A stretch of DNA of 64,000 nucleotides from Platanthera guangdongensis (lineage: Eukaryota > Streptophyta > Magnoliopsida > Asparagales > Orchidaceae): NCBI GenBank assembly GCA_039583875.1, contig CM077159.1, positions 100,429,707-100,493,706 of the forward strand. Reading direction: 5' to 3'. Positions 1 to 64,000 of this stretch are shown here, one piece after another. Position numbers and translations under genes: made by a program. The notes below the pieces were generated by a model. That model made no database searches, had not been told where the DNA came from, and worked only from the letters and a program-made list of their open reading frames with translations. Position 1 is the stretch's first letter. Each line of letters begins with the position of its first letter.

Positions 1-2408
1 ACATCCTCATCTACTCGAGGACAAAGGAGGAGCACAAACGACATTTGATGCTGACCCTGGAGAGACTGCGGGAGCACAAGATTTACGCGAAGTTCAGCAA
101 ATGCCAGTTCTGGTTGAGGGAGGTGGCTTTCCTAGGCCATATCATCGGTGGTGTTGGGTTGGCAGTGGACCCGGCCAAGAATCAGGCAGTTCGGGATTGG
201 CCGCAACTGAAGTCGGCCTCAGATGTGCAGAGTTTTCTAGGACTTGCCGGTTACTACCGGAAATTTGTGGGGGGATTTTCTCGTATTGCCCTTCCACTCA
301 CATCCCTGACGAGGAAGGATGTGCCCTTTGTCTGGACCCAGCAGTGCGAGGTGGCTTTTCAGGAGCTGAAGGATCGACTCACCTTGGCTCCTATACTTGC
401 CCTCCCTTCGGGGAAAGAAGGATTCCAGGTCTACAATGACTCTTCCTACCAGGGCATGGGTGCGGTGCTGATGTAGAATGGTCGTGTGATAGCATACGCT
501 TCTCGACAGCTGAAAAAGCATGAGCAGAACTACCCAGTTCATGACTTAGAGATGGGAGCATTCATATTTGCTCTGAAAGTCTGGCGACACTATCTGTACG
601 GTGTCTAGTGCGACATTTACTCCGATCACAAGAACTTGAGGTATGTGGACACGCAAAAGGAGCTGAATATCAGGTAGAGATGATGGGAGGCATTTCTAGC
701 AGATTACCAGTACGAGATGCACTACCACCCAGGGAAGACGAACGTGGTGGCAGATACGCGGAGCCGGAAAGCCACAAACTCTAGAGCGGGTATGCAGTTG
801 ATGGCCTTGGAGTTAGTTCAGATGTTAGAAAATATGCAGATATCCTTGGTGTCCAAGGACCACCCTGAGCTGTACCGGGAGTACCTAGCATCGTTGGTTG
901 CCCCAGATGACATTCGAGACCGAGTCAGAGATGGGCAGAGGCAGGATGCCCAGCTAGAGTCGATATTCTGGGCATTAGAAGCAGGCACATCTGGAGATTA
1001 CTCGCTGAGGGATGGTCTAGTGTGTTTCAGAGGACGGATTTACATACCAGAGGGAGGCTAGATCCGGGAAGATATCATGACGGAGGCTCATTGCAGTCGG
1101 TATTCAGTACACTCCTATGTTACGAAGATGACTGCAGACCTGAAGAAGACCATGTACTGGCCAGGCATGAAGAAGGATATCACCTACTTCGTGACCCATT
1201 GCGAGGCATGCCAGCTAGTGAAGGCAGAATGCAGAAACCCCGCAGGATTGTTGCAGCCACTCCCAGTGCCGGAGTGGAAGTTCGATGATATCGCAATGGA
1301 CTTCGTACATGGGCTTTCCCGATCGCAGACAGGAAATGATTCGATTTGGGTAATCATCGACCGGCTGACGAAGGTAGCCAGATTTATTCCGATCAAGAAG
1401 GATGACTCAGTTGGTGTGCTGGTTCGGAAATTCGTGGAGTAGTTCGTCCGTTATCATGGCATACCCAGGTCTATTGTATCGGATCGGGATGGACGGTTTA
1501 CGTCTAGGGAGTGGAGATCAGTGCAGACTTACTTGGGAACTCGGCTAACATTCAGTACAACATTTCATACCCAGACTGATGGGCAGAAGGAACGTACCAA
1601 CCAGACGCTGGAAGATCTGTTACGACTTTGCATATTGGATCGCGGTGAGCCTTGGGAGAAGCTGTTGCCACTAATTGAGTTCTTGTACAAAAACAGCTAC
1701 CAGTCTAGCATAAGGATGGCTCCTTATGAGGCCCTATACGGACGGAGGTGTAGGACTCCGCTGTCATGGATATAGGACGAGGATCCGAAGGCTTTAGGTT
1801 CGGAGTTTGTTGAGGACACTGAGGCTCGGATGAGGATGATACATGACAGGATGCTAGAGGCACAGAGCTGACATGCTAAGTATTACGATGCTCTACATCG
1901 TCAGGTGGAGTTCCAGGTGGGGGACCAGGTGTTCTTGAAGATCGGACCGATGCATGGGGTTTCACGGGTACGCGGTTGGAAGAAGAAGCTCAGCCCAAGA
2001 TATATGGGGCCTTATAGGATCCGGGAGCGGATCGGTCCCTTGGCTTACAGGCTAGAGCGGCCGCCGGAGCTGGCAAACCTGCACGACGTGTTCCATGTAT
2101 CCTCTCTTAGGAGGGCTCTACTACGCCCGGAACAACAGATTATGGCCACGGATGGGCCGGTAGCATCTGATCGGTCAGTTCACCTGGAGCCAGTCCGAAT
2201 CGATGACAAGGGAATGCGAGTCTTGCGCCGCAAGAAGGTTCCATTGGTCAAGGTCCTGTGGAGGAATCATGGGCGAGAGGAGCATACATGGGAGCCTCAT
2301 GACTTGATGCAACAGAGGTACCCGGAGCTTTTCAGTCAGGTATTACTCACAACCTCTCTGGATATTACAATTTTCCTTTCATATTTCAAACCACGCAGGC
2401 CTAACTAG
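1..2408 (+). pseudogene. Ty3/gypsy chromovirus pol, 3' part (RT end, RNase H, integrase, chromodomain)
   Basis: The reading frame starts inside the reverse transcriptase, just after its catalytic box. It continues through the RT thumb ([12 protein letters not shown] near 237-270), RNase H ([18 protein letters not shown], about 500-560) and the HHCC integrase finger (about 1080-1230). The integrase core follows (MDFVHGL near 1298, SDRDGRF near 1480, DGQKERTNQ near 1580), then a C-terminal chromodomain (about 2198-2330, with VLWRNHGREEHTWEP). This order is that of plant chromoviruses. The frame is never shifted, but eight in-frame premature stops break it (474, 606, 675, 681, 1059, 1440, 1773, 1869). 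The natural stop is at 2406. The RT start, protease and gag lie left of the window. The element is dead. Confidence 0.93.
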
Positions 2409-2679
2409 AATTTCGAGAACGAAATTTTTTATATATATTGGGATTTGTAATATCCCTCAAACAACCAGACCCCTAGGTGTGGTTTTGTCATGACTAGGTC
2501 ATGACAAAACCCCAGGAAGCCCAAGAAGGCCTAGTGAACCTAGGAATGTAGGTAAGACAACTATGGTCTGCAAATAGTAGATTTATGAACCCTAGTTTAA
2601 GATGATCATGGGGCTTCACCAAGACTTCAAGACCCCATCATGGTCTCACCAATCCATTGTAAGGTCCATTAGGGCCCTA

Positions 2680-3260
2680 AGGGTCCATTGGAGTCGACCC
2701 AGGGTGGCTAAGTTGACCTAGAACCACTCTAGGCCTAAATTGTGCAAGGTGCCCTAACTAAGGGCAGTGTGCCCTAGTGAAGCCCAACTAACCATACCAG
2801 GGTCTTCCTAGACCTAAAGTGGGGTCAATGGGTCACTAAGGACCCAAGGAGGGCAGTCAAAGTGGTTAAGTTGACCAAAGTCAACTCTAACCCTAAATGG
2901 GTCAAACTAGTCTACCTAGGGTCAATTGACCATCCCCTAGCCAAGTGGACCCCACCCATTCCCTCCAAACTCTAAAGTGAGGTCAATGGGCCACCTAGGA
3001 CCCATTGGAGTGAACTCTATAGTCTAAGTTGACCCAAGTCAACCTTAGCCCTAAAAAGGTCAAATTGTCCTAACTAAGGGGCAAGTGACCTACAGTGTGC
3101 AAGTTGACCATACCCAAGTACTTCTATACTTTAGGGAAGGCACATGGGTCACCAAGGACCCATTGGGATCAGCCCTAGTGGCTAATTTGACCAAAGTCAA
3201 CCCTTGGGTCAAAGTGGTCAAACCAGCCTAAATGGCTAACTCAAGCCCAATCCAAGTGGG
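2680..3260. promoter_or_regulatory. W-box-like TTGACC/GTCAA cluster in chromovirus LTR
   Basis: Roughly twenty TTGAC or GTCAA words occur in under 600 bases, several as back-to-back pairs such as TTGACCAAAGTCAA. TTGAC(C/T) is the core bound by plant WRKY factors. The clustering is seen directly. A regulatory role in stress-induced LTR transcription is inferred. Confidence 0.4.
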
Positions 3261-4469
3261 CTAGGCGCAAGTGTGGCCCATTGGTCTAGGTGGTGGTGAG
3301 ACATATTTTGGGCCAACCAAATTCAGAAATGGGTGACTAGGAGAGAGAAAGAGGGAGTTACCTAAAATTAGAGGAGAGAGAAAGAGGAGCTTAATGGCAA
3401 GGGGAGGAGTTTTCAGGAGGTGGCCGGCCAGTGGAGTAGCTCAGCCATTCAAATTTGGTGAAACCGAAAATCACCATTAAGGGGCTTTAATGGTGTCATG
3501 AAGAATTGGGGAGTTACAAACCGCCTCTCCCCAATTCCTTCATTAGAGACCTTCTCCAGGGCAAGGGGAAGAGTTTCCCCCGATCAGATCCCATTCACAG
3601 AGAAGTTGTTGTGGAGGTTGTAGAGGAGCCGAAGCTTGGTGGTCATAAATGGCGAGGAGGCACAACACCCGCTCTCAGGCCGCGATTCAGGTCATCCTCC
3701 ACACATTTTCCATGGGTAGATCTTAGTAATCCTTCGGGCCAAATTTCGGGCTCAATTGAGCCCGATCGGGAGAGCTTCTCTCCAAGTTTTTCCGCAAAAA
3801 AAATACTCATCGGGTTCGCCGGAATGGGCCCCTCCAGCAGCTATGCCGCCCCCTGGCGACAGCCACCACCTCAACGGAGGTGGTGGTGGCGTTGGCTGGC
3901 CAGGGAGGTGCCTGGTTGGCCGGCGACAAGGATTTGAAGTTGGCCCAGGAAAATTCAATCCAGGCCATTGGCGCGCGGGGACGATGACGAGATGTTGTCC
4001 AAAAGTGCGCCAAGATTCGTGCAGAATAGAAATTAAACTATAGATTATATCATACATTTTAATGAATTTGTCACACTTTTTCTATTTAATATTTTAAATT
4101 ATTAAAAATACTTAGAGACTCTGTATGAGAAAATGGTCAACATAAAAATTGTAGCCTGGTGAGTCTAGTTTACTGCAAAATTGGTTTGAACCAATTTAGG
4201 TGCCTAGTTTGACCAGACCCTCATTTTGGTGGGCTCTATACCTAGGGCTATGCAGAAATTAAAATGGATGCCCACCCTTCATCTCTGGTACAAATAACTT
4301 GAAATTTGGACAGGGAGTTACCCTAGATCATATCTAGGCCTGCCCAAAAATGAGAATTTTTGGGGACAATTTTTCTATAGTTTTTGAAATTATTTAATTT
4401 CCCTAGGGTAATTTAATTTAGGGACCAAATGATATCCAAACTCACCCAAATTTTGGTGAGTGGTGCTTG

Positions 4470-4474
4470 GGGTC
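4470..4474. repeat. Target site duplication of element A (left)
   Basis: GGGTC directly precedes the left LTR edge of element A and recurs at 17688-17692 directly after the right edge. Five bases is the usual copia duplication length. Confidence 0.95.
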
Positions 4475-4494
4475 TGAAAGATATGGTACCTAAA

Positions 4495-4524
4495 CACCTA
4501 GAGGGGGGGGGGGGTGAATAGGTG
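4495..4524 (-). other. C-tract hairpin at LTR 3' end (element A)
   Basis: CACCTA (4495-4500) and TAGGTG (4519-4524) form a perfect 6-bp inverted repeat around a run of twelve G on the + strand. Equivalent hairpins occur in every copia LTR here, with a different stem in element C. Confidence 0.6.
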
Positions 4525-4752
4525 ACCTAAACCTTTTTAAAACTTTGTTGGCAGCACAACAGTTATTTCACAGATTACTACAGCTAACAGCAATTACAGA
4601 AATCAAACAGTCAATCCACAGCACAGCACAACAGACACACTAATTTATAGTGGTTCCCCAATCTTTGGGTACATCCACTTTCCCCCTTCGCCTATCTAGC
4701 AGTGTACTAGATTCAGCCAAACTTCTCCACTATCTCAGAACCTAACAAGGTT

Positions 4753-4905
4753 CCTACACCTCAGGCCCAAAGCCTTACACTCAGCCACACAGGCCTACAC
4801 TCAGCCACCCAGGCCTACACTCAGCCAATTGAGGCTTACACTCAGCCAATTAAGGCCTACACTCAGAGTTCTTCAACTCCTACACTCAGGCAATCAAGCC
4901 CTACC
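4753..4905 (-). repeat. Tandem U5 repeats, CTGAGTGTAGGCCT unit
   Basis: Several imperfect units of roughly 18-22 bases built on ACACTCAGCCA...GGCCT (+ strand) follow each other. The same array recurs in the other LTR of A (about 15841-15993), in B (about 28345-28510 and 39325-39490), and in weaker form in E and G. It lies downstream of the TATA box, so it would be transcribed. Confidence 0.8.
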
Positions 4906-5378
4906 CTCAGCCTTTATAATATAGGCTTACAATTCTCTCAGATCCAATGGATCCTACAAGTTAAAATAGAAAGTACAATAGCTAACTCTACAACTCAGAA
5001 AACAAGAGAGGAGTTGAGAGATTCTTGAAGAGTTCTTGGAAGAACTCATCTATATCCAAACTGACTTAGCTTCCCTCAAAGCTTCTTGATTAGAACTGAA
5101 TTAGTCTGAATCTTCTGCAGTTGTTCCTTGACCTCTGCTTCTTGAAATCCAGATGACTCTGAATTCTTCTTCTCAGCCTTAGTTCCAAAGACTGAATTCT
5201 TGGTTGGAGCTCTCTCTCTCCAACTTCTTAGATCTGCAGTTGGACTGACAGATCTTCTTGTGTTGATCCTCTGTGTATCACTTCTTGATTTAATCTGATC
5301 AACTACTTTAAGTATTCTCTCAAGCTGTAACTCTTGTTTCTCAATCACAACAACAACTGTTTCTGTAAACTATGGATG

Positions 5379-5390
5379 CCTATTTATAGG
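5379..5390 (-). promoter_or_regulatory. LTR TATA box, element A 3' LTR
   Basis: CCTATAAATAGG on the minus strand, itself palindromic at its ends, lies downstream of the palindrome array. It follows by about 12 bases the CCGG-type inverted repeat at 5403-5420. The same block is at 16467-16478, 27868-27879 and 38854-38865. Confidence 0.8.
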
Positions 5391-5522
5391 CTTCCTTCAT
5401 GGTAATCGGCTGATCCGGTTCATAACAGACTTCTGATTTCTCTGACAGTTGCAGTAGACCGGCTGGATCGGCAGCTGTCATGTCAACCAGTCACTTCTTG
5501 AAATTCTCTAACTGTCAGATAG

Positions 5523-6455
5523 TGTCGAGACTTTCTGTTCTTAAGTGTCGACACTTATAGACTAAGTGTCGACACATGTTGTATAAGTGTCGACACAAGT
5601 CTACAAGGTGTCGACACAATTCCTTGTATGTCTCGACACAGATTCTTCTGCATGTGTCGACACTGAAATTGAGTGTCGACACAAGTCTTGTGCTTCATTC
5701 TTTAACTGTATTCTTCTAAGTGTCGACACATGTTCTTTGTGTCGACACAACTTTATGTGTTGAAACTGTCAAGTGTCGACACTGCTTCTTGGTGTCGACA
5801 CAAGTCTTCACTTTTGTTTCTTCAGCTGAGTGTCGACACATTCCTTTAGTGTCGACACTTGTACTTAGAATATTTTGTAACTTTTCTGTTCTTTGCTAAG
5901 TGTCGACACAGCTCCTTGTGTCGACACTTTCTTCAAGTGTAGAGTCTTCAACTAAGTGTCGACACATTGTGCTGAGTGTCGACACTTTCTTCAAGTGTTG
6001 ACTCTCCTGGTTGTGTGTCGACACATTGTGCTGAGTGTCGACACATTCCTCAAATGCTGACTCTTCTGGTTGTGTGTCGACACATTGTGCTGAGTGTCGA
6101 CACATTCCTCAAATGCTGACTCTTCTGCATAGTGTCGACACATTGTGTTGAGTGTCGACACTTGTACTTAGATTCTGCAGACTTTTGCTGAGTGTCGACA
6201 CAACTCCAAGTGTCGACACTTTCTGGTGTTGACTCAGCTCTTCTAGGTGTCGACACTTCTGCTAAGTGTCGACACAGCTTTTCTGCATTCTTCTACACTG
6301 AGTGTCGACACAGCTCCAAGTGTCGACACTTTCTGTCTAGTGTCGACTCTTCATCCCAGGTGTCGACACAATGACTCCAAGTGTCGACACTGCTTGTCTG
6401 GGTGTCGACACAAGCTTTCTCAAGTGTCGACACTTTCCCTCTAGGTGTCGACACA
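5523..6455. repeat. GTGTCGACAC palindrome array (element A 3' LTR)
   Basis: My hand count gives about 33 perfect GTGTCGACAC decamers plus several one-base variants (TCTCGACACA, GTGTCGACTC) in 0.93 kb. Start-to-start distances are mostly 18-22 bp, with larger gaps between groups. Around 6012-6130 a paired module of about 59 bp is repeated. The linkers are AT-rich and diverged while the decamer is kept, which argues for selection on the decamer rather than simple tandem duplication. Short ORFs read through the array are artefacts. Confidence 0.95.
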
Positions 6456-6599
6456 TGGACTTAGAAACTTTTAGCTTCAGTCTAGTGAATACCTAACCTG
6501 CACAAGTAACTCAAACACACATCAAATACATTATGATGTATATCATTGAGTTAGGTGAGGCTTCTTCAAATCAGGTACATTTGACCAATGTACCCAACA

Positions 6600-6613
6600 A
6601 TCTCCCCCTATTT
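6600..6613 (-). other. Polypurine tract, element A
   Basis: AAATAGGGGGAGAT on the minus strand directly abuts the 3' LTR start TGTTGGG. It is the expected primer for plus-strand DNA synthesis and is identical in B and E. Confidence 0.9.
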
Positions 6614-6901
6614 GGAGAAGTCATAACCCTTAGTCAATGATATACACCACTCATAATTAAAAATTATAAAATGATGTAAAACAGGTATATGTCAACAGAG
6701 TTAAACTTAAACATGTAATAAAGCACACATGTATACTCATACAGCATTACAGAACAAACAAGAATTAGACACATTCTACTAAACAATCATGAAATATATA
6801 TTTATCAAAAACTGTTCATACATTGTTTGCAATATATTTTCAAAGATTTACAATAATGTTTAGATGTAACAGAGTACAACATTCTTCAGTCTAAGCTTAG
6901 T
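6614..6901 (-). other. Element A 3' untranslated stretch between ORF3 and PPT
   Basis: AT-rich non-coding sequence of about 290 bases. It includes TCAATGATATACA (6634-6646), which is the inverse of a sequence inside the LTR (6537-6549). Nothing else is recognised. Confidence 0.7.
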
Positions 6902-9725
6902 CTAATTCTGCTCTGGTTCTTTTATGACTATGCCTTTTCCAGCTTGCACTTTGGCCTTTACAGCAGCAGCAGCAGCAGCAGGCTCAGCTTCAGCAGTCTT
7001 CTTCCCTTTGGAGTCCTTCTTCTTCTGTTCTTCAGCCTTGATTTTTTGCCTCTCAAAGTAATGATAGGGCTTAGGAAAGTACTTGCTAGGCTCCACAGCT
7101 GTAGGAGGTAGCTTTCCTAACTTAGCCTTCCTTCTATGCTGGACAATGGCTTCCTGCCTGATTTCATGCTTCCTCCACTCTGCTTCTGAGAACCATTTAT
7201 TCCTCTCATGTGCATTGTCCTTGGCTGCTTTCCAGGCTGTGAGAATGATGTTCCTAGAAGTAGGGCTCCACTGTTCAAAATCTGGTTTTTGCTCAGCAAG
7301 TTCCCTGAACTTCTTCTTTGACAGCCTTGTCTCTTCCTCTTTGTCCAAAGCCTCTTGCATAGCAGCTGTAATAGGTTGAACAACCTTTTCCAGAACAATA
7401 TTAGGCTTACCAGCAGTTGGACTATACATTGTGCTTACATCAGCATGAACCATGTCAAAATCTGGAGGTGGATAGATCACCTGAGCTACTTCCTGTTGCT
7501 CACCTCCAAGATATGCACTTTGAATACCAGATTCAGCTACATTGTCATCATCACACAGGGGAGGATAGCCCAGTGTAGCTCTGATGGAATTAGAAATCCA
7601 TTTGGCATGGTCAGAGCTAGCTTTGACTAACACCCTCTCCCCCTTTATGACTTCTTGTGCTACATGATCTCTCACATCATCTTTTTGGAATCTGATCTGA
7701 CTGTCCAAATACCTTATGCCATCCTTAAAGAAAGGTCTAAGCTTTGTAAGCTGTTCAGAAATGACCTTCTGTGAATCTTTAATTGCAGTCTTTACAGCAG
7801 CAATTTCTTCCTGAAAGACTTTATCAAATTCAACCTTGGCAGCAGCAGAGGATGTTGAAGGTTCAGCAGACTTATTCTTGAGTTCAGTGACTATTGCATT
7901 GTGAGATGCAGTCAAATTATCATTCATCCTCAATTGATTCTCCAGCACATAGCCTTGCTTTAGTGCTATATCATCCACTTGAGTTTTTATTGTCTCTTGA
8001 TGGGTTGCCAGATAAACCACTGCATTAGCACCCTTTTGAAAACAGTCAGTCATCTCCTTTTTATTAAGGTTCATTTCAAACCTTATTGACTTGATGTCCT
8101 GTGCCAGATCCGATTGAAGTGCCTTGTGCCCTTCATCAACATAAGTTTCTATAGCCTTCCTTTGTTCATCCATCTTGATTTGCATTGCAAGCAGTAGAGC
8201 ACTGTAATCAGTGGATGGAGCTTGTTGAACTAAGGAGTGTTGAGCAACAGTTTGTAGAGCCTTCTTGTAGCTCTGGCTCCTTCTTTTGAAAACAAAGAAT
8301 TGTTTCTTCTTAGCTTGCTCAGTTTCATCATCCTCAGACTCTGAAGTACTGGCTATATCCACCCTATCCTTAGGGCTTGATAGTTTTTCAGTTTGCACAT
8401 CTTGTGCCTTCTCAGTATCTAGCCTTATAGGCTCTTCCTGAACATCCAAGTTCTCCCCTCAATAGCAGCACTCTTCTCTTCATCAGCAGCAGTCTTGTCC
8501 ATGTCAAAATCTTCTTGATCTAAATTCAGAAATAGATCTTCCATTGTATATTCTGGGGGTGACTGTGCAGGAGATGTACTGTGTTCATCAGCTACAACAG
8601 ATGTGTCTTGGAGAACAACATCTGGTTCTTGAGTTGCTTGCTGATTTTGCTGATGGTCATCAGACAAATCAGAATTTATTATAGAAAAATTGAAAGTATT
8701 AAGGTCAACAAGTACCTCTTAGATGAGGATGGTGGCTTGCTCACTCTCCAGTGTAGATGGTTCTGCTACACCTGGAAGCTCCCCTGGCTTGGATCCCTAG
8801 GGATGGGGCTAGTGTGAGGCAACTCCCCCTGGATCTCAGCTGGCTCTTGTGGAGCAGGTGACTTCTCTGCAGCCACATCTATTGGACTATCAGGAGTGAA
8901 AACAACATGTTCTTCACTGCCTGAGCTGCTGGAAGACTCCTGAGTCACAGCAGCAGTCTTCCTCTTCTTCCTGGGAGGAGAGTCTTTCTTTGAAACTTGC
9001 TTTTCTGGGGTTGGAACTTCTTTGGACAGCACTCTTTCCCATCTAGAGAATATCCTTGAGTCCATTCTCCTCATGTGATTGATTTTAGTTCCAGCAGCAG
9101 TGCTCATTACCTCTGGAATTGATCCAGCCAGGTAGAAACTTAGTATCCTGCCCAGATTGGGCTTCTTCAGACTTTCCTTCACTTTCTCAAATACAATCAT
9201 AGACCAGTCTGTTTTGAGGTTGAAGATGATTCTGGTCATAATACTGAACATAGAGGCTGACACCCTGTCATGTCCTCCTGGTTTGCTTAGTAAAACTTTG
9301 CCTACAACTTCAGACAGGAATTTGCCTTGATTATTCATTCCCTTCCTGTTGAAAACTGATCCTATTTTCATCTTAGGATCAAGACCACACCAGACCAAAG
9401 CTTCCCTGGTCTTGGATGTAGAAATTTCTTCTTCTTCTTGAACTTTAGGTAGCTGAAGTACCTTTCTCAAGGACTTGGGTGAAACCTTGACCTTGGTGCC
9501 ATGCACCCTTGACTTAATTCTGTAGCCTGAGTCATCTACAGACGCTCCAGTAAGGAATTCAATAACTTCCTTCTTCCAAATTTTGGTTGGTTCTGAAACC
9601 AAAAACTCCAATCCTGAATCGGTGACTAGGGTTACCACCGTCTTGATTTCTTGATCGCCATCGTCAAAAGCACCTCGCACGAGCTCATACCCTTCGTTAA
9701 CATTTTCCTCGAGCTTGGGAGCCAT
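6902..9725 (-). pseudogene. Element A ORF3: nuclear-type coiled-coil protein of unknown function, split by frameshifts
   Basis: The ATG at 9725 opens a 319-codon frame. The protein continues in a second frame (about 8667-8425) and a third (8449-6902, 515 codons), so two indels have broken one ORF of over 900 codons. In order it has: an N-terminal globular domain (residues 1-215, with IWKKEVIEFL and GSVFNRKGM); a basic cluster RKKRK at 252-256 that resembles a nuclear localisation signal; a Ser/Glu/Pro-rich acidic linker; a basic KRRSQSYKKAL block; long Gln/Lys/Glu coiled coils; and a conserved tail with YFPKPYHYFERQKIKAEE. I see no signal peptide or membrane segment, so it does not look like an envelope protein. 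The N-terminal part may be related to plant transposon-associated domains; I cannot search. Similar ORFs are in B, E and G. Confidence 0.85.
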
Positions 9726-10241
9726 TAGGGTTTGAAGATTTAGTCTTGAGAAGAGAGAAATGTCGACACAAGAGTTTTGGTCTCGAAACTTTTGAAAGCG
9801 TGTCGAACAAACAAAGACAGAATCCTATTTATACCTTTCTGGTTGAAGACGAACAGGCGGGATGGATTACTAAAGATGTGTCGACACTGGCAATAAGTGT
9901 CGACACTGACTGATAATGTCTCGACACTCATGTGTCGACACAAGTTTAAGTCAACAGATTTTATGTGTCGACACTTGGTTAAGTGTCGACACCACACTAC
10001 TCGACATGTAGTCGAGACTTTACTTAGAAAATTCTGAGTAAAACTTAAGTGTCGACACCTTATTGGATGTGTCGACACCTACTCGACATGTGTCGACACT
10101 AACATTCTGAAGTGTCGACACCAACTTCCTAGATGTGTCGACACCATTTTCCTGAAGTGTCGACACTTACTATTTTGTGTCGACATAGACTTGTCTATGT
10201 GTCGACACCTTTTTACTTAGCCAATTTTTAGTTCTGTAAAC
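9726..10241 (-). promoter_or_regulatory. Element A internal promoter for ORF3 (palindrome array, TATA, telo-box)
   Basis: Between the pol stop and the ORF3 ATG lies a second, smaller array of GTGTCGACAC (about 9890-10210) with starts 18-23 bp apart. Next on the minus strand comes TATAAATAGG (9824-9833), about 100 bases before the ATG, and then AAACCCTA touching the ATG. The layout copies the LTR promoter in miniature. It recurs in B and E. Independent transcription of ORF3 is inferred. Confidence 0.75.
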
Positions 10242-13200
10242 TTAGTCTAAGTTTATCATACCTAGTTCAATTTTGAACCTATTAAACTTAGCTTCTTCTA
10301 AGGGCTTAGTGAACATATCAGCTATCTGATTATCAGTTCTAACATATTCAAGTGCAATATCATTTCTTTCTACATGCTCCCTAAGAAAGTGATATTTAAT
10401 CTCAATATGTTTAGTTCTACTATGTGATACAGGATTGTTAGCTATTGAAATAGCACTAGTAGAATCACAGTAAAGTGGAGTTCTACTTACCTGAAATCCA
10501 TAGTCTTCTAACTGATGTTGAATCCACAGAAGTTGAGCACAGCAACTTCCTGCAGCTACATATTCTGACTCAGCTGTGGAAATAGCCACACTGGTTTGCT
10601 TCTTACTACTCCATGAAATGAGTCTTCCACCTAGGAATTGACAGGATCCAGTAGTGCTCTTTCTATCTTCTTTGCATCCTGCAAAGTCTGCATCTGAATA
10701 GCCTGTTAGATCAAAATCTCCATTCCTAGGGTACCAGAGGCCTAGATAAGGTGTGCCCTTTAGATATCTCAAGATTCTCTTGACTGCAGTCAAGTGAGAC
10801 TCTTTAGGGCAGGCTTGATACCTGGCACAAACACATGTAGCATACATAATGTCAGGCCTACTTGCAGTCAAGTATAGTAGGGAGCCAACTATCCCTCTAT
10901 ACAAGGTTTCATCTACAGGTTTCCCTGCATCATCCTTGCTTAGAGACATACTTGACCCCATAGGAGTCTTCATGGTACTGGATGAATCCATACCATACTT
11001 CCTTATGAGTTCTAGGGTGAACTTGGACTGACATATGGATAGACCACTTCCAGTCTGTTTAACTTGGAGACCCAAGAAAAACTTCAGTTCTCCCATACTA
11101 CTCATCTCAAATTGACTTTGCATAAGCTTTGCAAACTTTTTGCAAAGGCTACTTTCAGTAGACCCAAATATAATGTCATCTACATATATTTGGACAAGTA
11201 TGACTTTGCCTCTAGATTCCCTAAGGAATAGAGTCTTATCTATTTTCCCCCTTGAGAACTTGTTCTCAATGAGGAAACTAGATAGGGTTTCATACCAAGC
11301 TCTAGGTGCTTGTTTTAACCCATATAATGCTTTCCTAAGTCTATACACATAATGAGGTAAAGTTGGATCAACAAAACCTGCAGGCTGCTCCACATAGACT
11401 TCTTCTTTCAAGTTACCATTTAGGAATGCTGACTTCACATCCATTTGGTATACCTTGAATCCTTGATAGGTTGCATAGGCCAAGAACATCCTTATGGCTT
11501 CCAGTCTGGCTACTGGAGCAAAGGTTTGATCAAAATCAATACCTTCTTCTTGCCTATATCCTTTTGCAACCAGTCTTGCTTTATTCTTAATGATGACTCC
11601 TTGTTCATCTAACTTATTCCTATAGATCCACTTTGTTCCTATCACATTGTGATCTTTAGGTTTAGGAACCAAGTCCCATACCTTGCACCTTTTGAACTGA
11701 TTAAGCTCTTCCTGCATTGCTTCAGTCCACTGTGGATCTTGTATTGCTTCTTCAAATTTCTTTGGTTCTATTTGAGACAGAAAACTTGAATATACTACAG
11801 CATTCTGATTTCTGCTCCTTGTCTGAACACCTTGTCTTGGATCTCCAATTATCAGCTCTACTGGATGATCTCTTAGATGCCTGTTGGCTGGAGGCATCCT
11901 TACTTCTGGTTGTACTTCTACAGCATCTTCATCATGCTGAGTTCCTTGTACTTCTTCAGCTCCTGGTACATGTAGTTCTCCCCCTGGACATAAGCCATCT
12001 TCTTCTACTTGCTGTCTTGCAGCAGGTACATCTTCTATGGCTAGCTTGTCCATCTTCTTAGTAAGACCTGTGGGGCTGCATACATTGCTAGACAACTCAT
12101 TGTTAATTAGTTGTGTCTCATCAAAAACTACATGCACAGACTCCTCTACAACTTGTGTAGTCAAGTTGTAGACTCTATAAGCCTTACTATTATTGCTGTA
12201 CCCAACAAACACTCCCTCTTGGGACTTGGCAGCAAACTTAGTTAGGTAAGACTTTCCATTGTTAAGTATGAAGCATTTGCAACCAAAAATCCTGAAATAG
12301 GATAGATTTGGTTTCCTGCCTTTCACAACTTCATAGGGGGTCTTGTTTAACCTTTTAGTGATGGTAGCCCTATTTATCACATGGCATGCAGTGTTAACTG
12401 CTTCAGCCCAGAAATACTCTGGCAGTGATGAATCACTTAATAGGATTCTACCAGCCTCTATCAAGGTCCTATTTTTCCTTTCAGCAATGCCATTTTGCTG
12501 AGGTGTTCTAGGTGAAGAGAATTCTTGAAATATCCCATAGTCTTCACACAGCTTTGTCATGCTTTCAGACTGAAACTCAGTACCATGGTCACTTCTAATT
12601 TTGACCACTGTACAGTTCAATTCATTCTGAATTTGCTTAACAAAACTATAGAAGACACTAGGTGTTTCAGATTTCTGCTTTAAGAAGAACACCCAGGAAA
12701 ACCTTGAGTAGTCATCAACAACTACAAAGGTATAGACCTTCCTACCTAAGCTGTGAACTGGCATTGGACCAAATAGATCCATATGCAAGAGGTATAAACA
12801 CCTCACAGCATCTTTGTTGTCTAAGCTTCTAAAGGTGGATTTAGTCTGCTTGCCCTTTTGACAAGCTGAGCAAATGCCATCTTTGACACACTTAACTTGA
12901 GGACCATTCCTCACTAACTCTTTGCTAAAGAGTTTGCTAATAGTCTTGTAATTAAGATGGGCAAGCCTCTTGTGCCATTTGACACATTGAGAGACTGTCT
13001 CATCAGCTACAAGACACACAGGAGAACCATTGTTCTCAATCATAATGTCTAAGCAGTAGACATTCCTTTTTCTATATCCAGTCAAAATGATCTCTTGATC
13101 ACTTGACCTCTTGATATGACAACCATTTTTAACAAATGAGATGTCATACCCTACATCACTTAACTGACTTATACTAATGAGGTTGTGTTTCAACCCTTTA

Positions 13201-13409
13201 ACATAAGCCACTTGAGTAATGGTAACAAGGTTTGAAGAGATGTTACCAAACCCTTTGATGATTCCTTTTTCAGAACCACCAAAGGTCACTTTAGGACCAT
13301 TTTTGATTGGAATGTAGTCCTTCAGTAGTCCCCTAGTTCCAGTCATGTGTCTGGAACATCCACTATCCAAGTACCATGTAGGGGTATGGCCACTTGGATT
13401 CACCTGCAA
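10242..13409 (-). CDS. pol: Element A pol: protease, integrase, reverse transcriptase, RNase H
   Basis: This is an uninterrupted 1055-codon frame in Ty1/copia order. Protease has DSGC at residues 15-18. The integrase zinc finger has H146, H151, C180 and C183. The integrase core has D211, D274 and E310, followed by a GKRKP-type domain near 365-415. RT has MDVKSAF at 656-662 and the catalytic YVDD at 742-745. RNase H has SDAD at 904-907, AESEY at 946-950 and CDSTSA at 981-986. It lies in the same frame as gag, separated by one TAA codon. The true start may be at that boundary through readthrough or splicing; the ATG at 13409 is only the first methionine. All catalytic residues I can check are present, so this pol could be functional. 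Confidence 0.96.
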
Positions 13410-13415
13410 AACAAA

Positions 13416-15458
13416 TTAATGAACCTTAGAACCCAAAGTAAACTTGGGTCCTTGGTGATTGTTAGTTTGCAATTTGACATAGCTACCTGCTGGCTTTCCA
13501 ACAGGTAACTTACTACCCAACTTGGCACTGGCATTGTGCCAACAATCCAAGGCAAAGTGGCCAACCTTGCCACAACACCAGCATTCAAACTTGTTGTACC
13601 TTTGCTTAGGTACAACCTTTGCTGTCTTGACTACAGCAGGCTTGTTGAATGTTGGGGCTTTGCCCTTGGACTTGGACTGATCCTGAACAGTCCTAGCTGG
13701 TTTAATAAAACCCAATCCAGCCTTTCCTTTATGATGAACAAATTCATCAATCAAGGGTAGCACTGATTTAGGTTTTGAAAACCTAGCAACTAGCTCTCTT
13801 TCCTTCTGGAGATTTGTCTCCAGTCTCTTAATTTGATCATTCTTAAATGTAATAGTACCCATCTGAATCACAGTAATGTGTTTCAGCCTGGCTACTTCAT
13901 TCAGTTTTTGATCATACTGCTTCTCAAAATCTGTTGCAGCTGCCTTGAGATCAGCAATCTCCTTTGCCTGACTTTTGGCTAGGATCTTGCTTTTCTTATA
14001 GGCTTGCAACAGTACTTGGTATTCATCTAAGAGCTGATGAATATCTCCCTCAGATTCAGAAACACTTCCATCACTTGATGAAGATGATTCTGACTCTGAA
14101 CTAGAACTGGAATCTGAACTTAAGGTTGAACTTTGTACCTGACTAGGTCCTGGCTGCTCCAGGATTTTGGTACTTTCAGTCAATGCCATCAGTCCTTGGC
14201 ACTGAACCTCTTCTTGTTCATAGATTGATTCCATGATCTGCATAAACTCTTCTTCTTCTTCAGCAAATAGCCCTATATAGGCTTCAGCATCTGTCTCAGT
14301 GTCTGAAGAAGAAATGTCTGAAAGAGTCTTCTCATTCTTTGCAACAAAGGACTTCTCCTTCTTTCCTTTGAAGTGAGTCTTCTTTTTGTCACTGGATTCT
14401 TTCCTTCTTTCAGGACAATCTGCAATAACATGACCCTGTCTATTGCAGCAGTAACACACTATCTTAGACCCAGTTGCCTTGCTAGTCTTTGTCTTTTTCT
14501 TGTCCTTCTTTGAAGGCTTCTTCTCCTGATACTGAACTTCTTTCCCTTTGGAAAATGAAGGTCTGGACCTCCACTTGTTTCTTCTTCAGGAAATTTCTTG
14601 AAAATGTCTGGTGAATGCAGCAAAGTCTTCATCACTTTCACTGCTTGTAGACTTTGTGCTAACAGACTCATCAGATTCTGATTCAACTACCTCTGGAGGA
14701 GGAGTTGATGACTTAGTCCTTCCCTTTCTAGGTACTTCTGACTTGAAGGCAACAGTCCTTTCCCTGTGCTCAGTCCTTGTTGACTTTTCCTCCTCTTTTC
14801 TCACAGACAACTGCATCTCATAAGATAACAACTTGCCAAACAGTGTGGGAGGAGGAATTTCTCCCAACTTTGCCATTTCTCTGATGGCACAGATCTTAGT
14901 GTCCCAATCTTTAGTTAGGGACCTTAAGAACTTATCATTCAATTCATAGTTTGTGAACTCTCTTCCATAGGACATGAGTTCATTAACAATTCTGTAGAAC
15001 TTTTTGTAGCATTCAGTGATGCTATCTCCTCTTCCTTGCCTAAAGCTCTCATACTCTTGATTAAGCAAGGACTTCCTATCTTGTCTTACTTCTTCAGAAC
15101 CTTCCATGTAGACAATGAGGGTATCCCACATTTCTTTTGCTGTTTTACAGTGAATAAGGTTCTGGAAGGTGGCATCATCAATTGCACTAACTAAGATGTT
15201 CTGTGCTCTTTTGTCCATTGTAGCTAGGACAATCTCATCCTTGGTCATCTCAGAAAAATCCTTTGGAGTTCTCTGTGTAGCATCCAAGACTGAAATCTTC
15301 ATGGGCACATAAGGCCCTTCTTTGACTGTGATGTAGATCCTAGGGTCAGAGGCCTCCATGAACAGCCTTACCCTTTCTTTCCAGATTCCAAAAATCTCTT
15401 TTCTGCATATGGGCAGTTTCATTGAACCCAATTCCTTGTGATTCTCTGAAGAACCCAT
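13416..15458 (-). pseudogene. gag: Element A gag with two zinc knuckles and a coiled coil
   Basis: The ATG at 15458 begins a copia-type gag (SMKLPICRKEIFGIWKERV). It reads to 14586 and then needs a short stretch in another frame before returning to the original frame, which runs to the TAA at 13416. Against copy B this looks like two compensating indels near 14575-14600. It has two CX2CX4HX4C knuckles, CYCCNRQGHVIADC and CWCCGKVGHFALDC. They are separated by about 250 residues of Ser/Glu-rich sequence and a coiled coil (QLLDEYQVLLQAYKKSK onwards). Extended gag proteins with coiled coils are typical of Sireviruses. The capsid protein would assemble particles and bind element RNA. Confidence 0.9.
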
Positions 15459-15545
15459 GATTCTTGATTTTCTTGAAACTGTGTTTTGACTTATCCTAAA
15501 TCTGCCAAACTGGATCTCCTCAGACAGTTAGTCCTTTTTGAGTAA

Positions 15546-15561
15546 CCTCGCTTTGATACCA
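15546..15561 (-). other. Primer binding site, element A
   Basis: TGGTATCAAAGCGAGG lies two bases inside the 5' LTR on the element strand. It matches the complement of plant initiator-methionine tRNA 3' ends (TGGTATCAGAGC) except for one base. Confidence 0.9.
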
Positions 15562-15563
15562 CT

Positions 15564-17687
15564 TGAAAGATATGGTACCTAAACACCTAGAGGGGGGGGG
15601 GTGAATAGGTGACATAAACCTTTTTAAAACTTTGTTGGCAGCACAACAGTTATTTCACAGATTACTACAGCTAACAGCAATTACAGAAATCAAACAGTCA
15701 ATCCACAGCACAGCACAGCAGACACACTAATTTATAGTGGTTCCCCAATCTTTGGGTACATCCACTTTCCCCCTTCGCCTATCTAGCAGTGTACTAGATT
15801 CAACCAAACTTCTCCACTATCTCAGAACCTAACAAGGTTCCTACACCTCAGGCCCAAAGCCTTACACTCAGCCACACAGGCCTACACTCAGCCACCCAGG
15901 CCTACACTCAGCCAATTGAGGCTTACACTCAGCCAATTAAGGCCTACACTCAGAGTTCTTCAACTCCTACACTCAGGCAATCAAGCCCTACCCTCAGCCT
16001 TTATAATATAGGCTTACAATTCTCTCAGATCCAATGGATCCTACAAGTTAAAATAGAAAGTACAATAGCTAACTCTACAACTCAGAAAATAAGAGAGGAG
16101 TTGAGAGATTTCTTGAAGAGTTCTTGGAAGAACTCAGCTAGATCCAAACTGACTTAGCTTCCCTCAAAGCTTCTTGATTAGAACTGAATTAGTCTGAATC
16201 TTCTGCAGTTGTTCCTTGACCTCTGCTTCTTGAAATCCAGATGACTCTGAATTCTTCTTCTCAGCCTTAGTTCCAAAGACTGAATTCTTGGTTGGAGCTC
16301 TCTCTCTCCAACTTCTTAGATCTGCAGTTGGACTGACAGATCTTCTTGTGTTGATCCTCTGTGTATCACTTCTTGATTTAATCTGATCAACTACTTTAAG
16401 TATTCTCTCAAGCTGTAACTCTTGTTTCTCAATCACAACAACAACTGTTTCTGTAAACTATGGATGCCTATTTATAGGCTTCCTTCATGGTAACCGGCTG
16501 ATCCGGTTCATAACAGACTTCTGATTTCTCTGACAGTTGCAGTAGACCGGCTGGATCGGCAGCTGTCATGTCAACCAGTCACTTCTTGAAATTCTCTAAC
16601 TGTCAGATAGTGTCGAGACTTTCTGTTCTTAAGTGTCGACACTTATAGACTAAGTGTCGACACATGTTGTGTAAGTGTCGACACAAGTCTACAAGGTGTC
16701 GACACAATTCCTTGTATGTCTCGACACAGATTCTTCTGCATGTGTCGACACTGAAATTGAGTGTCGACACAAGTCTTGTGCTTCATTCTTTAACTGTATT
16801 CTTCTAAGTGTCGACACATGTTCTTTGTGTCGACACAACTTTATGTGTTGAAACTGTCAAGTGTCGACACTGCTTCTTGGTGTCGACACAAGTCTTCACT
16901 TTTGTTTCTTCAGCTGAGTGTCGACACATTCCTTTAGTGTCGACACTTGTACTTAGAATATTTTGTAACTTTTCTGTTCTTTGCTAAGTGTCGACACAGC
17001 TCCTTGTGTCGACACTTTCTTCAAGTGTAGAGTCTTCAACTAAGTGTCGACACATTGTGCTGAGTGTCGACACTTTCTTCAAGTGTTGACTCTCCTGGTT
17101 GTGTGTCGACACATTGTGCTGAGTGTCGACACATTCCTCAAATGCTGACTCTTCTGGTTGTGTGTCGACACATTGTGCTGAGTGTCGACACATTCCTCAA
17201 ATGCTGACTCTTCTGCATAGTGTCGACACATTGTGTTGAGTGTCGACACTTGTACTTAGATTCTGCAGACTTTTGCTGAGTGTCGACACAACTCCAAGTG
17301 TCGACACTTTCTGGTGTTGACTCAGCTCTTCTAGGTGTCGACACTTCTGCTAAGTGTCGACACAGCTTTTCTGCATTCTTCTACACTGAGTGTCGACACA
17401 GCTCCAAGTGTCGACACTTTCTGTCTGGTGTCGACTCTTCATCCCAGGTGTCGACACAATGACTCCAAGTGTCGACACTGCTTGTCTGGGTGTCGACACA
17501 AGCTTTCTCAAGTGTCGACACTTTCCCTCTGGGTGTCGACACATGGACTTAGAAACTTTTAGCTTCAGTCTAGTGAATACCTAACCTGCACAAGTAACTC
17601 AAACACACATCAAATACATTATGATGTATATCATTGAGTTAGGTGAGGCTTCTTCAAATCAGGTACATTTGACCAATGTACCCAACA
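15564..17687 (-). repeat. Element A 5' LTR (2124 bp)
   Basis: It is the partner of the left LTR with the same edges and array (about 16618-17544), TATA at 16467-16478, CCGG-type palindrome at 16492-16508 and C-tract hairpin (15584-15611). I noticed only scattered single-base and G-run differences between the two copies. Confidence 0.96.
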
Positions 17688-17692
17688 GGGTC
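17688..17692. repeat. Target site duplication of element A (right)
   Basis: GGGTC, identical to 4470-4474. Confidence 0.95.
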
Positions 17693-17830
17693 ATTATAAA
17701 GCTCTGGTTAAAATTTCATCTCATTTAGAGGTGGTTTGAATTGAAATCATGCAAACCCTAGCCTTGCCTTAAAATGGATATTTTGGTCAAAAGTGCACTT
17801 TGGGTTTTGGGTGGTCAAATCACCTCAACA
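17693..17830 (+). repeat. Chromovirus 3' LTR, right remnant after element A
   Basis: This continues the interrupted LTR from 4474 and probably ends at about 17830 (CAACA). The end is set where minus-strand gag-like sequence begins and is uncertain by some tens of bases. Confidence 0.6.
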
Positions 17831-18240
17831 GAGGTTGAAATTGGGGCCACTGACTTGGCATGGCTTTTAGCTCCTCCCTTGCCCAAGCGGGCTCCTTTCC
17901 AGCTCGCCTCGGCGGCGCTTTCTCTTCTAGCAGTGTCAGGAGACGGGGAGAAGTCGTCGTGACATCGGGGCGATGATCAAACTCAGCGAGGATGGTTTGC
18001 TCGATCCTCTTCGCGAACTCTTCAAACGCATCAATTATCACAAACTAGCCACCTCGCGTGGCGTCTCCTCCTCCTGCCGAGTTGTCGACCAACTCTCCTT
18101 GCTCGCCACTATTGGCCATCTAACTCAACCTCTAAACTTTCCTCCTTGGCTGCGATCCACGCTCACCGCACCAAGTGTTGAAGCCAGGAAAAATCCTAAC
18201 CTCAGAATTTGGACCAATGCCGCCTTTGGTTACCCGCTCA
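17820..18240 (-). pseudogene. Ty3/gypsy (Tat-like) gag start and leader relic
   Basis: On the minus strand a short reading frame starts near 18125 (ANSGEQGELVDNSAGGG) and, after a stop, continues as IIDAFEEFAKRIEQTILAEF (about 18038-17980) to about 17820, where the chromovirus LTR cuts it. A GGCGGCATTGGTCC stretch (about 18209-18222), resembling the leader of Tat/Athila-type elements, lies just upstream. Assignment to Tat is an inference from style and from the Tat-like integrase at 57924-58757. No conserved gag motif is present. Confidence 0.45.
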
Positions 18241-18795
18241 GAAGCTAGATCAGACGGCTAGGGTGACTAGGATGAAGAATCAAGTCAAACAGGACCCCAT
18301 ATATTGCGGCAAGAAGGTCCCACCACGTACCCGGATGCTCGAAAGGAGCAGCCCCTTCTCAACCAAAGATGGACAAACTGGGTATGAGGGAATCTAGCTG
18401 ACAAAGTCGCAAGGTCGCGACTTGATCTCTAAGTAAAATGAATTCAAAGGCTTGGCTAGTATCCCGAAGATGAAGATTGCAAGTATCCTACCGAGGATTT
18501 CCAGTGCCTCACCTCATACCCCTGGGGTCCTATTTATAGGCAAATCTAAGGAGGGGGGTCATATTTATACCCCATCCCCCTTGGCGACTAGGCGACTTCC
18601 ATAGGAACTCGCACAGGTTGGGCGAGTATTTTGCCTAGTCGCCTACCTGGCGAGTATGCGAGGGGAGCTCGTCATACTCGCCCAGGCCTTCTATGCTCTT
18701 GCGCGCTAATGTTGACTTTTGTCTTGACTTGTTGACATTGACTTCTACTGACCTGGCTGTGGTAGGACCCATCCTCGATGAATACAGGTTGTACA
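18241..18795 (-). repeat. Probable LTR piece of the Tat-like relic
   Basis: Non-coding sequence with a minus-strand TATA block CCTATAAATAGG (18529-18540) and repeated GGCGAGTA/ACTCGCC words (about 18590-18690). These resemble the ACTCGC-rich stretch at about 55860-56000. Its right edge is about where copia pol sequence begins. LTR status is inferred from position and TATA. Confidence 0.4.
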
Positions 18796-19353
18796 GTTAC
18801 CCAATTGACATACCTAGTAAAGTCCTTCCTTCTTGTAAGATCTAGAAGGTAGTCCTCTAACAAGGTTATCCTTAGACAATTTAGCAATAGTTCTAAGGTT
18901 TATATGCCCTAATCTTTTATGTCAAAGTTCAGTTGATTTACTTATCTGCTTAAACAAACATATCTCAGTTCTAGCAGAATTAAAATTGACAAAATATATG
19001 TTACTTTGTCTAACCTCAGATAAAATAATTTTGTCATCATTGGATGTAATAAAGTATAGAGACTTATTAAATGATACCTGATAACCTTCATCATATAGTT
19101 GATTGATGTTGATAAAGTTATTCTTAAGACCTCTCACATAAGCTACCTTTCCGAAGGTAACTACTCCAACTTTGATATTGCCATATCCCTATGTCTGACC
19201 ATAGTTGGAGTCTCCAAATATGACTTTTGATCCAAGCTTTGCTTTAAAGTCTCTTAGATTAGCTTTTCTTCCTGTCATGTGTTTAGAGCACCCACTATCC
19301 AAATAACACTATTTCTCTGTGGTAGGATAGTTCTTTTCCTGTATTAAAAATAG
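18796..19353 (-). pseudogene. Element D pol fragment (protease and start of integrase)
   Basis: Minus-strand copia pol containing LDSGCSKHMTGRK (about 19300-19262), LGSKVIFGDS and a GAG-pre-integrase stretch (RGLKNNFININQLYDEGYQ, about 19134). It is broken by stops and cut at the left. Element C was inserted at 19353, and the upstream part of D (gag) resumes at 45082. Confidence 0.75.
19349..19353. repeat. Target site duplication of element C (left)
   Basis: AATAG precedes the C LTR and recurs at 45082-45086. Confidence 0.93.
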
Positions 19354-21243
19354 TGAAAGTGAGAGTTAGATCTAAAATACTCTAGAGGGGGGTGGGGGGG
19401 GGGGTGAATAGAGTATGCTTAAAAATTATTAAGAGCTATTACAGCTTTTGCTGTAAATTAAAAGTGCAGAATTAATAAACTATCAAGCAATAAACCTAAA
19501 GCACAAACACAGCAAGAACACAAGAAAATGAGGCAACCAGACGACACAAGAATTTTATAGTGTTCCCCAACCTGGGTACATCCACTCTTCTACCACCCTT
19601 GGTAGGAATCCACTCAGGTTTTTGATCAGGTGCCTGACACCAATGAGCTTTTGATCAGGTACTCAAAAATCAACCCAAGTCTTTTGATCAGGAGACTTGC
19701 AATCAAGGAATCACATTTGAAGGGAGATGACAACCCTTTACAGAGGTGGTGAGAGATGATTTTATCTTCTCTTTCTCAATATACAACTAAGAAGACTGTA
19801 GATTGATTATAACTTATGGCTCCCTCTGAAATGTAGATTGAATCAGGGAAAAACAGGAGCTAAGCATCAGGGTGATAGGTTTTCAAGCTGAATCCTTGAC
19901 CAGCAAAAATCTTCAGGAACTTCTTTGACAGATTGAACTAAGGTTGTCCTTTTGAAGTGTCCTGGAGTACTTGAAGAGAGAAGACTCTTGATATAGGTAT
20001 TGTTGTTCTTCTTCTTCAAGTGCTGATGAGCTTCTGGTCAAGATCTTCTATGTATCAAAAAAATGCCTCTTGTTGACAGAGCAGATTATTCAAGATTGAA
20101 TATTTTTTCTGTGTCCCTGTATGCTTCTCAGTAAGTTGTGCTCTGTGTGAAGATTTCTCAATGATGCATGATACTGTCTGTAAGTCTGTATCTTTGTATG
20201 TATGTTATTATTTTCTTCTCTATCTTTCAAAAATTTGAATGCATCTGTATTTAATGCTGACAGCCTTGAGAATAATCGACATTAATTTATTTCCCCAACT
20301 GTCCCATGGAAAAACGACAAGCAATAATCCTGGAGTATACCATAATTAATGCTCCTTCTAACGGATACATTCAGAGAATGTTAGAGCATTAATTACTCAG
20401 GAATTATCGTATTAGAGTGGGGACAGAAGGTCGGAAATAACTAAGTCTGGAATCATCGAACAGTTGGCAGAATTCATCGAACTGAGTCCACAGTTCGTCG
20501 AGCTGAGATGTTGTATTCGTCGACCAGATGGCTTCTGTTCGTCGAGCTGAGTTCCATGATCGTCGAGTTGGAAAGTGAACTGTTGTCTCTTTTGATCTTT
20601 GCATATTCGTCGAGCTGGTAAATATGTTCGTCGACTGGAGTTCAACAACTATTCTGGAGTTGTCAAAAATTCTGTGTGTTGACTAATATCTTGTGTGTTG
20701 ACACAAGTCTTCTGTATGATGTCGACATAGCCTTTACACAATGTCGACTGATGATCTTGGTGTCGACACAAGTTCTTCTAGTGTCGACTCAGTTGGTGTC
20801 GACATATACTCTGAGTGTCGACATAAGTCTTCTGGTTCCAGAATTCGTCGGGCAGAGAACTGAGTTCGTCGACAAGAGACTAGAGAACAGTCTGGACTTA
20901 GAATGCTGACGGTGGAGTACAAGGATCGTCGACCTGTGACTGAAGTTCGCCGAGCTCAGCTCAGAGAAAATATCTCTAAGATCGTCGATCTGAGAACGAC
21001 TATCGTCGACCTGAGTTCGACGAACGTCGAACTCATTTTACGTAGTCTCTTGAGAAATCTCTGAATCTTTAGGAAAACTCTATGTCTTGAGTCTTTGGCA
21101 GTCTGATGATGGCTTGTCCATGTGATGTTGTTACTGAGGACTTGGCCTAGACTCTAGGACACAACTTTGACCCTGGTTATACATGTTGGGTCACATCATC
21201 CTAAGTTAGTGAACCTAGCCCAAATCAAACTAGGGATCCAACA
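19354..21243 (-). repeat. Element C 3' LTR (1890 bp)
   Basis: Edges are TGAAAGTGAG and GGATCCAACA on the + strand. It holds a C-tract hairpin with stem TACTCTA/TAGAGTA (19378-19415), the conserved TTCCCCAACCTGGGTACATCC block (about 19563) and a mixed array of TTCGTCGA and GTGTCGACA words at about 20450-21040. The ORFs at 20404-20922 are read-throughs of that array. Confidence 0.93.
20450..21040. repeat. Mixed TTCGTCGA / GTGTCGACA array (element C 3' LTR)
   Basis: In the first part TTCGTCGA words stand about 22 bp apart (near 20496, 20518, 20540). In the middle (20715-20825) the words become TGTCGACA, and later TCGTCGAC and TTCGACGAA. So one LTR carries two palindrome types that share the TCGA core. 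The other LTR repeats this at about 44310-44875. Confidence 0.88.
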
Positions 21244-21258
21244 AGCTCCCCCTATTTG
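21244..21258 (-). other. Polypurine tract, element C
   Basis: AAATAGGGGGAGCT on the minus strand abuts TGTTGGATCC, the C LTR start. Confidence 0.88.
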
Positions 21259-21428
21259 GGTGAGGTCACTAATATACTCAAAATAAAAACATAAAGTAAA
21301 CAAAGCAGGAAAAAGATATATCTGGCAGAGATAATTAACACATGCAGCAGATATATTTACACAGAAGCTTTGTTCAGACAATATGAAACAGTTTAAGATA
21401 GAAAATCAGAAATAAAATGGTTCATATT

Positions 21429-21854
21429 TCACTTCTTCTGCTTCTTCTCATGATGTTTTATATCCTTGCCCTTGTCTCCTGGCTTGGTAAAGACTATTTC
21501 CCTGTTTCGATTTAAAGCTTGTTGCATAGTCATTGTCATGTCTGCAGCCCCTATAATCTTCAGAGATGTAGCTCTAGGGACCACTGCTTCAAGATATAAT
21601 TTCATATAATCATCAACATTAAAAATTTTGTTAGCCTTTTCAAACCTTTTCAGTTCTTCTCTCCTATACTTTGATATTGTAGTGTATTTAGAAATATCCT
21701 TCCCTTCAGCCTTTGCCTTGTTGATCATAGAGAGGCCTACCAGTTCCTGGAACCTGGTCATTTTAGCTGTGTTGGTTGTTTCTGGATCTTCATAAGGAAC
21801 AGGAGGAGAGGGTGGTCTTTTAGGACTTTCAGCTTGTTGATGTTATTGCTGCTT

Positions 21855-21902
<48 letters not shown>

Positions 21903-24438
21903 CTGATGTTATTTTCCTGAGGGTTGTTGCCTGTGCTGGCTGCTTTCATGATGGGATCTCCCTTGATGTCTTTGATATGTTTGAATAGGGGCAGATCTCT
22001 GAGAACTAGAACCAGAAGCACCAGCTGCAGGAGGAGGAGGAGGAGGTGGTGGATCCTTTCTGTACCTTTGAACTAGTGGAGGAGAGTATCTTCTACTCTT
22101 CTTCCTTTTCTTTTGCTGATTCTTAGATAGCCACATCCATGCTGACATTCCTTTGTATGGAGTTATATTTTGAAGAATATAGTAAGGGGTGTCATTATTT
22201 GGATTAGGCTTAGGAGGAGGAGGAGGAGGAGCTTTTCTTTTCTTTGATACTTGCTTCTTCTTCTTTGTATCCTCCTCATCTGAATCTTCATCCTCATCTT
22301 CATCATCATCATTATTAGAACCCTGAGGGTTATCATATAGATCATCCAAAGCTTTCAAAGCTTTAGCAGAAATAGCAGCCTTTTCTGGAGCAGGAGCAGG
22401 AATTTCAACATGAGTTGGAGTTTCAGCAGGAGTTGGAGTTTCAGCAGGAGTTGGAGGAGAAACTATACAAAAATCAGAACTAATTTGGACAGAGCTTTCA
22501 GCTACTGCCTTATTTTCATCTGCAATATCAACAAAGATCAGTTCATCTAGATCTGGCATGGGAGAGTCATCCATTACAAAAGTTGGTGCTGAAGACATTA
22601 TTGAAGAAAAGGGAATATCCATTACTTCTAGAAGTGGAGTGACTACTAGCTGTGTAATAGCAAAACTATCCCTAAGTTGCTTAACAACTTCTGAAGAGAT
22701 GGGGGAAGTGTATGGTATAATAGCCAAGGAAGGCTTAGTAATCTCAGCTGGAAGGTAATGCAAATATACAGTATCAAAAATTCTCAACAAATGTTCTAAA
22801 TTAACTGTGGGATTAAGCATGAAATCACCAACAGTATTAGGCTCTTCAGAATCTGATTCATCAAAATCCATATTAGTTTCAATAAAGTCAATCAATTCTT
22901 TATCTATGTATTCTGTACACTCCGCTGATGTTGCTGTAGCTGGAGCACCTGCTGCTAGAGCTAGAGATGAAGCCTCTGGAGCTGTAGGTGCTGCTTCATC
23001 ATCATGCATCTCCCCCTGCCTGGTTTCAGTGGCAACTGAGGCCAGACCCCTGGCTGAGGATGGGGCAGCAGAAAGAGCAGAGATTTTGTCAGAGAGAGAG
23101 GAGATGGTGGTAGCAAGAGGTGTAATGGCCTCTGCTATAAGGGACTTGAGGAGGGGAGTGATTATGAAAATGATGGAAGATATGGTGGAGTGGTCCAATG
23201 ATGGAGTGGTAGATGGTGTTGCAGAAGGTGTAGAAGTGGGAACTATGGGAGGGATAGAGAGTGGAGCATCAGGTATGTGAACATCTGGAGGGATGGTAGA
23301 TGTTGATGGGGATGGATGGGTGGCATCTTGCATGATGGTGTCTCTTGGTAGATGGTAAGATGGTATTGAAGAGAGATGTGGGGTAAGAGGAGATTGTGGT
23401 GGTGTAGAAATGTAGGTGTCATGGGGGGAATCAGGAGGTGTTGGTGGTTGATTGGCTTGAAGAGGGGAAGATGGAATGCCAGTGATGTCAATTGGTGGAG
23501 ATGGAGCTGGTGAAGCATGTTGAGATGGAGGTGGAGTAGGAACATGAGTATGTTATTGTGATTGTGTTGTTGAAGAGATAATGAAAGAGGAAGGGATATG
23601 TGTTGCTGGAAGGGGGGCTGGAAGAGATGGTGGTGTTGGATGAATCTCTTCAGCAGGTGGGGGAGTGGCTTTAACAGCTCTGGTGCCTTCAAACGCTGGG
23701 GTGGAAGAGGTAGAAGCCTTGATTGGCTTGGTTATTGTCCTCTCCCACCTGCCAAATAAGACACATGTGAGCCTTTTACTGGCATTAATGAATATGGTCT
23801 GGGAGACCAGTTATTCAGCAGCCTTCTCTTATAAAAAGATCCCTAGTATCCTTCCAAAGCATACTTCCTTTTTGTTGTTTTTCTTATGTATCAAATCAAA
23901 GAGAATCTGTTCCCAATCCACTGGTTTCTTATTGATAATTGCACACATGACCAGAAACTGGTGTCTGGTGATGTAATCATGGGCAGTATGTTTCCCAAGC
24001 AGAACCTTTCCAAACAAATCTGCCAAAAACTTATAAGGGGCAGAGAAGTGTTTCTTCAAGAGTTTGTTAGGGGGTTATCTCCAGTATAACCAATGAAGCT
24101 CAGCATCACGTCAGATTCCTCTATTTCAATCTCCAATTGCTCTTCTTAATTCCTTAATCAAAAAATTTTGTTAAAATTGCAGGAGTTAAGGAGACGGAGT
24201 TACCCGCAGTAGTGCTTGTCATTGTATTCTCCTCTGTTGGCGATAGGGTATAGACCCATTCTTTGATTTCAGTGATGTGTAATTTGATTCTTCTAGACAT
24301 CACGGTTTTGAGTTCTTGTTCTTCCAGGAGTTCCAGAATGTAGAGGAAGATGGGATCAGAGTGTTGAAACAAATTAAAATTCACATCAAAACCGGTATCG
24401 AACTTCATGCATGCGAGAATGCTTGCCTGAATCGCCAT
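21429..24438 (-). pseudogene. Element C ORF3, diverged and frameshifted
   Basis: It starts at the ATG 24438 (MAIQASILACMKFDTG) and runs through pieces at 24438-24154, 24059-23829, 23692-23243, 23333-21909 and 21761-21429 in changing frames. The N-terminal part has the same spacing of motifs as ORF3 of A (a basic IK..EI.EW stretch, then LTP..L.K), suggesting distant homology. The middle is rich in Pro, Thr, Ser, Ala and acidic runs, with a KKKKQVSKKRKAPPPPPP basic/proline block. Near 21840-21910 a CAA/AAC microsatellite encodes Asn/Gln runs. The tail is Lys-rich. No membrane segment is evident. Function is unknown. Confidence 0.7.
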
Positions 24439-24844
24439 GGAATCACCTGCAAGAGAGACACAAAAACGGCGATCAAGTGCAAAGGAACAGAAAGCGCGGG
24501 ACGGAGGTCGAAGAAAACCTAAATATAGGGTTTTCAAGAATATGAATCGACAGACTCCGTTCCACGATAATAAAAATAATTCTTCGAACTGAGGTCGACG
24601 AACTAATTTTGAATGAAATAATTTGTCGATCTTATCCAGAAGAATTGAAGACAGCTCGTCGAACTCCGTTCGACGAATATCTTCTGAAGAAAGTTCGTCG
24701 AACTCCGTTCGACGAAACCTGTTTCACTCATAGAGAGTTCGTCGATCTGCGTTCGACGAATATCTCTCAAACTTTCCCCGGTTCGTCGAAGTCCGTTCGA
24801 CGAACTTTGGAAAATTCGTCAAGTGTAGACTGAAATCAAATAAA
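24439..24844 (-). promoter_or_regulatory. Element C spacer with TTCGTCGA/TCGACGAA array upstream of ORF3
   Basis: Between the pol end and ORF3 lie composite repeats in which TTCGTCGA and TCGACGAA face each other across about six bases (24655-24680, 24701-24720, 24740-24760, 24780-24802). A minus-strand CCTATATTTAGG-type TATA sits at about 24519-24531, about 85 bases before the ORF3 ATG. A strong 3' splice-site-like CTCTCTTGCAG (24447-24457) lies just before the ATG. This parallels the ORF3 promoter of A, B and E with another palindrome. Confidence 0.6.
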
Positions 24845-26782
24845 GTCTTCTCCATTGATCATTCCAAGTTGATTTACAAAGAACATATGATTTCTCACAT
24901 CTAGAGGATTGGTGAATATATCAGCCCTTTGTTAATCAGTGTAGATATAGACAAGCTTGATTTTATTTTTGTCTACACACTCCCTAATGAAATGATATCT
25001 TATATCAATATGTTTTGTCCTACTATGGTGAACTAGATTCTGGGCTATGGCTATAGCACTTGTATTATCACAGAGTGGGGTTGAATTATTTAAGTTGAAC
25101 CCATAATCTACAAGCTGATTTTGTATCCAAAGCATATGTGAATAACAGCTGCCTGCTGCAATATATTCTGCTTCAGCAGTTGAGGTTGACATTGATGTTT
25201 GCTTTTTACAAAACGAAGATACTAATCTCATACCCAGGAACTAGCAAGTTCCTGAAGTACTTCTTCTATCTACCCTGCATCCAGCAAAATCAGCATCAGA
25301 GTATCCAGTTAACACAAATTCTGATTCAGCAAAATACCATAGGCCTAGATTAGGATAACTTTTTATATATCTCAAAATCATTTTTAGTAAAATGAGATGA
25401 GATTCTTTAGGGTTCACCTGGAACCTAGCACAAAGATATGTGGCAAACATAATATCTGGCCTACTTGCTGTGAGGTATAATAGGGACCCAACAAATCCCC
25501 TATAAAATTTCTGATCCATAAGTTTCCCTGGTACATCAGAGTCCACAATGGCATTGGTAGCCGTGAGAGTTTTCTTTGCTGAGGCATCAGCTATCCCAAA
25601 CTTCTTTAGAAGTTCTTTAGCATATTTTGCTTGAGAGATGAAGATGTCATTAGGGAGCTGCTTCACTTGGAGACCAAGGAAGTAGGAAAGCTCACCCATG
25701 CTACTCATTTCAAATTTGAAATGCATGAGGTCAGAAAACCTCTTGCATAATTTGGAATCTGTATTGCCAAATATAATATCATCCACATAAATTTGTACTA
25801 ATAAGATTTGGTCCTTATGATGTATAGTAAAAAGAGTTTTATCTACAGTTCCTCTTATAAATTTATGCTCTGATAGAAAACTAGCTAAGGTCTCATACCA
25901 AGCTCTTGCAGCTTGCTTTAGACCATAAAGGGTCTTATGCAATTTAAAAATATGAGAGGGATAAGTTGGAGAAACAAAACCTGGAGGTTGTTCCACATAA
26001 ACCTCTTCTTGTAGCACTTCATTTAGAAAAACACTCTTCACATCCATTTAGAAGACCTTGAAACTCTTGTATGCTGCATAGGCAAGAAATATTCTTATGG
26101 CTTCCAACATTGCAACAGGTGCAAAGGTTTGATCATAATCAATTCCTTCTTCTTGCCTATATCCTTGAGCAACAAACCTAGCCTTGTTTCTCACAATGAC
26201 TCCTTGGGCATCCAGCTTGTTTCTGAAAACCCATTTGGTTCCAATAACTGGCTATTTTTGGTGTCTGGGAACAAAACCCCAAACTCTACATCTCTCAAAT
26301 TGATTTAGTTCCTCCTGCTTGCAAGGATCCAGTGGGGATCCTGCTCAACATCATGAATGGATATAGGTTCAACCTGAGTGAGAAAACATGCATGCATCAA
26401 ATCTTGGGTGAGCTGATGCCTTGTATGTAGACCTGCTGATATGTCTCCAATCACTTGAGATCTGGGGTGATCCCTAAGTGTGACAAAATCAGTGGGTGGA
26501 GTAGGTTGTGCAACAGCATTTGGAATTAATTCCTCCTGTGGAATTGTATTTGCTGTTGGTAGAGATTCATTATCTTCAACTTCTTCTTCTTCACTTTCTT
26601 CAATGGCTTGTGGAGAGAGATGAGTTGGCACCTCTTGGGTGAGGTTTAGTCCATCCAAGGTCTCACACAAGTGGGGTACCTGCAAGTTGCTATTGGTATA
26701 AACTTCTTTCTCCTTACAATACATGTTAGTCTCATCAAATGAAATATGAATAGATTCCTCAATTTTTAATGTTGATTTATTA
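24845..26782 (-). pseudogene. pol: Element C pol, downstream part (RT and RNase H)
   Basis: After element B is passed, pol continues on the minus strand from NKSTLKIEESIHISFDE (26782) into RT and RNase H. MDVKSVF and the catalytic YVDDIIFG lie in 26047-25241, and RNase H ([32 protein letters not shown]) in 25300-24932. The frame ends near 24845 with ADIFTNPL and LGMING. Stops interrupt it near 26300, 26048, 25240 and 24931. Confidence 0.9.
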
Positions 26783-26787
26783 AAAAC
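26783..26787. repeat. Target site duplication of element B (left)
   Basis: AAAAC, repeated at 39774-39778, inside the pol of element C. Confidence 0.95.
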
Positions 26788-26934
26788 TGTTGGGTACATT
26801 GGTCAAATGTACCTGATTTGAAGAAGCCTCACCCAACTCAATGATATACATCATAATGTATTTGATGTATGTTTGAGTTACTTGTGCAGGTTAAGAAAGT
26901 ACTGGACTGAAGCAAAAAGTTTCTAAGTCCATGT

Positions 26935-27735
26935 GTCGACACTTGGAGCTGTGTCGACACTCAGTAAAGGAAAGTGCAGACAGAAAGTGTCGACACAAGG
27001 AGCTGTGTCGACACCCAGTGAAGCTGTGTCTACACCAGAAAGTGTCGACACTTGGAGCTGTATCGACACTCAGCAAAAGTCAGCAGAGTCAAAGTACAAG
27101 TGTCGACACTCAACACAATGTGTCGACACTATGCAGAAGAGTCAGCACTTGAAGAAAGTGTCGACACTCAACACAATATGTCGACACTCAATAGAAGAGT
27201 CAGCATTTGAAGTATGTGTCGACACCCAGAACAATGTGTCGACACACAGCTAAAGACTCAACACTTGAAGAAAGTGTCGACACAAGGAGCTGTGTCGACA
27301 CTTAGCAAAGAACAGAAAGAACAACAAATTATTCTAAGTACAAGTGTCGACACTATGGGAATGTGTCGACACTCAGCTGAAGTCTCAACGACAAGAAGGT
27401 GTGTCGACACAAGGAGCTGTGTCAACACTCAGCAAGATTCAACATAGAAGACTATGTGTCGACACCAAGAAGCAGTGTCGAAACTTGACAGATTCAACAC
27501 AAGAAGATGTGTCGACACAAAGGAGATGTGTCGACACATAGAAGAATTCAGCAAAAGCTAGAAGAACAAGTACTTGTGTCGACACTCAATTTCAGTGTCG
27601 ACACATGCAGAAGAATCTGTGTCGAGACATACAAGGAGTTGTGTCGACACCTTGTAGACTTGTGTCGACACTTACACAACATGTGTCGACACTTGGACTA
27701 TAAGTGTCGACACTTAAAGATAGAAAGTCTCGACA
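26935..27735. repeat. GTGTCGACAC palindrome array (element B 5' LTR)
   Basis: Some thirty perfect or near-perfect decamers, usually in pairs 18-22 bp apart, with GAGTCAGCA-type words between pairs. The copy in the other LTR is at 37918-38725. Reading frames such as MSTLGAVSTLSK are translations of the repeat, not genes. Confidence 0.93.
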
Positions 27736-27837
27736 CATACAAACTGTTAGAGATTTTCAAGAAGTGACTGGTTGACATGACAGCTGCCAATCCAGCCGGT
27801 CTACAGCAACTGTCAGAGATGTCAGAAGTCAGTTATG

Positions 27838-27879
27838 AACCGGACCAGCCGGTTACCATGAAGAAGGCCTATAAATAGG
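27838..27879 (+). promoter_or_regulatory. LTR core promoter of element B
   Basis: An AACCGG...CCGGTT inverted repeat is followed after about 13 bases by CCTATAAATAGG. The pair is conserved in A (5379-5420, 16467-16508), E (53506-53547) and G (59851-59891). Transcription would start about 30 bases downstream, inside the LTR. Confidence 0.75.
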
Positions 27880-28793
27880 CACCCACAGTTTACAGAAACT
27901 GTTGTTGAAAGAGTTGATCAAGTGATTAACAAGTGGTACAGATTATTCAAGTAATCAGAAAAGTGGTATACTGAGTATCAACACAAGAAGATCTTGCAGT
28001 CCAAGTGCAGATCTAAGAAGTTGGAGAGAGAGGGCTCCATCCAAGAAATCAGCCTCTGGAACTAGGCTGAGAAGAAGGATTCAGATTCAATTCTGATTCT
28101 TAAGTGGCAGAGGTCAAGGAACAACTGCAGAGGATTCAGCCTTATTCAGTTCTACTCAAGAAGCTTTGAAGAAAGCTAAGTCAGGGTGAATCCAGCTGAG
28201 TTCTTCTAAGAACTCATCAAGAATCTCTCAACTCCCCTCCTTTAATTCTGAGTTGTAGAGTTATTACTTGTATTACATTTTTAACTTGTAGGATCCATTG
28301 GATCTGAGTGATTGTAAGCCTATATTTATAAAGGCTGAGGGTAGGGCTTGTTTGCCTGAGTGTAGGAGATAGAGATCTCTGAGTGTAGGCCTTGTTGGCT
28401 GAGTGTAGGCCTTGGTTGGCTGAGTGTAGGACTTGGTTGGCTGAGTGTAGGCCTTGATTGGCTGAGTGTAGGCTTTGGGATAAAACTGAGTTGTAAGGCT
28501 TTGGGCCTGAGGTGTAGGAACCAATTTGGGTTCTGAGACAGTGCAGGAGTTTGGCCGAATCTAGTACACTGCTAGATAGGCGAAGGGGGAAAGTGGATGT
28601 ACCCATAACTTGGGGAACCACTATAAATCACTGTGTGCTGTACTGTGCTGAAATTGTTGCTGTGTTTGCTGTGTTTGCTGTAATATATTAGTTAGATTGT
28701 TGTGATATAACTGTTTGCTGCCAATAAAGTTAGAAAAGGATTAGGTCACCTATTCACCCCCCCTCTAGGTGTTTAGGTACCATATCTTTCAAG

Positions 28794-28808
28794 TGGTATC
28801 AAAGCGAG
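28794..28808 (+). other. Primer binding site, element B
   Basis: TGGTATCAAAGCGAG two bases after the LTR end, complementary to initiator-Met tRNA apart from a single mismatch. Element A has the same sequence. Confidence 0.9.
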
Positions 28809-28907
28809 ATTACTCAAAACAAGGACTAACAGTCTGAGGAGATCCTGTTTGGCAGATTCAGTGTAAGGCATTACACAGTTTCAAGAAAATCAAGAAAATC
28901 AAGAAAC

Positions 28908-30950
28908 ATGGGTTCTTATGAGAATCACAAGGAATTGGGTTCCATGAAATTACCCATATGCAGAAAGGAGATCTTTGGGATCTGGAAAGAGAGGGTAAGG
29001 CTATTTATGGAAGCCTCTGACCCAAGAATCTACATCACAGTAAAGGAAGGGCCTTATGTGCCAATGAAGATTTCAGTATTGGATGCAAATCAGAGGACTC
29101 CAAAGGATTTCTCTGAGATGACCAAGGATGAAATTGTCCTAGCCACCATGGACAAGAGGGCACAGAACATAATAGTGAGTGCCATTGATGATGCCACTTT
29201 TCAGAACTTAATTCACTGTAAGACAGCAAAAGAGATGTGAGATACTCTCATTGTCTATATGGAAGGTTCTGAAGAAGTTAGGCAAGATAGGAAGTCCTTG
29301 CTAAATCAGGAGTATGAAAGCTTTAGGCAAGGAAAGGGTGATAGCATCACTGAGTGCTATAAGAAATTTTACAGAATAGTTAATGAACTCATGTCATATG
29401 GAAGATAGTTCACTAACTATGAATTAAATGACAAGTTCTTAAGGTCCCTAACCAAAGATTGGGACACCAAGATCTGTGCCATAAGAGAAATGGCTAAGTT
29501 GGGGGAAATTCCTCCTCCCACACTGTTTGGCAAGCTATTGTCTTATGAAATATAGTTAACAGTGAGAAAAGAGGAGGAGAAATCAACAAGGACTGAGCAC
29601 AAAGAAAGAACTGTTGCTTTCAAGACAGAAGTTCCCAGAAAGTGCAGGAATAAGTCTTCAACTCCACCTCCAGAGGTAGTTGAATCAAAGTCTGATGAGT
29701 CTGTCAGCACAAAGTCTAAGAGCAGTGAAAGTGATGAAGACTTTGCTGCTTTCACTAGACACTTTCAGAAGTTTTTGAAAAAGAAACAGTGGAGGTCAAG
29801 GCCTTCTACATCACAAGGAAAGGAAGACTCTTATCAGAAGAAGAGGTCTTCAAAGAATGACAAGAAAAGGACAAAATCAAGCAAGGCAACTGGTTCAAAG
29901 ATTGTTTGCTATTGCTGCAATAGACAGGGCCATGTTATTGCAGATTGTCCAGAGAAGAGAAGGGAATCTGGTGACAGGAAAAAGACTCACTTCAAATGGA
30001 AGAAAGAAAAGTCTTTTGTTACTAAGAAGGAGAAGACTCTATCAGATATCTCTTCTTCAGAAATTGAGTCTGAGGCTGAAGCCTACATAGGGCTGTTTGC
30101 TGAAGAAAAAGAGGAAGAATTCATGCAGATTTTGGAGTCAATTTATGAACAAGAAGACAGTTATTGCCAAGGGCTAATGGCTTTGACAGACAGTGCCAAA
30201 ATCCTGGAGCAGCCAGGACCCAGTCAGGTACAAGGTTCATGTTCAAGTTCAGTTTCTTGTTCTAGTTCAGAATCAGATTCTTCTTCATCAAGTGATGAGA
30301 ATATATCTGAGTCTGAGGAAGATATTCATCAGCTTATAGATGAATATAAGGTACTATTGCAAGCCTACAAGAAAAGCAAGACCCTAGCCAAAAGTCAGGC
30401 AAAGGAGATTGCTGATCTCAAGGCTGTTGCAACAGATTTTGAGAAGCAATTTGATCAAAAACTGAATGAGGTAGCCAGGATGAAACACATTACAGTGATT
30501 CAGATGAGAACTATCACTTATAAGAATGATCAAATTAAGAGACTGGAGATCAATCTTCAGAAAGAGAGAGAGCTTGTTGCTAGGTTTTCAAAACCTAAAT
30601 CAGTGCTACCTTTAATTGATGAATTTGTTCATCAAAAAGGTAAGGCTGGACTGGGTTTTGTTAGACCTGCAGGGACTGAGCTGTCCAAGTTTAAGTCCAA
30701 GGGCAAAGCCCCAACATTCAATAAGCCTGCTGTAGTCAAGACAGCCAAGGCAGTACCTAAGCAAAGGTACAATAAGTTTGAATGCTGGTGCTGTGGCAAA
30801 GTTGGCCATTTTGCAGTAGACTGTTGGCACAATGTGAGTGCCAAAGTGAGTTCCAAACTACCTGTTGGAAAGCCAGTAGGTAGGTTTGTCAAATTGCAAA
30901 CTAACAATCACCAAGGACCCAAGAATACTTTGGGTTCTAAGGTTCATTAA
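28908..30950 (+). pseudogene. gag: Element B gag with premature stops
   Basis: Starts at the ATG 28908 (MGSYENHKELGSMKLPICRKE). One frame holds throughout, broken by TGA at 29238, TAG at 29406 and TAG at about 29553, then open to the TAA at 30948. Two zinc knuckles are intact (CYCCNRQGHVIADC near 29910, CWCCGKVGHFAVDC near 30783), with the acidic linker and coiled coil between them. The 29238 stop replaces the TGG of copy A, a G-to-A change. The protein could not be made full-length. Confidence 0.92.
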
Positions 30951-30956
30951 TTTGTT

Positions 30957-33900
30957 TTGCAGGTGAGTCCAAGTGGCCATACCCCTACATGGTACTTGGA
31001 CAGTGGATGTTCCAGACATATGACTGGAACTAAGGGACTACTGAAGGACTACATTCCAATCAAAAATGGTCCTAAAGTGACCTTTGGGGGTTCTGAAAAA
31101 GGAATCATCAAAGGGTTTGGTAACATTTCTTCAAACTTAGTTACCAATACTCAAGTGGCTTATGTTAAAGGGTTGAAACACAACCTAATAAGTATAAGTC
31201 AATTAAGTGATGTAGGGTATGACATCTCATTTGTTAAAAATGGTTGTCATATCAAGAGGTCAAGTGATCAAGAGATCATTTTGATAGGATATAGGAAGAG
31301 AAATGTCTACTGCCTAGACATTATGATTGAGAACAATGGTTCTCCAGTTTGTCTTGTAGCTGATGAGACAGTCTCTCATTGTGTCAAATGGCACAAGAGG
31401 CTGGCCCATCTTAACTACAAGACAATTAGCAAACTCTTTAGTAAAGAGTTAGTGAGGAATGGTGCTCAAGTTAAGTGTGTTAAAGATGGCATTTGCTCAG
31501 CTTGTCAAAAGGGCAAGCAGACTAAATCCACCTTTAGAAGCATAGATAACAAAGATGCTGTGAGGTGTTTGTACCTCTTGCATTTGGATCTCTTTGGTCC
31601 AATGCCAGTTCACAGCTTAGGTAGGAAGGTCTATACCCTTGTAGTTGTAGATGACTACTCAAGGTTTTCCTGGGTGTTCTTCTTAAGACAGAAATCTGAA
31701 ACACCTAGTGTCTTCTACAGCTTTGTCAAGCAAATTCAGAATGAACTTAATAGTACTGTGGTCAAAATTAAAAGTGACCATGGTACTGAGTTTCAGTCTG
31801 AAAGCATGACAAAACTATGTGAAGACTTTGGGATATTTCAAGAATTCTCTTCACCTAGAACACCTCAGCAAAATGGCATTGCTGAGAGGAAAAATAGGAC
31901 CTTGATAGAGGCTGGTAGAACCCTATTGAGTGATACATCACTGCCAGAGTATTTCTGGGCTGAAGCAGTTAACACTGCATGCCATGTTATAAATAGGGCT
32001 ACCATCACTAAAGGGCTAAACAAGACCCCCTATGAAGTTGTGAAAGGCAGGAAACCAAACCTATCCTACTTCAGGATCTTTGGTTGCAAATGCTTAATAC
32101 TTAACAATGGGAAGTCTTACTTAACTAAGTTTGCTGCCAAGTCCCAAGAGGGAATCTTTGTTGGGTACAGTAATAATAGTAAGGCTTATAGAGTCTATAA
32201 CTTGACTACACAAGTTGTAGAAGAATCAGTGCATATAGTTTTTGATGAGACAAAACTTATTAATAATGAGTTGCCTAGCAATGTATGCAGCCCCACAGGT
32301 TTGACAAAGACAATGGACAAGCTTACTATAGAAGAGGTGCCTGCTGCAAGACAGCAAGGAGAGGAGAGTAGCTGCTGTCCAGGGGGAGAACTACATGTGC
32401 CAATTGCTGAAGAAATCCAAGGTATACAGCATGATGCAGATGCTGAAGTGGTTCAACCTGAAGTGAGGATGCCTCCAGCCCACAGGCATCTTAGAGATCA
32501 TCCAGTAGAGCTGATTATTGGAGATCCAAGACAAGGAGTTCAAACTAGGAGCAGAAATCAGGATGCTGCAATCTATTCCAGCTTTCTGTCACAAGTTGAA
32601 CCTAAGAAATTTGAAGAAGCAATACAAGATCCACAATGGACTGAAGCAATGCAAGAAGAGCTTAATCAGTTCAAGAGGTGCAAGGTCTGGGAATTGGTTC
32701 CTAAACCTAAAGACCACAATGTAATAGGAGTTAAGTGGATCTACAGGAATAAGATGGATGAACAAGGAGTCATCATTAAGAATAAAGCTAGACTGGTTGC
32801 TAAAGGATATATGCAAGAAGAAGGTATTGATTTTGATCAAACCTTTGCTCCAGTAGCCAGAATGGAAGCCATAAGAATGTTCTTGGCCTATGCAACCTAT
32901 CAAGGATTCAAGGTATACCAAATGGATGTCAAGTCAGCATTCCTAAATGGTAATTTGAAAGAAGAAGTCTATGTGGAGCAGCCTTCAGGTTTTGTTGATC
33001 CAACTCTACCTCATTATGTCTATAGACTTAGGAAAGCTTTATATGGGTTAAAGCAAGCTCCTAGAGCTTGGTATGAAACCCTATCTAGTTTCCTCATTGA
33101 GAACAAGTTCTCAAGGGAGAAAATAGATAAGACTCTATTCCTTAGGGAATCTAGAGGCAAAGTCAAACTAGTCCAAATATATGTAGTTGACATTATATTT
33201 GGGTCTACTGAAAGCAGCCTTTGCAAAAAGTTTGCAAAACTTATGCAAGGTCAGTTTGAAATGAGTAGTATGGGAGAGCTGAAGTTTTTCTTGGGTCTCC
33301 AAGTTAAACAGACTGAGAGTGGTTTGTCCATTTGTCAGTCAAAGTTCACCCTAAAACTCATAAGGAAGTATGGTATGGATTCATCCAGTACCATGAAGAC
33401 TCCTATGGGGTCAAGTATGTCTCTTAGCAAGGATGATGCAGGGAAACCTGTAGATGAAACCTTGTATAGAGGGATAGTTGGCTCCCTATTATACTTGACT
33501 GCTAGTAGACCAGACATCATGTATGCTACATGTGTTTGTGCAAGGTATCAAGCCTGCCCTAAAGAGTCTCACTTGACTGCAGTCAAGAGAATTTTGAGAT
33601 ATCTAAAGGGCACTCCCTATCTAGGCCTCTGGTACCCTAGGAATGGAGACTTTGATCTAACAGGTTATTCAGATGCAGACTTTGCAGGATGCAAAGAGGA
33701 TAGAAAGAGTACTACTGGAACCTGTCAATTCCTAGGTGGGAGACTAATTTCATGGAGCAGCAAAAAGCAGACTAGTGTGGCTATCTCCACAGCTGAGTCA
33801 GAGTATGTGGCTGCAGGAAGTTGCTGTGCTCAACTTCTATGGATTCAACATCAGCTAGAGGACTATGGATTTCAGGTAAGTAGAACTCCACTTTACTGTG

Positions 33901-34124
33901 ATTCTACAAGTGCTATTTCAATAGCTAATAACCCTGTATCACATAGTAGAACAAAACATATTGAGATTAAATATCACTTTCTTAGAGAACATGTAGAAAG
34001 AGAAGATATTTCACTTGAATATGTTAAAACAGATGAACAAGTAGCTGATATGTTTACTAAGCCACTAGAAGAAGCTAAGTTCAATAGATTCAAAATTGAA
34101 ATAGGAATGATAAACTTAGAGTAA
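30957..34124 (+). CDS. pol: Element B pol, open frame but RT catalytic residue lost
   Basis: A 1055-codon frame collinear with pol of A. Protease DSGC (15-18), the integrase HHCC and DDE residues and the RNase H acidic residues are all present. The RT catalytic box reads YVVD instead of YVDD (residues 742-745): codon 744 is GTT (about 33187) where A has GAT. The first catalytic Asp of the box is required for polymerisation in this family, so this RT should be inactive even though the frame is open. Pol begins right after the gag TAA, in the same frame. The methionine at 30957 is a convention. Confidence 0.95.
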
Positions 34125-34638
34125 GTTTACAGATTTGAAAATGACTAAGTAAAAAGGTGTCGACACATAGACAAGTCTATGTCGACACAGAATAGTGGTG
34201 TCGACACTTCAGGAAAAAGGTGTCGACACATCTAGGAATGTGGTGTCGACACTTCAGAATGTTAGTGTCGACACATGTCAAGTAGGTGTCGACACATTTA
34301 ATATGGTGTCGACACTTAAGTTTTACTCAGAATTTTTCTAAGTAAAGTCTCGACAATGTGTCGAGTTATGTTGTGTCGACACATAACCAAGTGTCGACAC
34401 ATAAACTCTGTTGACTAAACTTGTGTCGACACATATGTGTCGAGACATTATAAGTCAGTGTCGACACTTATTGCCAGTGTCGACACATGTTAAGCTAGCT
34501 GTCCCGCCTGTTCATCTTCAAAATCAGAAAGGTATAAATAGGGTTCTGTCTTTGTTTGTCCACACGCTTTCAAAGTTTCGAGACCAAAACTATTGTGTCG
34601 ACACTTCTCTTTTCTAAAGACAAATTCTCCAAACCCTA
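34125..34638 (+). promoter_or_regulatory. Element B internal promoter for ORF3
   Basis: About fifteen GTGTCGACAC or one-base variants (34157-34480) are followed by TATAAATAGG (34533-34542), about 100 bases before the ATG at 34639. AAACCCTA lies directly before the ATG. It is collinear with the spacer of A and of E. Confidence 0.75.
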
Positions 34639-37474
34639 ATGGCTCCTAAGCTTGAGGAGAACGTGAACGAGGGCTATGAGCTGGTGCGCGGCGCGTTCGA
34701 TGACGCAGATCAAGAAATCCAGTCGGTGGTAACCCTAGTCGCCAATTCTGGACTAGAATACTTGGTTTCAGAACCAACAAAGATTTGGAAGAAGGAAGTT
34801 CTTGAATTCCTTAATGGAGCTGCTGTAGATGAATCTGGATACAGAATCAAATCCAGAGTTCATGGATCTAAGGTCAAGATTTCTCCAAAAAGTCTGAGGA
34901 AGGTACTCCAGCTACCCAAAACTCAAGATGAAGAATAAGTAACTGCTTCAAAGACCAGGGAAGCTTTAACCTGGTGTGGTCTTGATCCTAAGATGAAGAT
35001 AGGATCTGTCTTTAACAGGAAAGGCATGAACAGTCAAGGAAAATTCATGTCTGAAATTGTGGGCAAGGTTATTCTCAGTAAGCCAGGAGGGCATGACAGG
35101 GTGTCTGCCTCTATGTTTGAAATTATGACAAGAATAATCTTTACTCTAAGAACAGACTGGTCTCAAGTGGTGTATGAGAAAATCAAGGAGAGTCTGAAGA
35201 AGCCCAACCTGGGCAGAATACTTAGTCTCTACCTAGCTGGTACCATACCAGAGGTAATGAATACAGCTGCAGGAAGTAAGATCAATCACATGAGAAAGAT
35301 GGATCAAAGGATCTTTTCCAGATGGGACAGGGTATTGTCCAAGGAAATGCCAACTCCAGAGAAGCCAGTTACTCAGAAAGATTCTCCTCCAAGGAAGAAA
35401 AGGAAGACAGCTGCTGTGACACAGGAGTCCTCCAGTAGTTCAGGGAGTGAAGAACAAGTTGTTTTCACTCCTGATGCTCAAGAGGAAGTGACTGCAGAGA
35501 AGACCCCTGCTGCTCAAGATGAAGCTGAGATCCAGGGGGAGCTGCCTTAAGCTAGCCCCATCCATAAGGATCACAGCCAGGGGGAGCTTCCAGTAGTAGA
35601 AGAACCATCTACTCTGTGCAGTGAGCAAGCCACCATCATTATCCAAGAGGTACTCACTGACCTAAAAACTTTAGACTATATTATAGAAGATGCTAATTTG
35701 TCTGATGTCCATCAGCAAACTCAGCTAGACAGTCAAGTTCCAGATGTTGTTTTAGAAGACACATCTGCTGTAGTTCAAGATGATACTTCTCAATTGGTTG
35801 AAGAACCAAGAACTTCTCCTGCCCAGTCTCCACCTGAATATACAATGGAAGATTTGTTTCTAAATCTAGATCAAGAAGATTTTGATATGGACAAGGATGC
35901 TCCTGCTGAAGATAAGAGTGCTGCTGCTGAGGGGGAGCAACTGACAGTTCTGGAAGAGCCTATTAGGCTAGAAACTGAGCAAGCACCTGATGTGCAACCT
36001 GAAAAGCCACAAAGCCCTAAGGACAGAGTTGATATTGCCAGCACCTCTGCCTCTGAAGATGAGGAGAGTGCTAGGGCCAAGAAGAAGAAACTCTATGTCT
36101 TCAAGAGGAGAAGCCAGAGTTATAAGAAAGCTCTGCAATCTATAGCCCCACAGCCTATAGTTCAACAAGCTTCAACAGTTGATTATAGTGCTTTGATGAT
36201 TGCCATGCAGATCAAGTTGGATGAGCAAAGGAAGGCAATAGAGGCTTATGTGGATGAAGGGCACAAGTCCCTATAGTTTGATCTTGCACAAGATATAAAA
36301 TCTATAAGGTTTGAAATGAACCTGAACAAGAAGGAGATGACTGACTGCTTCCACAAGGGTGGGAATGCAGTAGTCTATTTGGCAACTCACCAGGAGAAGA
36401 TCAAGGCTCAGGTAGATGATGTAGCATTAAAGCAAGGATATGTGCTGGAGAATCAGTTAAGAATGAATGATAATTTGACTGCCTCCCATAGTGCTATAGT
36501 CACTGAGTTGAAGAATAAGTCTGCTGAACCTTCTACATCTGCTGCTGCAGTTAAGGCTGACTTTGATAAAGTATTTCAAGCTGAGATTACTGCTGTTAAG
36601 TCTGCTATTAAAGATTCCCAGAAAGTCATCTCTGAACAACTTACAAAGCTGAAACCATTTTTTAAAGAGGGAATCAGGTATTTGGACAGTCATATAAGGT
36701 TTCAAAAGGATGATGTCAGAGACCATATGGCCAGAGAAGTCATAAGGGGAGAGAGTATTAGTCAAGCTAGCTCTGACCATGCCAAATGGATATCCAACTC
36801 CATCAGAGCTACACTGGGCTATCCCCCACTCTGTGATGATGATAATGTTGCTGAATCAGGGATTCAAACTGCCTATCTTGGAGGTGAGCAAGTAGAAGTA
36901 GCTCAAGTGATTTATCCACCTCCAGATTTTGACATGGTTCATGCAGATGTAAGCACAATGTATAGCCCAACTGCAGGGAAGTCAAATGTTATTCTGGAAA
37001 AGGTTGTTCAACCTATTTCTGAAGCTCTGCAAGAGGCTCTGAACAAAGAAGAAGAGACAAGGTTGTCAAAGAAGAGGTTTAGGGAACAAGCAGAACAAAA
37101 GCCAGATTTTGAACAGTGGAGCCCTACCTCTAGAAATATAATTTTAACTGCCTGGAAAGCTGCTAAGGACAATGCTCATGAAAGGAACAAGTGGTTCTCT
37201 GAAGCAGAATGGAGGAAACATGAAATAAGACAAGACCATTGTTCAATATAGAAGAAGCTAAAGATGAAAGCTACCTCCTACTGCAGTGGAGCCTAGAAAG
37301 TACTTCCCTAAGCCATATCATTATTTTGAGAGGCAGAAAATTAAAGCAGAAGAGCTGAAGAAGAAGGACTTAAAAGGCAAGAAGCCTGCTGATGCTGCAA
37401 CTGCTGAAGCCACTGTCAAAGCTCAAGTCCAAGCTGGAAAGGGAATAGTTATCAAAGAACCAGATCAGAAATAG
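34639..37474 (+). pseudogene. Element B ORF3 (long single frame with stops)
   Basis: MAPKLEENVNEGYELVRGAF starts at 34639. Pieces at 34639-34938, 34993-35550, 35698-36276 and 36316-37251 are all in one frame, so this copy shows that ORF3 is a single ORF of about 940 codons. It is broken by TAA at 34936, TAA at 35548 and TAG at 36274, with small deletions near 37235-37285 shifting the last 62 codons (37286-37474). N-domain, RKKRK cluster, acidic linker, KRRSQSYKKAL, coiled coils and YFPKPYHYFERQK tail are as in A. Confidence 0.88.
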
Positions 37475-37759
37475 ATTAGGAATTAAACTTGAAGATTGTT
37501 GTAATCTTTTGAATGAAATACATTTTTGTAAACCATTGAAGATGTATTAGAAAAATATTAGAACAATAAATGATAAATCTATTTCATGATTGTTCTGAGA
37601 ATGTGTCTATTTCTTGTTTGTTCTGCAATGTTGAATGTGTATACATGTGTGAAATATTACATGTTTATGTTTACCCTGCTGTTTATAATCTGCTTTACAT
37701 CATTTTGTAATTTTAATTATGAATGGTGTATATCATTGACTAAGGGTTATGACTTCTCC
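37475..37759 (+). other. Element B 3' untranslated stretch
   Basis: AT-rich non-coding sequence ending in TGTATATCATTGA (37727-37739), the inverse of TCAATGATATACA in the LTR (37824-37836), then the block before the PPT. Nothing else seen. Confidence 0.7.
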
Positions 37760-37773
37760 AAATAGGGGGAGAT
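37760..37773 (+). other. Polypurine tract, element B
   Basis: AAATAGGGGGAGAT directly before the LTR start TGTTGGG. Confidence 0.92.
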
Positions 37774-39773
37774 TGTTGGGTACATTGGTCAAATGTACCT
37801 GATTTGAAGAAGCCTCACCCAACTCAATGATATACATCATAATGTATTTGATGTATGTTTGAGTTACTTGTGCAGGTTAAGAAAGTACTGGACTGAAGCA
37901 AAAAGTTTCTAAGTCCATGTGTCGACACTTGGAGCTGTGTCGACACTCAGTAAAGGAAAGTGCAGACAGAAAGTGTCGCCACAAGGAGCTGTGTCGACAC
38001 CCAGTGAAGCTGTGTCTACACCAGAAAGTGTCGACACTTGGAGCTGTGTCGACACTCAGCAAAAGTCTGCAGAGTCAAAGTACAAGTGTCGACACTCAAC
38101 ACAATGTGTCGACACTATGCAGAAGAGTCAGCACTTGAAGAAAGTGTCGACACTCAACACAATGTGTCGACACTCAATAGAAGAGTCAGCATTTGAAGTA
38201 TGTGTCGACACCCAGAACAATGTGTCGACACACAGCTAAAGACTCAACACTTGAAGAAAGTGTCGACACAAGGAGCTGTGTCGACACTTAGCAAAGAACA
38301 GAAAGAACAACAAATTATTCTAAGTACAAGTGTCGACACTATGGGAATGTGTCGACACTCAGCTGAAGTCTCAACGACAAGAAGGTGTGTCGACACAAGG
38401 AGCTGTGTCGACACTCAGCAAGATTCAACATAGAAGACTATGTGTCGACACCAAGAAGCAGTGTCGACACTTGACAGATTCAACACAAGAAGATGTGTCG
38501 ACACAAAGGAGATGTGTCGACACATAGAAGAATTCAGCAAAAGCTAGAAGAACAAGTACTTGTGTCGACACTCAATTTCAGTGTCGACACATGCAGAAGA
38601 ATCTGTGTCGAGACATACAAGGAGTTGTGTCGACACCTTGTAGACTTGTGTCGACACTTACACAACATGTGTCGACACTTGCACTATAAGTGTCGACACT
38701 TAAAGACAGAAAGTCTCGACACTTACAAACTGTTAGAGATTTTCAAGAAGTGACTGGTTGACATGACAGCTGCCGATCCAGCCGGTCTACAGCAACTGTC
38801 AGAGATGTCAGAAGTCAGTTATGAACCGGACCAGCCGGTTACCATGAAGAAGGCCTATAAATAGGCACCCATAGTTTACAGAAACTGTTGTTGAAAGAGT
38901 TGATCAAGTGATTAACAAGTGGTACAGATTATTCAAGTAATCAGAAAAGTGGTATACTGAGTATCAACACAAGAAGATCTTGCAGTCCAAGTGCAGGTCT
39001 AAGAAGTTGGAGAGAGAGGGCTCCATCCAAGAAATCAGCCTCTGGAACTAGGCTGAGAAGAAGGATTCAGATTCAATTCTGATTCTTAAGTGGCAGAGGT
39101 CAAGGAACAACTGCAAGGATTCAGCCTTATTCAGTTCTACTCAAGAAGCTTTGAAGAAAGCTAAGTCAGGGTGAATCCAGCTGAGTTCTTCCAGAACTCA
39201 TCAAGAATCTCTCAACTCCCCTCCTTTAATTCTGAGTTGTAGAGTTATTACTTGTATTACATTTTTTAACTTGTAGGATCCATTGGATCTGAGTGATTGT
39301 AAGCCTATATTTATAAAGGCTGAGGGTAGGGCTTGTTTGCCTGAGTGTAGGAGATAGAGATCTCTGAGTGTAGGCCTTGTTGGCTGAGTGTAGGCCTTGG
39401 TTGGCTGAGTGTAGGCCTTGGTTGGCTGAGTGTAGGCCTTGATTGGCTGAGTGTAGGCTTTGGGATAAAGCTGAGTTGTAAGGCTTTGGGCTGAGGTGTA
39501 GGAACCAATTTGGGTTCTGAGACAGTGCAGGAGTTTGGCCGAATCTAGTACACTGCTAGATAGGCGAAGGGGGAAAGTGGATGTACCCATAACTTGGGGA
39601 ACCACTATAAATCACTGTGTGCTGTACTGTGCTGAAATTGTTGCTGTGTTTGCTGTGATATATTAGTTAGATTGCAGTGATATAACTGTTTGCTGCCAAT
39701 AAAGTAAGAAAAGGATTAGGTCACCTATTCAGCCCCCCCCCCCCCTCTAGGTGTTTAGGTACCATATCTTTCA
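37774..39773 (+). repeat. Element B 3' LTR (2000 bp)
   Basis: Near-identical partner of 26788-28791, with array at 37918-38725, TATA at 38854-38865 and CCGG palindrome at 38824-38840. One decamer has become GTGTCGCCAC near 37975. The C run at the end is longer than in the 5' copy. Confidence 0.96.
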
Positions 39774-39778
39774 AAAAC
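39774..39778. repeat. Target site duplication of element B (right)
   Basis: AAAAC, identical to 26783-26787. Confidence 0.95.
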
Positions 39779-41002
39779 CCTATAGGCCTTGCTTACTTGG
39801 GAGTATCCTAGAAAAACTCTCTCTTCAGCCTTAGCCTCAAACTTTCTAATGTATTTTTTGTTGTTGTTATGAATGTAACATAAGCATCCAAATACTTTGA
39901 AATAATTTATTTTAGTTTTCTTCCCTTTGAGCAATTCATAGGGAGTCCTGTTCTTTAGTTTGTGAATTAAGCTCCTGTTCATGACATAATTTGTTGTGCT
40001 TACAGCCTCTGCCCAAAAGGTTAGGGGCATGTAAGCATCTACAAGCAATATACCTGCAGCTTCAATGAGTGTCCTATTTTTCCTTTCAGCTACCCCATTT
40101 TGTTGGGGAGTTCTAGGAACTGAGAAGCAATGTCTAATACCTTCCTTCTCACAGAACTCATGCATAAGAAGAGACTCAAACTCTATGCCATGATCACTTC
40201 TAATCAATGCAACATGAGTAGAGAACTCAATATGTATAGTCCTGAGAAAATCTGTAAGAACCTTGAATGTATCTGACTTTGATCTCAAAAAGAATACCCA
40301 ATTGAACCTGGAGAAGTCATCCACTATAACCAAAGTGTAGGATTTCCCTCCTAGGCTTTGTACAACAATGGGTCCAAAGAGATCCAAATGTAGCAAGTAC
40401 AAAATCCTAGGTGAATCACTCTTATTAACAGATTTAAAACTAGTTTTAGTTTGCTTGCCTAATTGACAAGCCCTGTAGAGACCTTCCTTCTTATAGGGAC
40501 CAGAAGGTAGACCTCTAACAAGGTTGTGCTTAGATATCCTAGCAATGTTTTTCAGATTCACATGACCTAATCTTTTGTGTCATAAGTCTTTCTGATTACT
40601 AGTTAAGTTAAGTAAGCAAATATCAGATTTGGCAGAAAGAAAATTTACTAAGTATATGTTGCCTTGTCTACTTCCAGTTAAAATGTTTTGGTTGTTTTTA
40701 TCAATAATAGAACAAGTGGATGAGTTAAAGTATACCTGATAACCATCATCACATAACTGACTTATGGAGATGAGGTTATGCTTGAGACTACTTACATATA
40801 TCACCTTTTTGAATGTGACAGCTGCTATTCTTACTTCTCCAAATCCTTCTGACTGACCACATTTGGAGTCACCAAAGATAACCTTTGGCCCCAACTTGGA
40901 CTTGTAGTTGGTTAAAATGTCCTTGCTGCCAGTCATGTGTTTGGAGCAGCCACTGTCCAGGTACCAAGTTTGATTTACCCCTAGACAAATCTTCACCTGC
41001 AA
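39779..41002 (-). pseudogene. pol: Element C pol, upstream part (protease and integrase)
   Basis: Minus strand. Protease LDSGCSKHMTGS is near 40955. The GAG-pre-integrase domain follows, then a stop near 40579. The integrase runs from HVNLKNIARISKHN through [20 protein letters not shown] and TPQQNGVAERKNRT to SQVSKAYRVF, where element B cuts it (39779). The second finger cysteine pair reads YRAC instead of CRAC, so one zinc ligand is lost. Confidence 0.92.
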
Positions 41003-43109
41003 TAGAAAATAGTTAATGGTTTTTGACCCAGGTTTCCTTGGGTCCTTTGTATTGCTGATAAGAGAAGCTGGAAATAACAGATAATTCAGGTTGGGATTTA
41101 TATCCTAGAGGGTGATATCTCCTAGGTAGTATGATTCAGTCAGTGGGATTAAATGGTTTCTTAGAAGTATTTAAGTTGCTGTTAGAATTATAGTTTTGAT
41201 TAAGTCTTCCTGGGTTCGACGAATTGCTGTAAGTTCGTCGACCAAAGTTCGACGAATTGGGTTGAGATCGTCGATCTCTGCCCAGAGAATGAACATGTTC
41301 ATTCTCTGTGCCCCACGTTCGTCGACTTCTGCTCGACGAACCATACATAGTTCGTCGATCGCAGTTAGACGAATAAATATAACTATAGTTTGTGTTCAGA
41401 GTTCGTCGATCTGGGTTCGACGAAATGGCCCCATTTCGTCGATCTGATTTCGACGAAAATTGCTGAACCTTGTTTTTATTAGGTGTTTTCTGGTTTTTAG
41501 TTTTCTGTCCTATTGTCTTAGAGATCTTTTCTACTGTTTGTTTGTCATTTACTTTTTTCTTTGCCTTTCAGATACAAATTTTATTGAAGTTGATAAAATG
41601 TTCTTCCTGAGAATGGAGGCAAACGTGATGGAGCACCCAAGCCTTGCTTGCCATTAAGTCTGGCATTAACAATACTTGTGATATCCATCAGCTTGAGCCT
41701 TCTCCCATTGAGAGTTCCTCAAGTTGTTTGGCCTCACAAAGCTCAGTTTTTAGTGAGATTATCGTTTCATTTGATAAGGTTAGTTCATCTTTTAACCTAA
41801 TGTTTTCAGATTGAACATCCTCTAAGTTTCTTAATTTTTCTCTAAGAATTTTAATTTCTTTTTCAAAGTTAATCAAATCTATGCACATTAATTTGAAATC
41901 AGATTTGAATGTTTCAGAGCTGTAGTCAAAGAGGACATTACCTGATCTGCCTCTGATTCAAACACTCCTTCATCTTCAGATTCTTCTTCTTCTGAGTGAC
42001 TTCTGGAGGCATCAATTGCCATGAGGCAAACCTCCTTTGCTCTTTCTTCTTCATCGTCTTCACTGGAGCTTGAAGATGTTGACTCATCTTCTGTCTCACT
42101 CCAGGTCTCAGCCACAAGCCCTTTTCCTTCTTCTTGTGCTTGCTGGAAGAGGGTTTGCTGGTATGCTGTCTTCTGGTTTCCTTCTATCTTCTCTTCTCTT
42201 TCTTCTGGTTTTCTGGACATTCAGAGAGGAAATGCTCAGTCTTTCTGTATCCATAGCACACAACTTCTTTGGTTGGTGTCTTGTCAGATTTTGGCTTGTT
42301 ATCTTTTCTTGCTGACTTTCTCCTGAAATCCTTTCTGGCCATCTTGAAGAATCTCTTAGCAAAGAGACTCATAAGCTCTTCATTTGATGTTGTAGTCTCT
42401 GTCTCTTCAGTGGCTTTGAAAGCAATACTTTGTTCTCTTCTGGCTGCTGGAGGTGTTCTTTGTTCAGCTGCCTCCCTGGTCTTTATCAGCTGCTCATATG
42501 ACTTCAGTTTAGCTAATAGAGATTCAGTTGAAATCTCATTTAGGCATCTGGCCTCCTTGATGTGCCAGATTATTGTATCCCATGAGCTTGGGAAGCACAT
42601 CAGGATCTTGTCATTCACTTCAGTAAGAGTGATGTTCTTATCCAAGGTTTTTAGCTCATTGATAATTGAGCTTAACCTATTGTACATATCAGAAACTGTC
42701 TCAGCTTCCTCCTTAAAGTTATCATATAGGGATATGAGATTTGATCTCCTATCCTTTCTCTCATCTGCTGATCCATCCACCATTTGGTTTAGAGAATCCC
42801 AAATGGCTTTTGCTGAGGTGCACTCAACAACCTTCTGGAAAATATCATCTAACATATTTTGTGCCAGGATATCATAGCTTTAGCTGTAATTTTTGCTTTC
42901 TTCTGGGCTTCAGTCCACTCAGGTGTGGGACTGCATTGTTGCTGGAAGATGTTGTAGATGTAGATGCATGTGGGGACCTGTTAAATTGAATTGTAGATGT
43001 CTTCATCATAGAATTCATGTATAACCTAATTCTTGTCTTCTAGATGGCAAACCTATTAAGGTTGCAAACTGGAGGTCTAGTGCTTGCATAATCCTTATTC
43101 TGTGTCATG
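41003..43109 (-). pseudogene. gag: Element C gag, frameshifted, with repeat-derived segment
   Basis: The start is near 43109 (MTQNKDYASTRPPV). The main piece (42855-42184) has a copia gag core (ECTSAKAIWDSLNQMVDG, DKILMCFPSSWDTI) and a decayed zinc knuckle CYGYRKTEHFLSEC in which the second Cys is Tyr. An acidic Ser-rich stretch follows (42220-41888), then a coiled coil (41888-41688). The C-terminal part (41460-41136) is written in TTCGTCGA/TCGACGAA repeats and reads as Asn/Ser/Arg-rich protein in one frame. It ends with GPKETWVKNH and TAA near 41020, just before pol. Confidence 0.8.
41200..41460. repeat. TTCGTCGA/TCGACGAA array within element C gag
   Basis: About a dozen TTCGTCGA, TCGACGAA and TCGTCGATC words in 260 bases lie in a gag-coding position. 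They are the same words as in the C LTR and the C pol-ORF3 spacer. It is paralleled in relic D at about 45285-45445. Confidence 0.85.
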
Positions 43110-43199
43110 GCTGTGGTTATAATTTAAATGAGAATAAAGTGATGTGTAGATCTAACAAAGGATCTTTTGGTTTAAGATTTAACTTGTTCAACCAAGGAA

Positions 43200-43214
43200 C
43201 CTCCTCTGATACCA
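43200..43214 (-). other. Primer binding site, element C
   Basis: TGGTATCAGAGGAGG on the minus strand, two bases from the LTR end; initiator-Met tRNA type. Confidence 0.9.
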
Positions 43215-43216
43215 AT

Positions 43217-45081
43217 TGAAAGTGAGAGTTAGATCTGAAATACTCTAGAGGGGGGGGGGGGCGTGAATAGAGTATGCTTAAAAATTTTTAAGAGCTATTA
43301 CAGCTTTTGTTGTAAATTAAAAATGCAGAATTAATAAACTACCAAGCAATAAACCTAAAGCACAAACACAACAAGAACATAAGAAAATGAGGCAACCAGA
43401 CGACACAAGAATTTTATAGTGGTTCCCCAACCTGGGTACATCCACTCTTCTACCACCCTTTGTAGGAATCCACTCAGGTTTTTGATCAGGTGTCGGACAC
43501 CAATTAGCTTTTGATCAGGTGCTCAAAAACCAACACAAGTCTTTTGATCAGGAGACTTGCAACCAAGGAATCACTTTTGAACGGAGATGACAACCCTTTA
43601 CAGAGGTGGTGAGAGATGATTTTGTCTTCTCTTTCTCAATATACAACTGAGAAGACTGTGGATTGATTATAGCTTATGGCTCCCCCTGAGATGTAGATTG
43701 AATCAGGAAAAAGCAGGAGCTAAGCTTCAGGGTGATAGGACATGAAGATGAATCCTTGACCAGCAAAAATCTTCAGGAACTTCTTTGACAGATTGAACTA
43801 TGGTTTTCCTTTTGAAGTGTCCTGGAGTACTTGAAGAGAGAAGACTCTTGATATAGGTATTGTTGTTCTTATTCTTCAAGTGCTGATGAGCTTCTGGTCA
43901 AGATCTTCTATGTATCAGAAAAATGCCTCTTGTTGACAGAGCAGATTATTCAAGATTGAATATTTTTTCTGTGTCCCTGTATGCTTCTCAGTAAGTTTTT
44001 CTCTGTGTGAAGCTTTCTCAATGATGCTTGATACTGTCTGTAAGTCTATATCTCTGTATGTATGTTATTGTCTTCTTCTCTATCTTTCAAAAATTTGAAT
44101 GCATCTCCATTTAATGCTGACAGCCTTGAGAATAATCGGCATTAATTTATTTCCCCAACTGTCCCATGGAAAAACGACAAACAATAATCCTGTAGTAGAC
44201 CATAATTAATGCTCCTTCTAACGGATACATTCAGAGATTGTTAGAGCATTAACTACTCAGGAATTATCGCATTAGAGTGGGGACAGAAGGCCAGAAATAA
44301 CTAAGTCTGGAATCGTCGAACGTTGGCAGAATGAATCGTCGAACTGAGTCCACAGTTCGTCGAGCTGAGATGTTGTATTCGTCGACCAGACGGCTTCTGT
44401 TCGTCTAGCTGAGTTCCATGATCGTCGAGCTTGAAACTGAACTGCTGTCTCTTTTGATCTTTGCCTATTCGTCGAGCTGGTAAATATGTTCGTCGACTGG
44501 AGTTCAGCAACTATTCTAGAGTTGTCAAATATTCTGTGTGTTGACTGATATCCTGTATGTCGGTACAAGTCTTATGTGTGGTGTCGACATAGCCTTTAAA
44601 TAATGTCGACTGATGATCTTGGTGTCGACACAAGTTCTTTTAGTGTCGACTCAGTTGGTGTCGACATAAGTCTTCTAGTTCCAGAATTCATCGGGCAGAG
44701 AACTGAGTTCGTTAACCTGAGGCTAGAGAACAGTCTGGACTTAGAATGCTGAAGGTGGAGTCCAAGGATCGTCGACCTGTGACTGAAGTTCGTCGAGCTC
44801 AGCTCAGAGAAAATATCTCTAAGATCGTGAGCTGAGAATGACTATCGTCGACCTGAGTTCGACGAACGTCGAACTCAATTTAGTTAGTCACTTGGAAATC
44901 TCTGAATCTTTAGAAAACTCTATGTCTTGAGTCTCTGGTAGTCTGATGATGGCTTGTCCATGTGATGTTGTTACTGAGGACTTGTCCTAGACTCTAGGAC
45001 ACAACTTTGACCCTGTCTATACATGTTGGGTCACATCATCCTAAGTTAGTGAACCTAGCCCAAATCAAACTAGGATCAACA
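43217..45081 (-). repeat. Element C 5' LTR (1865 bp)
   Basis: Partner of 19354-21243. C-tract hairpin TACTCTA/TAGAGTA at 43241-43274, mixed palindrome array at about 44310-44875. More differences from its partner are visible than for A or B, so C is the older insertion, consistent with B lying inside it. Confidence 0.94.
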
Positions 45082-45086
45082 AATAG
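45082..45086. repeat. Target site duplication of element C (right)
   Basis: AATAG, identical to 19349-19353. Confidence 0.93.
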
Positions 45087-45785
45087 GTTAGGTGTTCTTG
45101 ACCCAGATTACCTTGGGTCCTAATTTTTTATCATAATCAGTAGAAATATAAGAGTATTCAGGTTGATTTTTATATCATGTGCATGATATCTCCTGTGAGG
45201 AATGATCCACTTAGTAAGAGGATTTATAAACTTTTGAGTTTGATTATTCTTTTGAAAAGAAGTAAATTTCTGTTTGAAAATATAAGTTCGACGAATTAAA
45301 CTGATTTTGTCGAGCTCCGTTCGATGAATAATAGTGATTTCATCGAGCACCATTCACTGATAGTTATACTCATTTCCTATGTTCAGTGTTCGTCTATCTC
45401 TATTCGACGAATAATAGTGATTTCGTCGATCTCGGTTCGACGAATTCTGTTGAACATTGTTTTTTCTGAAATTTTTTATTTTGTTTTAGATAGATTTTGA
45501 TTCTTCTCTAGTACATTAAAAGCTTCAGTGTCTTTATCTGCAATTTTTAATATTTCTTTTCCTTTAGCAGATATAAATGTTACAGCAGTAGTTAAAATAT
45601 CTTTCCTAAGAATTTGAGGTTGATTGATGAAGCACCCAAGCCTACTTTGTCATTTAATCTGGCAATGACTGTACTTGTAATATTCAGCATTTGATACTTC
45701 TCCCATAAGAGTTTTTTCAAACTTTTTAGCCTCAGATAATTTGTTTTTCAGAGAAACTATTTGTTTATTTGAAACCAATCTGCCT
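45087..45785 (-). pseudogene. Element D gag relic
   Basis: Minus-strand continuation of D upstream of its pol: the gag end (LGPKVIWVKNT, near 45100), a stretch with TTCGACGAA/TTCGTCGA words (45285-45445), then coiled-coil-like gag remnants. It is collinear with element C gag at 41020-41760 but heavily decayed. It breaks off near 45785, where LTR sequence follows directly. Confidence 0.6.
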
Positions 45786-46127
45786 TCTATATATAGAAAT
45801 TATCTGATCGTCAAACTACAATAAGTATTTTATCGAATTGAGCTTGGCTTTCATCGAACTGAGCTTTACGGTCTGAACTTCTACTTTCGTCAAGCTGAGC
45901 TCTGATTGTTCGTCGAACTGAGCTTAGAGTTCGTCGAACTAATCTCAGAGTTAGATCTAAGTTAGTCGAACCGAGTTCTGAGTTCGTCGAACTGAGCATC
46001 TCTGGAATACCTTCTGAAATAACTCTGGAAATAAAATATGACCCTAGTCTTTATAAGTTGGGTCAAAATAAAAATCCTAATCAAAGAATAGTAATTCTAG
46101 CCTAAATCAGTAATAAGGAGTTCTAAC
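45786..46127 (-). repeat. Element D LTR remnant (U3 end)
   Basis: TCGAACTGAGCT and GTTCGTCGAAC words at about 45830-45995 are followed by a tail (GACCCTAGTCTTTATAAGTT...TTCTAACA) that matches the right end of the C LTR in order. The rest of the LTR and the gag start are missing, so an internal deletion joined gag to U3. Confidence 0.55.
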
Positions 46128-46936
46128 AATGCACAATGTATTTCTATGGTTTTTTTAGGAAACCTTTTATAGCTGTTTGATTTCGAATCTCTCTATAAAT
46201 ACCTAGGATAATTTCAAAATCAAAAAGGATCCAAAACCTAATTGCTAATTTTGATCTACAAGAACTTCCCGAAAACGTTTTATGTCGACCTCTCGATACC
46301 TGCTTAGCGAAATACTTCTGATCGGTCGCGACTTCAAGCAATACACTTCTTCTACGACATCTTCGACTGGATAGATTCTTTCTTCAAGATTCTTTCTACT
46401 TAAGTCCAAGTCGGTTGAAGATTGAAGATCCAAATTTCACGATCCAAAGATTTCAAGCTTTTCGAGTTCTCTAAGATTCAAGATCAACCATTCCAAGAAT
46501 GTTAGATCAAGACTTGTGGTCATGTGTTGTTGTAATATTATTTTAAATTGTGTAGGAGATTTTTCTCTGAGTTTTGTAGATCCGTGTGTGGATCGAGAGA
46601 GTAGATCTAGTAGTGGATCGTGGTTATAGATCCGATTTGTGGATCGAGTTGTAGGAGAGTTTGTTCTTCGAGTTGTATGAGCGTCGTCTCCGAGGAGTAG
46701 GAGTTGCGACTCCGAGGTGTAAGATTTGACGAAATCTGAGTTTGGTGAAGTAGATGAATCTGCCCTTCATGGGAGATTGGTGAGGCGGGATAGTGGACGT
46801 ACCCAACTCGGGGAACCACTATAAAATCTTTGGGTTTGTGTGCTTGTTATTTAAGATTACTTTTATTCCGCAAAAAGACGCAAATATCACATATTCACCC
46901 CCTCTAGGTGATTTAGGTAGACGCTAGATATTTTGA
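46128..46936 (+). repeat. Element H 5' LTR, partial (R/U5 side)
   Basis: TATAAATA at 46194-46201 is followed by a leader with repeated CGAG/TCCGAG-TGTAGGAG units (46555-46720). The conserved GGGGAACCACTATAAA (46810) and TTCACCCCCTCTAGGTG blocks come next, then an end at TATTTTGA. The U3 side is missing or replaced at 46128. It resembles LTR F in layout. Confidence 0.6.
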
Positions 46937-46938
46937 AT

Positions 46939-46952
46939 TGGTATCAGAGGGA
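46939..46952 (+). other. Primer binding site, element H
   Basis: TGGTATCAGAGGGA two bases after the LTR end; initiator-Met type. Confidence 0.85.
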
Positions 46953-47023
46953 GGTTTGTCAAATAAGGTTAACATCTTGATCAAGATCCCTGATCTAGCA
47001 TTCAGAGATTCTGCACTTTCACC

Positions 47024-47080
47024 ATGGATCGAAGCAAAGATATATCATTTATGAAACTACCGGTGTGTACAAAGGAAAAC
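47024..47080 (+). pseudogene. Element H gag start, cut by assembly gap
   Basis: The ATG at 47024 opens MDRSKDISFMKLPVCTKEN, like the SMKLPICRKE start of gag in A and B. It runs into N at 47081. Only 19 codons are visible. Confidence 0.6.
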
Positions 47081-47580
47081 NNNNNNNNNNNNNNNNNNNN
47101 NNNNNNNNNNNNNNNNNNNNNNNNNNNNNNNNNNNNNNNNNNNNNNNNNNNNNNNNNNNNNNNNNNNNNNNNNNNNNNNNNNNNNNNNNNNNNNNNNNNN
47201 NNNNNNNNNNNNNNNNNNNNNNNNNNNNNNNNNNNNNNNNNNNNNNNNNNNNNNNNNNNNNNNNNNNNNNNNNNNNNNNNNNNNNNNNNNNNNNNNNNNN
47301 NNNNNNNNNNNNNNNNNNNNNNNNNNNNNNNNNNNNNNNNNNNNNNNNNNNNNNNNNNNNNNNNNNNNNNNNNNNNNNNNNNNNNNNNNNNNNNNNNNNN
47401 NNNNNNNNNNNNNNNNNNNNNNNNNNNNNNNNNNNNNNNNNNNNNNNNNNNNNNNNNNNNNNNNNNNNNNNNNNNNNNNNNNNNNNNNNNNNNNNNNNNN
47501 NNNNNNNNNNNNNNNNNNNNNNNNNNNNNNNNNNNNNNNNNNNNNNNNNNNNNNNNNNNNNNNNNNNNNNNNNNNNNNNN
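47081..47580. other. Assembly gap (500 N)
   Basis: A run of exactly 500 N, a conventional placeholder length. Left flank is gag of H, right flank is RT of E. The true distance and even continuity are unknown. Confidence 0.98.
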
Positions 47581-49017
47581 AGGAGTGCAAGTCTGGAACT
47601 TGATCCTAAAACCAAAGACCACACTCTCATTATGGAACAAAGTGGATCTTAGAAACAAATGGAGAGAATGAAATTATCATAAAAAATAAAGCTAGACTTG
47701 TTGCAAAGGGATATAGGCACGAAGAAGGTATGATTTGATCAAACCTTTGCACCAGTAGCAAGACCGAGGCAATCAGGATGTTCCATCCTATGCAACATAT
47801 CAAGGGTTAAGGTATAACAAATGGATATAAAGTCAGCTTTCTGATGGAATTCTGAAGGAAGAAGTCTATGTAGAGCAGCCTCAGGTTTTGTTGATTCTCT
47901 AAACCAGATTATGATATAAGACTTAGGAAGGCTTTGTATGGTTAAAACAATCCCCAAGGGCTTGGTATGAAACCCTGTCTAGTTTCCTCATTGAGAACAA
48001 ATTCTCAAGTGGGAAAATAGACAAGACTCTATTCCTTAGGGAATCAAAGGCAAGATTATCTTAGTCCAAATATATGTAGATGACATAATATTTAGGTCTA
48101 TAGAAAGTAGTCTTTACAGAAAGTTTGCAAAACTTATGCAAGGATAATTTGAAATGAGCAGTATGGGGGAACTTAAGTTTTTCTTGGGTCTCCAAGTTAA
48201 ACAGACTGAAGATGGCTTGGCCATATGCCAGTCTAAGTTCACCGTAGAGTTGATAAAGAAGTATGGTATGGAATCATCCACTACCATGAAAACTCCTATG
48301 GGGTCAAGCATGTCTCTAAGCAAAGATGATGCAGGGAAACCTGTAGATGAAACTTTGTATAGAGGGATAGTTGGCTCCCTACTGTATTTGACTGCTAGTA
48401 GACCAGATATCATGTATGCTATATGTATCTGTGCTAGGTACCAAGCATGCCCTAAAGAATCTCATCTGACAGCAGTCAAAAGGATTTTGAGATATCTTAA
48501 GGGCACACCTTATCTAGGCCTTCGGTACCCTAGGAATAGAGATTTTGTACTGACAGGTTATTCAGATGCAGATTTTGTAGGCTGCAAGAAAGATAGGAAG
48601 AGTACTATAGGAACCTGTCAATTTCTAGGTGGAAGGCTGGTGTCATGGAGCAGTAAGAAGCAAACCAGTGTGACTATCTCCACAGCTGAGTCAGAATATA
48701 TGGCAGCAGGAAGTTGCTGTGCACAACTTTTGTGGATTCAACACCAGCTAGAAGACTATGGTATTCAAGTAAGTAGAACACCTTTATTTTGTGATTCTAC
48801 AAGTGCAATTTCTATTGCAAATAATCCTGTCTCACATAGTAGGACTAAGCACATAGAAATTAAATACAATTTTCTTAGAGAACATGTAGAAAAAGAGGAT
48901 ATTTCCCTAGAATATGTTAACACAGATAATCAGGTTGCTGATATGTTTACTAAGCCACTAGATGAAACCAAATTCAATAATTTTAAAATTGAATTAGGAA
49001 TGTTAAACTTAGAATAG
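47581..49017 (+). pseudogene. pol: Element E pol, 3' part (RT and RNase H)
   Basis: Sequence collinear with pol of A and B from about residue 577 onward. Up to about 48150 many one- to four-base deletions destroy the frame, though YVDDIIF is recognisable at about 48074. From 48154 to 49017 the frame is open for 287 codons: [14 protein letters not shown], RNase [33 protein letters not shown] and MFTKPLDE to the stop. Confidence 0.92.
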
Positions 49018-49512
49018 TTTAACAATTGGCTAAGTAAAATAGTGTCGACACACATAGTTGTTTGTGTCAACACATAGAGGTGGTGTCGACATTTTAGAGA
49101 AATGGTGTCGACACATCTAGACAGTCAGTGTCGACACTTCAAAGAATTAGTGTCGACACATGCAGAGTAGGTGTCGACACATCCAGGGTGTTGTCGACAC
49201 TTAGGATTAACACAGAATTCGTCGAGTGAAGTATCGACTAATCGTCGAGCGTAGATGTATAAGTGTCGACACATATATTCTGTCGACTATATTTGTGTCG
49301 ACACATAGTTGTCGAGACATTAGAAGTAAGTGTCGACACTTTTCAACAGTGTCGACACATTTCAAGTATTTTGTCGTGCTTTTTCACCTTTGATTTTAGA
49401 AAGGTATAAATAGGTTTTCACCATTGTTTGTCGACACGCTCACCATAGTTTCGAGACCAAACTTGTGTGTCGAAAATTCTCTTCTCTAAATTCAAAATTT
49501 CTTCAAACCCTA
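49018..49512 (+). promoter_or_regulatory. Element E internal promoter for ORF3
   Basis: GTGTCGACAC array (49040-49370) including a patch with GAATTCGTCGAG and TCGTCGAGCG (about 49216-49245), so both palindrome types occur. TATAAATAGG follows at 49405-49414, about 100 bases before the ATG at 49513. AAACCCTA touches the ATG. Confidence 0.75.
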
Positions 49513-52291
49513 ATGGCTCCCAAGCTAGAAAAGAACATCAATGAAGGTTATGAGCTCGTGCGACACGCCTTTGACGACGCGGAACCAGAAATCCAAGGTA
49601 TGGTAACCCTAGTTGCAGAAACTGGGTTAGAGTATCTTGTTTCAGAACCAATCAAGATTTGGAAGAATGAGGTCCTTGAATTATTTAGTGCAGCTACACT
49701 TGATGAAACTGGACTCAAGATTAAGTCCACAGTCCATGGGGGCAAAAGTGAAAGTCACCCAGAAAAGTTTAAGAAAGATTCTACATCTACCTAGAACTAA
49801 AGAAGAGGAAGATGTACCTGCATCAAAGACAAAGGAGGCACTGCAATGGTGTGGACTTGATTCAAGCATGAAGATTGGATCAGTCTTTAATAGGAAAGGC
49901 ATGAACATGCAGGGCAAGTTCTTGTCTGAAATAGTTGGCTAAGTAATTCTGAGCAAGCCAGGTGGACATGATAGAATATCAGCTCACATGTTCAGTTTAA
50001 TGACAAGGATAATTTTCCAACTTAAAACTGATTGGTCGGCAGTAATGTTTGATAAGATAAAGGAAAGTCTGAAAAAGCCCAATCTGGGTAGGATTATGAG
50101 TTTATACTTAGCTGGAAGTATTCCAGAAGTGATGAACCAAGCTGCAGGTTCTAAGATAAACCATATGAGGAGAATGAATGTTAGAATTATCTCAAGGTGG
50201 GATAGATTATTAACCAAAGAAATGCCTACACCAGAAAAGACAACACCTCAGAAGAAGAAGAAAGCCATTGTGGCTCCTGAATCCTCAAGTAGCTCAGAAG
50301 AGCAGGTAGTTTTTAGTTCTGATGATGGAGAGGCTGAAAATGCTGGACAGTCACCATTAAGACCTGAAGATGCACAGAGGCAGGTGGAGCTACCATCTGC
50401 TAGCCCCATTCACCTGGATCCACTCCATGGGGAGCCTTAACATGTGGATGAGCCAACTCACTTAGATAGTGAAAGGGCCACCCAAATAATTCTTGAGGTA
50501 ATCAATGAAGTTAATCAATCTATTTTCAATATTGAGGATGAAGTATTAACTGAATCATTACTTGATGTTGATCAGCAAACTCAGTTACATAGTCAACCAC
50601 AGGATGTTGTCATGAAGTACACATCAGTTGTTGATAATGCTCCTGAGATAAGAGACTCTCCAGACCATACTCAACAGGAGTTTACACTAGAAGAGCTGTT
50701 CCCTGATTTATTACAAACTGATTTTCAGGGAGAGAGAGCAGCTGTTGAGGAGGAGTAAGATAACCTTGAGGGGGAGCATGTAAGATCACAGGAGGAGACT
50801 GCTAGAAAAGAGACTGAGGAGCTACCAAGAGCAGAAAAGGAATTGCCACCTACTCCACAGGATAGAGTAGACATTGATAGTACTTCTGACTCTGAAGATG
50901 AAGAGGCTGCTAGAGCCAAGAAAAGAAAGCTCTAGGTTTTCAAAAGGAGAAGCCAGACCTACAAGAAAGCACTGCACCCCATTGTTCCACAGCCTGCCCC
51001 AACTGCTGATTATAGTTCATTGATGGTGGCTTTACAGATCAAGCTAGATGAGCAAAGGAAGGCTTTACAAACTTATATGGATGAAGGACATAAATCCCTT
51101 CAATTTGATCTGGCTCAAGATATAAAATCTATTAGATTTGAAGTAAATCAAAACAAGAAGGAAATGACTGACTGTTTTCATAAAGAAGACAATGCAGTGG
51201 TATATCTGGCTACACATCAAGAGCAGATAAAGAAACAGGTTGATGACATGGCAGTGAAACAAGGATATGTCCTGGAAAACTAGATTAGAATGAATGACAA
51301 TTTAACTGAATCACATAATGTGATAGTAACTGAAATGCAGAATATTGCAGCTGCTCAAACTGCAGCAAGGACTGCTGCCAAGGCTGAGTTTGACAAACAC
51401 TTACAAGAGAGCCTCACTGCTGTTAAAACTGCCAATGAAGATTCTCAAAAGGCTATTACTGACAAGCTTCAAAGGTTAAACCCTTTTTATAAAGATGGAG
51501 TTAACTATTTGAATGCTCAAATCAGATTTCAGAAGGATGATCTTAGGGATCATATAGGAAGAGAAGTCATAAAGAGGGAGAGGGTATTAGTCAAAGCAGG
51601 CTCTGAACATGCTAAATGGATTTCAAACAGCATCAGAGCTACCCTTGGATATCCACCCTTGTGTGATGATGATAATGTAGCAGAATCTGTGAAAAATCCT
51701 GCATATTTTGGAGGTGAGCCAGCTGAAGTTGCACAAGTAATCTACCCTCCAACTGATTTTGAGATGATACATCAGGAGGTACAATCTATTTATAGCCCTC
51801 CTGAGGGTAATCAGAATATTATTTGTGAGAAAGTAGTACAGCCTGTGCTAGAGGAAGTCTTAAAGGAGCAAGAAGCTCAATTATCTAAGAAGATGTTCAG
51901 AGAACAGACATAGTTAAGGCCTGATTTTGAACAGTGGAGCCCAACTTCTAGGAATATCATATTGACTGCTTGGAAGGCTGCAAAGGATAATTTCCTAGAG
52001 AGGGGCAAATGGTATTCTGACCAGGAATGGAGAAAACATGAAGCTAGGTAAGAAGTCATAGTACAATACAGAAGGAAGGCTAAACTAGGGAAGCTACCTC
52101 CTAATGCACAGGAGCCTAGCAAGTATTTCCCTAAGACTTATCACTATTTTGAGAGACAGAAGATAAGCGCGGAAGAACATAAGAAGAAAGATCTTAAGGG
52201 AAAGAAGCCTGCTGATGATAATGATGCTCCAGTTCAAGACAAGATTCAATCTGGAAAGGGCATTGTTATCAAGGAGGCAGAACAACCATAG
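49513..52291 (+). pseudogene. Element E ORF3 (frameshift and stops)
   Basis: MAPKLEKNINEGYELVRHAF starts at 49513. A frameshift near 49740 moves the frame, which then continues to the end with stops at 49940, 50438, 50756, 50933, 51281, 51911 and about 52048. It retains the N-domain, a KKKKA basic cluster in place of RKKRK, the acidic linker, FKRRSQTYKKAL, coiled coils, LGYPPLCDDDNVAES and the tail YFPKTYHYFERQK...GKGIVIKE. It is closest to ORF3 of G. Confidence 0.88.
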
Positions 52292-52551
52292 AATAGAATT
52301 TTCTTAAGTTTACTACTCTGTAATCTTTTGCATTAAAATCTATGTAAACTTTTGATTAATGAAACTATTGGAAGTTATAACAAAACAATGTTTGATGTTC
52401 AATCTATTACATTGTTATTCTGATATAATTGTTTATACATGTTCTGTTTATACATGTTTAATTTTTACCCTGTCATATAATACTGTTATACATCATATTG
52501 AGTATTTATTATGAATGGTGTATATCATTGACTAAGGGTTATGACTTCTCC
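52292..52551 (+). other. Element E 3' untranslated stretch
   Basis: AT-rich, with TGTATATCATTGA shortly before the PPT as in A and B. Nothing else seen. Confidence 0.65.
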
Positions 52552-52565
52552 AAATAGGGGGAGAT
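52552..52565 (+). other. Polypurine tract, element E
   Basis: AAATAGGGGGAGAT before TGTTGGG. Confidence 0.92.
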
Positions 52566-54470
52566 TGTTGGGTACATTGGAAAATGTGTACCAGATTTGA
52601 AGAAGCCTCACCCTACTCAATGATATAGATCAAGGTATATTTGATGTGCTTTGAGTTTATATGTGCAGGTTAAGTAATTGCAGGAAATGCAGAAATGTTT
52701 CTAAGTCCATGTGTCGACACCTAGAGGTGAAGTGTCGACACTTATGAAGGCTTGTGTCGACACCTAGAGAAGCTGTGTCGACACTTGGAGTAATTGTGTC
52801 GACACCAGGAAAGGCAGAGTCGACACCAGAAGAAAAGTGTCGACACATATAGGCAGTGTCGACATACTGTGAAGAATTGTCAACATAATCTGTGTCGACA
52901 CTTAGAGGCAGTGTCGACACCCAGAGAAACTTTGTCGACATCAAATATGTTGACACCAGGAGGCTGTGTCGACACTCAGTAAGCTTCAACAAAGTTAAAG
53001 TACTTGTATCGACACAAAGGAGATGTGTCGACACTCAGCAAGTTTCAACACAAGAAGGCATGTGTCGACACAAAGGAGATGTGTCGACACTCAGCAAGTT
53101 TTCAACACAAGAAGGCATGTGTCGACACAAAGGAGTTGTGTCGACACACAACAGAATTCAACTAAGTGTTAAAGAAGAAGTACTTGTGTCGACACACTCA
53201 ATCAGTGTCGACACATTCTACAGAAGGCTTGTGTCGACACACAGAATCAGTGTCGACACATTCTGAAGAAGCAGTGTCGAGTAGCTGTTACAACAACATA
53301 AGGAGTTGTGTCGACACCATCAAGGCTAGTGTCGACACTTAGTCTACTTGTGTCGACACTTAGTCTATTTGTGTCGACACATAATGACTATCTGTCTCGA
53401 CACTTTTAGACAGTGACAGTGATTTCAAGAAGTGGCTGGATGACTTGAAAGCTGCCATTTCAACCGGTCAACTGCAACTGTCAGAGCTGTCAGGAGGTTG
53501 TTAGAAACCGGATCAGCCGGTCACCATGGAGAAAGTTTATATAAAGGCTTTTTCTTTCAACAGGGAGTAAGAAAATTAATCAATAGATTATTCATTGAAG
53601 ATCAATAACAGATTGAAGATCTACACAGAGATCTAACAACATAAAAGAAGAAGACCTTCGACAGAAGAACTAAGAAGTTGGAGAGAAAGAGAGCTCCTTC
53701 TAAGTAGAGCAACTGCTGAACCAGGCTGCTAAGTAAGATTCAGATTGAGATCTGAATCACAAGACAGAAGTTGATTGAAGATCATCTTCGCAGGAGATTC
53801 AACCCTACTGAGTTCTAATTCAAGAAGCTTTGAAGAAAGTTAAGGGAGGTTGATCTCTGCCAAGTTCTTCCAAGAACTCATCAAGAAGCCAGTCAACTCA
53901 TCTCTCTCTGTCAGGGTTATGGTTAATTACTTTGTATTATCAAATTCCAGTAGGATCTTGTATAGATCTGAGTTGTAAGCCTAAATCTATAAAGGCTGAG
54001 GTAGGACATTTGAGCCTGAGTGTAGGAGAATCAATTCTCTGAGTGTAGGCCTTGTTGAAGGCTGAGGTAGGGCTGTTTAGCCTGAGTGTAGGTCTTGTTG
54101 AAGACTGAGTGGTAGGGCTTTGTGCCTGAGTTGTAGGAGTGGGGACACTCTGAGTTGTAGGAACCTAGTTTTGGGTTCTGAGCTGTAGGATCTGAGGATC
54201 TGAGGAGTAGTGTAGACGTTAGGCCGAATCTAGTACATTACTAGATAGGCGAAGGGGGAAAGTGGATGTACCCAGACCTTGGGGAAGCACTATAAAAATC
54301 TGTGTGCACTCTGTGTGTGTTTATTTCTGTGATTGTTGAGCTAGCTATGCTGAATTGTTGTAGCAAATTGCAAATACAGGTTTAATAGTACATTGTTTCT
54401 GCCTTAAATTTAAATAGAAAAAAGTACACCTATTCACCGCCCCTCTAGGTGGTTAGGCACTATTTTTTCA
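52566..54470 (+). repeat. Element E 3' LTR (1905 bp)
   Basis: From TGTTGGGTACATTGG to CACTATTTTTTCA. Array of GTGTCGACAC at 52713-53400, CCGG-type palindrome 53506-53521, TATATAAAGG at 53538-53547, tandem CTGAGTGTAGG units (54005-54130), C-tract hairpin 54427-54451. The element inserted into LTR F; its 5' LTR is not in the window. Confidence 0.94.
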
Positions 54471-55671
54471 TCATTACTCGAGTAGCTATTTCCATATACT
54501 CGAGTAGTTCTTATTCACTCGAGTAGTTCAGCTCATCTACTCGAGTAACCCAGGATTCTATTCCGGAATTTATTCTAAGTCCCTGACTCGAGTAGTCAAT
54601 TTCTTTTCACTCGAGTAAAATTTATTGCACTCGAGTAGTCCAATGCCACTTCTCGTGTAACTGTTCTAGCACTCAAGTAAGTCTCTTTATACTCGAGTAG
54701 CTGCTCTTCATTTCCATATTTTCTCCAAGTATTTACTCGAGTAGTTATCTTCTGTTCACTTGAGTAGTTACATATAATACTCGAGTAGTTACATATAATA
54801 CTCGAGTAGTTGCTTCTTCACTCGAGTATATCAGTTCCACATTTTTCTGAAATTTTGTTAAGTCCAGATTTCTTAATGAACCTTGATGTGATTGGTCCAC
54901 GTGTACCTCATTAAGATCTAATTATGACTGTTACATCAGATCCTATATAAGGTATTGTCAAACCGACAAACCCTAAGAATCAGAAGTTTTTGCAGCCGAT
55001 TATTTTCTAAGTTCTCTGAATCTATTTCTCTCTCCAAGAATCGAAAGCCGCTACCGCCGATCATCATCGCTCTCATCCGGCTAGGGTTTTCGATTTAAGA
55101 CGATTCAGATCAAGAAGGTTTACAGATCGAGATCGTCGCTCAATTCCTCATCTTCTATCTGATCGTGTGAAGCCAAGAAAGTCCAGATCTGCTTTGCCGA
55201 GATTTTCTTCACCTCTCTGATAAAGCCGCAAAGTCTACAAGAGGAAGATCAAGGCTGATTGTTTGCAGATCTGAAAAGGATTCACTGTTTGTAATTTTTA
55301 CATTCGTTCTATTTCATTCTTGTAGGAGAATTTTCTCCGAGTGTTGGAGCTTTTGTCTCCGAGATTGTAGGAAGTTTTACCTTCCGAGTGTAGATCTGTT
55401 TTGTGCATCGAGATTGTAGGAACTTTGTTCCGAGGCATAGGATTGGGTTTCAATCCGAGATAGTGGAGTAGCCGAATCTAGTTTTTTGCTATATCGGTGA
55501 GGGAAAGTGGATGTACCCAAGGTTGGGGAACCACTATAAATCTTGCTTTGTTTGTGATTGATTAGTAGATAGTTTGTGCATAGTTCTTAAATTTTTATTC
55601 CACAAAAGACACACATCTCACCTATTGACCCCCCTTTATGTGATTTAGGTAGGAAATTAAACACGTTCATT
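54471..55671 (+). repeat. LTR F, partial, another copia LTR family with ACTCGAGT palindromes
   Basis: Begins at the E junction and carries an ACTCGAGT array (54476-54828), a CACGTG G-box (54898-54903), TATATAAGG (54944-54952), a leader with TCCGAG/TGTAGGA units, the conserved GGGGAACCACTATAAA block (55532) and a C-tract block (55610-55640). The end is perhaps at GTTCA near 55671. No primer site follows, so this may be a solo or truncated LTR. Confidence 0.75.
54476..54828. repeat. ACTCGAGT palindrome array
   Basis: About a dozen intact ACTCGAGT(A) octamers plus variants (ACTCAAGT, ACTTGAGT, TCTCGTGT). Start distances include 22, 19, 22, 23, 20, 21, 21 and 20 bp, matching the spacing of the GTGTCGACAC arrays although the word differs. 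Confidence 0.9.
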
Positions 55672-56079
55672 TTGTAACCAACATTTTGTAACTTGTAAAT
55701 TTTTTGAAACATTAATACAAGTTTGAATTACCACATTGTGGCCCTTTTTTCCTTTCTCGCATGCTTGTTGATTGATGATACTCACTAGGCTCATAGGATC
55801 GAGGAGGATGAGTACTTGTGGCGCTTTACTCACAGGTCGATATCATGCATAATCCTGCAGCCATTACTCGCACGATCGTAGTCGTTCCAACAACTCGCCT
55901 CCCGATACTCGCCTGCATCCTGTATATATACTCGCCATAACATACTCGCATATTGCTATGTCGTGCTCGCATACTTGCCGATACCTACTGTTATGCTCGC
56001 CATGACCTGCTTGCACCTGCATAATTTATTTTAATTTTCTTGAGTTACTTTTGATGGGCTCGAAGACCAGAGCCGACAC
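55672..56079. other. Non-coding stretch with ACTCGC words
   Basis: After LTR F comes AT-rich sequence, then at about 55860-56000 many ACTCGC/CTCGCAT words, similar in style to the Tat-like LTR piece at 18590-18690. No coding content is seen. It is probably part of a Tat-like element. Confidence 0.35.
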
Positions 56080-57060
56080 CCTGTGAGGAGCTGAGCTTGG
56101 TGGGTGGTTGGGAGTAGTCGACACCCAGCATGAGTCAAGCTCAACTGGTGGGGGGAATCAGTCAACACCCAACAGGAGCCAAGCTCAACTGAGGGTGGTG
56201 TGAGTCGACTCGGGGAGGCAAGTAGTCGGTCTGCAGGAGAGGAGCTCGTACAAAGATCTCAGACTATGACATCACTCAAGTGAGGATCTTGATCTCACTC
56301 GAGGAGGTCTTTGGCCAATATACAACTCGTGCAGGGACTTGGACTTACGACGACACTACCACTTGAGGACTTGAATGTTGGAGTCGACATCTCTCAGGAG
56401 CCTTGGTCAACTAGAGTGGTGTAGGTCGACTCAGGGAGGCAAGTAGTCGGTCTGCAGGAGAGGAGCTCGTATAGAGATCTCGGACTACGGTATCACTCCA
56501 GCGACGATCTTGATTTTACTCGAGGAGGTCCTTGTCCAATATGGAACTCGTGTAGGGACTTGGACTTACGGCGACACTGCGACTCGAGGACTTGAATATT
56601 GGAGTCGACATCTCTCAGGAGCCTTGCTTAACTAGAGTGATGTAGGTTGACTCTGGGAGGCAAGTAGTCGGTCTGTAGGAGAGGAGCTCGTACAGAGATC
56701 TCGAACTACGGCATCACTCCAGCGAGGATCTTGATCTCACGTGAGGAGGTCCTTGGCCAATATACAACTCGTGCAGGGACTTGGACTTACGACGACACTG
56801 CCACTTGAGGACTTGAATGTTGGAGTCGACAGCTCTTAGGAGCCTTACTCAACTAGAGTGATGTAGGTCGACTCGGGGAGGAAAGTAGTCGGTCTGCATG
56901 AGAGGAGCTCGTACAGAGATCTCGGACTACGACATCACTCCAGCGAGGATCTTGATCTCACTCGAGGAGGTCTTTGTCCAATATGCAGTAGAGAAGCTCG
57001 TGTAGGGACTTGGACATACGACGACACTACCACTCGAGGACTTGATATGTTGGAGTCGTT
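56080..57060 (-). repeat. 221-bp tandem repeats (about four units)
   Basis: The word AGTAGTCGGTCTG recurs at 56221, 56442, 56663 and 56884, each exactly 221 bases apart. The surrounding text (GGAGCTCGTA, GACTTGGACTTACG, CTCACTCGAGGAGGTC) is repeated with substitutions. The units lie downstream of a minus-strand Tat-like integrase, in the position of the 3' untranslated region. Tat/Ogre elements are known to carry tandem repeats there. Confidence 0.9.
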
Positions 57061-57154
57061 TTTTCTGTTACTTTAAGAGATTGACAAAGAATCAAGTGTA
57101 TCAATATCTTTGACGATGAAGAAATTAAGGAGAGTGACGATCTCGCGATGTCGA

Positions 57155-57330
57155 GTTGGGAGGTTGGCGTCCAACCCTGTTCCTGAAAGTTCTTCCAGTC
57201 GGAGGAGAGATGCAATCGGGGGTAGCTAGGCCGACATGCAAGGGGGGAGCTGATCTCGGCCGTCAATACAGTGGTTCGGTCTTACAAGGACGCTTATATC
57301 CCGAGGCATCATCCCATCAGCCGCCCTGGG
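57155..57330 (-). repeat. Direct duplication, copy 1 (offset 427 bp)
   Basis: The block with CAGTCGGAGGAGAGATGCAA (57196), GGCCGACATGCAAGG and CCCGAGGCATCATCCCATC recurs at 57583-57756. It contains a purine/pyrimidine run AGCTCCCCCCTTG on the minus strand that could be a polypurine-tract relative. Short ORFs here are not convincing. Confidence 0.8.
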
Positions 57331-57582
57331 CTATCTAGGAGGAATAGGTCGAAGGCACGTTTCCCAATCCAACCGTGGAAATCATTCTCAGCTCTGCCAC
57401 CTCGCTACGAGCTTAAACGCATGAGCAAGGGGTAATGTTCTTCCGAGGGTCCTCCAGGACAGACTCGTGACTAACATTTCCCTTGGTCCTATCCCTGCTC
57501 TTTGACCAATTATCCTGCCTTTGAAAATAATTGAAGGGTCGTTTCCCAAAAGGAGAGATTGGCAGTTGACCCTTCCTCGAAT
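57331..57582. other. Non-coding between duplicated blocks
   Basis: No motif or coding region recognised. It belongs to the Tat-like 3' region by position. Confidence 0.4.
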
Positions 57583-57756
57583 CCAAGAGGTTGGAGTCCA
57601 AACCTGTTCCAGCTAGTTCCTCCAGTCGGAGGAGAGATGCAATTGGGGGTAGCTAGGCCGACATGCAAGGGGGAGCTGATCTCGGCTGTCAATGCAGGGG
57701 TCCAGTCATACAAGGATGCTTATATCCCGAGGCATCATCCCATCGTCCGCCATGGG
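57583..57756 (-). repeat. Direct duplication, copy 2
   Basis: Second copy of the block at 57155-57330, with CAGTCGGAGGAGAGATGCAA at 57623. Confidence 0.8.
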
Positions 57757-57923
57757 CTATACAGGGGAACAAGTTGACGACCGATTTCTCGGATCAATCT
57801 TGGAGCAGAACCTTGAGTCCTCAGAAAACTTGAGATGCAAAAAGAATGAACAGAATTCAAGTAGTCGCCATTGCCTTTATATATGTATGAAAGCATGTAC
57901 AAATAAAAATACATCATCGCCCG

Positions 57924-58757
57924 CTAGGGATAGAACCTTTTTAGGTCATCCCCGCTGCAAGTACCTCCCAGTTTCTCTCCGACCTGATCCTGGAGATAAT
58001 AGCCTCCGGTGGCCAGGGCTTCTTGAACGATGAAAGGACCTTCCCAATTTGGATGCAGCTTGCCAACTATTGCTCCTCTTTCGGCGGCGTCCACCTTCTT
58101 CATAACCAGCTCCCCTGCGAGGAAATGCTTTAGGTGGACATTTTTGTTGAAGTGCTTTGTCATGCGTTGCTTGATCTCCTCTTGGCGGATGGAGGCTAAG
58201 TCACGAATCTCTTCTACAAAATTCAGCGAGAGCCTTTGGGCGTCTTCATTATCCAGGCGCCATTCTTCACTGCCATCTCCAGCTACCATGACTCTCGGGT
58301 TTCGAACCTCGAACTCTACTGGGATGAGTGCCTCGGACCCGTGGGATAACTAGAAGGGCGTCTCCCCCGTAGCCGAGTTTGGATTTGTTCTCAGAGCCCA
58401 TAGAACCGAGGGGAGCTGCTCTGCCCAACTGCCTTTCAAGTTTGTGACTTTATTCTTGAGGAGGTTGATGATCAACTTGTTGGGGGCCTCCACCTGTCCG
58501 TTGCTGTGAGGATGATGCACAGAGGCGAATCGTAGATCCGTCCCTAGCTGCTTGAAGAAATCCTCTAGCTCTAAGCTGGCGAACTATGGACCATTGTCGG
58601 TGACGATGGCGAGAGGAATCCCGAACCTGCATGCAATTTCTCCCCAAATGAAGTTCTTTACATATTGTGACGTGGTCTTGGCCAAATCTTTTGCCTCGAT
58701 CCATTTGGAGAAGTAGTTGATCATGATAAGGACGAACTTCCTCTGTCCGCTGGCCTG
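57924..58757 (-). pseudogene. Ty3/gypsy Tat-like integrase, broken
   Basis: Minus strand. From the right edge: ASGQRKFVLIMINYFSKWIE (about 58755), AIVTDNGP (near 58590), then in another frame HHPHSNGQVEA (about 58515) and LRTNPNSATGETPF, and an open C-terminal piece (58289-57924) with FNKNVHLKHFLAGELVMKKV and GKLHPNWEGPFIVQEAL. A GKL.PNWEGP C-terminal domain without chromodomain is typical of Tat/Athila lineages. A chromovirus LTR interrupts it at 58758; RT is not present. Confidence 0.85.
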
Positions 58758-58963
58758 AGGTGTAACATCTCTCAAACAACCAGACCCCTAGGTGTGGTTT
58801 TGTCATGATTAGGTCATGACAAAACCCTAAGAAGCCCAAGAAGGCCTAGTAACCTAGGAATGTAGGTAAGACCACTATGGTTTGCAAATAATAGATTTCT
58901 GAACCCTAGTTTAAGATGATCATGGGGCTTCACCAAGACTTCAAGACCCCATCATGGTCTCAC
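58758..58963 (+). repeat. Second chromovirus LTR start
   Basis: TGTAACATCTCTCAAACAAC and the following 200 bases match 2446-2650 nearly base for base in the same orientation. It was inserted in the Tat integrase and is itself interrupted by element G. Confidence 0.9.
58959..58963. repeat. Presumed target site duplication of element G (left)
   Basis: CTCAC precedes the G LTR. The partner would be outside the window, so this is inferred. Confidence 0.5.
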
Positions 58964-61003
58964 TGAAAGAAATAGTGCCTAATCACCTAGGGGGGGGGGG
59001 GTGAATAGGTGAAATTTATCTTTTTCAAATTTAAGGCAGAAATTCTGTACAACAAATGCAATTCTACAACTATCACAACACGACAATCATAGAAGCAAAC
59101 ATACACAGAGTGCACACGATATTTATAGTGGTTCCCCAAGGTCTGGGTACATCCACTTTCCCCCTTCGCCTATCTAGTAGTGTACTAGATTCGGCCTAAC
59201 TTCAGCACTTCTCCTCAGATCCTCAGATCTTACAGCTCAGAACCCCAAACAGGTTCCTACAACTCAGAGTGTCCCCACTCCTACAACTCAGGCAAAAAGC
59301 CCTACCACTCAGTCTTTAACAAGACCTACACTCAGAGAACAAAGTCACCTACAACTCAGGCACAAGGCCCTACCTCAGTATTCAATAAGACCTACACTCA
59401 GAGCACACAGTCTCCTACACTCAGCCTTTATCAAATAGGCTTACAGCTCAGATCTATACAGGATCCTACAGATATTTTGATTATACAAAGTAATTAACCA
59501 TAACTCTAAAAGAGTGAGATGAGTTGATTGTCATCTTGATGAGTTCTTGGAAGAACTTGGCAGAGATCAACCTCCCTTGGCTTTCTTCAAATCTTCTTGA
59601 ATTAGAACTCAGTAGGGTTGAATCTCCTGTGAAGATGATCTTCAATCAACTTCTATCTTGAGATTCAGATCTCAATCTGAATCTTACTTAGCAGCCTGGT
59701 TCAGCAACTGCTTTTCTTAGAAGGAGCTCTCTCTCTCCAACTTCTTAGATCTTCTGTTGAATGTCTTCTTCTTTTGTGTTGTTAGATCTCTTGATTAATT
59801 GTGATCCTTCTCTTATTGTGATTCCTCCTTCTCTATTGAAGGATAAGGGTCTTTATATAGTCTTCCTCCAAGGTAACCGGCTGATCCGGTTTCTAACTAC
59901 CTTCTGACGGCTCTGACAGTTGCAGTTGACCGGTTGAAATGGCAGCTGTCAAGTCATCCAGTCACTTCTTGAAATCACTGTCACTGTCTGAAAGTGTCGA
60001 GACAGATAATCATTATGTGTCGACACAAATAGACTAAGTGTCGGCATAAGTAGACTAAGTGTCGACACTAGCCTTGATAGTGTCGACACAACTCCTTGTG
60101 TTGTTGTAACAGCTTCTCGACACTGCTTCTTCAGAATGTGTCGACACTGATTCTGTGTGTCGACACAAGCCTTCTGTTGAATGTGTCGACACTGGTTGAG
60201 TGTGTCGACACAAATACTTCTTCTTTAATACTTAGTTGAATTCTGTTGTGTGTCTACACAACTCCTTTGTGTCGACACATGCCTTCTTATGTTGAAACTT
60301 GCTGAGTGTCGACACATCTCCTTTGTGTCGACACATGCCTTCATGTGTTGAAACTTGCTGAGTGTCGACACATCTCCTTTGTGTCGACACATGCCTTCAT
60401 GTGTTGAAACTTGTTGTGTGTCGACACATCTCCTTTGTGTCGACACATGTACTTTAACTTTGTTGAAGCTTGCTGAGTGTCGACACAGTCTCCTGGTGTC
60501 GACACAAGTACTTTAACTTTGTTGAAGTTTGCTGAGTGTCGACACAGCATCCTCGTGTCGACACAAGTACTTTAACTTTGTTGAAGTTTGCTGAGTGTCG
60601 ACACAGCCTCCTAGTGTCGACACATTTGATGTCGAAAAAGTTTCTATGGGTGTCGATACTGCCTCTAAGTGTCGACACAGATTATGTTGACAATTCTTCA
60701 CTATGTGTCGACACTGACTGTATGTGTCGACACTTTTCTTCTGGTGTCGACGCTGCCTTCCTGGTTTCGACACAATTACTCCAAGTGTCGACACAGCTTC
60801 TCTAGGTGTCGACACAAGACTTCATAAGTGTCGACACTTCACCTCTAGGTGTCGACACATGGACTTAGAAACTTTTCTGCATTTCCTGCAATTACTTAAC
60901 CTGCACATATAAACTCAAAGCACATCAAATACACCTTGATGTATATCATTGAGTAGGGTGAGGCTTCTTCAAATCTGGTACACATTTTCCCATGTACCCA
61001 ACA
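58964..61003 (-). repeat. Element G 3' LTR (2040 bp)
   Basis: Edges TGAAAGAAAT and TACCCAACA. C-tract hairpin from 58984, tandem U5 units (59230-59440), TATATAAAG on the minus strand (59851-59859), CCGG-type palindrome (59875-59891) and palindrome array at 59995-60860. Confidence 0.95.
59995..60860. repeat. GTGTCGACAC palindrome array (element G LTR)
   Basis: Some thirty decamers with a higher-order module in the middle: GTGTCGACACATCTCCTTT then GTGTCGACACATGCCTTC recurs about every 58-60 bp between 60245 and 60480. Confidence 0.93.
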
Positions 61004-61017
61004 ATCTCCCCCTATTT
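61004..61017 (-). other. Polypurine tract, element G
   Basis: AAATAGGGGGAGAT on the minus strand next to the LTR. Confidence 0.92.
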
Positions 61018-61275
61018 GGAGAAATCATAACCCTTAGTCAATGATATACACCATTCATAACAAATACTCAATATGATGTATAACAGTATCATATGACAGG
61101 GTAAATATTAAACATGTATAAACAAAACATGTATAAACAATTATCTCAGAATAACAATGTAATAGAGTGAACATTAAACATTGTTTTTACAACTTCCAAA
61201 AGTTTTATTAATCAAAAGTTTACATGAAGTTTAATGCAAATGATTACAAGGTTGTAAACTTAAGAAAATTCTATC
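61018..61275 (-). other. Element G 3' untranslated stretch
   Basis: AT-rich sequence carrying TCAATGATATACA soon after the PPT, as in A. Nothing else seen. Confidence 0.65.
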
Positions 61276-64000
61276 CTATGGCTGCTCTAGCTCCTTGATA
61301 ACAATGCCCTTTCCAGATTGAATCTTTGCTTGAACTGGAGCATCATTGTCATCAGCAGGCTTCTTTCCCTCAAGATCTTTCTTTTTATGTTCTTTAGCCC
61401 TTATCTTCTGTCTCTCAAAATAATGATAAGGCTTAGGGAAATACTTGCTAGGCTCCTGTGCATTAGGAGGTAGCTTCCCTAATTTAGCCTTCCTTCTGTA
61501 TTGTACTATGGCCTCTTGCCTAGCTTCATGTTTTTTCCACTCTTGGTCAGAATACCATTTGCCCCTCTCTAGGAAACTATTTTTTGCAGCCTTCCAAGCA
61601 GTCAAAATAATATTTCTGGAAGTTGGGATCCATTGCTCAAAATCTGGCCTTAATTCAGCCTGTTTTCTGAACCTCTTCTTAGATAATTGGGCTTCCTGCT
61701 CTTTTAATAATGCCTCTTGCTCTTTTAGTACTGCCTCTGGCACAGGCTGTACTACTTTCTCAATGATCACATTGTGAGCACCTTCTAGAGGACTATACAT
61801 AGACTGTATCTCTTGATGTATCATGTCAAATACTGCAGGAGGGTAGATCACCTGAGCTACTTCAGCTTGTTCTCCTCCAAAATATGCAGGATTTACCCCA
61901 GATTCTGCTACATTATCATCATCACATAAAGGTGGAAATCCAAGGGTAGCTCTGATGCTGTTTGAAATCCATTTAGCATGGTCAGAGCCTGCTTTGACTA
62001 ATACCCTCTCCCCCTTTATGACTTCTCTTTCTATATGATCCCTAAGATCATCCTTCTAGAATCTGATTTGAGCATTCAAATAGTTAACTCCATCTTTATA
62101 AAAAGGTTTTAACCTTTGAAGCATGTCAGTAATAGCCTTTTGAGAATCTTCAATGGCAGTTTTAACAGCAGTTAGGCTCTCTTGTAGTTGCTTATCAAAG
62201 GCTTCTTTGGCAGTAGCACTTACAGCAGTCTGGACAGTAGCTATATTTTTTATTTCACTTACAATGGCATTATGAGAAGCAGTCAGATTGTCATTCATCC
62301 TAATATAATTTTCCAGGACATATCCTTGTTTTACTGCCATGTCATCAACCTGTTTCTTTATATTCTCTTGATGAGTAGCCAGATATACCACTGCATTGCC
62401 TCCTTTATGGAAACAATCAGTCATTTCCTTCTTGTTTTGATTCACTTCAAATCTTATAGATTTTATGTCTTGAGCCAGATCAAATTGAAGTAATTTATGT
62501 CCTTCATCTATATATTTTTCTATAGCTTTTCTTTGTTCATCCATCTTAATTTGCAAAGCCACCAACAAAGAACTATAGTCAGCAGTTGGGGCTTGTTGTG
62601 GAACAATGGTCTGAAGTGTTTTCTTGTAGGTCTGGCTTCTTCTCTTGAAAACTTGAAGTTTTCTTTTCTTAGCTCTAGCAGCCTCTTCGTCTTCAGAATC
62701 AGATGTACTAGCAATGTCTACTCTATCCTTTGGAGTAGGTGGCAAATCCTTTGCTGCTCTTGGTAGATCCTCAGTCTCTTTTCTAGCAGTCTCCTCCTGT
62801 GATCTTACATGCTCCTCCTCAAGGTCTACTTGCTCCCCCTCAACAGCTGCTTTCTCTCCCTCAAAGTCAGTCTGTAAAAGATCAGGGAACAACTCTTCTA
62901 GTGTAAACTCATGTTGAGGTTGGACTGGAGAATCTCTGATCTCTATAGCATTATCAGCAACTGATGTGTCTTCCATGACAACATCTTGTGGTTGACTATG
63001 TATCTGAGTTGGCTGATCAACATCAAGTAATGATTCAGTCAATACTTCATCCTCAATATTTAAAATAGATTGATTAACTTCATTGATTACCTCAAAAATT
63101 TTTTGGGTAGCCATTTCACTATCTAATTGAGTTGGCTCATCCACATGTTGAGGCCCCCCCTGGAGTGGATCCATGTGAATAGGGCTAGCTGATGGTAGCT
63201 CCTCCTGCCTCTGGGCATCTTCTTATCTTGCTGGTGACTGTCCAGCATTGCCATCTTCTCCATCATCAGAACTAAAAACCACCTGCTCCTCTGAGCTACT
63301 TGAGGATTCAGGAGCCACAATGGCTTTCTTCTTCCTCTTCTTCTGAGGTGTTTCCTTTTCTGGAGTTGACATTTCCTTTGTCAACACTCTATCCCACCTT
63401 AAGATAATTCTAACATCCATTCTCCTCATATGGTTTATCTTAGATCCAACAGCTTGGTTCATCACTTCAGGAATACTTCCAGCTAAGTATAACTCATAAT
63501 CCTACCCAGATTGGTCTTCTTCAGACTTTCCTTTATCTTATCAAATATTACTGCTGACCAATCAGTTTTAAGTTGGAAAATTATCCTTGTCATTAAACTA
63601 AACATGTGAGCTGATATTCTATCATGCCCTCCAGGCTTGCTCAGTATCACCTTCCCAACTACTTCAGATAAAAACTTTCCTTGTATGTTCATTCCTTTCC
63701 TATTAAAGACTGATCCAATCTTCAAGCTTGAATCAAGTCCACACCATGTCAGTGCCTCCCTTGTCTTTGATTCAGATACAACTTCCTCTTCTTTAGTTTG
63801 AGGGAGATGTAGAACTTTTCTTAGATTTTTTTGAGTGATCTTGACTTTTGCTCCATGGACTTTGGACTTAATCTTGAGTCCAGTTTCATCAAGAGTAGCT
63901 GCATTAAAGAATTCGAGGACCTCCTTCTTCCATATCTTGATTGGTTCTGAAACAAGATACTCTAACCCAGTCTCTACAACTAGGGTTACCACACCTTGGA
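61276..64000 (-). pseudogene. Element G ORF3, 5' end outside window
   Basis: Minus-strand pieces at 63992-63483, 63465-63223, 63174-62056 and 61851-61276. Only one frameshift (near 63480) is needed; from there one frame runs to the end with stops at 63223 and 62056. N-domain (IWKKEVLEFFNAATLDE, GSVFNRKGM), a KKRKKK basic cluster, acidic linker, FKRRSQTYKKTL, coiled coils and the tail YFPKPYHYFERQKI...GKGIVIKE are seen. About 40 N-terminal residues lie beyond 64000. Confidence 0.88.

Follow-up and report, generated by a model that had tools for sequence, protein, structure and literature searches.

A putative TATA-type internal promoter upstream of ORF3 in Sirevirus elements of Platanthera guangdongensis

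How is the third open reading frame (ORF3) of a plant retrotransposon expressed from its position behind pol? The question is raised by a 64-kb stretch of the Platanthera guangdongensis genome (the window, meaning the whole stretch analysed), which contains the related retrotransposon copies A, B, E and F, the spacer of F lying just outside. The pol stop and the ORF3 ATG are separated by 516 nt in A [9726-10241 (-)], 514 nt in B [34125-34638 (+)] and 495 nt in E [49018-49512 (+)]. The original prediction that these spacers hold a second palindrome array and a TATA box was confirmed, and its spacer coordinates proved exact. The exact 10-mer GTGTCGACAC occurs 202 times in the whole window, against 0.01 expected from shuffles, with 33 and 24 copies in the 5' LTRs of A and B and 12, 13 and 9 in the spacers of A, B and E. 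The last exact palindrome of each spacer ends 44-46 nt from the TATA sequence TATAAATAGG, which had been placed about 100 bases before the ORF3 ATG and is found 108 (A), 106 (B) and 108 nt (E) upstream of it. By an order-2 Markov estimate the chance of TATAAATAGG is 0.0005 per 500-nt spacer strand; the F spacer also has it. Helical phasing of the palindromes was discarded as weak, with a best R of 0.55 (LTRs, 9.5 bp) and 0.61 (spacers, 11 bp) among four periods tried.

By the features tested, A, B, E and F are Sireviruses (Ty1/copia). The pol frame of A has the copia domain order, integrase before reverse transcriptase (rve 207-303, then RVT_2 576-817). The PPT AGGGGGAG lies at position -10 from the 3' LTR in A and B, as expected of a Sirevirus, and three (A) and four (B) copies of AGGGGGAG are found within 2.3 kb of that LTR. 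Near their end all six LTRs have a C-rich stretch followed by (T/C)CTAGGTG, which also belongs to the Sirevirus definition. The Sirevirus PBS is defined as TATCAGAGC after CA and ATTGG, with G allowed at the second base; the PBS region of A and B reads CA-AGTGG-TATCAAAGC and differs from TATCAGAGC by one base. A high-copy palindrome upstream of both the LTR TATA and ENV, the Sirevirus RM, is present, without the CGG-CCG core of that motif, which GTGTCGACAC does not contain. This core has one published exception, Tnd-1 (PMC2829016). The Vitis motif CGGTCGACCG and GTGTCGACAC have GTCGAC in common. A and B are judged to be young elements from the identity within their LTR pairs, 99.4% and 98.1% respectively. 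A tandem repeat with a period of ~221 bp and units 88-90% alike lies between E and F (56173-57058).

The reading we prefer, at a probability of about 0.78, is that a TATA-type internal RNA polymerase II promoter in the pol-ORF3 spacer makes a separate short ORF3 mRNA and shares an upstream palindrome-reading factor with the LTR. A factor reading GTGTCGACAC would bind the spacer array, and TATAAATAGG would set the start ~31 nt downstream, within a conserved stretch whose sequence is TCGACACGCT (or CACT) for families A and P and TCGACTACGCT for Q. P and Q are two diverged ORF3 families of the same genome, found by protein with the queries P0001 and P0002 (59% and 57% identical to the A ORF3 piece, respectively). 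The predicted leader would be ~76 nt long and usually free of ATG. Because the same palindrome also precedes the LTR TATA, genomic RNA and ORF3 mRNA could be driven together by a single factor of host or element origin. The transcription start, factor binding and co-regulation of ORF3 and LTR output we infer from features of the sequence, and the claim that ORF3 has its own promoter is well supported, on comparative sequence evidence, by the TATA footprint, its fixed distance to a conserved start region, a CpG island across the predicted start and the seven to eight in-frame stops. The features are collected in Table 1.

Table 1. Positions of the features discussed, numbered from the first base of the window
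Feature	Position	Strand	Basis
A pol open frame (integrase then RVT_2), zero CpG	10242..13409	-	ORF list, domain matches, CpG counts
A ORF3, first open piece; matches PF20167 weakly and has an NLS-like basic cluster but no transmembrane helix	8766..9725	-	
A second palindrome array, 12 exact GTGTCGACAC	9870..10210	-	exact-motif counts
A TATA box TATAAATAGG, putative ORF3 promoter	9824..9833	-	motif and cross-family conservation
A predicted start region TCGACACGCT, A of CA at 9801	9796..9808	-	start predicted from sequence
A TATA and predicted leader to ORF3 ATG, without intervening ATG	9726..9833	-	
A CpG island, array via TATA to ~+200 of ORF3; body nearly CpG-free	9525..10210	-	CpG counts
B second palindrome array	34157..34486	+	13 exact GTGTCGACAC
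B TATA box TATAAATAGG	34533..34542	+	
B predicted start region (A of CA 34564) and leader, ORF3 ATG 34639, no ATG between	34543..34638	+	
E second palindrome array	49042..49358	+	9 exact GTGTCGACAC
E TATA box TATAAATAGG	49405..49414	+	
E predicted start region (A of CA 49436) and leader, ORF3 ATG 49513, no ATG between	49415..49512	+	
A 5' LTR TATA box (comparison); array 16633-17542	16467..16476	-	
B 5' LTR TATA box (comparison); array 26933-27713	27870..27879	+	

In an alignment of close copies, its 58 rows made up of A, B and E plus 55 distinct loci, TATAAATA is invariant in all 57 rows with data; the sole row without data at the TATA, L019, has the box in its separately retrieved sequence. 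The mean minor-base fraction over the 58 rows is 0.0025 in the palindromes, 0.0274 between them and 0.0422 in the gap before the TATA; downstream it is 0.0010 in AGAAAGGTATAAATAGG, 0.0335 in the subsequent leader, 0.0011 in AAACCCTAATGGCTCC and 0.0537 at the 5' end of ORF3. Many copies are near identical, and the conservation of the TATA in L001-L030 is biased because the query with which they were retrieved itself contains it; L031-L060, retrieved by ORF3 protein, are not so biased. The sequence AAACCCTA abuts the ORF3 ATG in A [9718-9733 (-)], B [34631-34646 (+)], E [49505-49520 (+)] and F and was not found exactly in the P and Q copies shown. We take it to be a telobox-like motif; such motifs are common near plant gene starts.

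Upstream stretches were retrieved for 20 P copies, hand-picked from 101 scored candidates, and for 16 Q copies from 106. TATAAATAGG is present in 18 of the 20 P copies [the remainder being L069, with TATAAATTGG, and L071, which is rearranged and has neither array nor TATA] and in 14 of the 16 Q copies (L101 has TATAAATTGG and L107 TATAAATAAG); all 16 Q copies have TATAAAT. The count of TGTCGACA is 6-13 in 19 of the 20 P stretches (0 in L071) and 5-9 in 15 of the 16 Q stretches; the single copy in L100 goes with an upstream part that has apparently been replaced and a TATA that is kept. At 12 control loci with the same Pfam domain, which we take to be gypsy/Athila-type (integrase-like peptides in 7 of 12), no array was found, nor any TATA-type match within 690 nt upstream of the domain.

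A TATA-type Pol II promoter has its TATA at a fixed distance from a pyrimidine-purine start, and at the level of sequence this arrangement is found here. The comparison covered 4 copies of the A group, 18 of P and 15 of Q, and copies of one family are not independent of each other; L071, L075 and L109 were left out of the spacing measurements because their ATG could not be placed by rule. Between families the TATA 10-mer is 0.98-0.99 identical, with flanks near chance (0.28-0.37 at -40..-16 and 0.22-0.48 at +11..+24) and an identity of 0.55-0.78 at +25..+33. A TCGAC-type site (loose pattern) stands at a distance of 26 from the TATA in every P and Q copy measured (18 of 18 and 15 of 15, respectively); within the A group the distance is 26 in E and F and 27 in A, and B has TCCAC there. 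Of the 23 A-group and P copies, 22 have CA at +31 or +32 (the exception is L079). In the Q copies CTA at +31..+33 replaces CA, a point against the promoter reading. A distance-aware scan, in which an identical 8-mer was sought within 10 nt of the same ATG distance, ranked TATAAATA first of the 413 8-mers in the last 420 nt of copy A, its share being 1.00 in the A group, 0.94 in P and 0.93 in Q. The interval from +32 to the ORF3 ATG is free of ATG in 29 of 37 copies (A group 3/4, P 16/18, Q 10/15); an extra leader ATG, present at ~+33 in five of 15 Q copies and also found in F, L065 and L079, counts against the promoter reading. As judged from these alignments, the TATA 10-mer with its fixed spacing is a footprint and not only a product of descent.

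The serious rival is splicing. ORF3 would then come from a spliced LTR-initiated RNA, with a pyrimidine-rich YAG immediately before TATAAATAGG as the acceptor, and the conserved stretch would begin the last exon. Such a YAG, with at least 13 pyrimidines in 20, was seen 105-114 nt upstream of the ATG in A, B, E, L064, L066, L068 and L074, in a scan of 11 of the 37 copies that included four P copies, three Q copies and F; it is missing in F and in the Q copies L096, L097 and L102, all of which keep the TATA. Donor-like GTAAG sites are present in the leaders of A and B, and env-like ORFs are spliced in Bagy2, as cited in PMC7264820. Splicing leaves unexplained, however, the fixed TATA-to-TCGAC spacing across near-random sequence and the CpG island over the predicted start, and we consider it unlikely as the source of the ORF3 message, although splicing and an internal promoter could both operate. 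Among the Platanthera zijinensis ORF3 gene models, P0001 lacks ~19 residues and P0003 also has an RVT_2 domain; P0001, P0002 and P0003 look like annotation artefacts and not like evidence for splicing.

ORF3 might also be translated from the full-length genomic RNA through stop suppression, reinitiation or an internal ribosome entry site, and stop suppression has been reported for SIRE1 (as cited in PMC2829016). When the pol frame is followed through the spacers of A, B and E it meets seven to eight stops, on which ground simple readthrough from pol was rejected; the three spacer lengths do not hold one frame, and 6 (A), 10 (B) and 3 (E) ATGs stand upstream of ORF3 within the spacer. Translation from genomic RNA would also leave the TATA footprint unaccounted for, and we hold it to be highly improbable.

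The internal promoter that we favour had been described as a miniature of the LTR promoter with nearly the same TATA box. The LTRs of A and B do carry TATAAATAGG, whereas those of E and F carry TATATAAAG, as do both P LTR regions and one of the two Q regions (three of the four other-family regions sampled, whose assignment as 3' LTRs is based on where they lie and on their array and not on a mapping of both LTRs); the spacers retain TATAAATAGG. No clear TATA box was found in the other Q LTR region, L113. From the last palindrome to the TATA there are 156 nt in the 5' LTRs of A and B, as against 44-46 nt in the spacers. The likeness to a miniature thus holds for the palindrome array, which is common to both, and fails for the TATA gap and the flanks, as it does for the TATA box in most groups. 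That the spacer TATA is a copied LTR TATA was rejected, the boxes differing in most groups. Because both the boxes and the array-TATA gap differ, the putative ORF3 promoter would be co-wired with the LTR via the palindromes and not be an LTR copy; on this comparison the two core promoters are separate and evolving separately.

The same comparison bears on a passive origin of array and TATA, as an old LTR fragment or as a chromatin or recombination element, the TATA being kept by recent amplification or gene conversion. The many near-identical copies and the occurrence of the same palindrome in the LTR would fit such an origin; against it, three ORF3 families whose flanks are near chance identity retain the TATA and its spacing, and conversion between LTR and spacer TATA is argued against because E, F, both P regions and one of the two Q regions have unlike boxes in LTR and spacer. 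We therefore give a passive origin very little credence.

The putative internal promoter also lies within an unusual distribution of CpG. A has no CpG over 5.2 kb [10242-15458 (-)] and B none in 29562-34124 (+), CAG and CTG being common, and the pol frame of A uses no CGN, ACG, GCG, CCG or TCG codon. The ORF3 body of A [6900-9525 (-)] has a single CpG, and the bodies of E and F have 0.02-0.08 of expectation. In A and B, CpG comes close to expectation in two places only: in the LTR arrays as far as about the TATA, and in the stretch that begins with the spacer palindromes, extends to about +100 of ORF3 and has tailed off by +200. In a set of 60 loci, at least four of which repeat copies already counted, the observed/expected ratio relative to the ORF3 ATG is 0.00-0.04 at -1500..-500 and 0.82-1.45 at -500..+100; beyond +100 the next two bins give 0.45 and 0.39, followed by 0.02 at +200 and 0.00-0.03 to +1500. 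The CpGs at -150 to -100 and within ORF3 are mostly outside palindromes. Across A, B, E and F, 18 CpG sites occur within the first 300 nt of ORF3, ten of them in a single copy, and these sites turn over, because only one is common to all four; the CpGs at the 5' end of ORF3 look tolerated rather than individually selected. The CpG islands of LTR and spacer are not alike, because the CpG-rich part of the LTR ends at about the TATA whereas the spacer island runs past the predicted start; the CpG richness of the LTR may reflect only selection on the palindromes.

The P and Q bodies have 0.02-0.11 of the expected CpG in seven of eight stretches (L118, at 0.77, was set aside as it has no recognisable pol), and the upstream 420 nt have 0.58-1.60. 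A purge this complete is not genome-wide, since the 12 gypsy/Athila-type control loci, which come from this genome and share the Pfam domain, have 0.96-1.27 of the expected CpG and other stretches of the window 0.28-0.75; on these counts it is family-specific. TpG and CpA are raised in the bodies (1.23-1.37), and several stretches with milder CpG loss likewise have TpG at 1.13-1.24. We read the state of the body as a sign that it was long methylated or that CpG was avoided there, and the ORF3-promoter region as having long been free of methylation, and we infer hypomethylation around the ORF3 promoter. One-off TGTCGACA variants are CpG transitions in 19 of 61 cases in P (L062-L081), 31 of 96 in Q (L096-L111) and 0 of 9 in the A group; those in P and Q would fit methylation of the arrays once they had been silenced. 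A literature search on CpG depletion in plant LTR elements, with subscription journals mostly outside it, returned nothing to the point, which is no proof of absence.

What ORF3 encodes bears on the factor that would read the palindromes. The N-terminal ORF3 piece of A matches PF20167 weakly (E 6.3e-5, 23.4 bits, cut-off 45), and AlphaFold2 gave a mean pLDDT of 45.5 for residues 1-240. Many copies in the family have long open ORF3 frames. The transmembrane helix of a retroviral-type envelope was not found in five open ORF3 pieces, which represent part of ORF3 (maximum 19-residue hydropathy 1.08). NLS-like basic clusters are present, PRKKRKT in A and KK...VFKRRSQ in A, F and P0001. Hydropathy and basic clusters lean against an envelope and would be compatible with a nuclear role. 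In viral contigs, 116 stretches matched the pattern for ORF3 relatives and none was confirmed. By analogy with Tas and VANC, ORF3 might be a nuclear factor specific to the element, recognising GTGTCGACAC both in the LTR and at the promoter of ORF3 itself, in an autoregulatory anti-silencing loop: with the body cleared of CpG and CpG kept in the two promoters, CG methylation would act only there and the factor would keep the islands open. We regard this loop as speculative and rather doubtful.

The idea of an internal promoter and the array upstream of ENV are not new. For Sireviruses, PMC2829016 (Bousios et al. 2010) describes palindromes in the LTR and in a cluster upstream of ENV, CpG islands at the two sites and an LTR TATA; it supports an internal-promoter hypothesis credited to Peterson-Burch and Voytas (2002) and states that the promoter was not conclusively identified. 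The elements described here resemble those Sireviruses in the palindromes upstream of LTR TATA and ENV, the CpG islands and the proposed internal promoter, but differ in that TATA and start are footprinted in three families, the CGG-CCG core is missing and the remainder of the element is nearly CpG-free. The foamy virus internal promoter with Tas (PMC7390438) is likewise a second promoter before accessory genes, with a shared factor for both promoters (here a proposal); it belongs to an animal retrovirus and drives a known transactivator, whereas the role of ORF3 is putative. Gene23 of maize Grande (as cited in PMC7264820) is an extra ORF of a plant LTR retrotransposon with its own promoter, and is nuclear according to the cited title, but it is an antisense gene, and the available text of PMC7264820 describes no palindrome array. 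In VANDAL elements (PMC10398659) short noncoding motif repeats of a plant transposon are tied to loss of methylation; VANDAL is, however, a DNA transposon, and VANC is reported to be located on its motifs, whereas binding by ORF3 is putative. Three findings we take to be new: that TATA and start leave a footprint across families, that this footprint is independent of the LTR TATA, and that a body almost without CpG has an island over the ORF3 start; none of the three was found in a literature search whose reach excluded most subscription journals.

The expression of the third ORF in Sireviruses has been left open in print, and a specific TATA, a predicted start and the boundaries of a CpG island can now be given for it. 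If the proposed promoter is real, one palindrome-reading factor could couple the output of genomic RNA and of ORF3, and the contrast between CpG-poor body and CpG-rich promoters would record, in readable form, where these elements have escaped methylation.
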